Source: Acidobacteriota bacterium
Lineage (GTDB): Bacteria > Acidobacteriota > Terriglobia > Terriglobales > Acidobacteriaceae
Assembly (NCBI GenBank): GCA_028872955.1
Contig: JAGWNX010000003.1
Location: 1-64,000, forward strand
Direction of reading: 5' to 3'
Length of the DNA stretch: 64,000 nt
Part shown: piece by piece, positions 1 to 64,000 of the stretch
Layout of the letters: every line of letters starts with the position of its first letter
Position numbering within the stretch: the first letter of the stretch is position 1
Translations under genes and position numbers: made by a program
Notes under the pieces: model-generated
Seen by the model: the letters and a program-made list of their open reading frames with translations, nothing else
What the model was told of the DNA's origin: nothing
Databases searched by the model: none

Positions 1-125
1 TTGAGTCTTTCCTTGTTCCGCCCCGTCTCATTCGGTAGTATTTCCATTGTTCAATACTTCCACCTTGCAAGTATTGCTTGTTGGAAGTATCTGCCGGGGC
101 ACAGAGCGCCGGACCGGAGGCCGCA

Positions 126-857
126 ATGCAGCACCTTTCCCCCACCCGCCAGCAACTCACAGCGCCCGCTGCAACGCAGCACCGCACCGCGAGCGCCACC
201 GACCAGCGCCTGCAGACCGCCCAGCTGGTGCGCCGCTGCCTGGCCGGCGATGGCCTGGCCTGGGAGCAGCTGGTGCAGGAGCATCAGCGCCGCGTCTACT
301 ACCTGTGCTACAGCTTTACGCGCTCTGCCATGGAGGCGGAGGACCTGACGCAGGAGGTCTTCCTGAAGCTCTTCTGCAACCTGAGCAGCTTTGACCCGGA
401 GCGCGGCAGCCTGCACCACTGGCTGCAGAACATTACGCGGAACTTTCTGGTCGATCAGTTCCGGCGCGGGAAGGCGGCGCGGCTCACGGAGTCGCTCGAG
501 GAGCCGGTGGCCGGGGAGGAGAACGGCCCGACGCGTCTGGACCGGCTGGCCGACAGCGGACCCACGCAGATGGAGTGGATGGAACGGCTGGAGCTGAAGG
601 CCAAGGTGCAGGATGCGCTGGATAAGCTGCCCTTGAACAGCCGGGAGGCCGTGTTGTTCTGCGACGTGCAGGAGTACAACTACCGCGAGGCCGCGGAGAT
701 TCTGCAGGTGCCGGAGGGTACGGTGAAGAGCCGCCTGAGCCGGGGCCGGGCGGAGCTGGCACGGCTGCTGGGCGGACGCCGTCCGCTGCGGATGTTTGCG
801 ACGCTGCCTGCGGGCAGGCGTTCTGCCATGCCGATGCCGACGGCGCAGGTGGCTTAG
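126..857 (+). CDS. ECF-type RNA polymerase sigma factor (sigma-70 family)
   Basis: ORF 78..857; ATG at 126 preferred over the TTG at 78. Region 2 motif (EAEDLTQEVFLKLF) and region 4 motif (LPLNSREAVLFCDVQEYNYREAAEILQVPEGTVKSRLSRGRAEL). Confidence 0.9.
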   Translation: MQHLSPTRQQLTAPAATQHRTASATDQRLQTAQLVRRCLAGDGLAWEQLVQEHQRRVYYLCYSFTRSAMEAEDLTQEVFLKLFCNLSSFDPERGSLHHWLQNITRNFLVDQFRRGKAARLTESLEEPVAGEENGPTRLDRLADSGPTQMEWMERLELKAKVQDALDKLPLNSREAVLFCDVQEYNYREAAEILQVPEGTVKSRLSRGRAELARLLGGRRPLRMFATLPAGRRSAMPMPTAQVA

Positions 858-1067
858 CGGCTGGCCCTGGTTCAAGGGGCTTCTGGCGGAGGACTCCATC
901 CTGGCTAATTCCGATACCTGCCGAACGTGGCTGCTCGTATGCCCGAGCGAGGTACAGGTCACTTCAGGCGATTTGGCTTCAGGTGCGCGAGCCAGGTTCG
1001 CTTAAAGAGCGGGGATGGGTGTGCCGGGAGCGATCGCGAGATTAGGATAAGAGACCGGGGTATCGCG

Positions 1068-2390
1068 ATGGCAGGGGATCGGCCAGCAGAGAGCATCGTC
1101 GGTGTGCGCTTCCGCAGGATGGAGGTAGTTCGACTCGGTTGCGCCTTGTTCGCCGTGCTGCTGGCTGGCGCTGTGGTTGGCTGCGGCGGTGGCGGCTCGG
1201 TAGCAGGCATCAACACCGCGGGCAATAGCGGCAACACCGGCAACACCGGCAATACCGGCAATAGCGGCAACACCGGCAATAGCGGCAATAGCGGCAACAC
1301 CGGCAACACGGGGAGCAGCAATACAGGGTGCAGCGCGGCGGTGACCAACTGCGCCTGGCAGCAGGTGGCGCTGGCCAGCGGCATGCTGGGTGCGAGCGAT
1401 GTGTTGCAGGGGCTGTACGCTGCGCACGACGGCTATCTGTACAGCGGCACGCAGCGCAACGGCCTGTGGCGGGCGAAGATCAGCGCCATTGAGGCGAATC
1501 CGGCGTCGTCCTCCCTGTGGACCAGGATCGACGCAGGCTTTGCATCGGACCCCAACCACGGTGGCGTGGTGTATCCCTCGGCGTGGGCGGAGGACTCCAG
1601 CGGCAATCTGCTGGTAGCACTGGGCGAGTCGCCGATTGGCAGCTTTTGTACCTACTGCACGGTGGGCAAGTGGAACGGAAGCGCCTGGAGCTTCAGCAAT
1701 TCGCCTCCGGGCATGCGCATGTCGCTGCAGTCCATGTCGCTGGATGGCAGCGGCAATCTGCTGGTGAATGATCGGCAGGCGGCGTTTTACCTCTCGACGG
1801 ATGGCGGCAAGACGTTTGGCGCGCCGTTGGTGACGGACGCCTACGCGGCCTTTGGTTTTACCTCGGGCTGGGTGTTTACCAGCAAGATCATCAACGGGCA
1901 GGTGTACTGGGGTGGTGAGGGGCCGTACATGCGTTCGCCGCTGAACATGAGCAGCGCCACGCCCGTCTTTGGCGGTACCGGCTTCAAGGACAATGTGACG
2001 GCGCTGGCCAGCGATGGCACGGCCACCACGGCACCCACGTATATTGTGGCGGGTAGCCGGTATGAGATAGCAACCAACGACACGGTGGCGCGCTACTCCG
2101 CGTCGACCGGCGCGTGGGCCAGCCTGCCGATCAGCGCGACCTTCGTGCGCAACTCCCTGGTCAATGGGGCGTCGGCCGGGGAGCTGCTGGGGACGTATCA
2201 GGTCTCCAACGGGGGCGGTGTGCTGCGCAGCACGGATGGCGGCGTGACCTGGGCCACCTACATCGCCGGACTGCCTGCAGCGGAGCAGCTTTACGTGGGT
2301 TTTTTGACGGTGAGTGCTGTGGACGGCAGCAAGTACCTGAATGCCGGTGCCGCCAGCGGCGGAACAACCGAGATTTGGTTTCATCCCTAG
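1068..2390 (+). CDS. Putative lipoprotein/secreted protein with Gly-Asn-Thr/Ser repeat linker and BNR/beta-propeller-like body
   Basis: ORF 927..2390; Met at 1068 or 1119. Signal/lipobox-like LLAGAVVGCGGGG, then (GN[TS])n linker; body has repeated 'STDGGKTFG' / 'STDGGVTWA' Asp-box-like motifs. Confidence 0.7.
   Translation: MAGDRPAESIVGVRFRRMEVVRLGCALFAVLLAGAVVGCGGGGSVAGINTAGNSGNTGNTGNTGNSGNTGNSGNSGNTGNTGSSNTGCSAAVTNCAWQQVALASGMLGASDVLQGLYAAHDGYLYSGTQRNGLWRAKISAIEANPASSSLWTRIDAGFASDPNHGGVVYPSAWAEDSSGNLLVALGESPIGSFCTYCTVGKWNGSAWSFSNSPPGMRMSLQSMSLDGSGNLLVNDRQAAFYLSTDGGKTFGAPLVTDAYAAFGFTSGWVFTSKIINGQVYWGGEGPYMRSPLNMSSATPVFGGTGFKDNVTALASDGTATTAPTYIVAGSRYEIATNDTVARYSASTGAWASLPISATFVRNSLVNGASAGELLGTYQVSNGGGVLRSTDGGVTWATYIAGLPAAEQLYVGFLTVSAVDGSKYLNAGAASGGTTEIWFHP
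1221..1311 (+). repeat. In-frame 9-nt tandem repeat (GGCAAYACC/GGCAATAGC) coding for GNT/GNS
   Basis: Read directly: ggcaatagcggcaacaccggcaacaccggcaataccggc... Confidence 0.9.
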
Positions 2391-2472
2391 CGATTTCTGC
2401 GGGTCGGCAGCATAGAATGGGGACGATGCGGTCTGGCCACGCCATCACTCTTACCAACCGGGGCTGTTAGCG

Positions 2473-4185
2473 GTGCATTTCAAGTTCAGTGAAACACTAG
2501 GGACCAGGAACCTACCGCTGGTGGCACAGCTGCTCCAGGAGCAGCTGCGGCCGCTGGCAACCGAGGTAGCAGTTGCAGGTTCCCAGCTGATCGTCTTCGG
2601 CATCGGACCCTCGCCGGTGCGTCGAAATGCGAAGGATCGCACGGTCGTGTACCTGGAGAACGTTGGCGAAGAGGTTCGCGTGACTGCGGAGGTCAGCTAC
2701 CAGGCCTCGGCCCTGCTGGGGGATGTCTCCCAGGACGAAGTGGTGAAGAACAAGCTGCGCCACGCCCTGGAGGAGACCCGCACGACGCTGCGCTACCGCG
2801 GCGCACTGGCCGAGATGCAGCGGGAGGAACTGGCCAGCCAGCCGGAGTCGGCTGCGGTCGCGGAGGCGCTTGCTGTTGTGGAGCCGGTTGCTGTGGCCGA
2901 GCCCGTTGCGGTCGCCGAGCCATTGGCCGAGCCCGTTGCCACAGCGGCACAGGCCGAGGTGGCAGCTCACCTGGGCGGCGAGGCGGCGGGCAGCCAGGCC
3001 ACTGTGGTTGGCGTAGCGGAACTGCCGGAGGCGCCGTTGGCCGCGCCACATGCGGAGCAGGCACAGGCCGAGCAGGCGCAGGGCAATCTGGCACCGGGCA
3101 ATCTGGCGCAGACGAACGGGGAGCAATCGGATGTAGATGCGTCCGGGGCTGACGAGTCGTCCACCGTTGGTACGGCACCGCCGCTGGCTGCGGGCATGTT
3201 TGCCAATCCGCTGCTGGTCGAGCGCCCCCGCGAGTCTGAGGCAGAGATGCGCGCCAAGCTTGCCGCCATGGTTGAGAGTGCGGCGGCACAGGCGCAGCTG
3301 TTGCACGGCGACCCGCGGAAGAGCCCTGCCGAGCCGGCTGCGACGCGTCCCGTGCTGGCCGGGCAGGAGGAGTTGCTGGACCCGGATGTGACCTGGCGCA
3401 GCCGATCTTCGGGTTCCCGGCGCATCCCCACAGAGCCTGAGCTGCGTGCCGCCGAGCTGCGGCTGAGCAGCCGGGAGCGGCTGGTAGCGCGCGATTCGCG
3501 GCTCGACCTGGAGCTGCGTACGGCCGCTCGCAGCTCGCGGCAGATGGCGGCAGTCGAGGCGGAGGAAGAGGAAGCGACGCCGCGCAAGAGTCGCAGGCTG
3601 GAGTGGTTCCTGGCGTTTGCCACGGTTGTCGTTGTGGGTGCCACCATGGGCTGGGTGCACAAGCATCCGCCGCGCCCCGTGACGGCCGCCCCGCAGCCCA
3701 CCGCACCGCAGGAGAGCGCGACCGGCAGCGTATCGGCGGAGCCGGTGGAGCAGGGTGCCGATGCTCCGGTGCTGCCGACTGCGACGGATGCGCAGTCGCG
3801 CGTGGATGAAGATGACCTGAACGCCTGGCTGCTGAACTGGGCAGAGACCGTGGCCAGCCGGGACGCAGGGGCGCAGGCTGCCTACTTTGCCGATCCCATG
3901 GATGTTTATCTGCTGACGGCGCACGTCGACCGTGCGTCGTTGCAGCAGGCGCTGCAGCGTGAGCTGGATGCGAATCCGAGCGCAACCGTGAAGATCGAGA
4001 AGATTACGATCGTCAGCCAGACCGAAGACTCTGCAACGGTGAAGCTGGTGCGGCACATGGCGGTTGCGGGCGGGGATGGCAAGGTGCACGATGTGCGCTG
4101 GAACGTGCTGCTGAAGGTGCGCCGCGTTCAGGGGAACTGGCGCATTGTTGAAGAGCATTATCTGCGGCCGGAGCCTGCGGCCTAG
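2473..4185 (+). CDS. Hypothetical single-pass membrane protein: N-terminal globular domain, Ala/Glu/Pro-rich linker, TM helix, SnoaL/NTF2-like C-terminal domain
   Basis: Long ORF with consistent codon usage; TM segment WFLAFATVVVVGATMGWV; C-terminal LNAWLLNWAETVASRD...VRWNVLLKVRRVQGNWRIVEEHYL resembles NTF2-like stress/SnoaL folds. Confidence 0.65.
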   Translation: MHFKFSETLGTRNLPLVAQLLQEQLRPLATEVAVAGSQLIVFGIGPSPVRRNAKDRTVVYLENVGEEVRVTAEVSYQASALLGDVSQDEVVKNKLRHALEETRTTLRYRGALAEMQREELASQPESAAVAEALAVVEPVAVAEPVAVAEPLAEPVATAAQAEVAAHLGGEAAGSQATVVGVAELPEAPLAAPHAEQAQAEQAQGNLAPGNLAQTNGEQSDVDASGADESSTVGTAPPLAAGMFANPLLVERPRESEAEMRAKLAAMVESAAAQAQLLHGDPRKSPAEPAATRPVLAGQEELLDPDVTWRSRSSGSRRIPTEPELRAAELRLSSRERLVARDSRLDLELRTAARSSRQMAAVEAEEEEATPRKSRRLEWFLAFATVVVVGATMGWVHKHPPRPVTAAPQPTAPQESATGSVSAEPVEQGADAPVLPTATDAQSRVDEDDLNAWLLNWAETVASRDAGAQAAYFADPMDVYLLTAHVDRASLQQALQRELDANPSATVKIEKITIVSQTEDSATVKLVRHMAVAGGDGKVHDVRWNVLLKVRRVQGNWRIVEEHYLRPEPAA

Positions 4186-4225
4186 GCTCGGCAGGCCTAT
4201 AGAGGAGCCGGGGGGCCATGTGGCA

Positions 4226-4771
4226 TCAGCCGCCGTACCAGTGCTGGTGGTGGTAGGGCTGTTGGGGCACGGCAGCCACGGTGCGGATGCGTTCGAGCAG
4301 GCTGGAGGGGGAGTTCGTCCAGGAGTTGACCGAGATGGTCTGCCCCGTCCGGGTGCGGAAGTAGAGGGTGTGGAGCGGACCGTTGCTCACCTCATAGTGG
4401 TCCAGCGCACTCCACCGCAGCAGGATGTTGCCGCGCAGGGGATGGGCGCGGAGCAAGCCGTCCTGAGTGACAAGAACCTCGCCGGGCGAGAGGTACGCAA
4501 GCGCGGCCAGGAACGGAGCTGCAGACCAGAAGCTGAGGACGTAGGCGGGGATGGTGCGATGGAAGACGACCAGCGAGACGACGAAGAGCAGCACGGTGAT
4601 GGCGCGGGTAAAGTCTGCGCGCGAGAGGGACTCGCAGCCGGTTGAGGTGGAGCAGTCGGTGACGGCGGGGATGAACGGCAGCGATGTGAGCGCAAAGGCG
4701 AGCAGCCAGGCGTTGAGGCCAAGGGCAAAGAGGGCGAGGAACCAGTCGATGAGCTGGGCTGCGGAGATCAT
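4226..4771 (-). CDS. Hypothetical membrane protein (PH-like C-terminal segment)
   Basis: 181-aa ORF with hydrophobic helices followed by GEVLVTQDGLLRAHPLRGNILLRWSALDHYEV. Confidence 0.55.
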   Translation of the reverse strand: MISAAQLIDWFLALFALGLNAWLLAFALTSLPFIPAVTDCSTSTGCESLSRADFTRAITVLLFVVSLVVFHRTIPAYVLSFWSAAPFLAALAYLSPGEVLVTQDGLLRAHPLRGNILLRWSALDHYEVSNGPLHTLYFRTRTGQTISVNSWTNSPSSLLERIRTVAAVPQQPYHHQHWYGG

Positions 4772-4847
4772 GGGAGCCTCCCTGGAGCGGCTCTGCCGGC
4801 GAACCGGGCTACGGCAGTGCCGTCGGCACGAAGCATAGATAAACTGG

Positions 4848-6020
4848 ATGCCTATGTCTAGGCAAGAGATGTCTGAGGAAGAGATGTCTGGTGACGGAGT
4901 GGCAGGCCGCGGTGGGGCAGCGGGGACGCGTGTGCGCTCCTACTCGAAGATCAACCTGGGGCTGGCGATCGGTCCTGCGCGGTCCGATGGCTTTCATGGG
5001 CTGACGACGATCTACCAGTCGCTGGCGCTGCATGATGTGGTGACGGTGCGTGCGGTGCCCGCTGCGGCGACCCGGCTGCGTCTGACGACGAATCACGCCG
5101 GCGTGCCCACGGACCAGCGCAACACCTGCTGGAAGATGGTGGAGCGCGCGCTGGAGAAGCTGGGCGTGACGGCTGCGGTGGATCTCGACATTGATAAGCG
5201 GCTGCCAGTGCAGGGCGGCATGGGGGCCGGTAGTGCCAATGCGGCAGCGGCGCTGCTGGGCCTGGAGCATGAACTGGCCGGGTGGACGGGCCGCAGCCTG
5301 CAGGGGGCCGAGCGTCTGGAGCTGGCCGGGCAGGTGGGCTCCGATGTGCCGTTGTTTCTGCTGGGTGGCGCAGTGTTGGGTCTGGGGAGGGGGGAGCAGG
5401 TGGTGCCGCTGCCCGACCTGCCGCGAGTGCCGTGCGTGGTGGCGATCCCGGAGGTGGGGGTGTCGACCCCTCAGGCCTTTCGCGACTGGGACGCGCGCCA
5501 CGCCGAGGCGCAGTTGACTTCCCCCGGCCTGCCCGATAGACTTATGAGGTTGAGTCTCGCTTATGCGTCCTGCTATGCACCACGAGCAAGCGCAGAGCAC
5601 GACACTTCCGGTATTGTTCGCGGTCTGAGCCCAGAGTCGGGTTCACACGATCCTGAGAAAAAACAGGGTGGTTCTGGCATAAGCCAGACGGGCCGGGCGA
5701 ATAGTCTCGCGGAGAACACCCTTCTCGCGCTTGTCCGCACCGGGGCTGAAGACGGCGGTTTGCAGAACGACTTTGAGTCGGTCGTCTTTCCGAAGTATCC
5801 CTCCTTGCGTGCAATCAAGCATAGTTTGATGGGTGCTGAGACGGACGGGCCTGCGTTGTACGCGGCGCTCTCCGGATCGGGTTCGGCTCTGTTTGGCCTG
5901 TACAGGTCGATGGCAGATGCGGAAGCGGCTCAACGGCGCGTCCAGGAGTCTGGCGTCAAGGCACTCATTACGGAGACCTTGCCGCGGGCGGAGTACTGGG
6001 CGAGAATGTTCGCAGGGTAG
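4848..6020 (+). CDS. ispE: 4-diphosphocytidyl-2-C-methyl-D-erythritol kinase
   Basis: GHMP kinase motifs: YSKINLGLAIGPARSDGFHGLTTIYQSLALHD, PVQGGMGAGSANAAAALLGLE, LSGSGSALFGLY. Confidence 0.92.
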   Translation: MPMSRQEMSEEEMSGDGVAGRGGAAGTRVRSYSKINLGLAIGPARSDGFHGLTTIYQSLALHDVVTVRAVPAAATRLRLTTNHAGVPTDQRNTCWKMVERALEKLGVTAAVDLDIDKRLPVQGGMGAGSANAAAALLGLEHELAGWTGRSLQGAERLELAGQVGSDVPLFLLGGAVLGLGRGEQVVPLPDLPRVPCVVAIPEVGVSTPQAFRDWDARHAEAQLTSPGLPDRLMRLSLAYASCYAPRASAEHDTSGIVRGLSPESGSHDPEKKQGGSGISQTGRANSLAENTLLALVRTGAEDGGLQNDFESVVFPKYPSLRAIKHSLMGAETDGPALYAALSGSGSALFGLYRSMADAEAAQRRVQESGVKALITETLPRAEYWARMFAG

Positions 6021-6076
6021 GCAGAGGCTTGCCGGAAGGGGGAAGACCCCCGGACGGCAGCGGAGCTGAATCTTAC

Positions 6077-6150
6077 TGGGCGATCGACTAATGGTAGGTC
6101 CAGAGACTTTGAATCTCTTTGTCTAGGTTCGAATCCTAGTCGCCCAACCA
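6077..6150 (+). tRNA. tRNA-Gln (anticodon TTG), CCA encoded
   Basis: Acceptor TGGGCGA/TCGCCCA, anticodon arm AGAGA-CTTTGAA-TCTCT, T arm CTAGG-TTCGAAT-CCTAG, 3' ACCA. Confidence 0.95.
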
Positions 6151-6487
6151 CTTGAGTCGTTCCCCCCTGGCAAGAGAGCAGCGAGGCACGGTCGGCACCG
6201 TTTGCGGTGCGACGGCTGTGCCGGTCAGCAGGATTCGGGTTCCTGGCGCGGCAGAACCAGCCGCCGGGATGAGACTCGGAAGGTCCGCAGCCGCGGAGAG
6301 AAGCAGCGATGCGGCGTGGTGCCGGACGGGAGTTTTGGAAGTACCGATAGTCTTTATTTTTCGCAGGATTTTGGAACGGATTTCGATTCGTAAAGAAGTT
6401 TGATGAGAAGTAGCAGGGTCGCAACAAGGCTCTGGCAAGACGAGGCAGCAGGAACTATCAAGGTCAACCAGCCTGGAGGGTTTCAAC

Positions 6488-7567
6488 GTGAAAGAACAAG
6501 ACACGACTGCGGTACTTTCCCCGAAGACTGAGCAGACTGCGGAGGCTGAAACGGGCCTGCAGGATGCGGCAATCCTGCCCGGCGGACAGGTAAAGAGCGA
6601 GCGCAAGCGCTCCGGCAGACTTGGCGAGGCCAAGCGCTTTAAGGTTTTTTGCGGATCGGCGAATCCGGCCCTGGCCGAGGAGATCTGCAAGTTCGTTGGT
6701 GTGCCGCTGGGCGAGACGCGCCTGCAGCGGTTCAGCGACGGTGAGGTTCACTTTCAGCTGCTGGAGAACGTACGCGGCGCGGACGTCTTTCTGGTGCAGC
6801 CGACGTGTTTTCCGGTGGATCAGCATCTGGTTGAGCTGCTGATCATGATGGACGCGCTGAAGCGCGCCTCGGCCGGACGGATTACGGTGGTGATTCCGTA
6901 CTACGGCTACGCCCGGCAGGACCGCAAGGACCGTCCGCGCGTGGCGATCACCTCCAAGCTGGTTGCCGACCTGCTGACGACCGCAGGAGCCAACCGGGCG
7001 CTACTGGTGGATCTGCATGCGGCGCAGATTCAAGGGTTTTTCAATATTCCGGTCGATCATCTGTTTGCCAGCCCGGTGCTGGTGAGTTACTTCCGGGATA
7101 TGAACCTGCCGAATCTGACGGTGGTATCGCCGGATGCGGGAGGCGTGGAGCGGGCGAGATTCTTCGCCAAGAAGCTGGATGTTCCGCTGGCGATTGTGGA
7201 CAAGCGCCGCACGGACATCAATGTCACTGAGGTGATGAACGTGATCGGCGATGTACGCGGCCGGACGTGCCTGATCCTCGACGACATTATCGACACGGCG
7301 GGGACGCTGGTGAAGACGGCAGAGGCGCTGCTGGCCCAGGGCGCGGAGAAGGTTTACGCATGCGCGACGCATGCCGTGCTCTCGGGCCCGGCGGTCGATC
7401 GCATTGCGAACTCACGTTTGGAAGAGCTGATCGTGACGAACACCATTCCGTTGCGCGAAGAGGCGCAGCGGGTGGGCAAGATCAAGGTGCTGTCGATCGC
7501 AGGCCTGCTGGGCCGGGCGATCGAGAGCATCCACATGGAGACCAGCGTAAGCACGCTGTTCAACTAA
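6488..7567 (+). CDS. prs: Ribose-phosphate pyrophosphokinase
   Basis: FSDGEVHFQLLENVRGADVFLVQPT, YYGYARQDRKDRPRVAITSKLVADLL, LILDDIIDTAGTLVKTAEAL. Confidence 0.97.
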   Translation: MKEQDTTAVLSPKTEQTAEAETGLQDAAILPGGQVKSERKRSGRLGEAKRFKVFCGSANPALAEEICKFVGVPLGETRLQRFSDGEVHFQLLENVRGADVFLVQPTCFPVDQHLVELLIMMDALKRASAGRITVVIPYYGYARQDRKDRPRVAITSKLVADLLTTAGANRALLVDLHAAQIQGFFNIPVDHLFASPVLVSYFRDMNLPNLTVVSPDAGGVERARFFAKKLDVPLAIVDKRRTDINVTEVMNVIGDVRGRTCLILDDIIDTAGTLVKTAEALLAQGAEKVYACATHAVLSGPAVDRIANSRLEELIVTNTIPLREEAQRVGKIKVLSIAGLLGRAIESIHMETSVSTLFN

Positions 7568-7676
7568 GGCGGCTGGAGCGATGCGCTCCTGGCCAGGACA
7601 GGAATGCAGTCAACAACCGTGGCGAGTGCGCCACAAAGGGAGCGGGTTGTGCCCGTGCCCGAAAGGATAAAAGACA

Positions 7677-8348
7677 ATGGCAGTGACCAAGAGTGATGCC
7701 GTCGTGGCAACCCCCCGCACAGGCAAGTTCAACAAGAATCACGCGCGTCGCGTGCGCGTCTCCGGCAAGATTCCGGCGGTGGTGTATGGTGCGGGGCTTG
7801 ATCCGCAGGCCGTGGCGGTTGATCCGAAGGTGATCACGAAGATTCTGCACTCCGAGACCGGCCACAACACCATCTTCGACCTGGAGGTCGAGGGTTCTGG
7901 ACTGGTGAAGGCCATGATCGTGGACTGGCAGAACGAGCCGGTGAAGGGCAACCTGCTGCACATTGACCTGAAGCGCATTGCCATGGACAAGATGATGCGC
8001 GTCTCGGTGCCGATCCAGCTGATCGGAGTGCCGACGGGCGTGAAGAATCACGGTGGCATTCTGGAGCATGTGCTGCGCGAGGTGGAGATTGAGTGCCTGC
8101 CCGGCGACATCCCGAGCCACCTGGATGTGGACATCACGGGTCTGGGCATCAACCAGTCGATTCACATCTCGGATCTGCCGCACTCGGGCAGCATCCGCTT
8201 CCTGGGCGAAGAGAACGCCACCGTTGCGCTGGTGACCAGCGTGAAGGAAGAGGCGGCTGCGGAAGTGGCGGCACCGGCGGAGCCCGAGGTTGCCAAGAAG
8301 GGCAAGGCCGAGCCGGCAGCACCGGCGGCCGACGCCAAGAAGAAGTAG
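7677..8348 (+). CDS. rplY: 50S ribosomal protein L25/general stress protein Ctc
   Basis: GKIPAVVYGAGLDPQAVAVDPKVITKIL...GHNTIFDLEVEG; L25/Ctc TL5 domain with Ala/Lys-rich tail. Confidence 0.95.
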   Translation: MAVTKSDAVVATPRTGKFNKNHARRVRVSGKIPAVVYGAGLDPQAVAVDPKVITKILHSETGHNTIFDLEVEGSGLVKAMIVDWQNEPVKGNLLHIDLKRIAMDKMMRVSVPIQLIGVPTGVKNHGGILEHVLREVEIECLPGDIPSHLDVDITGLGINQSIHISDLPHSGSIRFLGEENATVALVTSVKEEAAAEVAAPAEPEVAKKGKAEPAAPAADAKKK

Positions 8349-8387
8349 TCACGTCTGCGTGGCAGCGTTGAGGAAGGAACGGCGGGC

Positions 8388-8981
8388 GTGAAACTGATCG
8401 TCGGACTGGGCAACCCCGGGGTCGAGTATCAGTTCACGCCGCACAACGCAGGGTTTCTGGCGGTGGACCGCATCGCGGAGTTCTGTGGGGTGCAGGTTGC
8501 CAATCGCCGGGGCAGGGCGTTGACGGCGAAGGCGAAGCTGGCAGGGCAGGATGTGCTGCTGGCGAAGCCGGAGACGTTTATGAACCTGAGCGGCCTGTCG
8601 GTAGCCGCGCTGCTGCGGGAGCTGGAGCTTCAGGACGCGGCGCAGGATCTAGTGGTGCTGCACGACGAGCTGGCGTTTCCGCTGGGCACGCTTCGCATCA
8701 GCGAGCGTGGTTCGGGCGGAGGGCACAACGGAATCCGGTCGATTCTGGGTTCGCTGGGTACGGAAGAGTGGACGCGCATTCGCATCGGGGTCGGCAAGCC
8801 GGCGCTGGAGGATGGGCGAGTTGTGAAGGCGGGTGGCAGCGGGTATCTGCTGGCTCCGCTGCGCAAGCAGGAGCTTGCGGTGTTGGATGAGGTGCTCGAC
8901 CAGGCACGGGCCGCGGTTGAGATGGTGCTGACGGAGGGTGTCAGCGCTGCGATGAATCGGTTCAACCGGAAGACGCCGTAA
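8388..8981 (+). CDS. pth: Peptidyl-tRNA hydrolase
   Basis: MKLIVGLGNPGVEYQFTPHNAGFLAVD, KPETFMNLSG, LVVLHDELAFPLGTLRISERGSGGGHNGIRSI. Confidence 0.97.
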   Translation: MKLIVGLGNPGVEYQFTPHNAGFLAVDRIAEFCGVQVANRRGRALTAKAKLAGQDVLLAKPETFMNLSGLSVAALLRELELQDAAQDLVVLHDELAFPLGTLRISERGSGGGHNGIRSILGSLGTEEWTRIRIGVGKPALEDGRVVKAGGSGYLLAPLRKQELAVLDEVLDQARAAVEMVLTEGVSAAMNRFNRKTP

Positions 8982-9089
8982 GCGGCGAACGACGGCGGGA
9001 CCCAGGATAGGGCAGTTTATTCCAGACCGTGGCGGCAGACGATGCGCTGACACGGTGCGAAGCAGAACTTCGCAGAAAGAAGTACACGT

Positions 9090-9500
9090 ATGAATCGTAG
9101 TTACGAGATTATGTTCATCGTTCGTCCGGATGTGGAAGAGGCCGATCTGGACAAGCTGATCGAGGGTCTGACGGGCAACATCGTGAGCGGTGGCGGTGAG
9201 GTGAAGGCCGCAGAGAAGATGGGTCGTCGGCGTCTGGCGTACACGGTACGCAAGTTCAACGATGGCTTCTACGTGCTGCTGCACGTGCTGGCCGAGGGTG
9301 GCCTGATTACGGAGATTGAGCGCCGCCTGCGTGTGCAGGAGCAGGTGATCAAGTTCATCACCGTGCGCATGGATGAGGAAGAGAAGCGCCTGGCGAAGGT
9401 GAAGGCTCTGCGTGACAGCAAGGTGAAGCGCAGCGCGTTGCCCGCGGTTGAGGCCGTGGCAGAGGCTCCGGCTGCGGCCGAGCCTGCGGCAGCAGTCTAG
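9090..9500 (+). CDS. rpsF: 30S ribosomal protein S6
   Basis: MNRSYEIMFIVRPDVEEADLDKLIEGLT...MGRRRLAYTVRKFNDGFYVLLHV. Confidence 0.97.
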   Translation: MNRSYEIMFIVRPDVEEADLDKLIEGLTGNIVSGGGEVKAAEKMGRRRLAYTVRKFNDGFYVLLHVLAEGGLITEIERRLRVQEQVIKFITVRMDEEEKRLAKVKALRDSKVKRSALPAVEAVAEAPAAAEPAAAV

Positions 9501-9668
9501 AGGCGGCAAGCGCAGACGCAAGGAATTTTGCGATGACGGGTTCGCCGACATTGCACAACGTAGCAGGAATCGGTCGCAGCCAGCTTCCACTCAGTCCTGA
9601 TGGGGCTGAAGGTTCAGAGACACCACAGCGTGTCTGGAGCTGGCCACGGCGCAACAGAAGGAAAGGAA

Positions 9669-10010
9669 ATGAACATGGCTGACGAAACCACCAGCACACC
9701 GTCCACCGAAGTCCAGACGACGAGCACCCCCCGCCCTGCGGGCCCCCGGCCTCCGCGCCCTGCTGGCGCACCCGGCGGCGCAGGCGGTCGCAAGTTCTTC
9801 CGCCGCAAGAAGGTCTGCAAGTTCTGCACGGAGAAGATCGACGCGATCTCGTACCGCGATGTACGCCTGCTGCAGGGCTTTGTGGCAGAGCGGGGCAAGA
9901 TTGTTCCGCGCCGCCTGACGGGCGTCTGCACGCGCCACCAGCGCAAGCTGAGCCAGGCGATCAAGCAGTCGCGCAACATCGCGCTGCTGCCGTTTGCCGC
10001 GCGCTACTAG
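9669..10010 (+). CDS. rpsR: 30S ribosomal protein S18
   Basis: ORF 9600..10010, ATG at 9669. [67 protein letters not shown]. Confidence 0.95.
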
Positions 10011-10089
10011 GCTGCGAGCGTGGGTCGAAAAAGAAGATTTGCCTGACTGGCCAAGGGCCAGACAGCTAACGAAGTCTGGAGAAACTCTC

Positions 10090-10554
10090 ATGGAAGTGAT
10101 CCTGAAGGAAGACGTAAACAAGCTCGGTCACCGCGGCGATGTGGTGAAGGTTGCCGATGGCTACGGGCGCAACTACCTGCTGCCGGAGAAGCTTGCGATT
10201 GAAGCGACGGCGGCCAACAAGGCCGTGATTGAGCAGATGAAGGCTTCGGCCGTTCGCAAGTCTGCCAAGGAGAAGGCCTCGGCCGAGACCCTGGCCAGCG
10301 AGCTGAACGCAGTGGAGCTGGTGTTTGAGCGCAAGGTGGGCGAGAACGACCACCTGTTCGGCTCGGTCACCTCGGGCGACATTGCTCAGGAGCTGGAGGC
10401 CAAGGGCTTTACCGTAGATCGCCGCAAGATCTCGCTGGAAGAGCCGCTGAAGCAGCTCGGCGAGTATCACGTTCCTGTGAAGCTGCACCGCGAGGTGACC
10501 AGCCACGTGAAGGTGACGGTGAAGGGCGAAGCGACCGACGAGGCCGCAGCCTAA
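10090..10554 (+). CDS. rplI: 50S ribosomal protein L9
   Basis: MEVILKEDVNKLGHRGDVVKVADGYGRNYLLPEKLAIEATAANKAVIEQ. Confidence 0.97.
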   Translation: MEVILKEDVNKLGHRGDVVKVADGYGRNYLLPEKLAIEATAANKAVIEQMKASAVRKSAKEKASAETLASELNAVELVFERKVGENDHLFGSVTSGDIAQELEAKGFTVDRRKISLEEPLKQLGEYHVPVKLHREVTSHVKVTVKGEATDEAAA

Positions 10555-10580
10555 GCAACGCGACAACGATCAAGACAACC

Positions 10581-10625
10581 AACGCCGTATCCGCCGGGGA
10601 AGCCCGATGGATACGGCGTTTTTGC
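10581..10625 (+). terminator. Rho-independent terminator after rplI
   Basis: AACGCCGTATCC ... GGATACGGCGTT followed by TTT. Confidence 0.9.
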
Positions 10626-10670
10626 TTGAGCGGAAGACGGAGACGGCTGCGGCAGTCTGCGGCGTGGGCG

Positions 10671-11954
10671 CTACTCGTACTTGAGCGTCTCCACCGGGTC
10701 AAGCTGTGCAGCGCGGTTAGCGGGGATCGTACCGAAGATGACGCCCACCAGCACCGACGTGCCCAGCGCAATGACGACCGACCACAGGCTGATGGGGATG
10801 GCAAACGGCGTAAACAGCCGGATGGCCAGCGGGATGGAGAGGCCGGCCAGGGTGCCGACGATTCCACCACTCAGCGAGAGGAAGACCGCCTCCGTGAGGA
10901 ACTGCATGCGAATCTCGCGGCTGGTGGCCCCCAGCGCCTTGCGGATGCCGATCTCGCGGATGCGGAAGCTGACGTTGGCCAGCATGCTGTTCATAATGCC
11001 GACGCCGGAGACGATGAGGGTGACGAAGGCGGCCAGCGTCAGCACGATGGTCAGCATGTCGGCGATCTGGGCCATCACGTTCAGCACACCGGTCATGGTG
11101 AAGGCGGTGTACACCGAGGCGGGCCGGTGACGGCTCTTGATGACGGCCAGAATCCGCCGTGCGCCCTCCGGCACGTCGGTCGGCTTCTGCATGGAGAAGA
11201 AGATCTCTTTGACCGTATCGGTTCCGGTAAAGTAGCGCGCCACGGGGTAAGGAATCAGGATGGTCTGGTCGCTGATCTCGGACTGGCCGAAGGTGTCGAT
11301 GCGCATCTTGAAGACGCCGACGATGGTGAAGGGAATGCCGGAGATGGACAAGGTGCGCCCGATGGCGGCTGAGGGCGAGCCGAAGAGCGAGACGGCGAAG
11401 GGCTCCACCAGCAGGGCAACCTTGGTGTGGGCCGTGGCGTCTTCGTCGTCGAAGAAGCGGCCAGAGACGACGGCGAGGTTGCGAATGTCCTTGTACTGCG
11501 GGGAGACGCCCAGGATGAGGGTCTCTTTGCTGATGCCGTCGCCAAGGCTGATGTTGTCGTGTGTCTCCAGCATGGGCGAGGTGGCGGCAACCCCTGCCAC
11601 CTGGTCCATGACCGCGACCATATCTTCGCGGGTCATGTAGTCCGGCGTGCTGACGTTATCCGGGCCCACGATGTTGCCGCCGTTGTACTGCATCTCCACC
11701 ATGTTGGGGCCGATGCTGGCCAGCAGATCCAGCGCATACTGCTTGCCGGTGAGGCCCAGGGTAACCACCAGGATGATGGAGGCCGAGCCGATGATCATGC
11801 CGAGCATGGTGAGCAGGAAGCGCACCTTGCTGGCGCGGAAGCTATCCACGGCAAGGCGCACCACCTCGCTGAAGAGCATGGTGGAGCGGGCGCTGGCCAG
11901 GGTGCGGTCAAACGAGCTGGCTCTGCTGGTTTCCGTAGGCGTCATGGACCTCAA
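10671..11954 (-). CDS. ABC transporter permease, MacB/FtsX family
   Basis: N-terminal MacB periplasmic core (VRLAVDSFRASKVRFLLTMLGMIIGSASIILVVTLGLTGKQY) and FtsX TM region (VSFRIREIGIRKALGATSREIRMQFLTEAVFLSLSGGIVG). Confidence 0.9.
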   Translation of the reverse strand: MRSMTPTETSRASSFDRTLASARSTMLFSEVVRLAVDSFRASKVRFLLTMLGMIIGSASIILVVTLGLTGKQYALDLLASIGPNMVEMQYNGGNIVGPDNVSTPDYMTREDMVAVMDQVAGVAATSPMLETHDNISLGDGISKETLILGVSPQYKDIRNLAVVSGRFFDDEDATAHTKVALLVEPFAVSLFGSPSAAIGRTLSISGIPFTIVGVFKMRIDTFGQSEISDQTILIPYPVARYFTGTDTVKEIFFSMQKPTDVPEGARRILAVIKSRHRPASVYTAFTMTGVLNVMAQIADMLTIVLTLAAFVTLIVSGVGIMNSMLANVSFRIREIGIRKALGATSREIRMQFLTEAVFLSLSGGIVGTLAGLSIPLAIRLFTPFAIPISLWSVVIALGTSVLVGVIFGTIPANRAAQLDPVETLKYE

Positions 11955-12020
11955 ACATTTAGACGCCTACCAGTATCGCAGCGGTGCGGCAATCTTTACC
12001 AGCGAAGGCGCGCGCCACGA

Positions 12021-12150
12021 CTATGGAAGGTCAGCGTACGCGCGGCAGGCGACCAGCTGGGAGTTGAGTGCGGTGCCGCTCAGGCGCGAGGTCTTGAGCA
12101 GCACCTCAAAGTACGGGAAGCCGCCGTTGTGGTGCAGGCTGCCGCAGCTG
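12021..12150 (-). pseudogene. C-terminal remnant of a winged-helix/TM regulator (homologous to the C-terminus of the 28810..30129 product)
   Basis: Minus-strand reading ...NGGFPYFEVLLKTSRLSGTALNSQLVACRAYADLP* aligns with LPYFELLLRTSWVKGTAYDTRVVAFRPH at the C-terminus of the intact gene; no upstream portion present. Confidence 0.65.
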
Positions 12151-12915
12151 CTACACCCAGCCTGCATCGATGACGAGGCTCTGGTTGGTGATGGCGGCAC
12201 TGTCGTCGGAGGCCAGGAAGAGCGCCAGCTGAGCGACCTCCTGCGGCAGAATCAGTCGCTTGATGGCCTGGTTGGCAAGCACCTCGGCTTCGTACTGCGG
12301 GGTGAGCCACAGTCGGCGCTGGCGCTCGGTCAGCACGGCTCCGGGCAGGATGGCGTTGACGCGCACGTTGCTGCTGCCCAGCTCGTGGGCGAGAGTGCGG
12401 GTAAGGCCGACGATGCCGGCTTTGGCCGTGACGTAGGCGGGCAGACCGGTGGAGGGAATCATCCAGCTGATGGAGCTCATGTTGATGATGCTGCCGCGGG
12501 AGGCGGCGCGCATGGCAGGAGCGACGGCCTGGGCCATAAAGAACTGGTGTCGCAGATTGAGGGCCAGCGTGCGGTCCCATAGCTCGGGCGTAACCGTGTC
12601 GAAGGCGTGGCGGGTGTCATTGCCGGCGTTATTGACCAGCACGTCGATGGTGCCAAAGCGCTGCTGAATGGTGTGCACTGTGGCTTGCAGGGCGGCGACG
12701 TCGGTGAGATCGCAGGCGTAGAACTCGGGCGGCACGGGGTAGCTGGCCAGTCGTTGGCAGAGCGCCTCCGCGGCCTGGTGCTGGATGTCGAGAAAGGCGA
12801 CGCGGGCTTGCTGGCCGACAAACGCCTCGACGATCGCTTCGCCGATGCCGCTGGCTCCGCCGGTGACGATGACGGCGCGCCCGTTGAGGCTGGGATAGAC
12901 AGTAGTGCTGGTCAT
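12151..12915 (-). CDS. SDR oxidoreductase, D-xylose 1-dehydrogenase (XylB)-like
   Basis: TGGASGIGEAIVEAF, NNAGNDTRHAFDTVTPELWDRTLALNLRHQFF, AYVTAKAGIVGLTRTLAHELG; pattern strongly recalls Caulobacter XylB (NNAGNDDRH..., SISWHL..., VLFLASDDA, IDAGWR). Confidence 0.8.
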   Translation of the reverse strand: MTSTTVYPSLNGRAVIVTGGASGIGEAIVEAFVGQQARVAFLDIQHQAAEALCQRLASYPVPPEFYACDLTDVAALQATVHTIQQRFGTIDVLVNNAGNDTRHAFDTVTPELWDRTLALNLRHQFFMAQAVAPAMRAASRGSIINMSSISWMIPSTGLPAYVTAKAGIVGLTRTLAHELGSSNVRVNAILPGAVLTERQRRLWLTPQYEAEVLANQAIKRLILPQEVAQLALFLASDDSAAITNQSLVIDAGWV

Positions 12916-12956
12916 AGATGTGAGTGAAGCCGTGGAGCGATCTTGTACGCGGTGAG

Positions 12957-13007
12957 GTGCAGCGGCGTGCTGCCATCATAGTGCCTTGGCGTGCAGCGGT
13001 GTGCTGC
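12957..13007. promoter_or_regulatory. Two direct copies of a palindromic 17-mer GTGCAGCGGYGTGCTGC
   Basis: Copies at 12957-12973 and 12991-13007, 34 bp apart, each with GCAGC/GCTGC arms; upstream of the minus-strand SDR. Confidence 0.45.
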
Positions 13008-13059
13008 GCGGCCGGGGTTATCGCCGTGTTGGTCGATGCGGCCAGAGTCTTGACAAAAT

Positions 13060-13086
13060 CCAAAATTAGAAAGAGTCTAAGTTTGG
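13060..13086. promoter_or_regulatory. Fur/PerR-type operator candidate
   Basis: CCAAAATTAGA-AAGAG-TCTAAGTTTGG: 10/11 matched inverted repeat, 40 bp upstream of the Fur-family gene, overlapping a TTGACA-containing region. Confidence 0.6.
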
Positions 13087-13126
13087 CCTGAAGGCAACGT
13101 TGCCCTGTGGGCAGGAAGGTTGAAGT

Positions 13127-13552
13127 GTGGACGCCGAGCGGATACGCGAGAGTCTGGAGAGCAACGGTCTGCGATTTACGTCGCAGCGGTACTGCGTGAT
13201 GGCGTTTCTACTGGAGCACGCCGGGCATCCGACTGCGGCGGAGATCTTTGAAGGGGTCAACCGGCTGGATCCGCGGTTGTCCCGTGCGACGACCTACAAC
13301 AACCTGCGCGATCTGGTGCAGGCCGGGCTGGTTCGAGAGGTTGCGGTCGAGGGGCGGGCAGCGCGGTTTGACGCGAAGAGCGCCGAGCACCATCACTTTA
13401 TCTGCGACTGGTGCGGCCGCGTGGAGGACATTGCCTGGTATCCGGTGCCCAGGCCGGGGGCCGCGTCGCTGGGTAAGCGGGTGGTTCGTGCCAGTGAGCT
13501 GATTCTGCGCGGGCTGTGTTCTGCCTGTGCGGCAGAGAAGGCGTCGCAGTAA
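13127..13552 (+). CDS. Fur/PerR-family transcriptional regulator
   Basis: RIRESLESNGLRFTSQRYCVMAFLLEHAGHPTAAEIFEGVNRLDPRLSRATTYNNLRDLVQAGLV; HHHFICDWCG metal motif; directly upstream of katG. Confidence 0.92.
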   Translation: MDAERIRESLESNGLRFTSQRYCVMAFLLEHAGHPTAAEIFEGVNRLDPRLSRATTYNNLRDLVQAGLVREVAVEGRAARFDAKSAEHHHFICDWCGRVEDIAWYPVPRPGAASLGKRVVRASELILRGLCSACAAEKASQ

Positions 13553-13580
13553 TGGGGCGAGGTCGTACGAGTTGAGTTGA

Positions 13581-15869
<2,289 letters not shown>

Positions 15870-15886
15870 CGACGAGGCAACCACAC

Positions 15887-15923
15887 AGGGCCCGTACCAG
15901 TCAGTCTGGTGCGGGCCTTTTTG
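15887..15923 (+). terminator. Rho-independent terminator after katG
   Basis: GGGCCCGTACCAG tcagt CTGGTGCGGGCC TTTTT. Confidence 0.88.
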
Positions 15924-15953
15924 CGCGATGGGGTCGACAGTGTGCCGTGCTGC

Positions 15954-18548
15954 TCAGCGAGGTTTGCGCGGTGGGTGTGCCGGTGTGAACTCGATGTAGT
16001 CCACCGGGGCGTACTCGCGGAAGTCGCGTGGCAGCCGGGCCTGCGAATCCAACTCGCCGGGAGCGGCGGCGCGTGCAGCACCAGCATCAAGCTCGGGGCG
16101 CAGGTCTGGCACGCCCAGTAGTTCGAGGTGGTCGCCGCGATGGAGCTGGATGTGCTCTGCGGTGAAGCGCGTGGAGGTCTGGCCGTCGGGGTGCGGGTCA
16201 AACTGCGCTGGTGGCAGCGTGTCGTTGGCGTCCCATGCGGCGATGCGCTGGCCGTTGCGACGCAGCTCGTAGTGCGAGACGCCGCGCCAGATATCGAAGT
16301 ACTGCACGGCGATGTTGTAGGTTCCACTGGCCTGCTGGAAGGGGATGGCGAGGGTGCATCCCGCCGCCACATGGCAGGCGACGGCCTTGCCGCCGGAGGC
16401 AGTCTCCCACGGCGTAACGTCGATGGCCTGGTACCCGCTCGCGATGCTGTTCTCGGCCTCGATGCGGCCTGGTTCGTGCCCGACTCGTCCTTGAGCGTCC
16501 GGGATCTTCGAGATCTGTTGGAACCAGGAGTTGATTGCGTCGCGCCACACGATGGCGTGGCCGGCCTGGAAGCGGAGGAGGGCGAGCACCTGCTGATAGC
16601 GCTCGTGATCGATGATGCCGCGCAGTCGTTGCCACTGGGTGACGTAGCTGCCTGCGGCTGCGGCGCTGTCGTAGTGCGTGTCGTAGATGGATTGCACGAG
16701 CGTTTTGCCGTTGTGCAGTCGATAGTCGTAGGGCACATGGTGGAAGAAGAGCAGCAGGTCATCGGGCGTGGTGGCCAGCGACTCATACTGCGCGGCCAAC
16801 TGCGGCGGGTACTGCTGCGCGTATCCGGTGCCGGCGGCGGTGCGGTCCATGCCGATGCCATCGGCCTGGCCGCGGAACCACTGTCCCCAGCCGTTGCGCT
16901 CGGCAGATTCGATCCCGGGTCCGAAGTGATAGCCCAGGATGTTGGTGAGGGTGCCCATTCCATTGGGTCCGGTGTAGCCCTCGTAGACGCCCCAGCTCTG
17001 GAGCAGCAGCGCAGAGATGGTGCGCACCGCGAGGGGGTGATTGCCCCAGGTCAGCCGTGTCCACTGGTCGGCCAGCTCGCCCAGCGGCAGATCAGGGTTC
17101 CAGGCCAGCCGGCCGTAGCCGTACAGGTTGGCCAGCGCCATCGGGTGATGCAGCCAGTTAGCCTCCATGCCAACATTGGTGACGGAGACGAAGCCGCCGC
17201 GGCGTGGTGTGCCGTCTGGCAGCGGAAAGCTGTGGCCCGTGACGATCTGTTTGACCGGCGTGCTGCGATCGTCGGCTCGCAGGTCGGTATCCAGCACCCA
17301 GCGCCACATGCTGGGTAGAAAGACCATGTGGCGTTGCTGGCCGGTGTACTCCTGCGCGGTCTGCACCTCCATCGCCATGCTGGTGTGGCGCAGTGCGGCG
17401 AAGAGCGGGCTGACAGGCTCGCGGGCCTGAAAGTCGATGGGGCCTTCCTTGATCTGAATGATGACGTTGTTCTCGAAGGCTCCGTCGTAGCGCGCGAAGT
17501 TATCGACACCGGCGCGCGCGCGGTCGGCCTTGGGGTCCTTCCAGTCCAGGTGGTTGTTGTAGACGAAGCCGCGGTACAGCACGACGCCGTGGTGCGGAGC
17601 CAGCGCGCGGGCCAGCACATTGGCGGCGTCTGCGGGCGAGCGCCCATACTGCGACGGCCCGCGGCGGCCCTCGGAGTCTGCCTTGACGGTAAAGCCGGCG
17701 AAGTCTGGAATCTCCCGGTAGATGGCATCGACCTTCTGCTGCCACCAGGCGATGACGGCGGGGTCCAGCGGATCGAAGGTGCTGAGGCCGCCGACCGTCT
17801 GCGGCGAGGTCAGGTCGATGCTGAGGGCCAGCCGGACGCCCCAGGGACGGAAGGCAGCAGCGAGCCGCGCAAACTCGTGGATGTGGGCCGGCGTCAGCAG
17901 GTCCAGGTCGGCGTTGACGTTGTTGACGTTGCAGCCGTTGATGCCGACCGAGGCCAGCAGGCGTGCGTATTGGGCAGCGCGTGTCAGGTCCGTGCGTACG
18001 TGGCCATTGGCGAAGAAGATGGAGCTGCCCGCGTAGCCACGTTCGATGGTGCCGTTCAGATTGTCCCACTCATCGGTCCAGCGGATGTCGGCCGCAGCCG
18101 TCTGGTCGATGAGGCGGGGCAGCGGTCGCTGGGCACCGATCTGCTGCAGCAGATAGAAGACGCCGTAGAGCTCGGCCTGGGGTGTGTTGCCGACGATGCG
18201 GATGCCGTGGGCGTCGCGGGTGATGCGGAAGTGGTCCAGCTCGGTGCTGGCGGTCGGGCCGGGCAACGTCGCGTGCTGCAGGCGGATGGCGGTGCCGGGC
18301 GTGGTGGTGGGAGCGATCTGCGTCTGCAGCCCGAGCATGCCTCGCAGCCCACGCTGCAGCTCGGCCGCAGCGGCCTGCTCCACGGGGTCCTGGGTCGCGA
18401 GCACGATGCGCGAGGGCACGGAGCGATAGGGCGCGGCGGCCACCGGGGCATAACGCAGCCACGCGGCGGAGCCATCTTCCGCCTGTGCGGCCAGGGCCGG
18501 CAGGATGACGCTGAGCAGGAGGGTGATGGTTCGGCTCGGCCGGTTCAA
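15954..18548 (-). CDS. GH67 alpha-glucuronidase with signal peptide
   Basis: N-terminal LLLSVILPALAAQA signal; GH67 motifs RWTDEWDNLNGTIERGYAGSSIFF, GINGCNVNNVNAD, GFTVKADSEGRRGPSQYGRSPADAANVLARAL, FFHHVPYDYRLHNGKTLVQSIYD. Confidence 0.93.
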   Translation of the reverse strand: MNRPSRTITLLLSVILPALAAQAEDGSAAWLRYAPVAAAPYRSVPSRIVLATQDPVEQAAAAELQRGLRGMLGLQTQIAPTTTPGTAIRLQHATLPGPTASTELDHFRITRDAHGIRIVGNTPQAELYGVFYLLQQIGAQRPLPRLIDQTAAADIRWTDEWDNLNGTIERGYAGSSIFFANGHVRTDLTRAAQYARLLASVGINGCNVNNVNADLDLLTPAHIHEFARLAAAFRPWGVRLALSIDLTSPQTVGGLSTFDPLDPAVIAWWQQKVDAIYREIPDFAGFTVKADSEGRRGPSQYGRSPADAANVLARALAPHHGVVLYRGFVYNNHLDWKDPKADRARAGVDNFARYDGAFENNVIIQIKEGPIDFQAREPVSPLFAALRHTSMAMEVQTAQEYTGQQRHMVFLPSMWRWVLDTDLRADDRSTPVKQIVTGHSFPLPDGTPRRGGFVSVTNVGMEANWLHHPMALANLYGYGRLAWNPDLPLGELADQWTRLTWGNHPLAVRTISALLLQSWGVYEGYTGPNGMGTLTNILGYHFGPGIESAERNGWGQWFRGQADGIGMDRTAAGTGYAQQYPPQLAAQYESLATTPDDLLLFFHHVPYDYRLHNGKTLVQSIYDTHYDSAAAAGSYVTQWQRLRGIIDHERYQQVLALLRFQAGHAIVWRDAINSWFQQISKIPDAQGRVGHEPGRIEAENSIASGYQAIDVTPWETASGGKAVACHVAAGCTLAIPFQQASGTYNIAVQYFDIWRGVSHYELRRNGQRIAAWDANDTLPPAQFDPHPDGQTSTRFTAEHIQLHRGDHLELLGVPDLRPELDAGAARAAAPGELDSQARLPRDFREYAPVDYIEFTPAHPPRKPR

Positions 18549-18647
18549 GTGGGCTCCCGGTAGGGGGTTGAGGTGCTGGCGGGCAGGATATCCTGCAGCA
18601 CCATGCTCCGGCTATGCTACCGGAGTTTCCTTCCCTGTTGACTGTTT

Positions 18648-18665
18648 AAAGCGGTTAAATAGATA
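18648..18665. promoter_or_regulatory. LacI-type operator candidate (copy A)
   Basis: GTTTAAAGCGGTTAAATA with AAGCGGTT (AANCGNTT) core, upstream of the GH3 gene at 18820; similar motif upstream of the second GH3. Confidence 0.4.
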
Positions 18666-18819
18666 CTCCTCTCGCGGGTCGATCTGTCGCTGCCGCGCTG
18701 CGGCATGGCAGACGCTCGTGGTGTGGCCACCGGAAGAAGATCCGGACGAGAACGAAGAACCTGCGGCTGCACGAACCGTGCGGCGGTGCAGCAGGAAAGC
18801 AGTACCGGAGAGAGAGCAG

Positions 18820-21462
18820 ATGATGAAACGAGCAAGCATGTATGTGGCAGCTGCGCTGCTGTGTGGCAGTGCCCTGGCGATTGCGCAGCGACCGGCCTAC
18901 CTGGATACCAGCCTGCCAGCGGAGCAGCGCGCGGCCGACCTGGTGAAGCGGATGACGCTGGAGGAGAAGGCCAGCCAGCTGGTGAATCAGGCCCGCGCCA
19001 TTCCACGGCTGAATGTGCCTGCCTACGACTGGTGGAGCGAGAGTCTGCACGGCGTAGCGCGCGACGGCACCACGGAGTATCCGGAGCCGATCGGCCTGGG
19101 CGCGACGTTTGACCCGGAGATGATCCACACCATGGCGACCACCATCGGCATTGAGGGCCGCGTGAAGCATATGCAGGCCGTGCGTGCCGGGCATAGCGAT
19201 ATCTTCGAGGGCCTGGACTTCTGGGCGCCGAACATCAATATCTTCCGCGATCCGCGCTGGGGCCGCGGGCAGGAGACCTACGGCGAAGACCCCTTCCTGA
19301 CGGGTCGCATGGGTGTTGCGTTTGTGACCGGCATGCAGGGCGACGACTCGCGCTACTATCGCGCCATCTCGACGCCGAAGCACTTTGCCGTGCACAGCGG
19401 GCCGGAGTCCACGCGCCACACTGCGGACGTCACGATCAGCAAGCATGACGAGGTGGATACGTATCTGCCGGCGTTTCGTGCGGCTGTGACCGAGGGCAAG
19501 GCCGACTCGGTGATGTGTGCGTACAACAGCATCAACGGCGAGCCAGCCTGCGCAAGCCACTTTCTGCTGGAGGATCAGCTGCGCGGCAAGTGGGGCTTCC
19601 AGGGCTATGTCGTCTCGGACTGTGGCGCAGTGATCGACATCTACCAGAATCACAAGTTCAAGCCGGAACAGGCGCAGGCCTCAGCCATCAGCCTGCAGCG
19701 CGGCATGGACAACGAGTGCGTCGACTTTACCTTCAAGGTGAAGGATGACCACGACTACAAGCCGTATCTGGATGCGGTGCATGAGGGGTACCTGAAGGAG
19801 GGCGATATCGACACGGCGCTCGTCCGGCTGTTTACGGCGCGGGTGAAGCTCGGCATGTTTGATCCGCAGGAGATGGTGCCGTACAACCGGATTGATGAGG
19901 CAGAGCTGAACAGCGCGGCGCATCGTGAGCTGGCACGCAGGATTGCGGACGAGTCCATGGTGCTGCTGAAGAACGACGGCGTGCTGCCGCTGAAGACCAG
20001 CGGACTGAAGATCGCTGTGGTGGGGCCGCTGGCCAAGCAGACCAAGGTGCTGCTGGGCAACTACAACGGCACGCCTACCCACACGGTCTCCATTCTGGAA
20101 GGGATGCAGAAGGAGTTTGCGGGCGCCCAGATTGAGTATGTGGCGGGCACGCAGTTCCTGAGCCACGATGCGGACCCGGTGCCGGCATCGGCGCTGAGCG
20201 TGGATGGCAAGCCCGGCATTACCATGAGCTACGCCAAGCTCGACATGACGAATATGAACTCGCTGGCTGCGATGAAGCCGGTGTACAGCGCGGTGGAGCC
20301 GACGGTACAGGCCAGCAGCTCTCTGCCGGTCGAGACGAAGGACATCCATCCGGTGGTGACCCGCTGGGATGGCCAGCTCACAGCGCCGGAGACGGGCGAC
20401 TACAACCTGGGTCTGCGGGCGAATGGCTTCTTCCGCATCAGCCTGAACGGCAAGAGTGTGACCTCCGCCTACGACGGCGACCCCAAGGAGGCGAAGCTGG
20501 GCCGCGTGCATCTGGAGGCCGGTAAGCCGGCGCAGCTGCATGTGGAGTACACCGCGCCAGAGAACGGTGCGCGCACCGCGACGCTGGTGTGGTCCAAGGT
20601 AGACCTGCGCCCGCAGCCGGAGGCGATTGCCGCAGCGAAGAATGCGGATGTCGTGGTGGCCGTGCTCGGCATCAGCAGCGAACTGGAGGGCGAAGAGATG
20701 CAGGTGAGTGAGCCGGGCTTCAAGGGCGGCGACCGCACCAGCCTGGATATGCCCAAGCCGGAAGAGGACCTGCTGGAGGCGGTGGCTGCAACGGGCAAGC
20801 CGGTGGTGCTGGTGCTGACCAACGGCAGCGCACTGGCGGTGAACTGGGCCAGCCAGCATGCCAACGCCATTCTGGAGTCGTGGTACGCGGGCGAGGAAGG
20901 CGGCACGGCAGTGGCCGACACGCTCTCAGGCCGCAACAACCCTGCGGGTCGCCTGCCGGTGACGTTCTACACCGGCGTGGAGCAGCTGCCCGACTTTGCG
21001 AGCTACGCGATGAAGGGGCGCACCTATCGCTACTTCGACGGCAAGCCGCTGTATCCGTTTGGCTATGGACTGAGCTACACCACCTTCAGCTACAGCGACC
21101 TGGTTCCGGCGTCGGCCATCGTGAACGCCGGCGAGGTGGCTGCGTTTGACGTGACGGTGACCAACACGGGCAAGCTGGCTGGCGATGAGGTGGCGCAACT
21201 CTATCTCAACTTCCCGGCAGTTTCGGGTGCGCCGCTGCGGGCGCTGCGCGGCTTCCGTCGTGTGCACCTGGAGCCGGGACAGTCTCAGCGGGTGCACTTT
21301 GAGCTGAAGCCGCGTGATCTGAGCATGGTGTCAGAAGCTGGCGAGCCGATGGTTGCCGAGGGGACGTACACCGTCTCCGTTGGCGGTGGCCAGCCCAACA
21401 CCAGCGCTCCAACCGTTGCGAGCACCTTCCAGGTGAAGGGCAACCTGACCCTGCCCGAGTAG
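18820..21462 (+). CDS. GH3 beta-xylosidase/beta-glucosidase with PA14 insert
   Basis: Signal peptide MMKRASMYVAAALLCGSALAIAQ; GH3 motifs RLNVPAYDWWSESLHGVAR, GRGQETYGEDPFLTGRMG, KHFAVHSGPE, GYVVSDCGAVIDI; PA14-like region and Fn3-like C-terminus. Confidence 0.93.
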   Translation: MMKRASMYVAAALLCGSALAIAQRPAYLDTSLPAEQRAADLVKRMTLEEKASQLVNQARAIPRLNVPAYDWWSESLHGVARDGTTEYPEPIGLGATFDPEMIHTMATTIGIEGRVKHMQAVRAGHSDIFEGLDFWAPNINIFRDPRWGRGQETYGEDPFLTGRMGVAFVTGMQGDDSRYYRAISTPKHFAVHSGPESTRHTADVTISKHDEVDTYLPAFRAAVTEGKADSVMCAYNSINGEPACASHFLLEDQLRGKWGFQGYVVSDCGAVIDIYQNHKFKPEQAQASAISLQRGMDNECVDFTFKVKDDHDYKPYLDAVHEGYLKEGDIDTALVRLFTARVKLGMFDPQEMVPYNRIDEAELNSAAHRELARRIADESMVLLKNDGVLPLKTSGLKIAVVGPLAKQTKVLLGNYNGTPTHTVSILEGMQKEFAGAQIEYVAGTQFLSHDADPVPASALSVDGKPGITMSYAKLDMTNMNSLAAMKPVYSAVEPTVQASSSLPVETKDIHPVVTRWDGQLTAPETGDYNLGLRANGFFRISLNGKSVTSAYDGDPKEAKLGRVHLEAGKPAQLHVEYTAPENGARTATLVWSKVDLRPQPEAIAAAKNADVVVAVLGISSELEGEEMQVSEPGFKGGDRTSLDMPKPEEDLLEAVAATGKPVVLVLTNGSALAVNWASQHANAILESWYAGEEGGTAVADTLSGRNNPAGRLPVTFYTGVEQLPDFASYAMKGRTYRYFDGKPLYPFGYGLSYTTFSYSDLVPASAIVNAGEVAAFDVTVTNTGKLAGDEVAQLYLNFPAVSGAPLRALRGFRRVHLEPGQSQRVHFELKPRDLSMVSEAGEPMVAEGTYTVSVGGGQPNTSAPTVASTFQVKGNLTLPE

Positions 21463-21479
21463 GCGCAACGCAGAGGACC

Positions 21480-21538
21480 ACCGCCGTGTGTACCGCTCCC
21501 CCTGACCCGGGGAGTGTGGCGCACGGCGGTATTTTTTT
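21480..21538 (+). terminator. Rho-independent terminator after GH3
   Basis: ACCGCCGTG...CTCCCC ctgaccc GGGGAG...CACGGCGGT ATTTTTTT. Confidence 0.88.
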
Positions 21539-21554
21539 GTGTGCGGTCGTTCGG

Positions 21555-22385
21555 CTAGGTTGATTTGCGCTTGAGCTGCGGCGCCTTGCCCAGGCGCGAT
21601 TGCGTGCTGGCCTTGCGGCTGAGCGGCGATGCGGCCAGGTGGTCGCGCAGGGCGCGGTCCCGCTCCAGCTCCAGTCCCTGCATCATCAGCTTGCCTGCGT
21701 CCTCAATGTGCGCGGTCATCAACTGCGCTGCCTGTGCGGCATCACGCTGTTCAATGGCTCGCAGGATCGGCTTGTGGAAGGACAGGGTGTGTTCGAGATC
21801 CACCAGCTGCGAGGTGACGGAGATCATATCGAGCATGGCGCGATGAATGGTGTGAAACAGGCGCACGGTCAGGCGATTGCCCGACGCCTCGAAGATGGCG
21901 CGATGGAACGAGAGATCGGACGCCACCATGCGGACGTAGTCGCCGTCGCTGCTCTCCAGGTCAAGCACAGACTGGCGCAGCTGTTCGATGTCCTCGGTGC
22001 CGGCACGCTCGGCGGCTCGCGCAGCCAGCGCGGGCTCAATAATCAGGCGCAGCTCGGTCAACTCCTCCACCGTGGTGCGATCGAGCAAGACGAGGAACTC
22101 CATGGGCACGCTCAGGACAGAGGAGGCATCGCGCTGCAGATAGCTGCCGTCGCCCACCTTCTGCGTAAGCACGCCCATGATCTCCAGAACCTTGAGCGCC
22201 TGACGCAGCGAGGAGCGCGCCACCTTGAAGTGTGCGGCGAGTTCACGCTCTGAGGGGAGCTTGCTGCCGGGTGCGAGGATGCCAGCGCTGAGCATCTGCC
22301 GGAAGTGCAACACCAGCAGGTGGGTCACGTCGTGTTTGGGCTGGCCGGTGTCTCGTGTCGTTCTGCCAACGCGCTGATTTTTCAT
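21555..22385 (-). CDS. GntR-family regulator, FadR/FCD subfamily
   Basis: GSKLPSERELAAHFKVARSSLRQALKVLEIMGVLTQKVGDGSYL wHTH; FCD-type C-terminal helices (DLSFHRAIFEASGNRLTVRLFHTIHRAML). Confidence 0.93.
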   Translation of the reverse strand: MKNQRVGRTTRDTGQPKHDVTHLLVLHFRQMLSAGILAPGSKLPSERELAAHFKVARSSLRQALKVLEIMGVLTQKVGDGSYLQRDASSVLSVPMEFLVLLDRTTVEELTELRLIIEPALAARAAERAGTEDIEQLRQSVLDLESSDGDYVRMVASDLSFHRAIFEASGNRLTVRLFHTIHRAMLDMISVTSQLVDLEHTLSFHKPILRAIEQRDAAQAAQLMTAHIEDAGKLMMQGLELERDRALRDHLAASPLSRKASTQSRLGKAPQLKRKST

Positions 22386-22687
22386 AGGATACCGTGGGGT
22401 AGCCGGGCAACGTGCCTCAGTGTAGCATGCAGGCGCGGGGCACTGGTGCTGGATGCGCAGCAAACTGGATGCGGCAGGCAAGCGGACAGGGCCGGGTGGG
22501 AGGTCGGCAGTTGGCACCCCGGCGCGGAGGAGACCAGGCAACGCGTCACACGCCAGTTGACCGGCGCAGCCGAAAGGTACTACCTTTGGAGTCGCCTGCG
22601 TACCTGGCTCGGCCGAGAGCAGCTCGCACTCGGCCGGGCACGTGCTGTACCGGTTGTGTCGCTGCATCAACGTTGCAAAGGGACAGC

Positions 22688-24409
22688 ATGATTGCAAACC
22701 ATCCGCGGATGCTTATGTGGGGCGTGTGCCTGGCAGGTGCCATGACGGCGTGGAGCGCGATGGCCCAGGGCCCGGCGCAGCCTGCCGTGCGGATTTCGGC
22801 GGACCTGAGCACCAGCACCGGCGCGTACAGGCCGGTGTATGCGTGGTTTGGATACGACGAGGCGAACTACACCACCATGGCGCACGGGCGGCAGCTGTTG
22901 CGCGAGCTACACGATCTGTCCCCGGTGCCGGTGCAGATTCGAGCCCATCATCTGCTGACCTCGGGCGATGGCACGGCGGAGCTGAAGTTCAGCTCAACGA
23001 ACGTCTATCACGAGGATGCCAGCGGTCGGCCTGTCTACGACTTCACGCTGCTCGATGGCATCTTTGACGCTTACCGCGATGCTGGTGTGCGGCCAATGGT
23101 TGAGCTCGGCTTTATGCCGAAGGATCTGGCCGCGACGTTGCCCGGACGTGACACCTACCAGGTGCACTATCCGCAGAGCACGGTGAGTGGTGCCTCCAAT
23201 AATCCGCCGAAGGACTACGCCAAGTGGCAGGAGCTGGTGCGTGTGGTGACGCACCACCTGGTGGAGCGCTACGGTCGAGAGACAGTGCGGCAGTGGTACT
23301 TCGAGGTGTGGAATGAGCCGGATATCGACTACTGGCACGCGACGCCGCAGGAGTACTGGAAGCTGTATGACTACGCTGTTGCCGGGGTGCGTGCGGCACT
23401 GCCTGAGGCCAAGGTAGGCGGGCCGGCCTCGACCAGCCCCTCCGGCCAGCGCGCCAATGCCTTTCTGCGTGGCTTTCTGGACCATGTGAAGAGCGACAAG
23501 AGCATGGCCACGGGCGGCAAGATTCCGTTGGACTTCATCTCGTTTCATGCCAAAGGGCAGCCGAAGATTGTGGATGGTCATGTGACGATGGGCATCGCCC
23601 ATGAGCTGGCAGATGCGGACAGCGGCTTTGCCGTGGTCGCGTCCTACGCCGAGTTCAAGCGGTTGCCGATCATTTTGAGCGAGGCTGACCCCGAGGGCTG
23701 TGCGGCTTGCTCCTCGCGCGTGAACCCGGCGAACAACTATCGCAACGGTACGCTCTATCCCGCGTACACGGCGGCGGCGTACAAGGCACTGCTGGAGCTG
23801 GGCGACCGGCATGGCGTGGACCTGATCTCCATGCTGAGCTGGTCGTTTGAGTTTGAGGGCAAGGACTACTTCGAGGGGTTCCGCTCGCTGGCCAGTAACG
23901 GCATCGATAAGCCCGTGCTCAACCTGTTTCGCATGCTGGGCATGATGGGCGGTGAGCGAGTTGCCACCACCAGCACGGCGGGCGTGCCGCTGGATACGCT
24001 GGTGCACCAGGGCGTGCGCAGCGCGGCAGACGTGGATGCGCTGGCCACGTATGGCGATCGCCGGGCCGCGGTGCTGGTGTGGAACTATCACGACTCCGCT
24101 GAGCCCGCTGCGCCGAGTGAAGTCCACCTGCAGCTGCGCGGCTTGCCGACGGGTGTCCGTCGCGTGCTGGTGCAGCAGTACCGCATCGACGAGACACACA
24201 GCAACGCGTATACGTTGTGGAAGCAGATGGGCGGGCCGCAGCAGCCGTCGCCGCAGCAGCCGTCGCCGCAGCAGCTGGATGCGCTGCACGCCGCACAGGG
24301 CCTGCAGTTGCTGCAGGCACCGGAGTGGGCTGAGGTTGCCAACGGAGCGGTGGTGCTGACCACCAGCATGCCGCGGCAGAGTGTCTCACTCTTCGCCGTC
24401 TCGTGGTAG
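22688..24409 (+). CDS. GH39 family xylan beta-xylosidase
   Basis: FEVWNEPDIDYW acid/base motif; VGGPASTSPSGQRANAFLRGFLDHV; ISFHAKGQP; SILSEADPEGCAAC; secreted (signal AGAMTAWSAMAQ). Confidence 0.9.
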   Translation: MIANHPRMLMWGVCLAGAMTAWSAMAQGPAQPAVRISADLSTSTGAYRPVYAWFGYDEANYTTMAHGRQLLRELHDLSPVPVQIRAHHLLTSGDGTAELKFSSTNVYHEDASGRPVYDFTLLDGIFDAYRDAGVRPMVELGFMPKDLAATLPGRDTYQVHYPQSTVSGASNNPPKDYAKWQELVRVVTHHLVERYGRETVRQWYFEVWNEPDIDYWHATPQEYWKLYDYAVAGVRAALPEAKVGGPASTSPSGQRANAFLRGFLDHVKSDKSMATGGKIPLDFISFHAKGQPKIVDGHVTMGIAHELADADSGFAVVASYAEFKRLPIILSEADPEGCAACSSRVNPANNYRNGTLYPAYTAAAYKALLELGDRHGVDLISMLSWSFEFEGKDYFEGFRSLASNGIDKPVLNLFRMLGMMGGERVATTSTAGVPLDTLVHQGVRSAADVDALATYGDRRAAVLVWNYHDSAEPAAPSEVHLQLRGLPTGVRRVLVQQYRIDETHSNAYTLWKQMGGPQQPSPQQPSPQQLDALHAAQGLQLLQAPEWAEVANGAVVLTTSMPRQSVSLFAVSW

Positions 24410-24423
24410 CGGGGAGACGACGC

Positions 24424-25665
24424 ATGGATCGCAGATGGTACTTCGTGGTGCTTGTAGTGGTCGCCATCGCCATCAGCTACTTTGACCGCCAGACACTGCC
24501 GGTTGCGATTCATGCGATGCAGCACAGCATTCCGCTCAGCGAGCAGCAGTTCTCTTATCTGCAGACGGCCTTTCTGCTGACCTATGCGTCGCTCTACGTG
24601 ATTGGTGGCCGCATGCTGGATCGGGTGGGCACGCGGCGCGGCTTTGTGCTGATTATGGTGTGGTGGTCGCTGGCCTGCATGCTGCACGGAGCGGCCAATG
24701 GCTTCTGGCTGTTGTTGACGGCACGGCTGTTGCTGGGGGCGGGGGAGGGCGGTGCGTTTCCTGCGGCGACGCGTGTGGTCGCGGAGTGGATGGCTCCGGC
24801 GGAGCGCTCCACCGCGATGGGATTCATCAACGGTGGCACGGCTGTGGGGTCGCTGCTGGCTCCACCCATGATCGGCTGGTTGCTGCTGCACAGCGGCTGG
24901 CGAGCGGTGTTTGTGGCCGCCGGGCTGTGCGGGCTGGCCTGGGTGGCGTGGTGGTTGGTGGCGTACGACACCGGCAGCCCGACTGTGACGCGCAACACGT
25001 TGGACGCGCGTCTGCTGGCTCTGCGCATTCCCTGGATGGTCTTGCTGCGTCAGCGCAAGGTGCAGAGCCTTGTATTTGCCAAGTTCATGAGTGATGCAGC
25101 GTGGTACTTTCTGCTGTTCTGGCTGCCGAAGTATCTGTATGACGCCCGTGGCTTTGACGTGAAGCAGGTGAGTGCCTACGGCTGGATTCCGTATGCGGCC
25201 TCGGGGCTGGGCAGCGTAGTAGGCGGGTGGAGTTCGTCGCGGCTGTTGCGCGGCGGCGCCTCGCTGGATGTTGCGAGAAAGGTGACGCTGGGCTGCTGTG
25301 CTGCGCTGATGCCGGTGGTGATGCTGGTTTCCGTCACGCCGGTGCGCGCGGCCATTGGCCTGTTCAGCATCGCGTTCTTTGCGCAGCAGGCGTGGTCAGG
25401 GCTGATGATGACCTTGCCGGCGGACATCTTTCCGCTCACGGTGGTGGGCTCAGTGGCTGGCATGATCGGCTTTGGTGGCGCCATGGGCGGCGCACTGTTC
25501 AGCCTGGTTGCCGGCGCACTGCTGGGGCACGGCATCTCGTATGGCTTTATCTTCTGCATGGCGGGCACGTTTCACCTGATTGGATTTGCGGTGGTTGCTT
25601 TGTATGGCGGTCGAATTCAGCCGCTGGATGGAATCGAACTTCGCACGATGGAGGGAAGGGCATGA
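24424..25665 (+). CDS. MFS transporter, anion:cation symporter/hexuronate (ExuT)-like
   Basis: 12-TM pattern; ISYFDRQTLPVAIHAMQHSIPLSEQQFSYLQTAFLLTYASLYVIGGRMLDRVGTRRGF; GAGEGGAFPAATRVVAEW. Confidence 0.9.
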   Translation: MDRRWYFVVLVVVAIAISYFDRQTLPVAIHAMQHSIPLSEQQFSYLQTAFLLTYASLYVIGGRMLDRVGTRRGFVLIMVWWSLACMLHGAANGFWLLLTARLLLGAGEGGAFPAATRVVAEWMAPAERSTAMGFINGGTAVGSLLAPPMIGWLLLHSGWRAVFVAAGLCGLAWVAWWLVAYDTGSPTVTRNTLDARLLALRIPWMVLLRQRKVQSLVFAKFMSDAAWYFLLFWLPKYLYDARGFDVKQVSAYGWIPYAASGLGSVVGGWSSSRLLRGGASLDVARKVTLGCCAALMPVVMLVSVTPVRAAIGLFSIAFFAQQAWSGLMMTLPADIFPLTVVGSVAGMIGFGGAMGGALFSLVAGALLGHGISYGFIFCMAGTFHLIGFAVVALYGGRIQPLDGIELRTMEGRA

Positions 25666-26834
25666 GGATTACTGAGATTCGTACGCGTGTTGTGCAGTGG
25701 GAAGGGGCGACGGTACCGCTGCCGCCACACTTCTGCACCAACCCCATGGACCTGGTGGCGTTTCGCGAGGCTTCGATGGGCAACTTCGCCTTTCACAACT
25801 GGTTGCTGGTGGAGATCTATACCGACAACGGGCTGGTGGGGCTGGGCAACGCGGCGCTCTCGCCCCTGGTGACCAAGCAACTGATCGATACCTATCTGAA
25901 GCCGTTGCTGCTGGGGGCCGATCCGTGGGACGTTGAGTTTCTATGGCAGCAGATGTATCGCCGCACGCTGGCCTTTGGGCGCAAGGGCGTGGCGCTGGTC
26001 GCCATCTCTGCGGTCGACATTGCCCTGTGGGACCTGATGGGCAAGGACGCCGGGCAGCCGGTCTTTCGCCTGCTGGGTGGGCGCACCAAGGAGCGCATTC
26101 CGGTCTACGCCAGCCGTTTGTACGCCATGCCGATCCCAGAGCTGCGAGCCGAGGCGCAGCGCTACAAGGATGCGGGCTACACCATGATGAAGCTGCGCTT
26201 TGGCTGGGGTCCTGTGGATGGGGCGGCGGGCGTGCAGAAGAACGTGGAGCTGGTGCGCAATGTGCGTGAGGTGATCGGCGACTCCATTGACCTGATGACC
26301 GATGCCTACATGGGCTGGACGCTGGACTACGCCAAACGCATGCTGCCGCTGCTGGAGCCCTTCAACCTGCGCTGGCTGGAGGAGCCGGTGATTCCCGACG
26401 ATACACGCGGGTATCGCGAGCTGAAGCAGTATGGCCGTGTACCCATCGCCGGTGGAGAGCACGAGTACACCATCTTCGGCTTCCGTGAGCTGCTGGAGAG
26501 CAATGCGGTGGACTACATACAGTTTGATACCAACCGGGTTGGAGGCATCAGCCAGGCGCGCAAGATCAGTGCGCTGGCAGAGTCGTTCCAGGTGCCGGTG
26601 GTGCCGCATGCGGGCCAGATGCATAACTACCACGTGGTGATGGCCAGCCTGAACTCGCCAATCGCCGAGTTCTTTCCGAAGGTTGATGTCGAAGTGGGCA
26701 ACGAGCTGTTCTGGTATCTGTTTGACGGCGAACCTATCCCGGAGCAGGGCCACATCAATCTGGACGATGCCCTGCCCGGTCTTGGCCTGACGGTGAACGA
26801 GGCCTCGTTGCGTCAGTTTACGGTGGTGGAGTAG
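25662..26834 (+). CDS. Enolase-superfamily sugar-acid dehydratase, L-rhamnonate dehydratase (RhmD)-like
   Basis: LRFGWGPVDGAAGVQKN, RWLEEPVIPDDTRGYRELKQYGRVPIAGGEHEYTIFGFRELL, VVPHAGQMHNYHVV. ATGA overlap with the MFS gene. Confidence 0.82.
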   Translation: MRITEIRTRVVQWEGATVPLPPHFCTNPMDLVAFREASMGNFAFHNWLLVEIYTDNGLVGLGNAALSPLVTKQLIDTYLKPLLLGADPWDVEFLWQQMYRRTLAFGRKGVALVAISAVDIALWDLMGKDAGQPVFRLLGGRTKERIPVYASRLYAMPIPELRAEAQRYKDAGYTMMKLRFGWGPVDGAAGVQKNVELVRNVREVIGDSIDLMTDAYMGWTLDYAKRMLPLLEPFNLRWLEEPVIPDDTRGYRELKQYGRVPIAGGEHEYTIFGFRELLESNAVDYIQFDTNRVGGISQARKISALAESFQVPVVPHAGQMHNYHVVMASLNSPIAEFFPKVDVEVGNELFWYLFDGEPIPEQGHINLDDALPGLGLTVNEASLRQFTVVE

Positions 26835-26850
26835 AGGGGAGCCGAGGAGT

Positions 26851-27867
26851 ATGTCGATGCGACTGGTGCAGGTGATTGGCCCGCAGGGGCGTCGAGTGAT
26901 GCTGGTGCGTGAGCCAGAGCTGCTGACGGTGGGTGGCTTTGCCAGCATAGTGGAGCTGGCCGCGGCTGCGCTGCGCGAGGGCAGAGCGCTGACGGCGTGG
27001 ATAGAACAGCTGCTGACCGGCGAGCGTCTGCGCTATGACGAAGTCTATGCAGGCCGGTCAGAGTGGCGGCTGCTGCCGCCCATTGACGTGCCCGGGGATC
27101 CGCATCGTGTGCTGGTGAGCGGAACCGGCCTGACGCACTATGGCAGCGCGCGCGAGCGGCAAGCCATGCACGCTGCTCCGCAGGCAGCCGCCGAGGCCGC
27201 CATGACCGACAGCATGCGTATGTTTGCCTGGGGACAGCAACAGGGCCGACCGGCCGCAGGCGAAGTCGGCGTTGCGCCGGAGTGGTTCTACAAGGGCTGT
27301 GGTGCCATGCTGCGCGCGCATGGCGAGGCGCTGTTGGTGCCGGGCTATGCGGAGGACGGTGGCGAGGAGGCAGAGGTGGCCATGGTGTATGTGAACGACG
27401 AGGCTGGCGTGCCGCATCGGCTGGGCATGTGCCAGGGCAACGAGTTCTCTGACCACGTCTTTGAGCGGCGCAACTATCTGAACCTGGCCGGCAGCAAGCT
27501 GCGCAGCTGCGCGCTGGGGCCGGAGCTGGTGCTGCAGGCACCCTTTGACGACATTGCAGGCGAGGTACGTATTCTGCGCGCGGGCAAAGAGATATGGCAG
27601 CGGCAGATCCGAACTGGCGAGGCCAATATGTGTCACTCGCTGGCGAACCTGGAGCACCACCACTTCAAGTTTGAGAACCATCGCCAGCCGGGCCAGGTAC
27701 ATGTGCACTTCATGGGCGCGGATGCGTTGTCGTTTGGCGAAGGCCTGCGCCTGCAGGCAGAGGATGAGGTGACGATCCACTTTGCCGGCTTGGGCAGGCC
27801 GTTGTGGAATCCCATCACGGTTGCTCGTCCGCTGTTGCAGCCGGTCGTAGTGCAGGGAATGGAGTAG
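26851..27867 (+). CDS. AraD1-family (fumarylacetoacetate-hydrolase fold) protein, probable 2-keto-3-deoxy sugar acid dehydratase/hydrolase
   Basis: GEVGVAPEWFYKGCGAMLRAHGEALLVPGYAEDGGEEAEVAMVYVNDEAGVPHRLGMCQGNEFSDHVFERRNYLNLAGSKLRSCALGPEL. Confidence 0.85.
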   Translation: MSMRLVQVIGPQGRRVMLVREPELLTVGGFASIVELAAAALREGRALTAWIEQLLTGERLRYDEVYAGRSEWRLLPPIDVPGDPHRVLVSGTGLTHYGSARERQAMHAAPQAAAEAAMTDSMRMFAWGQQQGRPAAGEVGVAPEWFYKGCGAMLRAHGEALLVPGYAEDGGEEAEVAMVYVNDEAGVPHRLGMCQGNEFSDHVFERRNYLNLAGSKLRSCALGPELVLQAPFDDIAGEVRILRAGKEIWQRQIRTGEANMCHSLANLEHHHFKFENHRQPGQVHVHFMGADALSFGEGLRLQAEDEVTIHFAGLGRPLWNPITVARPLLQPVVVQGME

Positions 27868-27891
27868 AGCAGGAACGAGGTGGAGGGTGGA

Positions 27892-28794
27892 ATGCGAGTT
27901 GCGATCTTAGGCCTGGGCGTTATGGGCTCGGGCATGGCGAGGAATGTATTGCAGGCGGGCTTTCCGCTGACGGTGTACAACCGGACGCCGCACAGGGCGG
28001 CGGAGCTGGCCGCGCTGGGCGCGGTTGTCGCGGAGTCGCCCGCGAAGGCGGCTGCAGAGGCAGATGTGGTGCTCTCGATGCTGGCGGATGACGATGCGAG
28101 CGCGCGTGTGTGGCTGGGTGCGGGCAGTGCGCAGGGCATCGTGCAGGGAAGCACGCAGGATGGGGCGCTGGCAGCCATGCGCGCCGGAGCCGTCGCGATC
28201 GACTGTGGCACGGTCAGCCCAGGTTGGATTGCGCAGCTTGCGGCCGCAGCGGCAGCGCGCGGGGTTGCGCTGCTCGAGGCACCGGTGACGGGCAGCCGTC
28301 CGCAGGCCAACGCCGGGGAGTTGAAGTTCCTGGTGGGTGGGGATGCAGCCGTACTGCAGCAGGTGCGTCCGGTACTGGCCAGTATGAGCCGCGAGATTCT
28401 GCATCTGGGCCCGCTGGGCAGCGGCGGAGCGCTCAAGCTGATCAACAACTTTCTGTGTGGAGTGCAGGTGGCCTCGTTTGCTGAGGCGCTGGCCTGGATC
28501 GATGCCAGTGGCATGGACCGCCAGCGCGCGCTCGAGTTCCTGAACGCTGGCGCGCCGGGCAGCGGCATCACACGCGGCATGTCAGAGCGCATGCTGACTC
28601 GCGAGCCAGCGCTGAACTTTGCCTTGAGCCTGATGGAGAAAGACCTTCGCTACGCGCAGTCGGCGGCACTGGAGCACGGTGTGCGGCTGACGATGGGTGC
28701 GGCTGCGGACAGTCTCTTCGGGGAAGCGAAGCAGCAGGGCTACGGTGCGATGGACATGTCGGCTGTGCGGTGGGCGGTCGGCGAGCAGCAGTAA
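27892..28794 (+). CDS. NAD(P)-dependent beta-hydroxyacid dehydrogenase (3-hydroxyisobutyrate/tartronate-semialdehyde reductase family)
   Basis: MRVAILGLGVMGSGMARNVLQAGFPLTVYNRTP; LEAPVTGSRPQANAGELKFLVGGD; GSGGALKLINNFLCG. Confidence 0.93.
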   Translation: MRVAILGLGVMGSGMARNVLQAGFPLTVYNRTPHRAAELAALGAVVAESPAKAAAEADVVLSMLADDDASARVWLGAGSAQGIVQGSTQDGALAAMRAGAVAIDCGTVSPGWIAQLAAAAAARGVALLEAPVTGSRPQANAGELKFLVGGDAAVLQQVRPVLASMSREILHLGPLGSGGALKLINNFLCGVQVASFAEALAWIDASGMDRQRALEFLNAGAPGSGITRGMSERMLTREPALNFALSLMEKDLRYAQSAALEHGVRLTMGAAADSLFGEAKQQGYGAMDMSAVRWAVGEQQ

Positions 28795-28809
28795 CCCTCG
28801 ACTGGCCAG

Positions 28810-30129
28810 CTAGCGGGTGCTTTGCCCATGTGGCCGGAAGGCGACCACGCGGGTGTCGTATGCCGTGCCTTTCACCCACGAGGTGCGGAGCAGCAGCTCA
28901 AAGTACGGCAGGTGCTTCGTTCCGGCGCGCTGTTCCAGCATGGACATCTGCTCCTCTGAGAGCAGAAAGTCACCTGCGGCCTGCGTCGCTTCCGAGCTGG
29001 TGCCCTGGATCAGCAGCGCGTTGCCGGTGTTATCCGGCGTGGGCAGAAAGCTGACAATGCAGTAGCCCACGGCGTCTGGCCAGGTGTAGACAGCCTGCTC
29101 GCCCGGTGCAGGGGAGTGGTTGACGATCTCCATCGGGTTATCGGGGACGAAGGTAAAGTTCGTGGTGTTGGCAAACAACTCCACCCAGGGGTTGGTGTAC
29201 CGGCTGCCGATCAGCACGATGTTGCCATCTTTTATCAGGTTGGCGTCGTAGCTGCGTGCGGAGTACAGGTGCATGGTTGTGCTGCCGGGAGCAAGCGCCA
29301 GCAGCCGGCTTGCGAGTGCGAAGTCTCCCTGGCCGCCAAGACCCCAGCCATAGATACGCTGCAGGGCGGCTTGCATTCTGGGGTCTGGCTCCTGAATGCG
29401 GCTGAGGTAGGTCTTGCCCAGGTAGTCTTCGAGCCCGAAGGACTTGCCGCCAAGGTCCTGAATCAGCGCGAAGGACGAGTCGCCGAGGACGATGTTGGTG
29501 GGACGGTCGCCGTCCACGAAGTGCGACCAGAAGTCAGCAAGCGCGGGCTGCTGCTTCCAGGGGTGCAGCTCCGTCCGAAGGCGATGCAGTTGCAACCCAA
29601 GCATGCCCGTTGCCAGCAGCAGAATCAGCACGGCCGCCGTAAGGGCAAGGTTCAGCCGGGAGGGGTTGGCGTGCTCCACCGGCTGCACCGGGAGCGTCTC
29701 CACAGGCCCGGCTTGCACAACGTCCGCCGGCTGTGCCGCAGGACGGAACTGGTAGACCGGCAGGTAACTGCCGCGAGGAATCTCCAGCAGAATGGGCTCG
29801 TGCGCGCCTTCGCTCTGGAAGTAGGTAAGGATGCGCTTTCGCAGATCGCTGACGTTCGTGCGGACGATGTTATCGAAGCTGGTGTCGTAGTCTTCCGGAC
29901 GGCCGAAGACCCGCATGCCGATCTCATGCTCGCGAATCAGGCTGCGCCCGTCCTTGAGAACAGAGCCGGCAAGAAACAGCAGCAGCTCCTGGAGCCGGGT
30001 CGCGCGGCGCAGGGACGCACTGGCGGCGATGCGCTGTGTCAGCTCCCAGCAGGCATCACGGTCCGGCGCCTCGCCGGGCTGCTGGGTGGCGGTTTCGGCT
30101 TCGGTGGGCTTTGGCATCGTCTCTCGCAC
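28810..30129 (-). CDS. Winged-helix (OmpR-like) N-terminal, single-TM regulator
   Basis: LQELLLFLAGSVLKDGRSLIREHEIGMRVFGRPEDYDTSFDNIVRTNVSDLRKRILTYF...ILLEIPRGSYLPVY wHTH; TM LALTAAVLILLLATGMLGLQL; divergent from a TonB receptor. Confidence 0.8.
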   Translation of the reverse strand: MRETMPKPTEAETATQQPGEAPDRDACWELTQRIAASASLRRATRLQELLLFLAGSVLKDGRSLIREHEIGMRVFGRPEDYDTSFDNIVRTNVSDLRKRILTYFQSEGAHEPILLEIPRGSYLPVYQFRPAAQPADVVQAGPVETLPVQPVEHANPSRLNLALTAAVLILLLATGMLGLQLHRLRTELHPWKQQPALADFWSHFVDGDRPTNIVLGDSSFALIQDLGGKSFGLEDYLGKTYLSRIQEPDPRMQAALQRIYGWGLGGQGDFALASRLLALAPGSTTMHLYSARSYDANLIKDGNIVLIGSRYTNPWVELFANTTNFTFVPDNPMEIVNHSPAPGEQAVYTWPDAVGYCIVSFLPTPDNTGNALLIQGTSSEATQAAGDFLLSEEQMSMLEQRAGTKHLPYFELLLRTSWVKGTAYDTRVVAFRPHGQSTR

Positions 30130-30157
30130 GACATTCTAGACATGTTTGGTAACGGTA

Positions 30158-30190
30158 GTCGCCTGCAAAAGTGTCCTGCGGGCAGGCGAC
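30158..30190. other. Inverted repeat GTCGCCTGC...GCAGGCGAC
   Basis: Perfect 9-bp arms in the regulator/TonB intergenic region. Confidence 0.5.
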
Positions 30191-30258
30191 GGCCCGGGGA
30201 GTCGTGGCGACGAGTAACAGCAACTGCGAGTCGTTTTATTTCAATGAGTTGGATGTCA

Positions 30259-30320
30259 GGTGCCGATGCCGTCAGGCAGGTAAAGAACTGCTCTTAACCT
30301 GCCACAGGCAGGTGGGCACC
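30259..30320 (+). promoter_or_regulatory. Nested/competing inverted repeats in the leader of the TonB-dependent receptor
   Basis: GGTGCC(30259)...GGCAGGT(30275)...ACCTGCC(30297)-aca-GGCAGGT(30307)-gg-GGCACC(30315). The central ACCTGCC can pair with either GGCAGGT. Confidence 0.4.
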
Positions 30321-30511
30321 ACTGTGGGCGGCACTGCGAATTGACTTGAGTGAGCCGTTTGCGATGCCCAGGATGTTTTGCGGCGCGAAAGTTGACGCTC
30401 TGTCGATCACGAACGGCCGCTGGACGGAGCATGGTCGCTCCGCCAGGGGCCGGCAAAGCAGGATCGACGCAACAGTCAGGCCACGCTTGAATGATTTCTC
30501 TTGGAGGCAAC

Positions 30512-33500
30512 ATGAAACATCCCTACTTTCTCAGGTCCACCAGCCTGTACTTGTTGGCAGCGCTGATGGCATTGTTTGGCACCACACTCACGGCATCCGG
30601 CCAGAGGATTACAGGCAGCATCGGCGGCACGGTGAAGGATGAGCAGGGTGCGTTGGTCAACACCGCTAAGGTGAAAGCGACGAACACCGACACCGGCTTT
30701 ACGCGCACCACCACGGTAAGTAGCGATGCGAGCTTCCTGATTCAGTACCTGCCGGTGGGGAACTACACGGTTGAGGTGAGCGCTGCGGGCTTCAAGAAGT
30801 ACGTGCAGCAGAACGTGGTGGTTGCCGTGGACCAGAACATTACTCTGGGGGTGACGCTGGCCGTTGGTGCCGAGAACCAGACGATCGAGGTATCGACCGC
30901 GCCTCCGCTGGTAGAGACCTCGACTGCGGAGCTGGGACGCACGGTTTCGCCCAGCGAGATCAACTCGCTGCCGCTGGTCAACCGCAACGTCTATGCGGAG
31001 CTGTCGCTGACGCCGGGCGTGATGGCGAACAGCTCCAGCGCGCAGAGCAACGCGAACGGCACACCCAACTTTCAGCTTGGCGTGCCCTCGACCCAGGTGC
31101 AGGTGAACGGTGGTATCGACGGTGGTGTGCCCACGGTGAGCTACTACCTTGATGGCGGCATCAACATGACAGGGCTGCGCAACTATGGCAATCCGCTGCC
31201 CAATCCCGATGCGTTGCAGGAGTTCCGTGTGGAGACGAGCAACTTTGCGGCGCAGTACGGACGCATGTCGGGCGCGGTGGTCACGGCGGTGACCAAGTCC
31301 GGCACCAACCAGTTCCATGGGTCGCTGTTTGAGTTCAACCGGAACACGGCGCTCAATGCGATTCCGTGGGGGCAGACGACGGCGCAGCACTATCGGCGCA
31401 ACATGTTTGGCGGCGCGCTCGGAGGCCCGATTCAGCACGACAAAGCATTCTTCTTCTTCAGCTATGGCGGGCTTCGCCAGGTGGTAGGGCAAGCCCTCAG
31501 CGGCGGCATTCTGCCCTCAGCGGCGCAGCGGCTGGGCGACTTCACCGCAGTCACGACGCCGGTTTACTACCCGGGCACGAAGACGCAGGTGGTAGGCACC
31601 AACAGCTCACCCAACTGCGGAACGCCGACGCCGAACTGCATTCCGGCCTCGCTGCTGGATAAGACGGCTGCCACGCTTATGAGCAAGTACATCCCGCTGC
31701 CGACAAATACAGCAACCAACGGCTACGCGGGCTACTTTACGGGGCCGACGACCCAGGACGAGTACCTGGGCAAGTACGATGGCAACCTGACCGCGAAGGA
31801 CCACGTTGCGGTGAGCTTCTTCTACCTCAAGTCCACGCAGAACGCCTATGGCAACGGCAACATTCCGTACTCCATCAACCAGTCGCTCTCGCGCCAGTAC
31901 AACCTCAACGTCAGCGACGTGCATACGGTGAGCGCAAACACAGCGAACCAGACGTGGCTTACCTTTACGCGGGTGGCGGGTGGTCGTGTGAACCTGCCTG
32001 CAGTCGGCGTGGATGACCTGGGTTCCAGTTTCACCACGCAGGGGCCCAAGTCGCTGCCGCAGATCTCCGTCTCGGGCTACTTCAGCGCGGGCGGTGCGTT
32101 TGCCGGCCCGGTCAGCGATACAGACTTCTACTCCGTACGCGACCTGGTCTCCACGTCGAAGGGCAAGCACCAGATTGATTTTGGCGGCGAGCTCTCGCTG
32201 GAGAAAGATATGTTGCTGGGCAATCTGCTCAACTTCGGTAACTTTTCCTTCAACACCTCGGCCCCGACAACCACTGGCAACGCGCTGGCCGACTTCATCT
32301 CCGGCCAGGTGAACACGATGGAGCAGGACACACCGTACAAGGGCTTTCTGAGCAACTGGTACTGGGCTCTGTTTCTGCAGGATAACTACCGTGTGATGCC
32401 GCGTCTGACGCTGAACCTTGGCCTGCGCTGGGATGTGCAGACGTCCCCCGTGGAGTCGCAGGACCTGACCGTGACGTTTGTGCCCGGTGCGCAATCCACC
32501 AAGGTTCCCACTGCTCCGCTGGGATTGCAATTCCCGGGCGATGCAGGGATTCCGCGTGGCCTTGCGCCGAACCGGTATCACCACATCTCGCCGCGTCTCG
32601 GCATGGCGTGGGATCCGTTTGGCGACGGTAAGACCGCGATTCGAGCCGGTGCGGGCGTCTTCTACGGATCAGTAAGTGCGAATGAATGGAATCAGCCTTC
32701 GAATGCGCAGCCCTTTGCCGTGCGCCAGACCTTCAACTGCATTGCGTCGTTTACGAATGTGTATGGTTGCCCGGCATCGTTCCCGAACGGCGATCCGTTC
32801 CCGTACACCTTCAATCCGTCGAGCCCGCGCTTTCTGAGCAATGCAGCCGTCGAGACGATCTCAAAGGATTACCAGTGGCCATACTCGTACCAGCTGAATG
32901 CAGCCATTCAGCGCGAGCTGCCGAAGAACATCAGCATGACGGTTGCCTACGTCAGCACGCTCTCGCACGACCTGCCGTACATGGTTGACATCAACGCGCC
33001 GCAGTGGGCAACCGGTGCAACGACGTCCGCCACCAGCATCAGCGCCCGCCGGCCTTACCGCGATGGCGGAGCGCTTGGTCAGGTCACCTATGGTGAGTCG
33101 AACCAGACGGCTTCCTACCACTCACTGCAGATCTCGGCATCGCGTCCGCTGACGCACAACCTGATGGTCAGCGGCTTCTACGTGCTGGGTCACGCGCTGC
33201 AGAGCGTCAACGAGTCGGCGGTAGGACAAGCTTCGGCGCAGGACTTCTACGCACTCTGGGAGGAGCGTGGGCCAATGGATGCGGACCGCCGTCATACCTC
33301 AACGATCTCCGCCATCTGGAAGCTTGACTACTACAAGGGCAACAACTTTCTGATGAAGCAGGTGGTGAACGGCTGGACGATCTCGCCCATTCTTACCTTC
33401 AACAGTGGCACGCCGTTTACTGTGGTCACCGGTTCGGATAGAAACGCCGACTCGTACGGCAACGACCGGCCGAATATGGTGGCGGGTGTCAGTCCGCTGC

Positions 33501-33844
33501 TCGATCCACATCGTGCGCGCTCCGTCAGCCGGTTTGCATGGTTCAACAAAAATGCATTTACCCCCAACGGCCCGGGGCTGGGCATCGGACCCGGCGGTGC
33601 AGATGGCAACACGCCGCGAGACTCCCTGCAGGCTCCCGGATATCGCAACGTGGACCTCGGTCTCTTCCGCGAGTTTCCGTTGGAGCGTGGCATGGCGATC
33701 CAACTGCGCGGCGAGGCGACCAACGTCTTCAACATGGTGAGCCTGAATGCTCCCAACGGAACGTACTCCTCTCTGCAGTTCGGGTGGATAACCTCGGCAG
33801 CGACACAACGGTTGCTGCAGGTTGGTGCACGATTCACCTTCTGA
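30512..33844 (+). CDS. TonB-dependent receptor, Oar-like, with carboxypeptidase-regulatory-like N-terminal domain
   Basis: GQRITGSIGGTVKDEQGALVNTAKVKATNTDTGFTRTTTVSSDASFLIQYLPVGNYTVEVSAAGFKKYVQQNVVVAVDQN; GRMSGAVVTAVTKSGTNQFHGSLFEFNRN plug; C-terminal aromatic QVGARFTF. Confidence 0.93.
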   Translation: MKHPYFLRSTSLYLLAALMALFGTTLTASGQRITGSIGGTVKDEQGALVNTAKVKATNTDTGFTRTTTVSSDASFLIQYLPVGNYTVEVSAAGFKKYVQQNVVVAVDQNITLGVTLAVGAENQTIEVSTAPPLVETSTAELGRTVSPSEINSLPLVNRNVYAELSLTPGVMANSSSAQSNANGTPNFQLGVPSTQVQVNGGIDGGVPTVSYYLDGGINMTGLRNYGNPLPNPDALQEFRVETSNFAAQYGRMSGAVVTAVTKSGTNQFHGSLFEFNRNTALNAIPWGQTTAQHYRRNMFGGALGGPIQHDKAFFFFSYGGLRQVVGQALSGGILPSAAQRLGDFTAVTTPVYYPGTKTQVVGTNSSPNCGTPTPNCIPASLLDKTAATLMSKYIPLPTNTATNGYAGYFTGPTTQDEYLGKYDGNLTAKDHVAVSFFYLKSTQNAYGNGNIPYSINQSLSRQYNLNVSDVHTVSANTANQTWLTFTRVAGGRVNLPAVGVDDLGSSFTTQGPKSLPQISVSGYFSAGGAFAGPVSDTDFYSVRDLVSTSKGKHQIDFGGELSLEKDMLLGNLLNFGNFSFNTSAPTTTGNALADFISGQVNTMEQDTPYKGFLSNWYWALFLQDNYRVMPRLTLNLGLRWDVQTSPVESQDLTVTFVPGAQSTKVPTAPLGLQFPGDAGIPRGLAPNRYHHISPRLGMAWDPFGDGKTAIRAGAGVFYGSVSANEWNQPSNAQPFAVRQTFNCIASFTNVYGCPASFPNGDPFPYTFNPSSPRFLSNAAVETISKDYQWPYSYQLNAAIQRELPKNISMTVAYVSTLSHDLPYMVDINAPQWATGATTSATSISARRPYRDGGALGQVTYGESNQTASYHSLQISASRPLTHNLMVSGFYVLGHALQSVNESAVGQASAQDFYALWEERGPMDADRRHTSTISAIWKLDYYKGNNFLMKQVVNGWTISPILTFNSGTPFTVVTGSDRNADSYGNDRPNMVAGVSPLLDPHRARSVSRFAWFNKNAFTPNGPGLGIGPGGADGNTPRDSLQAPGYRNVDLGLFREFPLERGMAIQLRGEATNVFNMVSLNAPNGTYSSLQFGWITSAATQRLLQVGARFTF

Positions 33845-33848
33845 ACCT

Positions 33849-33892
33849 CGCTCCCGGCGGCACGATACAGTGGCTGCCGGGAGCGTCTCTTT
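33849..33892 (+). terminator. Stem-loop terminator after TonB receptor
   Basis: CGCTCCCGGC...GCCGGGAGCG followed by TCTCTTT. Confidence 0.75.
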
Positions 33893-33992
33893 GCGAGGTG
33901 GCAAAATGGCGAGGTGCGAGGCCGAGTGATGAAGATGTGAGATGCCGTTTGCTACGCTTCAACTACTGTTTTTTTTGATCACAGGAGTACGC

Positions 33993-35168
33993 ATGAAGAG
34001 ATTGAGCCTGGTCCGTTCCAATGCGCGCGCGGTGCTGCACGGTGTTGCCGCGGTAGTTGCAGCCTGCATGGTGCTTGCATGGCAAGCCTCCGCACAGGAG
34101 CAGCACATCAAGCCGGCACCGCCGGGAGACTCGCTGGATGTGCCGGGTCCGCTGGCGCGTGATCTTTCGCCAAAGCTTGACCGCAGGCATCTTGCCCGCG
34201 CGATAACGCTGGTTGCAGACTGGCAGCTTGCGCGGCTGCCTGCGGAGACCCAGTATGACTGGACCTTTGCCGCGCTCTACGCCGGATACATGGCCGTGCC
34301 TGATGGGGCAGGCGGTGCGAGGTACAGGAAGGCGATGTATGACGTTGGCGAAGCGTTGCACTGGTCGCCGGGCCCGCGTGTGGAACATGCGGACGATCTG
34401 GCAGTTGGCCAGATGTACCTGGAGCAGTATGCCCTGCAACATGACCGCAAAATGCTCGACCCGATACGCGCGCGACTGGATGCCGAGATTGCAGCGGGGG
34501 ATGGCCGGGACAGGCCGCTGTGGTGGTGGTGCGACGCGTTATTTATGGCGCCGCCGGTGTTTGCGGATGTAGCCCGCGCAACAGGCGATGCCAGGTATCT
34601 CGACTTCATGGACCGGCAGTGGGAGATCTCCAGCAAGCTTCTCTACGACCACACGAAGCATTTGTATGCCCGCGACGCCTCCTTTCTGGACAAGCGCGAG
34701 AAGAACGGAGAAAAGATCTTCTGGTCGCGCGGCAATGGCTGGGTGATGGGCGGTATTGTGCGCGTGTTGCAGGCGCTGCCTGCGGATTCGCCACTGCGGC
34801 CCAAGTACGTCGCACTGCTGCAGGCAATGGCGGCGGAGGTGATCGAGGTGCAAGGCAAGGACGGCTTGTGGCGGCCGGGGCTGCTGGATCCTGCGGGCTA
34901 TCCGTTGCCTGAGATCTCAGGCAGTGCCTTTATCACGTATGCGCTTGCTTACGGCGTCAACGAGAAGATTCTGGATCGCAAGACCTACTGGCCCGTGGTG
35001 GAGCACGCCTGGGCAGGGATGCTGACGCACGTCTATGCCGATGGCCGTCTGGGTTGTATTCAGCCCGTTGGTGCCGCGCCCGGCGCGTTCAGCGAGACCT
35101 CAAGCTACGTGTATGGGGTGGGTGCCTACCTGATGGCCGGTGCGGAGATCTACCGGACGGCGAAGTAG
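33993..35168 (+). CDS. GH105/GH88-family unsaturated glucuronyl/rhamnogalacturonyl hydrolase, secreted
   Basis: DWTFAALYAGYMAV, HADDLAVGQMYLEQYAL, LWWWCDALFMAPPVFA, WSRGNGWVMGGIVRVLQALP, GSAFITYALAYGVN. Confidence 0.92.
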   Translation: MKRLSLVRSNARAVLHGVAAVVAACMVLAWQASAQEQHIKPAPPGDSLDVPGPLARDLSPKLDRRHLARAITLVADWQLARLPAETQYDWTFAALYAGYMAVPDGAGGARYRKAMYDVGEALHWSPGPRVEHADDLAVGQMYLEQYALQHDRKMLDPIRARLDAEIAAGDGRDRPLWWWCDALFMAPPVFADVARATGDARYLDFMDRQWEISSKLLYDHTKHLYARDASFLDKREKNGEKIFWSRGNGWVMGGIVRVLQALPADSPLRPKYVALLQAMAAEVIEVQGKDGLWRPGLLDPAGYPLPEISGSAFITYALAYGVNEKILDRKTYWPVVEHAWAGMLTHVYADGRLGCIQPVGAAPGAFSETSSYVYGVGAYLMAGAEIYRTAK

Positions 35169-35210
35169 CAACAGACATCTGGAACGCTGGGGAGGGCAGG
35201 GCACGTGCCG

Positions 35211-37349
35211 ATGAGCAGCAAGTGGAATCGACGGCAGTTTGGGAAGCGTGTGTTGACGGGCGCTGTGCTAACGCTTGCTGCCGGACGCGACGCAACCGCA
35301 GGCATTGCCTGCACCGCAGAGAACTGCCGTCCGTTGCCGTGGACGGCAGTAGCCCCGGGCATTTGGAAGGCAACACTGGGTACGCCCGAGGCGATTACGC
35401 CTGTCACGTCACGTCTGAAGCCTGTGGCGGCGGACGCGTTGCAGCGTATGCCGCAGGTCGCCGCGCCTCCGCTGCCTGGGCCGCTGGGCGCGGTAACGCA
35501 GCGTGGGTCTGTGCTCACGCTCGCACTCGCAGCGGAAGAACAGCTCTACGGCTTCGGCCTGCAATTTCAGGGCATGGCGCATCGCGGCCGCAAACGTACG
35601 CTGCGTGTGAACGCCGACCCGGGAAACGACAGCGGCGACTCGCACGCGCCCGTGCCGTTCTATGTAAGCAACCGCGGCTATGGCGTGTTTGTAGACACCG
35701 CACGGTACGCAACGTTCTACTGTGGCGACGCCAGGCCGAAGCCGGTGCAGCCAACACATCAGGACGCAGGCGGGGTCGTGCCGTTGTATGTCGGCGCACT
35801 GGGTGATGCTGACAGCTCGCGTGTTGTGGTGGAGGTGCCGCGCGCCAGCGGCGTGGAGGTCTACCTGTTTGCAGGTCCCGCCATGGTGCAGGCCGTACAG
35901 CGGTACAACCTCTTCTCTGGTGGTGGCGTGCGGCCACCAGAGTGGGGTCTGGGCTTCTGGTATCGCGCCGCCAGCAACGCGCATGACCACGAGATCGCCG
36001 CGCTGGCAGAGGAGTTTCGTGAGCGCCGGATACCGTGCGACGTGATCGGACTGGAGGCGGGATGGCATACGCACGCGTACTCCTGCACGTATGCGTGGCA
36101 CAAAGAGCGGTTTCCGCAGCCAGGAACATTTCTGCGCGGGCTGGCGGCACAGAACTATCACGTGAATCTTTGGGAGCATGCGTTCGTGCATCCATCGTCA
36201 CCGTTGTTTGCGCCGATGCAGCCTCACTCGGGAGATGCCGGGGTGTGGGGTGGGCTGGTGCCGGACTTTGAGAGTGCCGCCGCTCGCGGTGTCTTTGGCG
36301 ACTATCATGGCAAGGCGCTCATCGACGAGGGGGTGTCGGGCTTCAAGCTGGATGAGTGCGACAACTCCGACTTCACAGGCGGGTGGTCGTTCCCGGAACT
36401 GACGCAGTTCGGCTCGGGGGTGGATGGCGAGCAGATGCATAGCCTGTTTGGTCTGCGTTATCAGGCTGCGTTGCTGCAGCAGTTTGAGCAGCGCGGACAG
36501 GCGACCTACTCGCTGGTGCGATCCAGCGGAGCGCTGGCCGCGCCGTACCCGTTTGTGCTGTACAGCGATTTGTACGATCATCGCCAGTTTGTGCGGGCAC
36601 TCGTGAACGCCAGCTTCAGCGGGCTGTTGTGGTGCCCGGAGGTGCGCGATGCCCGGAGCGAAGAGGACCTGATTCGTCGCTTGCAGACGGTTGTGTTTGC
36701 ACCACTCGCCATGGTCAACGGCTGGTACATTCCAAATCCGCCCTGGAAGCAGCTGAACCGGCAGAAGAACAATGCCAATAAGCTTGCGCCGGGCTGGGAG
36801 TCGCTGGAGGAGCGATGCCGCGAGATTCTTGGCTGGCGCATGCAATTGATTCCGTATCTTCAGGCGGCATTCGCACGCTATGCAGAGGACGGCACGCCGC
36901 CCTTCCGCGCTGTGCCGCTGGATTGGCCCGATGTACCAGCCCTGGCGAAGGTGGATGACGCCTGGATGGTTGGAGACCGCATGCTGGTGGCGCCTCTGTT
37001 TGCAGGGGAGCCGGCGGGGCGAAGCCTGACCTTGCCGCCGGGCACCTGGCACGATCTGTGGACCGGCGTTGCGCATGCAGGCGGTACGACGCTTGACCTT
37101 CCTGCAGAGACGCGCAACATCCCGGTCTTCGTCAAGTCGGACTGCGTGCTGCCGCTGGCGGCGACGACCAACAGCACGGCCGATGCGGCGCGCAGGGCGC
37201 TGACAGTTCGCGTCTTTGGCAGCGGCAGCCTTCCGTTTGTGCTGCACACAAGCACCGGTGCGCTTACCCTACGGTGGAATGCGGCGCAGCAGCGAGGTTC
37301 TGTAGAGCAGCGTGGGGATGCGGAGTATCACGTAGTTGCGTGGCAGTGA
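35211..37349 (+). CDS. GH31 family alpha-glycosidase (alpha-xylosidase/alpha-glucosidase), Tat-like signal
   Basis: RRQFGKRVLTGAVLTLAAG; LYGFGLQFQGMAHRGRKRTLRVN; PPEWGLGFWYRAASNAHDHEI; GFKLDECDNSDFTGGWSFPE; YSLVRSSGALAAPYPFVLYSDLYD. Confidence 0.85.
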   Translation: MSSKWNRRQFGKRVLTGAVLTLAAGRDATAGIACTAENCRPLPWTAVAPGIWKATLGTPEAITPVTSRLKPVAADALQRMPQVAAPPLPGPLGAVTQRGSVLTLALAAEEQLYGFGLQFQGMAHRGRKRTLRVNADPGNDSGDSHAPVPFYVSNRGYGVFVDTARYATFYCGDARPKPVQPTHQDAGGVVPLYVGALGDADSSRVVVEVPRASGVEVYLFAGPAMVQAVQRYNLFSGGGVRPPEWGLGFWYRAASNAHDHEIAALAEEFRERRIPCDVIGLEAGWHTHAYSCTYAWHKERFPQPGTFLRGLAAQNYHVNLWEHAFVHPSSPLFAPMQPHSGDAGVWGGLVPDFESAAARGVFGDYHGKALIDEGVSGFKLDECDNSDFTGGWSFPELTQFGSGVDGEQMHSLFGLRYQAALLQQFEQRGQATYSLVRSSGALAAPYPFVLYSDLYDHRQFVRALVNASFSGLLWCPEVRDARSEEDLIRRLQTVVFAPLAMVNGWYIPNPPWKQLNRQKNNANKLAPGWESLEERCREILGWRMQLIPYLQAAFARYAEDGTPPFRAVPLDWPDVPALAKVDDAWMVGDRMLVAPLFAGEPAGRSLTLPPGTWHDLWTGVAHAGGTTLDLPAETRNIPVFVKSDCVLPLAATTNSTADAARRALTVRVFGSGSLPFVLHTSTGALTLRWNAAQQRGSVEQRGDAEYHVVAWQ

Positions 37350-37418
37350 GGCGGCTGTAAGCCACACGGAGTGCGGGCGACGGAACCATGTATGATGGAC
37401 GGCGAGTTTTTGCCGGTG

Positions 37419-37436
37419 TTTGAAGCGGTTTACTAA
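37419..37436. promoter_or_regulatory. LacI-type operator candidate (copy B)
   Basis: GTTTGAAGCGGTTTACTA, 15/18 identical to copy A; AAGCGGTT core, immediately upstream of the second GH3. Confidence 0.4.
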
Positions 37437-37464
37437 AGACCAGCCAGACACCAAGGAGCCATGG

Positions 37465-39690
37465 ATGCCGACTCGTCTTGCTACGATGCTTGTCTTTACT
37501 GCGACCGCTCTTGGAGCGGCGTTTGCCCAGTCTGCTGTTCCGGCCGATGCACCGTATAAGAACCCCAGCCTGCCGGTGGAGCAGCGGGTGAGCGATGTGC
37601 TGAGCCGCATGACGCTGGAGGAGAAAGCGAGCATGCTGGCTGGCTCTGGCTGGATGGAGTCGACGCCGGTGGAGCGGTTGGGGATTCCTGCCATCAAGAT
37701 GGCGGATGGGCCGATGGGTGTGCGCGCGTGGTACGGCAGCTCGGCCATTACCAGCGCGGCAGGCTACAGGACGCCAGTGCTTGCAACCAGCTTTCCCTCC
37801 GGCGTGCTGATGGCGGCCACATGGGATACCGATCTGGTGCGTGACGAAGGGCAGGCCATCGGGCAGGAGGTCAAAGCGCTGGGGCGGGATATGATCCTGG
37901 GGCCGACGGTGAACATCAACCGTGTGCCGCTGTGGGGACGCAACTTTGAGGGCTACGGCGAAGACCCCTACCTCTCTGGCCAGATGGGAGTGGCGTATAT
38001 CCAGGGCGTCCAGGGCGAGGGCGTGATCCCTTCGGTGAAGCACTTTATTGCCAACAACCAGGAGTTTGAGCGCCATCGCATCGACGAGTCCATCTCAGCC
38101 CGTGCGCTGCATGAGATCTATCTGCCGGCCTTCAAAGCCGCTGTGCAGCAGGCCGATGTGTGGAATGTCATGTCTGCCTACAACAAGGTGAACGGTGTGC
38201 AGTGCGCGGAGAATGCGCCGGTGCTGCAGGACCTGCTGCGCAAGGAGCTGGGCTTCAAGGGCTTTGTCATCTCCGACTGGGCAAGCACCTACTCCACAGC
38301 CGGGACGGTGAATGCGGGTATTGATCTGGAGATGCCGGGGGGTGCGCCGATGCAGCAGTGGCTGGCGCGGCCGAACTCGTTTGCCGCAGGCAATAGCGGC
38401 GGCTGGCTGACGGAGCCCAAGGTGATGGCCGAGGTGCACGCGGGCCACATTACAGAGGCGCAGGTGAACGAGAACGCCGCAGCGATTCTGCGCATCATCT
38501 TCAAGAGCGGCCTCTTCGACCACCCGCACGTTGTCACGGGTGTGGTGGATACGCCGGCGCAGCGAGCGGTAGCGCGCCGCGCGGTGACCGAGGGCATTGT
38601 GCTGCTGAAGAACGAGGGCTCGTTGCTGCCGATCGATGAGACGAAGGTGCATTCGATCGCCGTCATTGGACCAAACGCTGCGCGTGCGCGCACGGGTGGT
38701 GGCGGCAGTTCGCTGGTCCGCCCACGCTTTGCTGCGGCGCCGCTCGACGGGATCCGCGAGCGCGGTTACATGCTGAAGGTGCAGTACGCGCAAGGTGTGG
38801 GGATGGAAGGCGAAGACCCCGCACAGGACACACCGGAGGTGCGCGCGAAGCTGCTGCAGGAGGCGGTGGACGTGGCCTCGCATGCGGATGTGGCCGTGGT
38901 CGTGGTTGGACGCTATCCGAAGCTGGAAGGCGAGGGCTTCGACGTAAAGACGATGGATCTGCCCGCAGGCCAGGACGAGCTGATCGAAGCAGTGGAGAAG
39001 GCGAATCCGCACACGGTGGTGGTGTTGAACACCGGCGACGCGGTAACCATGTCGCGCTGGCTGGACCAGACGCCCGCGCTGCTGCAGCTTTGGTACGGCG
39101 GCGAAGAGGCTGGCCACGGACTGGCGGATGTGCTGTTTGGCGACGCGAATCCCTCGGGCAAGCTGCCGGTCTCGTTCCCCAAGCGCTTTGAGGACTCACC
39201 CGCGTACGGACACTACCCCGGCGAGAACCTGAAGGTCGACTACGCCGAGGGCATCTATGTCGGCTATCGCTACTTTGAGACGCGCAACGTCAAGCCGCAG
39301 TTTCCGTTTGGCTATGGCTTGAGCTACACCACGTTTGCCTACAGTGATCTGGCTGTGACGCCAGGCAAAACTACGGCGAATGCACCGGTCGAAGTGAGTG
39401 TGAAGGTGAAGAACACCGGCCAGCGCGACGGAGCCGAGGTAGTGCAGCTGTATGTGCACGATGGCCACGCCAAGATCGACCGCCCGGTGCGCGAGCTGAA
39501 GGGGTTTGCACGCGTAGCGCTGAAGGCCGGCGAGGAGCGCACGGTGCACTTCAAGCTGGACCGTGCAGCGCTCTCCTACTGGAATCCAGAGACCAAGGAC
39601 TGGCAGGCAGATCCCGGCGTGTTTGAGGTGCAGATCGGTGCGAGTGCTGAGGACATCCGGTTGACGGCTCCGTTGGAGCTGCGCAACTAG
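37465..39690 (+). CDS. GH3 beta-glucosidase-family glycoside hydrolase, secreted
   Basis: ORF 37420..39690; preferred ATG at 37465 (MPTRLATMLVFTATALGAAFAQ). GIPAIKMADGPMGVR, NFEGYGEDPYLSGQMG, KHFIANNQEFERHRID, GFVISDWASTYST; Fn3-like C-terminus. Confidence 0.93.
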   Translation: MPTRLATMLVFTATALGAAFAQSAVPADAPYKNPSLPVEQRVSDVLSRMTLEEKASMLAGSGWMESTPVERLGIPAIKMADGPMGVRAWYGSSAITSAAGYRTPVLATSFPSGVLMAATWDTDLVRDEGQAIGQEVKALGRDMILGPTVNINRVPLWGRNFEGYGEDPYLSGQMGVAYIQGVQGEGVIPSVKHFIANNQEFERHRIDESISARALHEIYLPAFKAAVQQADVWNVMSAYNKVNGVQCAENAPVLQDLLRKELGFKGFVISDWASTYSTAGTVNAGIDLEMPGGAPMQQWLARPNSFAAGNSGGWLTEPKVMAEVHAGHITEAQVNENAAAILRIIFKSGLFDHPHVVTGVVDTPAQRAVARRAVTEGIVLLKNEGSLLPIDETKVHSIAVIGPNAARARTGGGGSSLVRPRFAAAPLDGIRERGYMLKVQYAQGVGMEGEDPAQDTPEVRAKLLQEAVDVASHADVAVVVVGRYPKLEGEGFDVKTMDLPAGQDELIEAVEKANPHTVVVLNTGDAVTMSRWLDQTPALLQLWYGGEEAGHGLADVLFGDANPSGKLPVSFPKRFEDSPAYGHYPGENLKVDYAEGIYVGYRYFETRNVKPQFPFGYGLSYTTFAYSDLAVTPGKTTANAPVEVSVKVKNTGQRDGAEVVQLYVHDGHAKIDRPVRELKGFARVALKAGEERTVHFKLDRAALSYWNPETKDWQADPGVFEVQIGASAEDIRLTAPLELRN

Positions 39691-39703
39691 ACGAGCTGCG
39701 CAC

Positions 39704-40138
39704 CTAGCCGCGCGTCCGGCGGGTGCGCCGGGCGTCCAGGCTGTATGTGCCCGGCCCGGTAAGCGCCAGTGCGGCAAACGCCACCAGGTACACGGCGATC
39801 ATCTCGACGTGGCCGTCACGAAAGTAGGCTGCGTGGTGCACGAAGACGAACGCCGTGAGCAGATTGAGGACGATCAGCGCAGAGGCTGGGCGCGTGAACA
39901 GTCCTAGAATGACGAGCACAGAGCACAGGCCATCCGTGAGCAGCGCGTAGGCCAGGCTGGCGTGGGCGCCGATGTGAATGGGGTCCGGGAAGTGCTGCAC
40001 CATGGTTCCGTAGCCGGTGAGCTTCTCCAGGCCGTGCTTCAACCACAGGCTCAGGCCCGCGCCAACGCGGAGCAGCAACAGGCCAGCCTGCGTGGATGTC
40101 GTGTCTGTATCGGTTCTGGTTGCAAATAAAAATGCCAT
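39704..40138 (-). CDS. DoxX family membrane protein
   Basis: LLLLRVGAGLSLWLKHGLEKLTGYGTMVQHFPDPIHIGAHASLAYALLTDGLCSVLVILGLFTRPASALIVLNLLTAFVFVH. Confidence 0.88.
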   Translation of the reverse strand: MAFLFATRTDTDTTSTQAGLLLLRVGAGLSLWLKHGLEKLTGYGTMVQHFPDPIHIGAHASLAYALLTDGLCSVLVILGLFTRPASALIVLNLLTAFVFVHHAAYFRDGHVEMIAVYLVAFAALALTGPGTYSLDARRTRRTRG

Positions 40139-40160
40139 CTGTCGGGCTCCTGTTGTGGGG

Positions 40161-41135
40161 CTAATCTTCCGTTGGCGGAGTGCCGTAGGTGTGGAAGGTG
40201 GAGACGGTCGCCAGCCCCCAGGCCTGCCCGCGCTGCCGCTCCTCGCGGCTCCACACGACGGGCTGCCAGTCGGGGTCGAGGATGAGGTAGCCGCCGGAGC
40301 CGATCTCGATGCGGTTGCCGCCGGGCTCGTAAAAGTAAAGGAAGAAGGTCTGGCCGATGGAGTGCTTGTGCGGGCCAGTTTCAATGGCGATGCCGCGCTC
40401 GGTCAGGATGTCTGCAGCGCGCAACACGTCTTCGCGGCTGTCCATCATGTAGGTCAAGTGGTGGAAGCGGCCGTGCGCGCTGCTGTGGTCGCGGGTGAAG
40501 GCGATGTCGTACGACTTGTTGGTGGCCGCCAGCCACGCGCCCATCTCGTTGTTGCCATCGAAGACGATCTGCTCGGTGACGCGCAGGCCAAGCAGATCCC
40601 GGAAGAAGAGGCGGCAGGCGCGAATGTCCTGGGCCAGCAGATTCAGGTGGTCCAGCCGCTTGGGCGCGATGCCGCTGGGGATGTAGCGCTGCGGCATGTT
40701 CTTGTAGCCGGGGGCAAGTTCGCCTGTGCCGTGGAAGCGCTCCGTCTCGTAGTAAAGCTCGATGGCATGGCGGTCGGGGCTGAAGAATCGGAAGGCTGGT
40801 CCGTGCCCCAGCTCTGCCGGTCGCCACTCGCCGGCCACCTGATGGGCATGAAGGTTTGCCACCATCTGTTGCAGGACGCTGGCGCTGCGCACGCGAAAGG
40901 CTACGTGCCCCAGGCCGGAGGTGTGTGAGCGGGTGAGCTGCAGCGTGAAGCGCTCGTAGTCTGCCCAGGCACGCAGGTAGACCGAGTCTCCGCTCCGGCC
41001 TGACGCGTGCAGGCCGATCACGTTCAGGAAGAAGGTGAGGCTCTCCTCGAAGTGCGGCGTCAGCAGCTCAATGTGGCCAAGGTGGGCGACATCGCCAAAG
41101 CCGGGTTGCCGGTTGCTGGTTGCGTCAGGGCTCAT
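40161..41135 (-). CDS. Two-domain VOC/type I extradiol dioxygenase (catechol 2,3-dioxygenase-like)
   Basis: Two VOC repeats; putative metal ligands in RLDHLNLL, RFHHLTYMMD and GGNRIEIGSGGY. Confidence 0.9.
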   Translation of the reverse strand: MSPDATSNRQPGFGDVAHLGHIELLTPHFEESLTFFLNVIGLHASGRSGDSVYLRAWADYERFTLQLTRSHTSGLGHVAFRVRSASVLQQMVANLHAHQVAGEWRPAELGHGPAFRFFSPDRHAIELYYETERFHGTGELAPGYKNMPQRYIPSGIAPKRLDHLNLLAQDIRACRLFFRDLLGLRVTEQIVFDGNNEMGAWLAATNKSYDIAFTRDHSSAHGRFHHLTYMMDSREDVLRAADILTERGIAIETGPHKHSIGQTFFLYFYEPGGNRIEIGSGGYLILDPDWQPVVWSREERQRGQAWGLATVSTFHTYGTPPTED

Positions 41136-41851
41136 CAGGGTTCGACCTCGTCGAGGGTGTCGTAGTAGCGAAGGCCCAGGGCCGCAAGCGTTGGGCGCAT
41201 CTCCTCAATATCCATGCCAAGCTCGCCTGCTGCCAGGCGGGCGCGTTTCCCTTCTTCGCGGGCTAGTCGCCGACGTACGGCCTGCAGGCACGGCTCTACA
41301 CTTCGGTGCGGCACAATCGCCACGCCGTCGTCATCGGCGACAACCACATCCCCGCCGCACACCAGCGCTCCGGCGCACACCACGGGCGTATTGACCATGC
41401 CGAGTGTTGCCTTGATGGTGCCCTTGGCGGAGATGCAGCGCGACCATGCCGGGAACTGCATCGCGGTCAGCTCGGCGACATCGCGCACGCCAGCATCAAT
41501 CACCAGGCCTGCGACGCCGCGTGAGCGCAGCGAGGTGGCCAGCAGCTCACCGAACATGCCGTCGTGATTCTCTGCCGAGACGGCGACCACCAGCACGTCA
41601 CCGGGCTGGCACAGCTCCACCGCAACGTGGATCATCCAGTTGTCGCCAGGATGCGCCAGCACGGTGATAGCGTTGCCGGCAACGCGCGCGCCACGATAGA
41701 CGGGGCGCAGGTAGGGCTGCATCAGCCCGGTGCGGCCCATGGCCTCGTGCACGGTGGCCACGCCAGCGGCAGCCAGCTCCTGCAGCTGCTCCGGCGTGGC
41801 GCGTGGAATGGTGCGGACGACAGTTCCCATCTTGTACGCAGAGGCGTTCAT
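41135..41851 (-). CDS. 4-carboxy-4-hydroxy-2-oxoadipate aldolase/oxaloacetate decarboxylase-like (GalC/LigK, RraA fold)
   Basis: GVATVHEAMGRTGLMQPYLRPVYRGARVAGNAITVLAHPGDNWMIHVAVELCQPGDVLVVA; FGELLATSLRSRGVAGLVIDAGVRDVAEL. Confidence 0.9.
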   Translation of the reverse strand: MNASAYKMGTVVRTIPRATPEQLQELAAAGVATVHEAMGRTGLMQPYLRPVYRGARVAGNAITVLAHPGDNWMIHVAVELCQPGDVLVVAVSAENHDGMFGELLATSLRSRGVAGLVIDAGVRDVAELTAMQFPAWSRCISAKGTIKATLGMVNTPVVCAGALVCGGDVVVADDDGVAIVPHRSVEPCLQAVRRRLAREEGKRARLAAGELGMDIEEMRPTLAALGLRYYDTLDEVEP

Positions 41852-42576
41852 CGCAGCTCCTCCGTTACCAGCGGAAAGACGCGCTGGTACGCCTCGCCAT
41901 ATTTCATCGCGCGGTCAGAGTTGCGCGCGCCCTGCTGGCCACGTTGCAGTGCGACGCGGGTGTAGTACTCCCACAGGTGCTCTTGCGCGTCCATGCTTTC
42001 AAAGGCTCTGCGCTTGGTCTCCCACACCTCGGTAATGTCAAGGATAAGTTGCGGCTTCCAGTTGCACTGCTCCGGCTGGTGCGGCTCAAACAGGAAGACC
42101 GGCGGTGCGCCAATCGCAGCTGCGGCCCCGCGTCGGCCGTGGGCTTGCGCCACGACGCGCGCCTCCTGCGCAAAGCGTGTCGCCTCAGGGTGATCGAAGT
42201 TGTAGGGGTCCTCCTGCGAGTGGGTCAGCACCCACTCCGGTCGCAGCGTCTGGTACAGGTCGGCGAGTCGCTCAAGCGACTCCACCGTGGTGCGCATGGG
42301 GTAGTCACCCAGATCAAAGAAGACCATGTTGTGCACGCCGAGGATGGCACCGGCGCGCTCCGCCTCGGCGCGGCGAAGCTGCTTCACACGCTCCAGCGTC
42401 ATCGTTGGGTCCTTCCACAGCTTCTGACTCTCGCCCTTCTCGCCGTAGGTAAGGCAGACGACGGTGACCTGCCACCCGCGCTTGGCGTACAAGGCTACGG
42501 CACCGCCCGCACGCCAGATGAAGTCTGCCGAGTGTGCTCCCACCACCAGTCCGGTTCTGGGTTGATGCGCTTCCAT
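41848..42576 (-). CDS. PIG-L-family 4-oxalomesaconate hydratase-like protein (GalB)
   Basis: VVGAHSADFIWRAGGAVALYAKRGWQVTVVCLTYGEKGES; DYPMRTTVESLERLADLYQTLRPEWVLTHSQEDPYNFDHPEA; overlaps the downstream galC-like start. Confidence 0.85.
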   Translation of the reverse strand: MEAHQPRTGLVVGAHSADFIWRAGGAVALYAKRGWQVTVVCLTYGEKGESQKLWKDPTMTLERVKQLRRAEAERAGAILGVHNMVFFDLGDYPMRTTVESLERLADLYQTLRPEWVLTHSQEDPYNFDHPEATRFAQEARVVAQAHGRRGAAAAIGAPPVFLFEPHQPEQCNWKPQLILDITEVWETKRRAFESMDAQEHLWEYYTRVALQRGQQGARNSDRAMKYGEAYQRVFPLVTEELR

Positions 42577-42592
42577 GTTGATCGTCTCTCCT

Positions 42593-43465
42593 TTAAATGT
42601 GTGTGGGGTAGTGGCCCGATTGGGGGAAGCCGTACAGATGTGCGGGGTTGGCGACCAGCACCTGCCGCAGCCTCGCGGCATCGCCGTCGGCAGCCTCCAG
42701 CAACAACTCGGCCAGGGCCAGGTCTTCAGGACGCTGCTGCTGGTTGACGTGTGGCCAGTCCAGCCCCCACACGCAGTGCGCTGCGGCGGTGCCCAGCAGT
42801 GTGCGCAGTGGCTGCAGCGCGGCGCGCAGGCCGCTCTGGCTGCGGCTGCTGATCCGGTCTGCGCCGCTCAGCTTGGTCCATCGGTGGGGCGTCTCCAGGC
42901 ACCGTAGGAGTCTCTCCACCTGTGCGTGTACGGCATGCGATGCGTCGAGCCGTGCCATGTGATCCACCACCACATCCATTCCTCCGGGCACGTCCAGGCG
43001 ATCCAGCAGGTCGATCTCTAGCAGGTCAAGGTGCAACTCGGCATGCCAGCCCAGCGGCTGCACGCGGCGCAACAGTGCAGCGGCATCTGCCAGGCGCTGC
43101 GCCTCGTCGCGCGAATCTTTCCGGAGCAGGTGCGGAACCCAGTTGAAGCGGACAGCCCGCACACCCGCCCGATGCAGCGTGAGCAGTTCCTCCTCCGCAA
43201 CCCCTGCCTCCAGCACGGCGACACCACGTCGTGTCTGCGGCGACTGCGCCAGGGCTGCCAAGAGCGCACGGTGATCGCTGCCGTGGGCGCTGCCCTGCAC
43301 CAGCACGGCCCGGTCGATGCCCAGTTGCGTCCACACGGCCTGGAGCGCGGCTAGGGGTGCCTCGGGCGGATCATAGGTGCGATTGACCGCCAGCGGGAAG
43401 CGATCATACGGGCCAAATACGTGACTATGGCAGTCACAAACACCAAACTCCGGCAGCAGACGCAT
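42593..43465 (-). CDS. Amidohydrolase, 2-pyrone-4,6-dicarboxylate lactonase (LigI)-like
   Basis: CDCHSHVFGPYDRFPLAVNRTYDPPEAPLAALQAVWTQLGIDRAVLVQGSAHGSDH; VVVDHMAR; CVWGLDWPHVN. Confidence 0.82.
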   Translation of the reverse strand: MRLLPEFGVCDCHSHVFGPYDRFPLAVNRTYDPPEAPLAALQAVWTQLGIDRAVLVQGSAHGSDHRALLAALAQSPQTRRGVAVLEAGVAEEELLTLHRAGVRAVRFNWVPHLLRKDSRDEAQRLADAAALLRRVQPLGWHAELHLDLLEIDLLDRLDVPGGMDVVVDHMARLDASHAVHAQVERLLRCLETPHRWTKLSGADRISSRSQSGLRAALQPLRTLLGTAAAHCVWGLDWPHVNQQQRPEDLALAELLLEAADGDAARLRQVLVANPAHLYGFPQSGHYPTHI

Positions 43466-44559
43466 CAGCAGGCTCCCGGCAGAGTTGCGCTGCTACGCGG
43501 ATACGCGATGCCATCGAACAGGGCGCGTGCGGTGCGCACCAGGCCGCTGCGCTCCACGGTGGGGTCCTCCCTGGTGCCGCCCATCTCCAGCCGCACCTGG
43601 AAGAACCCGGCAGGGTGCTCCACCTCCATCAGTTTGATCGGGCCCTCGGGTGGGCTTGCCAGCGCATACGCCACGGTGCCGGGCAGCACACATGCGGTCG
43701 CCACACTGACCGCGCCGAAGACGCCGATGGAGGCGTGGCACTTGCGCGGAATCAGCGTTCGCGTGGCGATGCAGCCGCCCTGTGCCGGTGGTGCCAGTAG
43801 CGACATCTTCGGCACCACGGCATCGGCCACCTCGCCCAGGTTCATGCGGCGACCGGCCTGCAGGCGGATCGACTCGATGCGCCGCAGCGCTTCGGCAGAT
43901 GCCTCAATCTCGGCGCAGCTCTCGCGCCCGGTCAGGCCAAAGTCCTGCGCACGCAGCAGCACCACCGGCATGCCGTTGTCGATGCAGGTGACGGAGACGC
44001 CATCGATCGCATCGGTTCTGGCGCCGGAGGGGAAGAGCGAGCCGCAGACCGAGCCAGCCGTCTCCAGAAAGTTGATGGGGATGGCTGCCGCCGTGCCGGG
44101 CACGCCGTCGATGGCCGTGTCGCCCTCGTAGCAGACCACGCCCTGCGGCGTCTGCACCACCAGCTCAGCCACGGTGCCGGTGTTCAGGGTGCGCACGCGG
44201 ATGCGCGTCTGCGGATGGTGGGCAGCCAGCAGGCCGCGCTCCAGGGCAAACGGGCCGACCCCGGCCAGGATGTTGCCGCAGTTTGGCGTGGTATCCACCA
44301 GCGGCTCCGTTACGTTGACCTGCGCGAACAGAAAGTCGAGATCGATTCCAGGCGACTGCGAGCGGCTGACGATGGCTGCTTTGCTGGTCAGCGGGTGCGC
44401 TCCGCCGATGCCATCAATCTGGCGCGCATCGGGCGAGCCCAGGATGCGCAACAACAGGTCGTCGCGCTCGGCAGCGCCAGCGGGCAGCTCGTCGGCCAGA
44501 AAGTAGGCGCCTTTGGAGGTGCCGCCACGCATCAGCATGCAGCGAACGCCGGGTCGCAT
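43465..44559 (-). CDS. 4-oxalomesaconate tautomerase-like (GalD, PrpF family)
   Basis: RCMLMRGGTSKGAYFLADELP; GIGGAHPLTSKAAIVSRS; TPNCGNILAGVGPFALERGLL; KCHASIGVFGAVSVATACVLPGTVA. Confidence 0.88.
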   Translation of the reverse strand: MRPGVRCMLMRGGTSKGAYFLADELPAGAAERDDLLLRILGSPDARQIDGIGGAHPLTSKAAIVSRSQSPGIDLDFLFAQVNVTEPLVDTTPNCGNILAGVGPFALERGLLAAHHPQTRIRVRTLNTGTVAELVVQTPQGVVCYEGDTAIDGVPGTAAAIPINFLETAGSVCGSLFPSGARTDAIDGVSVTCIDNGMPVVLLRAQDFGLTGRESCAEIEASAEALRRIESIRLQAGRRMNLGEVADAVVPKMSLLAPPAQGGCIATRTLIPRKCHASIGVFGAVSVATACVLPGTVAYALASPPEGPIKLMEVEHPAGFFQVRLEMGGTREDPTVERSGLVRTARALFDGIAYPRSSATLPGAC

Positions 44560-44603
44560 CAGGGGGGTGCTCCTTGCGGACCGGTGTCGTTTCGCCCGCC
44601 GCT

Positions 44604-44623
44604 GTTTACACAGATGTATAAAC
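44604..44623. promoter_or_regulatory. TetR-type operator candidate
   Basis: GTTTACAC-AGAT-GTATAAAC, 7/8 matched inverted repeat between galD-like start (44559) and tetR end (44668). Confidence 0.55.
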
Positions 44624-44667
44624 CGCGGGCGCAGCAAAGTCAATGTCAGCGTTGGCGCTGCCGGGGA

Positions 44668-45405
44668 TTATGGGCGGCGGGTGGCGGCGCTGCGGCGGCG
44701 GGGTGCGGCGGCAGCAGCCGGTCGCGTGGCGGGTGCGCGGAACCCTGCCGCCAGAAACGGCACCAGCTCGGCGGTGGTCGCCTCCGGATCAGAGGGGTCG
44801 CAGCGTCCCTCGGAGAGGGTGCGGATGCGGTGCGGCCCGGTTGCCGTGTAGTAGATGGTGCCGAGCAGAAAGTGGAATCGCCACAGCACATCCTCGCGGG
44901 AGAGATGGGGCAGGCACTGGCTCAGCTCATCCACAAAGTGGCTACTGGCCTCGTCGAAGTTCTGCGCCACAAGCTTCTCCAGCAGCGACGAGTTCTCTAC
45001 CGAGAGGATGGCGCGGAGCCTTGAGAAGCTGCGGCCGTCGTGGGCCTGGTGCGAGGCCGCCAGCGAGGGACGAAGAAACGCCTCCAGCACATCTTCGAGA
45101 GTGAGCTTGCCGTCGCGGGCCCTGAACTCGTGGAGTAGTCGCAGCCGCTCCTGCTTCAGCGGTTCGCAGTGGCGGGTGTAGACCTCGGCCAGCAGACCTT
45201 CCTTGCTGCCGAAGTAGTAGCCCAGCAGGGCAGAGTTCACCTTGGCCGCGTTGGTGATGTCGCGTACCGAGACGCCGTTGAAGCCGCGCTCCGCAAATAA
45301 CTGTTCTGCGCTGCAAATAAGCCGCTCGCGCGAAGGAAGCGTTGCCTGGCGTTGCCTGGGTGTCTTGCTGCTGGTCACTGATCCCCTAGGGTAACGCAAC
45401 TGCAT
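44668..45405 (-). CDS. TetR/AcrR family transcriptional regulator
   Basis: SRERLICSAEQLFAERGFNGVSVRDITNAAKVNSALLGYYFGSKEGLLAEVYTRH. Confidence 0.95.
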   Translation of the reverse strand: MQLRYPRGSVTSSKTPRQRQATLPSRERLICSAEQLFAERGFNGVSVRDITNAAKVNSALLGYYFGSKEGLLAEVYTRHCEPLKQERLRLLHEFRARDGKLTLEDVLEAFLRPSLAASHQAHDGRSFSRLRAILSVENSSLLEKLVAQNFDEASSHFVDELSQCLPHLSREDVLWRFHFLLGTIYYTATGPHRIRTLSEGRCDPSDPEATTAELVPFLAAGFRAPATRPAAAAAPRRRSAATRRP

Positions 45406-45457
45406 GGAGTTGCACAGCCTGCGGCGCCCGCCGCCGGAGCGGGGGGACTGCAGGCAG

Positions 45458-46600
45458 CTAGCGGAAGCAGGCCGTGTAGATCGCCTCGGCCTCTGGCTGC
45501 GAGATGCTGCGCGGGTTGTTGCGCAGCAGTCGCGTTACGGTAAGGGCCGTGGCCGCCATGCGTGGGATTGCGGTGCGCGGCACGTCATGCGCGGCCAGGT
45601 CCATGACGATGCCACAGCGCTCTGCCAGTCGCTGCAGATGCTGCGCGCCAGCCAGCGCCGTCTGCAGGGCGTTGGCCGCAGCGGGCAGGCCCATGGCCAG
45701 GCTTACGGCAGCGTGTCGCTCTGGCGTTGCCTGGGCGTTGAAGGCGAAGACGGCGGGCAGCAGCAGAGCGTTGGAGAGCCCGTGTGCCATGTGGAACTCG
45801 CCGGCCAGCGGATACGCGAGGGCATGCACCGCTGCGGTGTTGACGGGGCCCAGGCACAGGCCACCGTACAGGCTGCCCAGCGCCACGCACTCGCGGGCCT
45901 CGGTGTGCTCCGGCTGCTGCACGGCGCGCAGCAGCGAGGTTGCGATGAGCCGGATGCCCGGCAACGCATAGACGTCAACCAGCGGGTGCGCGTGGCGGTT
46001 GGTGTACGCCTCAATGCAGTGGGTCAGCGCATCCAGGCCGGTGACCGCGGTGATGTTGGGTGGCACGGAGTGCGTCAGGATGGGATCGATAAACGCTGCA
46101 TCCGGCACCAGGTGCGGGCTGATGACGGCCTTCTTCAGGTGCACGGCTTCATCCATCAGCACAGCGTTGGGCGAGACCTCCGAGCCGGTGCCCGCCGTGG
46201 TGGGAATGCAGACGAGCGGCACGTCGCGCCGGGCAAGCAGTCCAATGCCCAGGATGTCCTGAATCTGCTGCTGGTTGCGAAGCAGCGCCGCCACCAGCTT
46301 GGCCGTATCCAGCGGGCTGCCGCCGCCCAGGCCGACGATGGCGTCGGGCGCAGCGGCCCGCGCATGGTCCAGCGCACGCGCCAGATCAGCCAGGGTCGGC
46401 TCGCCGTGCAGGCTTGCGTCTAGCGTGACGGCACTGGGGCTCAGGCTGGCTGCGAGGTTTGCCGCCAACTGCCGCTGCGAGGGTGAGGTGACGAGATGGA
46501 CGCGCGCATAGCCCTGCTGACGCAGCCAGCTGGTGGCCTCGGCGATGGCGCCCGAGCCGAAGACGAGATGCCGTGGCTGTTGCAGCGTGATGGGTCGCAT
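45458..46600 (-). CDS. Iron-containing alcohol dehydrogenase
   Basis: AIVGLGGGSPLDTAKLVAAL, IPTTAGTGSEVSPNAVL, GLDALTHCIEAYT, HALAYPLAGEFHMAHGLSNALLLP. Confidence 0.93.
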   Translation of the reverse strand: MRPITLQQPRHLVFGSGAIAEATSWLRQQGYARVHLVTSPSQRQLAANLAASLSPSAVTLDASLHGEPTLADLARALDHARAAAPDAIVGLGGGSPLDTAKLVAALLRNQQQIQDILGIGLLARRDVPLVCIPTTAGTGSEVSPNAVLMDEAVHLKKAVISPHLVPDAAFIDPILTHSVPPNITAVTGLDALTHCIEAYTNRHAHPLVDVYALPGIRLIATSLLRAVQQPEHTEARECVALGSLYGGLCLGPVNTAAVHALAYPLAGEFHMAHGLSNALLLPAVFAFNAQATPERHAAVSLAMGLPAAANALQTALAGAQHLQRLAERCGIVMDLAAHDVPRTAIPRMAATALTVTRLLRNNPRSISQPEAEAIYTACFR

Positions 46601-46602
46601 CG

Positions 46603-47397
46603 CTACTGTGCCCGATCTGCAGCCGTAGCCTGGATGGCTTGCTGCGCCGCGGCCAGCGCATGCTGCGCGCCGTGCTTCAGGCAGGAGATGTCGTTGGCGC
46701 AGAAGAGCAGATCCACGCCCATGCGGGTCCAGTGAGAGAAGTCACTGGGAGCGCAGGCGGTGACGATCTTCTTGTCAAAGCGCCGCGCCGTGCTGATGAT
46801 GCGCTCGGCTGCGCGCAGCACCGCAGGGTGACTCGTCTGGCCCGGGTAGCCGAGGCTGGCCGCAAGGTCTGCCGGGCCGATGAAGATGTCAATCTCGGGC
46901 ACGGCAGCAATCTGCTCAATGCGATCCAGCGCGGTGGAGGTCTCAATCTGCGCCAGCAGGCTCAGGTGCTGATTGACCCTCTGCTGCTCGGCCGGCAGGT
47001 CTTCGCCCAGGCCATACTTCACGGCTCGGGAGACGCCGAAGATGCCACGGCTGCCGACAGGGGCAAAGCGTGAGTAGCGCACCAGCTCGTCGAGCTGCTG
47101 GGGCGAGTCTGCCATGGGGATGTCGATAATGTCGGGCCCGCACTCGGCGGCCTTCAACACGCTCTCGCGGCGCGTGTCAGGGATGCGGATCATGGTCAAC
47201 ATCCCGGAGCCTGCTGCCATGCGGCACAGGTCGGCAGCCTGGGCAAACGAGATGGGCACGTGCTCCATCTCGATCCATACGGCATCAAAGCCCATGTGAC
47301 CGGCGATCTCCAGAAAGATGGGATCGTAAAAGTACAGCGCAGCGCCCAGCAGTGGTCTGCCGTTGTTCTTCTCAATTGCGCGACGTAAGCAGTTCAT
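46603..47397 (-). CDS. HpcH/HpaI-family aldolase
   Basis: GFDAVWIEMEHVPISFAQAADLCRMA; MIRIPDTRRESVLKAAECGPDIIDIPM; IETSTALDRIEQIAAVPEIDIFIGPADLAASLG. Confidence 0.92.
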   Translation of the reverse strand: MNCLRRAIEKNNGRPLLGAALYFYDPIFLEIAGHMGFDAVWIEMEHVPISFAQAADLCRMAAGSGMLTMIRIPDTRRESVLKAAECGPDIIDIPMADSPQQLDELVRYSRFAPVGSRGIFGVSRAVKYGLGEDLPAEQQRVNQHLSLLAQIETSTALDRIEQIAAVPEIDIFIGPADLAASLGYPGQTSHPAVLRAAERIISTARRFDKKIVTACAPSDFSHWTRMGVDLLFCANDISCLKHGAQHALAAAQQAIQATAADRAQ

Positions 47398-48965
47398 GCA
47401 GTCTCCTCAAGATCAGGGGTGGATGGTGTAGTAGCAGGGTGGGAGGCGGCCGCAGCACTGCGCCGCCAGCCCCAGTAGGTCAGCTCCGGGCTTACGGCCG
47501 CGGAGGAAGGAAACAGACGACTGACCAACATGCCGACCGGCAACAGCAACATATTGCCGACGACGCCGATCATGTACTCGTGCCAGGGAAAGTTGTAGCG
47601 GCCCAGGTTGAGCAGCTTGCCGTTGAGCGTGAGCGTGGCATACAGCGTGAACAGCAGCGCTACTGCGATGCCGGCCAGGGCACCGGCGCGGTTGGCACGC
47701 GGATCAAGAAACGCCAGCAGAAAGAGTCCTGCCAGGCCGCCAGCCACCACGGCTGTGGTGGTGTAGTACAGAGCAAGCGCGCCGCCGCTGCCGTGCGCAA
47801 AGCACAACGCCAGCGCCGCTGCCGCCAGACCGCTGAGGATCACGATCAGGCGTCCCAGCCGCAGCGCCTGGCGATCTGTCGCGCGCGGCCGCAGCAGCCG
47901 GTAGAAGTCCTCGACGCCAATCACAGCGAGGCAGTTCATGTCGGAGGCCAGCATGGCCATGGCGGCGCCCAGCAGCGCTGCCAGAAATAATCCGGAGAGG
48001 CCGGGCGGAATATGCGTCACCAGAAAGTGCGGAAAGACCTGATCTGCCTTGGTGATACTGGCTGGCAGCCGCTCCCCGGTCAGCCGATAGAAGCTCCACA
48101 GCAGGCTGCCGATCAGCATGAAGGCTGTCCACACCGGGATGCAGAGCGCCGCGCCAAGTGCAATGCCTCGCAGCGCACTGCGATCCGAGCGCGCTATCAG
48201 GAAGCGCTGCACCACGCTTTGGTCTGCCGTGTAGCGTTGCAGGTAGAAGAAGACTCCATACAGAAACAGAACAACCAGCGTGGGTTGATCCAGTCGCAGC
48301 GCCGTGCTGCCCAGGCTCATCTTGTGGTGACTCCAGGCATCGTGCAGAACGGCTGCGGGGCCCTGCCGGGGCAACAGCAGCAGAAAGACGATGGAGACGA
48401 GGATGCCTACCCACAGCACAAAGCCCTGCACGACGTCGCTCCACACCACGGCCTCTACTCCGCCCAGCATGGTGTAGAAAATAGTGACCAAAGCAGTAAC
48501 AAATACGATGCCAGGCAGCGGCCAGCCCGTCATGCTGGCCAGGGTGAGCGCCACCAGGTAGAAGACAAAGCCCATCTTGGCAAAGTGCCCCACCGCGAAG
48601 GCGAAGGAAGCGTAGAGGCGCACCGTCGCGCCGAATCGCCGGCCAAAGTACTCGTAGGCACTCATGTGCACCGCCTGCCGGTAAAACGGAACGATGACCA
48701 TCCCGATGAGCGCAAGCACGGCCACAAACATGAAGCCCGGCACCAGCAGAGACCAGTCTGACGCGTAGGCGGCACCGGGGTACGCGATGAAGGTGACGCT
48801 GGTGATGGTTGTAGCCAGCAGCGAGAGGCCCATGGCCCAGCCGGGAATGGCGCGCCCTGCAATGAAGTAGGACTCGGTCGTCTTTTGCCGGCGTGCGAAG
48901 CGCAGCCCCAGGTACAGCAGGCCGGCCAGGTAAAGCAGAACGACGATCAGGTCGAGGAGGCGCAT
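47394..48965 (-). CDS. Sodium:solute symporter (SSS family)
   Basis: ORF 47394..49151; ATG at 48965 (MRLLDLIVVLLYL). KTTESYFIAGRAIPGWAMGLSLLATTITSVTFIAYPGAAYASDW; PPGLSGLFLAALLGAAMAMLASDMNCLAVIGVEDFY. Confidence 0.9.
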   Translation of the reverse strand: MRLLDLIVVLLYLAGLLYLGLRFARRQKTTESYFIAGRAIPGWAMGLSLLATTITSVTFIAYPGAAYASDWSLLVPGFMFVAVLALIGMVIVPFYRQAVHMSAYEYFGRRFGATVRLYASFAFAVGHFAKMGFVFYLVALTLASMTGWPLPGIVFVTALVTIFYTMLGGVEAVVWSDVVQGFVLWVGILVSIVFLLLLPRQGPAAVLHDAWSHHKMSLGSTALRLDQPTLVVLFLYGVFFYLQRYTADQSVVQRFLIARSDRSALRGIALGAALCIPVWTAFMLIGSLLWSFYRLTGERLPASITKADQVFPHFLVTHIPPGLSGLFLAALLGAAMAMLASDMNCLAVIGVEDFYRLLRPRATDRQALRLGRLIVILSGLAAAALALCFAHGSGGALALYYTTTAVVAGGLAGLFLLAFLDPRANRAGALAGIAVALLFTLYATLTLNGKLLNLGRYNFPWHEYMIGVVGNMLLLPVGMLVSRLFPSSAAVSPELTYWGWRRSAAAASHPATTPSTPDLEETA

Positions 48966-48969
48966 CGTA

Positions 48970-51051
48970 TCAACCCGCCGCTTCTTCAGCTTGACGCAGC
49001 CGGGTTGTGGCCATGGTGATGGCCATGCGCATGGCGGCCTGCATGTTGGTGCCGCTGGCCAGGTTCTGCCCGGCGATGTCGAAGGCCGTGCCGTGGTCCA
49101 CCGAGGTGCGCAGAATGGGAATGCCCAGCGACGTGTTGACCGTGGCCTCAAAGTCCAGCAGCTTCATCGGAATATGGCCCTGGTCGTGGTACATCGCCAC
49201 CACCAGGTGATGCGAGCCCTGCACAGCGCGCAGGAAGATGGTATCTGCCGCGAACGGGCCCTCGCACAGGATGCCCTGCTGGCGGCAGTGGGCGATGGCA
49301 GGCACAATGTGCTGCTCCTCTTCGTTGCCAAACAGCCCGTGTTCGCCGGCGTGGGGATTCAGGCCGCAGACGGCGATGCGTGGCTGCGCGTGGCCTAGCA
49401 ACTGCATGGCGGCGTGACCCAGCTCAATGGTGCGGATGATGCGTTGCGTCTCCAGGCTGCAGGCGCGGCGCAGGCTTACATGGGTCGAGACGTGAATGAC
49501 GCTGAGCCGCGTCCCATGCAGCAGCATGCGCGAGTCGGTCGCGCCACACAGCGCGGCAATGTACTCCGTATGCCCGGTGAAGGCCATACCGCTGCGCACC
49601 ACGGCCTCTTTGTTCAGCGGAGCTGTCACCATGGCATCGGCCTCGCCGTGCAGGCACAGGTGGGTGGCATGGAAGACGTACTGCGCCGCTGCGCGACCGT
49701 ACTCCGGCCGCAGCTCTCCCCAGGCAATCGGCTCGTCGGACGCGAGCATGTGCTGGTCACACAGCGTCAGCTGCATGGCATCCAGGCTCAGTCCGGTGGC
49801 GCTCTCCGCAGCGCGCAGGGCTGCCCCATCGCCGACCAGCACCCACTCTGCCGAGCGGCGCAGCGCGGGGTCCGCAAGAGCCTTGAGCGTAACCTCCGCG
49901 CCGATGCCTGCGGGGTCGCCCAGCGTGACAGCGATGCGCGGCAGTCGAGCGCCTGCTGCAGCCAGGGCGGGTGCGGGTGCGTAGCGGTTGGCAATCGAAC
50001 GCAGCAGTCCGGCCTCACCAAAGCCGCCGGACTTCAGAAGCAGTGGCAGACCCGCCAGCTCCTCAGCCTCGGCGCTGGCGATGGGCACCCCAGGGCAGAA
50101 CTCCCGCTGCAGGGTGAGCTGGCGAACCGCGAACGCCCGGCACAGCAGTGCGGCCGTGGCTCCACCGGTGACGACGAGGCAAGCGGCACCGGCCTGCAGC
50201 TCCGGCAGAATCCGCTGGCGCAGTTGCTCGGGCGAGGTCGTCTCGGGGTTAAGCGTGTGGATGCTGCTTGCCTCGCCGGGCGCAGCTGTCTGCTGCAGGT
50301 GCTGAAGCTGCGCCGTGGTGACGGCGTGGTCGCTGCCGAGGACAAAGATCGTCTTGCCGCGCACGCCGCGCTGCACGGCGGGCATGGCCGTCGCTCCGCC
50401 CGTTGGCAGGGTCTCGGCCAGCGCATGTGCCAGCCCTGCCGCGCCTATCCACAGGATGGGCCGCCGCAGCGAGAGAGCAGCGTCTGCCAGTGCGCGCAGC
50501 TGCTGGTTGGTCTGCGCATCGCACACCAGCACTGGCACCTGCGGTGCCACGCGCAGCATGGTGGCCAGCGATGCTGCGGAGGTGTCGGCAGGAATGCCTG
50601 CACAGTCCAGTCCATGCCGTGCCAGCTGCTGCGCCAGCGGCGCTTGCTTGGCCACGGCCTGGCCATGCAGGTGCAGCCGACCACCCACGCAGGTGCGCCC
50701 CTGCGCTGGTAGCGCCGGTGCCAGGATGGCCAGGTGGCCCGGCAGGCAACGCACTGCGGCAGCGATCTCGGCAAAGGTGTTGCCTCGCAGCACGGAGTCG
50801 ATCTTCTTGAACAGGAGTGCGCCAGCCGTGGCTGCAGCTGCGCTCATCGCTGTCGTGACCCTCTGCTGCGCTTCCGCCTCGGGCAGCGTCCGCGACTCTG
50901 TGGAGAGGGCCGTGGCGTCGGCGTCGTCGCCCGACCAGGGTGAGTCGGTGTGCAACGGAACTGTGGTCCGATACCCGCGCGCGGCAAAGGCGACGGCGGC
51001 GTCGCAGGCTCCGGTCAGGTCATCGGCCAGGATGTGAATGCGGGTCAGCAA
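48970..51051 (-). CDS. Fused four-carbon acid-sugar kinase (DUF1537/OtnK-DtnK type) and PdxA-family 4-phospho-acid dehydrogenase
   Basis: N-half: ILADDLTGACDAAVAFAARGYRTTVPL, FKKIDSVLRGNTFAEI, APALPAQGRTCVGGRLHLHG, LKSGGFGEAGLL. C-half: RIAVTLGDPAGIGAEVTLKAL, APLNKEAV, GHTEYIA, MYHDQGHIPMKLLDFEATVNTSLGIPILRTSVDHGTAFDIAGQNLA. Uninterrupted 693-aa frame. Confidence 0.9.
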   Translation of the reverse strand: MLTRIHILADDLTGACDAAVAFAARGYRTTVPLHTDSPWSGDDADATALSTESRTLPEAEAQQRVTTAMSAAAATAGALLFKKIDSVLRGNTFAEIAAAVRCLPGHLAILAPALPAQGRTCVGGRLHLHGQAVAKQAPLAQQLARHGLDCAGIPADTSAASLATMLRVAPQVPVLVCDAQTNQQLRALADAALSLRRPILWIGAAGLAHALAETLPTGGATAMPAVQRGVRGKTIFVLGSDHAVTTAQLQHLQQTAAPGEASSIHTLNPETTSPEQLRQRILPELQAGAACLVVTGGATAALLCRAFAVRQLTLQREFCPGVPIASAEAEELAGLPLLLKSGGFGEAGLLRSIANRYAPAPALAAAGARLPRIAVTLGDPAGIGAEVTLKALADPALRRSAEWVLVGDGAALRAAESATGLSLDAMQLTLCDQHMLASDEPIAWGELRPEYGRAAAQYVFHATHLCLHGEADAMVTAPLNKEAVVRSGMAFTGHTEYIAALCGATDSRMLLHGTRLSVIHVSTHVSLRRACSLETQRIIRTIELGHAAMQLLGHAQPRIAVCGLNPHAGEHGLFGNEEEQHIVPAIAHCRQQGILCEGPFAADTIFLRAVQGSHHLVVAMYHDQGHIPMKLLDFEATVNTSLGIPILRTSVDHGTAFDIAGQNLASGTNMQAAMRMAITMATTRLRQAEEAAG

Positions 51052-51381
51052 AGGTGGCTCCGAGGTGGTGCGGTTGGCCTGGCCGCTTCATGCTGCCTGC
51101 GACGAGTCCGGTAATCTGGCAAAAGAAGTATAAAAGTGAAAATAAAAATTGTCTCTAGAAATCACAAGCGCACGGCACATGCCAGTGTAGCGCCGTGTTG
51201 CTGCAGAACGGCCATAATTGGACCTACCAATGCGATGCAAGCAGCTGAAAATTCTGTGCCCGAGGTGCAGGCTCGGCGGCTGACCGTCTTCCCTGCAAGA
51301 TCCTGTGGCGGTAATTTACACCTGGCTTGTATTATTTCCAGGACGCGACACAACGGTGGTGGAACGGAGAAGAGAAGCCGG

Positions 51382-52221
51382 ATGAGCAAGGAGCGCAAGA
51401 CAGTAGCGACGGCGAAGGCGGCTTCCAAGCCGCGCAAGCGACGTCCGAAGCAGTATGATCCGGCGGAGAAGGGAACCGACCAGTACTTTTTGCGGGCCAT
51501 CGCCCGTGCCCTGGATGTATTGGACTGCTTCAGCGACGCCAGCTCTGCACTGACGCTCAAAGAGATCAGCTACCGGACGGAGATGCCGGAGTCGACCCTG
51601 TTTCGCATTCTGTTGACGCTGGAGGCGAAGGGCTGCCTGACGCAGCGCGACGACGGTGCCTACCAGTTGACGCCCAAGATTCTGCTGGGCAAGCTGCGCG
51701 AGCAGGCAGACCACTTCCGCCGCAAGGCGCGACCGTATCTGCTCTCGCTGGCGCAGCGGTTTGACGAGACGGCCAGCCTGGCCTTTCTGTTTGAGAGCCG
51801 CATTCACGTCATGGACTCGATTGAGAGCTTCCAGGAGATACGGCACGCCAACCGCATTGGCCGGGTGCTGCCGCCGCACTGCAGTTCGCTGGGCAAGGCG
51901 ATTACGGCCTACCAGCCCGAGGAGCAGATGAACGAGATCCTGGAGGTGTATGGTCTGTTTCGCCGGACGGAGAAGACCATCACGGATCGTCGCCTGCTGC
52001 ATGAGGAGTTTGAGCGTATCCGCGAGCAGGGGTATGCGGTGGATCGTGGCGAGGCGGTTACCGGTGGCGTGTGCATCGGCGTACCGGTGGCAACGCCCGA
52101 GGGCCACGTGGTGGGTGCAGTCAGCCTGTCCACACCCGACGGTCGTATGACGCCCGAGCGCGAGCAGCAGATTATTGCGGCCGTGCGGCAGACCGCGCAG
52201 GCGATTGCCGCCGCACTGTAA
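51382..52221 (+). CDS. IclR family transcriptional regulator
   Basis: RAIARALDVLDCFSDASSALTLKEISYRTEMPESTLFRILLTLEAKGCLTQRDDGAYQL; GVCIGVPVATPEGHVVGAVSLSTPDGRM. Confidence 0.95.
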   Translation: MSKERKTVATAKAASKPRKRRPKQYDPAEKGTDQYFLRAIARALDVLDCFSDASSALTLKEISYRTEMPESTLFRILLTLEAKGCLTQRDDGAYQLTPKILLGKLREQADHFRRKARPYLLSLAQRFDETASLAFLFESRIHVMDSIESFQEIRHANRIGRVLPPHCSSLGKAITAYQPEEQMNEILEVYGLFRRTEKTITDRRLLHEEFERIREQGYAVDRGEAVTGGVCIGVPVATPEGHVVGAVSLSTPDGRMTPEREQQIIAAVRQTAQAIAAAL

Positions 52222-52224
52222 CCG

Positions 52225-52560
52225 CTACAGCGTGCTGGTGGAGATGATGACGCCACCGACCACGATGAAGGCGCCACCCAGCAGCACCATGCCGCTGGGC
52301 GGCTGCTTGAAGACCAGCCACGAGAGCAGCTGCGCGATCACAAAGAAGAAGACCACGTAGAGTCCCAGCAGCTTGCCGAAGTCCCAGGGCGGGGCGTTCA
52401 CGGTCCAGCCGTAGCCAAACAGCACGAGGGCCGCGACGGCAAACAGGGCCACGCGCGCGGCCTGCGAGTGGGCATGGAGTCCGTTGCGCATCAGGGCATC
52501 GCCACCCGCCTCGAGGGCGGCAGCCAGTGCAAGCACAAGGATCGCAGTGGTTCGGCTCAT
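52225..52560 (-). CDS. Small EamA/SMR-like membrane protein
   Basis: MSRTTAILVLALAAALEAGGDALMRNGLHAHSQAARVALFAVAALVLFGYGWTVNAPPWDFGKLLGLYVVFFFVIAQLLSWLVFKQPPSGMVLLGGAFIVVGGVII. Confidence 0.8.
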   Translation of the reverse strand: MSRTTAILVLALAAALEAGGDALMRNGLHAHSQAARVALFAVAALVLFGYGWTVNAPPWDFGKLLGLYVVFFFVIAQLLSWLVFKQPPSGMVLLGGAFIVVGGVIISTSTL

Positions 52561-52809
52561 GGTCGAACTCCCGGTAGAGGTCAGTGGTGCTGTGGATGTC
52601 CTAAGTGTATCAACGATGGTCACGAAAGCCGAGCCTTAAGTGCGTGTGCTTGCGTGCAATGAGTTAGAATGACGTTTCAGTTATCCCTGCTCAGCTTGAT
52701 CCACACCGCAGCGACTGCGAATTGCCGATGCAGGGAGTCCTAGATGCTGCGCTGTGTGCTGCCACCCTGGCAGCGTGCGGGTCGGCGGCGGAAGGTACGA
52801 GGCCGCACG

Positions 52810-52983
52810 ATGCGTCTTGCTGGAATGTTTCTTCTGCTAGGTGGTTGGCTGATCCTGCTGGGCGCGCTGGTGCTCTTCCCCGGTGGCGCGGCACGCAGCG
52901 TCTTTCTGCTGGCGGGCTTTGGACTGCAGGCAAGCGGGCTGACTCTGGCCTTGCGTACTCGAGACGAGGAGCGGCGCGCGTGA
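52810..52983 (+). CDS. Small (57 aa) two-helix membrane protein, translationally coupled to the Amt homolog
   Basis: MRLAGMFLLLGGWLILLGALVLFPGGAARSVFLLAGFGLQASGLTLALRTRDEERRA; stop TGA overlaps the ATG at 52983. Confidence 0.6.
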   Translation: MRLAGMFLLLGGWLILLGALVLFPGGAARSVFLLAGFGLQASGLTLALRTRDEERRA

Positions 52984-54263
52984 TGATGGATGGGGCAGCC
53001 ACAGCAGCCTTGCTGGCGATGTGTGTTCTGGTGCTGGTGCCGCTCGTGCCGGCGGGCCTGGCGTTGTTGAATGCAGGTCTGGGCCGCTCGCATAGCAGCG
53101 CCCATGCCATGCTGAGTGCCTTGTGCGCCGCAGCGACTGCGGCACTGGTCTTTGTCATGGTGGGGTTTAGTGCCGCGGGTCTGCCGGGCGGCGCGGCCCA
53201 TGTGCTACACCTGGGCGGTGTCTCGTGGAGCGTGCTGGGTGCCGGGCCGTGGGGGGCGCACACGGGCGCGAGCGGCAGCTTCTCCTCTGGCCTTGTGCTT
53301 CTGCTGGAGATGTTGGGCGTCGCCATTGCCGCCATCATTCCGCTCAGCACCGGGGCAGACCGGTGGCGCCTCGGCGCACTCTGCCTTGCCTCGGCCTTGA
53401 CTGCGGCGGTGACGTTTCCTGTGCTGACGCACTGGGTGTGGGGTGGTGGATGGCTGGCCCAGCTGGGCGGCAGCTTTGGGCTGGGACAGGGCTTCCAGGA
53501 CTTCGGCGGCGCGGCCACGATTCAGGCAGTGGGTGGCATCAATGCCTTGGTGGTGGCATGGCAGCTGGGTGCGCGTCAGGGCAAGTACACCAACGGCCAC
53601 GCGGCTGCGATTCCCGGACACAACTCGGTGCTGGCGCTCTTCGGCTGCCTGTTGCTGGTTCCGGGCTGGGTAGCTCTTAATCTTGCCGGGGCGTTGCTGT
53701 TCTACGGCGCTGGGCTTTCCTCTGCACCGGGCGTGGCTGTCAACACGTTGCTCAGCGCAAGCGCCGCTGCGCTGGCAGCGGTCACGCTGACGCGGGTGCG
53801 CTTCACCAAGCCTGATGCCTCGCTGACGGCAAATGGCTGGGTGGCTGGCCTGGTGGTCAGCAGTGCTACGTGCATGGTGTTGTCGCCGCTCATGTCGATT
53901 GTTGCCGGAGCACTGGCAGGCGTGATGGTGGTGTACCTGGTGGAGATGCTGGAGCTGCGCCTGATGCTGGACGATCCGGCGGGTGCCATTCCGGTGCACG
54001 GCGTGGCCGCCGTTTGGGGGCTGCTTGCGGCTGCGTTGCTGGGCCATCACGCTGCTGGCCAGTTGCTGGCCCAGCTTATCGGCATTGGAACGCTGCTGGG
54101 CGTTGTGCTGCCACTCAGCTATGCGCTCCACCTGCTGGCCAACCGGCTGGTGCCCTACCGTGTGGATGAGTACGGCGAGCGTCAGGGTATGGACCTGTTC
54201 GAGCTAGGCGCAGGCGCCTACCCGGAGTTTGTGGTGCATGGTGACGAGGCACGTCGTCGCTAG
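52983..54263 (+). CDS. Divergent Amt/Mep-family ammonium transporter homolog
   Basis: ORF track 52722..54263; coupled start at 52983. Amt signatures DFGGAATIQAVGGINALVVAWQLGAR, AIPGHNSVLALFGCLLLVPGWVALNLAG, DDPAGAIPVHGVAAVWGLLAAALLG. Confidence 0.78.
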   Translation: MMDGAATAALLAMCVLVLVPLVPAGLALLNAGLGRSHSSAHAMLSALCAAATAALVFVMVGFSAAGLPGGAAHVLHLGGVSWSVLGAGPWGAHTGASGSFSSGLVLLLEMLGVAIAAIIPLSTGADRWRLGALCLASALTAAVTFPVLTHWVWGGGWLAQLGGSFGLGQGFQDFGGAATIQAVGGINALVVAWQLGARQGKYTNGHAAAIPGHNSVLALFGCLLLVPGWVALNLAGALLFYGAGLSSAPGVAVNTLLSASAAALAAVTLTRVRFTKPDASLTANGWVAGLVVSSATCMVLSPLMSIVAGALAGVMVVYLVEMLELRLMLDDPAGAIPVHGVAAVWGLLAAALLGHHAAGQLLAQLIGIGTLLGVVLPLSYALHLLANRLVPYRVDEYGERQGMDLFELGAGAYPEFVVHGDEARRR

Positions 54264-54293
54264 GGCGCTTGCAGCCCTTCGCCGTGCCATCTC

Positions 54294-55262
54294 CTAGTGA
54301 TGGTGACGCGAGAGCAACAGCATCAGCCCAAACAGGAGGAACGGCACGAGTCCGATTAGGACGTAGCGCAGAATCATGGGACCAAGCGGGGCCTTGCGAT
54401 TCTTCCACTCCTCGGACTGTGGCCGCTCGGCAAAGGCCAGCTCTTCAGGATGCGTCAGGTCGTGGGCCATCTCGCGTGCGCTGTGGTAGCGGTTCTTCGG
54501 GTCGCGCTCCAGGGCGCGGTAGATGATCTCCTCCAGGGCGGGTGAGATCGTAGGATCCACTTCGCGCGGTGGAATCGGCTGATTGATCAACCGGTCGTTC
54601 ATCACCGCCAGCGGACTCTCGCCGCGCCAGGGAGTCTTGCCCGTCAACATCTCGTAGAGCATCACGCCCAGCGCGTAGATATCGGTGCGGGCGTCACCGC
54701 GCTTGCCCTTGACCTGCTCGGGGGCAATGTAGTCTGGCGTGCCCAGCGTGGGCGTAAACGAGGCAAAGGTGAGCCGTTTGGAACCCGCATTGCCGGCGAT
54801 GCCGAAGTCGATCAGCTTGATGGCATCGTTCTCGTCCACCATGATGTTCTCTGGCTTCAGGTCGCGATGCACCACGCCGTGGGTGTGAATGTACTCGAGC
54901 GCGTCACAGATCTTCAGGGTCAACTGTATGGCGCGTTCGCGGCTGATCCGTTGCGGCTGCTGCAGCATGGTGCGCAGCAGGGTGCCGTTGGCCCACTCCA
55001 TGGCCAGGTACACGCTGCGACGATCTTTGTTCTCGTAGACCTTGACCACGCCAGGATGGTCGAGCGTAATGCCGATCTGCTCTTCGCGGATGAAGCGGTC
55101 GTACAGCGATGGGTCACTCTCCACTTGTGGATGAGGGATCTTGATGGCCACCGTCTTGCCGTCGTTCAGGTCTGTGCCGCGGAAGAGCGAGGCCATGCCG
55201 CTGCGGGCCACCAGGTCGTCTAACTGGTAGTGATCGAGTTTGTCGCCAACCTTGAGTTCCAT
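54294..55262 (-). CDS. Serine/threonine protein kinase with C-terminal TM helix
   Basis: GVVHRDLKPENIMVDENDAIKLIDFGIAGNAG, TLGTPDYIAPEQVKGKRGDARTDIYALGVMLYEMLTGKTPW; TM MILRYVLIGLVPFLLFGLMLLLSRHHH. Confidence 0.95.
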   Translation of the reverse strand: MELKVGDKLDHYQLDDLVARSGMASLFRGTDLNDGKTVAIKIPHPQVESDPSLYDRFIREEQIGITLDHPGVVKVYENKDRRSVYLAMEWANGTLLRTMLQQPQRISRERAIQLTLKICDALEYIHTHGVVHRDLKPENIMVDENDAIKLIDFGIAGNAGSKRLTFASFTPTLGTPDYIAPEQVKGKRGDARTDIYALGVMLYEMLTGKTPWRGESPLAVMNDRLINQPIPPREVDPTISPALEEIIYRALERDPKNRYHSAREMAHDLTHPEELAFAERPQSEEWKNRKAPLGPMILRYVLIGLVPFLLFGLMLLLSRHHH

Positions 55263-55348
55263 CGTCAGTCCTGCTTCCGTGCGGTCGAAGCGAAGTGCCT
55301 GCTGTGGCCCCGCTTCGCTGCCGATTGTATGGGGTCACTGCGAAAAAG

Positions 55349-56161
55349 TCAGTACAGCTTGTAGGGCCGTCCGCGATACATACCCATCCGTTCTACAGAG
55401 CGGACGCGCATCAGCTGGAGCGCGACGTTGTCTCCGCCGTCGCTGTGGTTTGCAGCCTCCACCAGGCGCGATGCCGCCTCGCTCAGGTTGGGGGTGGAGC
55501 CTACGATGCGCGCAATCTCGCTATCAGACAATGCGCCGTGCAGGCCGTCCGAGCACTGCAGCAGAATGTCGGCCGGCGCAATCTCAACCAGGCGAGTATC
55601 GGGCGAGACAAACAGGTTGGTGCCCAGGCTGCGGGTCAATACGTGGCGATTCAGCGAGGTGGCAGCGTCCTCTTTGCTGAGTACGCCCAGCCGCACCTGT
55701 TCGGCCACCAGCGTGTGGTCGCGGGTCAACTGGCTGGCCACGCCCTGCCGGATGAGGTAGCAGCGCGAGTCCCCGGCGTGGGCCACCACCGCACTGGCGT
55801 GGCGCAGCGCGCAGGCCACCACCGTCGTCGCCATCTTCCCGGATGGTTCGCCCGGGGCAGCAGTGGCAGATTGGCCAGTCTCGTAGACATCGGTGTTTGC
55901 GGACTGAACCAGGCGCGAGAGCAGCGAGGTGTGCGGCTCGGCGCTGGGGGCGCTGCTGAAGCCTGCCACCATGCTCTCAACCGCCACGCGCGAGGCAACT
56001 TCGCCACGCTGCTGTCCGCCGACGCCATCGGCCAGCACAAACAGCCATCCGTGTGAGCGGACCTCGGCTTCGTTGCGGGGCAGAAAACAGTCGATCGAGT
56101 CCTCATTGTTCGTGCGAACACGACCCATATCGCTGATCTGTGCAAACTCGACGTCGAGCAT
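55349..56161 (-). CDS. PP2C-family protein serine/threonine phosphatase
   Basis: SDMGRVRTNNEDSIDCF, LFVLADGVGGQQRGEVASRVAVE, VVAHAGDSRCYLIRQG, DILLQCSDGLHGALSDSEI, GGDNVALQL. Confidence 0.95.
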   Translation of the reverse strand: MLDVEFAQISDMGRVRTNNEDSIDCFLPRNEAEVRSHGWLFVLADGVGGQQRGEVASRVAVESMVAGFSSAPSAEPHTSLLSRLVQSANTDVYETGQSATAAPGEPSGKMATTVVACALRHASAVVAHAGDSRCYLIRQGVASQLTRDHTLVAEQVRLGVLSKEDAATSLNRHVLTRSLGTNLFVSPDTRLVEIAPADILLQCSDGLHGALSDSEIARIVGSTPNLSEAASRLVEAANHSDGGDNVALQLMRVRSVERMGMYRGRPYKLY

Positions 56162-56242
56162 AAGACCTGTTGTAACGGCTGGGGTGAGGGGATGCAACCC
56201 TGGCAGGGGGGTGCACCTGCATGGCAAAGATAGAGGGCAAAG

Positions 56243-56277
56243 CTCAGGGGCGGCACCCTGCCGGTACCGCCCCTGAG
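56243..56277. terminator. Strong hairpin between PP2C and APC permease genes
   Basis: CTCAGGGGCGGCACC-ctgcc-GGTACCGCCCCTGAG, 14/15 paired (the mismatch can be G-U on the minus-strand RNA); no good U-tract. Confidence 0.6.
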
Positions 56278-56293
56278 GTGAAGCCGGTTGCGG

Positions 56294-58096
56294 TTAGCTC
56301 ACCTGCGGACGAGCCGTGACCAGGTGGCTCTTGCCGGCACGCTTGTTGCGCATGACGAAGAAGATGCCGCCATAGATGCCCCACACCGCTGCAATGCCCA
56401 GCGCCGTGAGTGGCTCCATCTTGGTGCCGTAGCCCATGAAGGGACCGATGAGATAGAAGGCCATGCAGACGAGGTTGGCAACCAGGCCGAACATGGGAAT
56501 GAGGAAGTGGCGCACGAAGCTGAACTCCGGACGGCCCTTGTAGGCCCGGTAGCAGAGGAAGCAGCTCATGCCGTAGAGCAGGAAGGTGCCGAAGTTTGAC
56601 GTGAGCGTAACCGCCAGCAGGCTGTTTGGCAGAGACGCCATCTTATCGTGCGAGAAGTAGCCGACGCTGGAGAACAGACCATGCGGCAGCGCTGAGAGGG
56701 CAGCAGCCGACGGAGCGCCCGCATCACCAAAGGCCAGTGAGACGGCAACGCAGCCGACAATGGCCGAGATGACGGCCAGGGTCCAGATGGCGCGGTGCGG
56801 GGTCAGCGTCTTGTGGTGCAGCTTGCCCAGGTCGCCGTGCAGTTCATCGTCCTTGCCCATCGCGTAGGTCACGCGGGCGCCAGTGTTCATGCAGGAGAGC
56901 GTGGTGCCGATGATCGCAAGGAACACCGTAACCGCCTCGCCCAGCATGAAGATGCGGCCGTGGCCGGGACCAAGCAGCGCATCGCCCACGATCACCATCA
57001 TGTCGCCGATGGGAGCCGCAGAACCCGCTGCACTCTGCATGGTGTAGCCACTGTTCAGGAAGTAGTTGGCTGCGAAGTATTCAAAGAAGTAGAAGACGCA
57101 ACCCTGAACCAGCAGCGACGTAATGACGGCGATGGGAATATCCCGCTTGGCGTTCTTTGCCTCGTCGCCCATGGAGGTGACCGACTCAAAGCCGACCAGG
57201 ATAAGGATGGCTACCGTGGCCTGAATAAAGACCCAGGCAAAGTTGTGCGGTGCGATGACGGACTTGGCGTTCTGGTGCGTCAGGAAGTTGCCCGAGGCGT
57301 CTGCCGCAGGGTAGCTGATGGTGTACGGAACCGGCTTGCCGGCAGCGTCCAGCTTGGGCTGTGGCACGTTGTTGGCGTCGCGCACAATGGTGTCCGTCGA
57401 GACTCCGTTGACGACCGACGTGGTGGTGGCGAACTGGTAGGTGTACGCCTCGCCGGTGGTGGAATCAAACTGGTAGGCAACCGAGCCGGGCGCGTGGTTG
57501 ACGCGATATCCGATGGCGAGCACCGAGAACAGGATGAGCGCAGCGATCTGGATGACGTTGATGGCCAGGTTCACCGCCGTGGACGCATTGGCACCACGCG
57601 AGGCAATGTAGGCCACAGCAAACGAGAAGAGGACCGCTACCAGCATCATGAAGATGACACCGGGGTTCGAGGCGCTCATGAAGTTGGGGTACAGGGTGCC
57701 CACCACGTAGCCGCAGAAGACGCCCATGACGCCGACCATCACGCCCGGGTAGACCCAGTAGTAGAGGTGAGACGCCCAGCCCACGATGAACTTGGAGATG
57801 CGTGCGTACTTGAAGCCGGTATCGCTGTTCAGGAAGGCCTGCTCGGCAAAGAAGTAGGAGCTTCCGGAGCCGGGGTAAAGCTTAGCCATCTCGGCGTAGC
57901 ACAGAGCCGTGGCCAGACAGAGCAGCAGGGCAAGTCCGATTCCCATCCACATGGCGGGAGCGGTGGCGCCCGTAGTGGCCTGGATGTAGAAGGTGAGCCA
58001 GAGGAAGGCTCCGGGTGCAATCAACGCCATAGCGTTGCTCGTCAGCCCGGTCAGTCCCAAGGTTTTTTTCATTTCGCCAGTCGATACTTCGGCCAT
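56294..58096 (-). CDS. APC family amino acid permease
   Basis: TLGLTGLTSNAMALIAPGAFLWLTFYIQ; GSGSSYFFAEQAFL; ILVGFESVTSMGDEAKNAKRDIPIAVITSLLVQG. Confidence 0.92.
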   Translation of the reverse strand: MAEVSTGEMKKTLGLTGLTSNAMALIAPGAFLWLTFYIQATTGATAPAMWMGIGLALLLCLATALCYAEMAKLYPGSGSSYFFAEQAFLNSDTGFKYARISKFIVGWASHLYYWVYPGVMVGVMGVFCGYVVGTLYPNFMSASNPGVIFMMLVAVLFSFAVAYIASRGANASTAVNLAINVIQIAALILFSVLAIGYRVNHAPGSVAYQFDSTTGEAYTYQFATTTSVVNGVSTDTIVRDANNVPQPKLDAAGKPVPYTISYPAADASGNFLTHQNAKSVIAPHNFAWVFIQATVAILILVGFESVTSMGDEAKNAKRDIPIAVITSLLVQGCVFYFFEYFAANYFLNSGYTMQSAAGSAAPIGDMMVIVGDALLGPGHGRIFMLGEAVTVFLAIIGTTLSCMNTGARVTYAMGKDDELHGDLGKLHHKTLTPHRAIWTLAVISAIVGCVAVSLAFGDAGAPSAAALSALPHGLFSSVGYFSHDKMASLPNSLLAVTLTSNFGTFLLYGMSCFLCYRAYKGRPEFSFVRHFLIPMFGLVANLVCMAFYLIGPFMGYGTKMEPLTALGIAAVWGIYGGIFFVMRNKRAGKSHLVTARPQVS

Positions 58097-58486
58097 AAAG
58101 GTCCTCCATTCTCGTGTCGGATGGGCCAGCCGTGGCCGGACCGTTCCGCGTTGAACCTGAGGGAGCCAGACACTGCTGCCTTGTCCTGAGAAGGAGCGGG
58201 CACCGACACCTGGGCGTCGAGGCTGCTCTCGCAGAGAGCTGCATTTCTGGCTGTTCAGGTACGAAACGCATGATAGCCAAGTGTTTGATAAATAGGCGTA
58301 TATAACGAATTTTGATGCTTGGCATTAGGGTGCTGCAGGGCGGTGTCAGGCACCTGTCGCAGCCGGATTCGGCATTTGTCCGGCTTTCGTTGGCATTTCT
58401 CCATCTCTGTGTCGTCGCCCCCGGCTGGACCGGTATGACGCTTTTGGGGAGTAGAGCAAGCCGGGCGCGATTGCTAGACTCCGCGT

Positions 58487-58729
58487 ATGTTGTGTCCGAC
58501 CGGAAAGCAGTTGAAGCGTTCCCTGGATGGAGCCGCCGCAGAGCTGGCGAAGGCGAAGCAGGACCTTGCCAACCCGGAGCTGTCGTCGCTGGTGCGCGAA
58601 CGCGTCCTGCTCAAGGCGCAGGAGAGCCACCGCAGCTCCAGCCGCACCTTTCTGGACCACAAGGCCTCCTGCTCTACCTGCCGCACCCGCGACAGCGTGA
58701 TCCGTCCTCGGTACCCACTCCCGAACTAG
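58487..58729 (+). CDS. Small hypothetical protein
   Basis: 80-aa ORF MLCPTGKQLKRSLDGAAAELAKAKQDLANPELSSLVRERVLLKAQESHRSSSRTFLDHKASCSTCRTRDSVIRPRYPLPN; coding potential uncertain. Confidence 0.4.
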   Translation: MLCPTGKQLKRSLDGAAAELAKAKQDLANPELSSLVRERVLLKAQESHRSSSRTFLDHKASCSTCRTRDSVIRPRYPLPN

Positions 58730-59087
58730 CGGTCAGTCCGCAGGGTCGTCTCCGCCAAGCCGACCGTGCCTCTGAGCTGCGCGGCGCTACGCCCTGGGGT
58801 CCCGGGTGCCAACGTCAGATACTCGCAAACTTACAGTCCGCGGCCGTGGCCTGCGCCGGGCTCGCATTGCTGCAGCGCAAAGCCGCATCTGGTGGGCCGC
58901 GACGGGTAGGCAGGCAGCGCCACGCACATGATTGGACGGACCAACAGCGGGCCACGATGCTGGTTGCATTCCGCTCCGAAATATAGGGTTGACGTTCTCC
59001 TTCGCTCGCTGCTAGGGTTTCGTTCGCAGTTCAAACAATACAAACAAAATTCTGCTGTGCATGTTGTTTTGGTTCAGGAGGAAGGCC

Positions 59088-62000
59088 ATGAAGGAACGCA
59101 GAACTCTTGCTGTTGTCTCTCTCGTGTTGATGCTGTTGCTGGTAGCGCCAGTGCAGCTGCTGGCACAGGCGGTGAGCGCCACCCTGCTGGGTACCGTGCA
59201 GGACAGCACGGGGGCCGCAGTGCCCAATGCGAAGATCACCGCAATCGAGACCGCCACCAGCACCCGTCACGATACGGTGACCAATGAGAGCGGGAACTAC
59301 TCGCTGCCTGACCTGCCGCCGGGCACCTACAGCATTACGGTGGAGGCGACAGGCTTCAAGAAGCAGACGCAGCAGAACGTCGATCTGCTGGTGAACACCT
59401 CCACCCGTGTAGACCTGGGACTGGTCCCCGGCAGCGTGAACGAGACGGTGCTGGTAACCACCGCGCCGCCGCTGCTGCAGACAGATCGCGCCGACATCAG
59501 CACCAAGCTGGAGCAGGGACAGATCGCTGCGCTGCCCTTGAGCGGCACACGCAACTTCCAGTCGCTGCTGAACCTGGTGCCCGGTACGACCCCTGCAACC
59601 TTCCCTCACTCGCAGTTCTTCAACGCGCAGTCGGCGCTGGCCACGCAGGCAAACGGCATCTCGCGTCTGGGCAATCTCTACCAGATCGAGGGTATTGACG
59701 ACGACGAGCGCACGGGTCTGCTGCAGATCATCATTCCGCCGGCCGAGGCGATTCAGTCGGTAGACATCTCGACGAACAACTTTGAGGCGGAGCTTGGCCG
59801 CGCCACGGGCGCAGTCACCAACGTCATTCTGAAGTCTGGTACCAACGCCTTCCACGGCTCAGCCTTCGAGTACATCCAGAACAGCGCCGCCAACGCTCGC
59901 TCGTACTTCAGCGGACCGCTGGGGCACCTCTCCTACAACTACTTCGGCGGCAGCCTGGGTGGTCCCATCCTGAAGAACAAGCTCTTCTTCTTTGCGGATT
60001 ACCTCGGCACGACCGACCACGAGAAGCTCTCCAGCACTTTCACCATTCCGGATGCCCGCTACTACGCCAACAATGGCAGCGGCTATATCGACCTGAGCGC
60101 AGCGCTTGGTGCAACCAACTCTTCGGGCTTCAAGACGGGCCAGATCTTTGACCCCTCGACCGGCAATGGTACTGCCAGCTCGCCTCGCACACCGTTTGCG
60201 AATAACCTGATTCCGATCAACCGCGTGAATCCGGTCTCGCTTGCGATCCTGCAGGGCATCAACGCCGCGGCGGCGCAGTATGGCACGCTGAACAGCAACA
60301 CGCCGTTGAGCAACCCCTCCAACAACTACACCACCCGGCTGCCGTTTACCAAGGGCACCAACAGCGTGGATGGCAAGATCGACTACACCATCGACGAAAA
60401 GGACCACCTGAGCGGGCGCTATAGTCTGCAGAAGGTGAATACCTTCCAGGCTGCCGCGTTCGGCCCGGCGCTGGGCGGCCCGGCCGGCGGCGGCTTTGAG
60501 GGGACGGGAAATCAGACCTCCTACAGCACCGGCCTGAACTACGAGCGGGTCTTCTCGCCCACGCTCTTCAGCGAGTTGCGCTTCGGCGTGGCGCATCTGA
60601 AGAACGTGGCGCAGCCAAACGACTACGGCACCAACGACGCCACGAACCTGGGCATTCCGGGAGTCAATATTGCCGGGCAGCCGTTTACTACAGGTCAGGT
60701 CGGCATCTCCATCTCTGGCTTTACCGGGAATCTGGTGGGCTACTCTGCGTCGATGCCCTGGATTCGTGCCGAGTCCAACATCGACGTGGTGAATAACTGG
60801 ACCAAGGTTGTGCGCAACCACACGCTCAAGTTTGGTGCGGACGTGCGGCGCGTGCGTGACGACCTGTTGCAGGACCAGACCTTCAGCCCGCGCGGCGTCT
60901 TCAACTTCCAGGACGTGCAGACCTCGCAGGCTGGCGCGGCCACCAACATCGCAAACGACATCGCCAGCTTCCTGCTGGACCAGCCCTACCAGGTAGGACG
61001 CGACCTGAACACCTTCTTCCCGGCCTATCGCCAGTGGTGGATCTTTGCCTATGCCGCGGACAAGTGGCAGGCGACGCCTAAGCTGACGGTCGACCTCGGC
61101 CTGCGCTGGGAGTTCTACCCACCGGCCACGCCGAAGATCGCTGGCGGCTTCTCGAACTACGACCCAGTCAACAACCAGTTGGTGATTGCGGGCGTAGGCG
61201 GTAACCCGTCGAACCTGGGGATGAAGACGCAGTACCGCTACTTTGCGCCACGCACGGGCTTCTCCTACCGCGTGACGGACTCGACGGTCATCCGCGGCGG
61301 CTTTGGCATCAGCTACACGCCGTACCCTGACAACAACTACGCCTTCAACTACCCGGTGCGCGCCAACAACAGCTATGGCCCTGCAGGCAGCTCCGCCTTC
61401 ACGCCCGCGGTCCTGGCCGATGGCGTCACCACAGCGACCTTCCAGGCTGGCTTCCCCGCGCCTGTGCCGGTTGCCATTCCATCCAACGGCATCATTCCCA
61501 CTACGACACCGCAGCTGGTGACGCAGTCTTACTTTGTGGTGCCGACCAACTTCAAGAATCCCTACGTCGAGTCCTGGAACGCGGCCTTGCAGCAGGCCCT
61601 GCCGGGCAACATGTCGCTGCAGGTGGCCTATGTCGCTAACCACGGCGTAGACCTCGGCTCCGGTCAGAACATCAACCTGCCCAGCACCTACGGGGGCGGC
61701 GCGGCCTCGGATCCGGAGTACAACTGCGTCGGCTGTGCCTCCAATGTGCATCGCACGGCGGCCACCAACGTCATCTTCCTGCCGTTCTCGTCGAACTACC
61801 AGTCGCTGCAGGTACAGCTCAACCGTCGCATGACGAATGGCCTGGCCTTTGGCACCTCCTTCACCTGGGGCAAGGCCCTCGGATACATCAGTGGCGACGA
61901 TGGCGGGCTTATCTTCTTCATCAATCAGCGGCGCAACTATGCTCCGTTGGACTTTGACCGGACGATTAACTACGAGCAGAGTGTGACCTATGAGCTGCCC

Positions 62001-62558
62001 TTTGGCCGTGGTCACAGCCATCTCAACTCCGGCGTCGGCGCGCAGGTGCTGGGCGGCTGGAAGCTCTCGGCGATCGTCTCTGCTGTGACAGGCACTCCCT
62101 TCACGGTCTTTGCCAGCGGTGGCACGCTGAACACGCCGGGCACGTCGCAGACGGCGACGCTGAGCGGACCGTATCGGGTCACGCATGGTGTCGGCACCAG
62201 CACGCACTGGTTCGATCCCACTTCGTTCACGCAGCCTGCAGGTTGCCCAACCACCGGTTGCACGGCGCAGAATGTGGTGCTGGGCAATACGGGGCGCAAC
62301 CAGTTCCGCGGACCTGGCTACATCTCAGATAATCTCTCGCTGTTCAAGAGCTTTACTCTGTACCGCGAGGCTGCAGTGGAGACCCGCTTTGATGCGTTCC
62401 AGATGAGCAACACGCCACAGTTTGCCAATCCAAACTCGGGCAGCATCTCGGCATCAAACTTTGGTCAGGTCACTGGCACGCTGGGCAGCGGCCAGGGCAG
62501 TGTAAACGGCATTGGTGGTGGACGAGCCCTGCAGGCTTCGGTTCGCTTCTCCTTCTAA
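59088..62558 (+). CDS. TonB-dependent receptor, Oar-like, with carboxypeptidase-regulatory-like domain
   Basis: QAVSATLLGTVQDSTGAAVPNAKITAIETATSTRHDTVTNESGNYSLPDLPPGTYSITVEATGFKKQTQQNVDLLVNTSTRVDLGL; GRATGAVTNVILKSGTNAFHGSAFEYIQN. Confidence 0.93.
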   Translation: MKERRTLAVVSLVLMLLLVAPVQLLAQAVSATLLGTVQDSTGAAVPNAKITAIETATSTRHDTVTNESGNYSLPDLPPGTYSITVEATGFKKQTQQNVDLLVNTSTRVDLGLVPGSVNETVLVTTAPPLLQTDRADISTKLEQGQIAALPLSGTRNFQSLLNLVPGTTPATFPHSQFFNAQSALATQANGISRLGNLYQIEGIDDDERTGLLQIIIPPAEAIQSVDISTNNFEAELGRATGAVTNVILKSGTNAFHGSAFEYIQNSAANARSYFSGPLGHLSYNYFGGSLGGPILKNKLFFFADYLGTTDHEKLSSTFTIPDARYYANNGSGYIDLSAALGATNSSGFKTGQIFDPSTGNGTASSPRTPFANNLIPINRVNPVSLAILQGINAAAAQYGTLNSNTPLSNPSNNYTTRLPFTKGTNSVDGKIDYTIDEKDHLSGRYSLQKVNTFQAAAFGPALGGPAGGGFEGTGNQTSYSTGLNYERVFSPTLFSELRFGVAHLKNVAQPNDYGTNDATNLGIPGVNIAGQPFTTGQVGISISGFTGNLVGYSASMPWIRAESNIDVVNNWTKVVRNHTLKFGADVRRVRDDLLQDQTFSPRGVFNFQDVQTSQAGAATNIANDIASFLLDQPYQVGRDLNTFFPAYRQWWIFAYAADKWQATPKLTVDLGLRWEFYPPATPKIAGGFSNYDPVNNQLVIAGVGGNPSNLGMKTQYRYFAPRTGFSYRVTDSTVIRGGFGISYTPYPDNNYAFNYPVRANNSYGPAGSSAFTPAVLADGVTTATFQAGFPAPVPVAIPSNGIIPTTTPQLVTQSYFVVPTNFKNPYVESWNAALQQALPGNMSLQVAYVANHGVDLGSGQNINLPSTYGGGAASDPEYNCVGCASNVHRTAATNVIFLPFSSNYQSLQVQLNRRMTNGLAFGTSFTWGKALGYISGDDGGLIFFINQRRNYAPLDFDRTINYEQSVTYELPFGRGHSHLNSGVGAQVLGGWKLSAIVSAVTGTPFTVFASGGTLNTPGTSQTATLSGPYRVTHGVGTSTHWFDPTSFTQPAGCPTTGCTAQNVVLGNTGRNQFRGPGYISDNLSLFKSFTLYREAAVETRFDAFQMSNTPQFANPNSGSISASNFGQVTGTLGSGQGSVNGIGGGRALQASVRFSF

Positions 62559-62584
62559 CCCATAACCGCAACCCTGGCGGAGTA

Positions 62585-62620
62585 CGAACCGGCTGCGAGC
62601 GCCAACTTGCAGCCGGTTCG
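62585..62620 (+). terminator. Perfect 12-bp stem-loop after TonB receptor
   Basis: CGAACCGGCTGC-gagcgccaactt-GCAGCCGGTTCG; no U-tract, so possibly an mRNA-stabilising or factor-dependent element. Confidence 0.55.
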
Positions 62621-62687
62621 CCTAAGCCGCACACAATTTGACCCAGGCACAACGAAATTCAGAGTCAACCCAAGTGAGGAGCAGACC

Positions 62688-63653
62688 ATGCAGCTGACAC
62701 GTCGTGCATTTGGACAAGGAGCGCTGGCCGCCGCATGGATGCTCGCTTCGCGCCGAGCCTGGAGTCTCTCCTCAAAATTCTTCCGTGTCGGCGTTATCTC
62801 CGACGAGATCTCGCAGGACTTTGACCACGCCTGCTTTATTGCCGCACGCGAGTTTGGCCTGCAGTGGGTGGAGCTGCGCGGTCTTTGGTCGAAGAGCGTG
62901 CTCGACCTGACGGAGCAGGAGCACGCCGAGGCGCAGCGCGTGCTGTCGCGCTATGGCCTGCAGGTTACGGATATCGCCAGTCCGCTGTTCAAGGTGGATT
63001 GGCCCTACGCGCCGCCGACCCAGCATGCTAAGCCCGGCCCGCGCCCCGCGGCGGAGGCCGTCTTTGCCGGGCAGCAGCAGGTGCTGGAGAAGAGCATCGC
63101 TGCCGCCAAGCGGTTTGGCACCGATAAGGTGCGCTGCTTTGACTTCTGGCGCATCGAGGATCAGGCGCCGCACCGCAAGGCGATTGACGCCAAGCTGGCA
63201 GAGGCCGCCGCGACCTGTGGCCGGTCAGGTGTGCTGCTGGTGCTTGAGAACGAGTTCGAATGCAACACCGCGACCGGACGCGAGGCGGCGGCAACCCTGG
63301 CAGCTACGCCCTCGCCCCACCTGGCGCTGAACTGGGACCCAGCCAACGCTGTGATGCTGGGTGAGATGGATGCCTTTCCTGGGGCCTGGCAGCTGCTGCC
63401 AAAGCATCGCATCCACCACTGCCATGTGAAGAATGCGGTGGTGGGGCCCAACGGCAAGGTTGCCTGGGCTCCTGTAGGCCAGGGCGTGCTGGACTGGACC
63501 GCACAGTTCCGCGCACTGGCGCGGGTTGGCTACCGCGGTGCCGTCAGCCTGGAGACGCACTGGCACGGCGGCGGGACACCCGAGGAGAGCAGCCGTCAGA
63601 GCTGGGCCGGCATGAAGCAGACCCTGGTGGACTCTGGCTGCGCAACGGCATAG
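62688..63653 (+). CDS. Sugar phosphate isomerase/epimerase (xylose isomerase-like TIM barrel), Tat signal
   Basis: TRRAFGQGALAAAWMLASRRAWS; VISDEISQDFDHACFIAAREFGLQWVELRGLW; LENEFECNTATGREAAATL; LNWDPANAVMLGE; YRGAVSLETHW. Confidence 0.88.
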   Translation: MQLTRRAFGQGALAAAWMLASRRAWSLSSKFFRVGVISDEISQDFDHACFIAAREFGLQWVELRGLWSKSVLDLTEQEHAEAQRVLSRYGLQVTDIASPLFKVDWPYAPPTQHAKPGPRPAAEAVFAGQQQVLEKSIAAAKRFGTDKVRCFDFWRIEDQAPHRKAIDAKLAEAAATCGRSGVLLVLENEFECNTATGREAAATLAATPSPHLALNWDPANAVMLGEMDAFPGAWQLLPKHRIHHCHVKNAVVGPNGKVAWAPVGQGVLDWTAQFRALARVGYRGAVSLETHWHGGGTPEESSRQSWAGMKQTLVDSGCATA

Positions 63654-63773
63654 CGCTGCGTCTGAATTTGCGGGATAGCGCCGTGTTCCGTTACTTTGAA
63701 GACTCCCCGCACCCGGCCATGCTCGGCAGTTGCTGAGGCAAGAGAACCGCAGGAGAGTCCACCAACCTAACGT

Positions 63774-64000
63774 ATGAATCGCATTCTGAGTGGAACGCAA
63801 TCCGCATCGAACAAGACTCCCCGGCGGATCAATCGCAATCTGCTGTTCAATCTCATCCGGACCAAGCAGCCGATCTCGCGCGCCGACCTGGCGCGCCTCA
63901 GCGGTCTGCAGCGCAGCACCGTCTCACTCATCGTGGAAGAACTTATCGCGGAGCGCTGGATCTTCGAAGGCGCCTCCGGACACCTGCCCCGCGGCCGACG
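63774..64000 (+). CDS. ROK-family (NagC/XylR) transcriptional regulator, truncated by window end
   Basis: Open frame to the window edge (absent from the ORF track because it has no stop): NRNLLFNLIRTKQPISRADLARLSGLQRSTVSLIVEELIAERWIFEGASG. Confidence 0.82.
   Translation, partial: MNRILSGTQSASNKTPRRINRNLLFNLIRTKQPISRADLARLSGLQRSTVSLIVEELIAERWIFEGASGHLPRGR

Follow-up and report, generated by a model that had tools for sequence, protein, structure and literature searches.

A fused DUF1537 kinase-PdxA gene of Acidobacteriaceae in an operon that most likely belongs to an undescribed pathway for the RG-II acid Dha

The window, a stretch of 64,000 nucleotides from an Acidobacteriaceae genome (contig JAGWNX010000003.1), contains an operon in which a fused DUF1537 kinase-PdxA gene is followed by genes for a symporter, an aldolase and an Fe-ADH. 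This operon is most likely part of an undescribed Dha pathway, whose reactions and substrate are read from context; the reading is based on domain content, operon structure, family identities and the genomic association with enzymes for the pectin rhamnogalacturonan-II (RG-II). On a wider scale, there is probably a widespread route for Dha in which a retro-aldol step is followed by reduction to D-threonate and then by phosphorylation and oxidative decarboxylation, with DHAP as the product. This route would have been assembled separately with non-homologous aldolases (HpcH in Acidobacteriaceae, DapA in Bacteroidota, Firmicutes and Proteobacteria) and would provide a natural source of D-threonate. 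The features of the locus are as follows.

45458 to 46600, minus strand: Fe-ADH, proposed semialdehyde reductase (Pfam Fe-ADH and ADH_Fe_C; metal-ligand segments present)
46603 to 47397, minus strand: HpcH/HpaI-family class II pyruvate aldolase (Pfam HpcH_HpaI; its start overlaps the SSS stop, ATGA)
47394 to 48965, minus strand: SSS-family sodium:solute symporter (Pfam SSF, TIGR00813; ATG 4 nt after the fusion stop)
48970 to 51051, minus strand: fused DUF1537 kinase-PdxA gene (693 aa, single uninterrupted ORF)
48970 to 49941, minus strand: PdxA2-type dehydrogenase half, residues 371-693 plus stop (Pfam PdxA, TIGR00557)
49942 to 49980, minus strand: linker, residues 358-370 (pLDDT below 50 at 362-366; no usable start codon)
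49981 to 51051, minus strand: DUF1537 kinase half (SBD_N and NBD_C), residues 1-357 (Pfam, motifs, structures)
51382 to 52221, plus strand: divergent IclR-family regulator (Pfam IclR_C, HTH_IclR)

The genes for the fusion, the SSS symporter, the HpcH aldolase and the Fe-ADH are contiguous or overlapping on the minus strand and form one operon, which supports the compact acid-sugar operon proposed in an earlier sequence-only reading of this DNA; the families that this reading had assigned to the neighbours (SSS, HpcH/HpaI, Fe-ADH and IclR) were all confirmed by Pfam. The open frame of the IclR gene begins at 51136, with the likely ATG at 51382. The aldolase scores 104.6 bits against a Pfam gathering score of 25, its expected active-site segments were located and 2-keto-3-deoxy sugar acid aldolases are among its best PDB matches, while its scores against the NCBIfam equivalogs for HpaI, GarL and 2-keto-3-deoxy-L-rhamnonate aldolase (about 97-107 bits) lie below their cut-offs of at least 368. 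The same gene set recurs in many Acidobacteriaceae, and the Fe-ADH is missing from the cluster in the otherwise complete loci L183, L184, L186, L188 and L189. In Caballeronia, Bacillus safensis, Oceanobacillus, a Lactobacillus MAG, Gilliamella, Rahnella, Pectobacterium, Bacteroidota and others, a DapA-family protein fills the aldolase slot; the DapA-type version of the module extends over Bacteroidota, Firmicutes and Proteobacteria. The module frequently includes a sialidase-family gene. Since two non-homologous aldolase families occupy the same slot, pyruvate aldol cleavage appears to be the constant step.

The kinase half is a short DUF1537 acid-sugar kinase whose nearest solved structures are the DUF1537 proteins 4xfr/4xg0 and 4xfm/4xgj. 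The motifs ADDLTG, KKIDSxxRG, P..GR, GG.TA and KSGGFG were located, and they are conserved across 106 kinases except for GG[D/E]T, the acidic residue of which is aspartate or glutamate in 96 of the 106 and alanine in the window (Ala298, GGAT). Eight other kinases of this set also carry alanine at that position and one carries serine; these variants belong to Bacteroidota, Ignavibacteriota or a Lactobacillus MAG, and all come from the same kind of locus. Against the NCBIfam model for D-threonate kinase (NF047819) the fusion scores 145.5 bits, over residues 4-254 only, which is below the cut-off of 450. The Pectobacterium kinase found in a locus of this kind is the orthologue of ECA3761 (PDB 4xfm/4xgj), whose structure reportedly contains bound D-threonate. 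A second, separate DUF1537 kinase is encoded elsewhere in the window's genome (G000:C85:6464-7174).

The RG-II context, which lay beyond the view of the sequence-only reading, is the informative part. In a Bacteroidales MAG (L112), genes for GH28, GH95 and an apiosidase come after the module, in Sphingobacterium (L127) it lies among genes for GH78, GH2, GH28 and a BNR_2 protein, and in a Prevotellaceae locus (L158) it is adjoined by a BT1020-type protein (PF24067; 1131 bits to PDB 5mqr). In many Acidobacteriaceae genomes, genes for GH142-like and sialidase-fold proteins stand directly after the aldolase or the Fe-ADH; the GH142-like protein matches the C-terminal part of 5mqr with an E value of 5.5e-103. 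Furthermore, four genomes of the genus have an apiosidase-like gene about 0.6-20 kb from their kinase-PdxA pair. BT1020 (GH142/GH143) reportedly strips L-arabinofuranose from Dha, and Dha from RG-II, and GH142 is a family of the Dha chain and not of the Kdo chain.

This association is also seen in gene content. Among 62 genomes of the genus the aldolase is present in seven, the GH142 orthologue in seven and both in six (P 8e-7, ignoring shared ancestry), and a count over 398 genomes of the family gives 35 for either gene and 25 for both (P 9e-24, again ignoring shared ancestry). Ten of the aldolase-bearing genomes of the family lack a GH142 orthologue. In these 398 genomes 13 aldolase-GH142 pairs lie within 5 kb of each other, all on the same strand and often less than 0.3 kb apart. 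Kinase and PdxA genes are also present in eight of 16 further loci that were picked by their aldolase, or in eight of 13 when those from genomes with GH142 are counted. Thus the RG-II enzymes are physically linked to the module in relatives and in other phyla; in the window's own genome they lie on separate contigs, as a homologous RG-II-like locus is found on contig C114, which encodes GH29, a GH142-like protein, two sialidase-family proteins, GH28, a GH78-like protein, GH95 and an apiosidase-like protein.

The sialidase-family protein was also considered as a homologue of the BT1020 propeller, which was rejected as by sequence it matches GH33-like sialidases and not 5mqr. For the sialidase-fold protein the predicted structure is of only fair quality (pLDDT 73.5), and its putative role is suggested by fold and position only. 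On C114, a protein (L171 4352-6574) joins a sulfatase-modifying-factor-like domain to a sialidase-fold domain and is found next to GH142-like genes across the family at about 60-70% identity. Three further proteins of 901, 642 and 498 aa (L172 3987-6689, L171 7505-9430 and L171 14315-15808) have no Pfam match; homologues of them turn up again when relatives carry RG-II-like loci, and they are candidate RG-II enzymes.

Vascular plants carry RG-II in their primary walls, and the steps of its extracellular breakdown are already mapped. Dha is a rare sugar acid, a C7 2-keto-3-deoxy diacid. Its only known place in plants is RG-II, and it is related to sialic acid (PMC12168206), while chain D of RG-II consists of Araf-beta1,5-Dha (PMC12282258). 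In the proposed pathway, the GH142-like arabinofuranosidase and the neighbouring sialidase-fold hydrolase encoded on C114 would free Dha from RG-II, whereupon the SSS symporter would import it. The HpcH aldolase would then split Dha into pyruvate and the C4 semialdehyde D-threuronate, which the Fe-ADH would reduce to D-threonate. The kinase half would convert D-threonate to 4-phospho-D-threonate, and the PdxA half would oxidise C3 and decarboxylate the product to yield DHAP and CO2, with the fusion representing an optional joining of the kinase and PdxA steps. Fischer bookkeeping shows that cleavage of Dha followed by reduction of the aldehyde end gives D-threonate. Keto-deoxy acids with C6, C8 or C9 would not yield a C4 acid. 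Of the four D-series C7 acids, however, two would lead to D-threonate, which makes the stereochemical fit only moderately specific.

The operon might alternatively be a plain one for D-threonate or another C4 acid, with the SSS protein importing D-threonate, the fusion converting it to DHAP, and the aldolase and Fe-ADH serving an unrelated 2-keto-3-deoxy acid from pectin. Minimal permease-kinase-PdxA clusters do exist, as in Burkholderia, and there are relatives that carry the pair but no aldolase or ADH; the kinase-PdxA pair is found without HpcH or GH142 orthologues in G061, G308 and G313. These sets indicate that the pair also works outside the proposed pathway. Nevertheless, we consider this explanation of the operon rather unlikely, since the symporter, aldolase and Fe-ADH genes form a single transcription unit with the fusion, overlapping or adjoining it, the same genes recur together across the family, two non-homologous aldolases take the same slot and the tie to a GH142-type enzyme points to side chain D.

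It is also conceivable, if quite improbable, that the module serves another acid of RG-II or pectin, such as Kdo from side chain C, and that the kinase-PdxA pair forms a side branch. A single aldolase could act on both Kdo and Dha, and two loci with kinase-PdxA pairs (L159 2559-5475 and L065 565-5584) have genes for an FGGY kinase and a fucose-isomerase-like protein nearby, which would fit the use of D-arabinose from Kdo, the other keto-deoxy acid of RG-II. However, cleavage of Kdo gives a C5 aldose, which does not feed into a C4-acid kinase or PdxA2, and GH142, as known from BT1020, is assigned to the Dha chain.

The PdxA half carries the active-site segments TAPLNKE, GHTE, NPHAGE and YHDQGH, including the histidines, and its best PDB matches are 4jqp, 2hi1 and 6e85. 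Its score against the model for D-threonate 4-phosphate dehydrogenase (NF002891) is 265 bits, below the cut-off of 583. A vitamin B6 role of the fusion, in PLP synthesis, was weighed, in which the kinase would yield 4-phosphohydroxythreonine for the PdxA half. DUF1537 proteins can make 4-hydroxythreonine phosphate (PMC7954711), and a fusion of this kind was first read as a clue to B6 (PMC4921024). The window's genome, however, contains PdxS and only one PdxA-like match, and a search of it for PdxJ found none, which argues that B6 is made by another route and that the PdxA half is catabolic. In addition, most genomes of the genus lack a PdxA match and the operon includes a transporter and an aldolase, and the B6 role, being very improbable, was rejected.

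The fusion itself was clear from several lines of evidence. The sequence-only reading, which named no strand, had described a single uninterrupted frame with a kinase half and then a full PdxA half, on which the ORF, Pfam, TIGR00557 and AlphaFold2 agree. The gene starts with TTG, 6 nt downstream of a GGAG Shine-Dalgarno sequence. The domain search that this reading had called for returned SBD_N at residues 6-211 (125.6 bits), NBD_C at 281-348 (41.4 bits) and PdxA at 403-677 (313.6 bits), all above their Pfam gathering scores, and TIGR00557 (pdxA) matches residues 372-681 with 331 bits, above the curated cut-off of 290.35, so that both domains lie in one frame above curated scores and the protein is a DUF1537-PdxA fusion. 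The AlphaFold2 model comprises two confident folds (mean pLDDT 91.3), with low confidence at residues 362-366 of the flexible linker, and its Foldseek matches are PdxA proteins and DUF1537 kinases. This dip falls within about 49942-49980, in agreement with the linker that had been placed near 49930-49985. A scan of codons 331-400 of the fusion found no in-frame ATG, GTG or TTG, and hence the PdxA half cannot be started separately. Although close relatives have two overlapping genes here, the idea that an assembly or sequencing error merged two adjacent genes is hardly credible and was rejected, since a stop and a start would both have had to disappear, the linker offers no start codon, and G333, G429, G179, Caballeronia and Actinomycetota have fusions as well.

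The fusion is not new but of a known, recurrent kind. True fusions were found in the window, in G333 of the same genus (54% identity over the full length, no stop), in G429 and G179, on a Caballeronia plasmid, in two Streptomyces and in Klenkia. Several apparent further fusions (G333 C7:597924-600221, G328, G503, G565, G558, G312 and G282) proved to consist of separate genes that are divided by a stop or lie in different frames. Relatives in the genus with 57-69% identity in the PdxA half have adjacent kinase and PdxA genes, often overlapping by a few bases, and two adjacent genes are the state kept by most relatives. In a tree built from 115 PdxA domains, seven changes are required to explain the fused state, at least five of which are forced by well-supported branches, and the fusions of the window and of G333 do not group. 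The fusion is thus sporadic and not essential, an optional joining of two neighbouring genes. This speaks against the earlier suggestion that the fusion may channel an unstable 4-phospho-3-keto acid. The keto acid arises and decarboxylates within the PdxA active site, so a fusion cannot be needed to channel it, and the compound passed between the halves is the stable 4-phospho-D-threonate; moreover, the fused state comes and goes on the tree and close relatives use two overlapping genes. Keto-acid channelling was therefore rejected on mechanism and on the seven changes of state.

Other loci of the window concern sugars and aromatic compounds. An aromatic ring-cleavage cluster (40161-44643, minus strand) encodes a catechol 2,3-dioxygenase-type enzyme above the TIGR03211 cut-off, a 4-carboxy-4-hydroxy-2-oxoadipate aldolase, a PIG-L protein, an amidohydrolase and a 4-oxalomesaconate tautomerase, which together correspond to a gallate/protocatechuate 4,5-type lower pathway with a dioxygenase from other than the usual family. 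A carbohydrate locus (30491-39687, plus strand) contains a TonB-type outer membrane receptor, GH88, GH31 and GH3, and a GH67 alpha-glucuronidase and a GH3 protein with a PA14 domain are encoded on opposite strands at 15957-21459.

A search of openly licensed papers found no account of bacterial Dha use after release, a gap that the Dha reading, if true, would close. It would also account for the finding that bacteria from soil and gut, and plant-associated ones, have D-threonate enzymes next to pectin enzymes, would reveal a likely origin of D-threonate in nature and would set right labels like "PdxA vitamin B6 enzyme", "DapA" and "sialidase" that many genomes carry.

One of the closest known systems is the D-threonate pathway of DtnK and PdxA2, a kinase-dehydrogenase pair whose substrate is D-threonate, as Zhang and colleagues are said to have reported in 2016; PMC7954711 and PMC9997740 cite that work. 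The window shares its two domain families and presumably the same two reactions to DHAP and CO2, but in the window they are fused, the kinase is short, and an aldolase and an Fe-ADH are added, which suggests that D-threonate would be formed along the way and would not itself be what is imported. The earlier linkage of DUF1537 kinases and PdxA2 to both D-threonate and erythronate catabolism holds for D-threonate, whereas the D-erythronate and L-threonate routes rely on OtnK/OtnC-type enzymes (PMC12540250). With regard to RG-II, a homologue of the BT1020-type enzyme (5mqr/5mqs) adjoins the module in Prevotellaceae, and in Acidobacteriaceae the GH142-like part of this enzyme is encoded by a gene of its own next to the module; the BT1020-type enzyme would represent the extracellular release step and the module the intracellular pathway. 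As for the fusion, Table 4 of a 2016 gene-fusion survey lists DUF1537 fused to a PLP-pathway gene under the entry DUF1537 / PLP / kinase (PMC4921024, citing Thiaville et al. 2016), which resembles the window in joining a DUF1537 kinase to such a gene, the partner being PdxA on our reading of the table. In that table the fusions are cast as a clue to B6, whereas the fusion of the window lies in a catabolic operon of a genome with PdxS and without PdxJ. Likewise, the Arabidopsis LTD protein unites a DUF1537-type kinase domain with further enzymes of a C4-acid pathway in a fusion, but it serves the L-threonate route and combines LtnD with an FbP-aldolase-like OtnC, without PdxA (PMC12540250).
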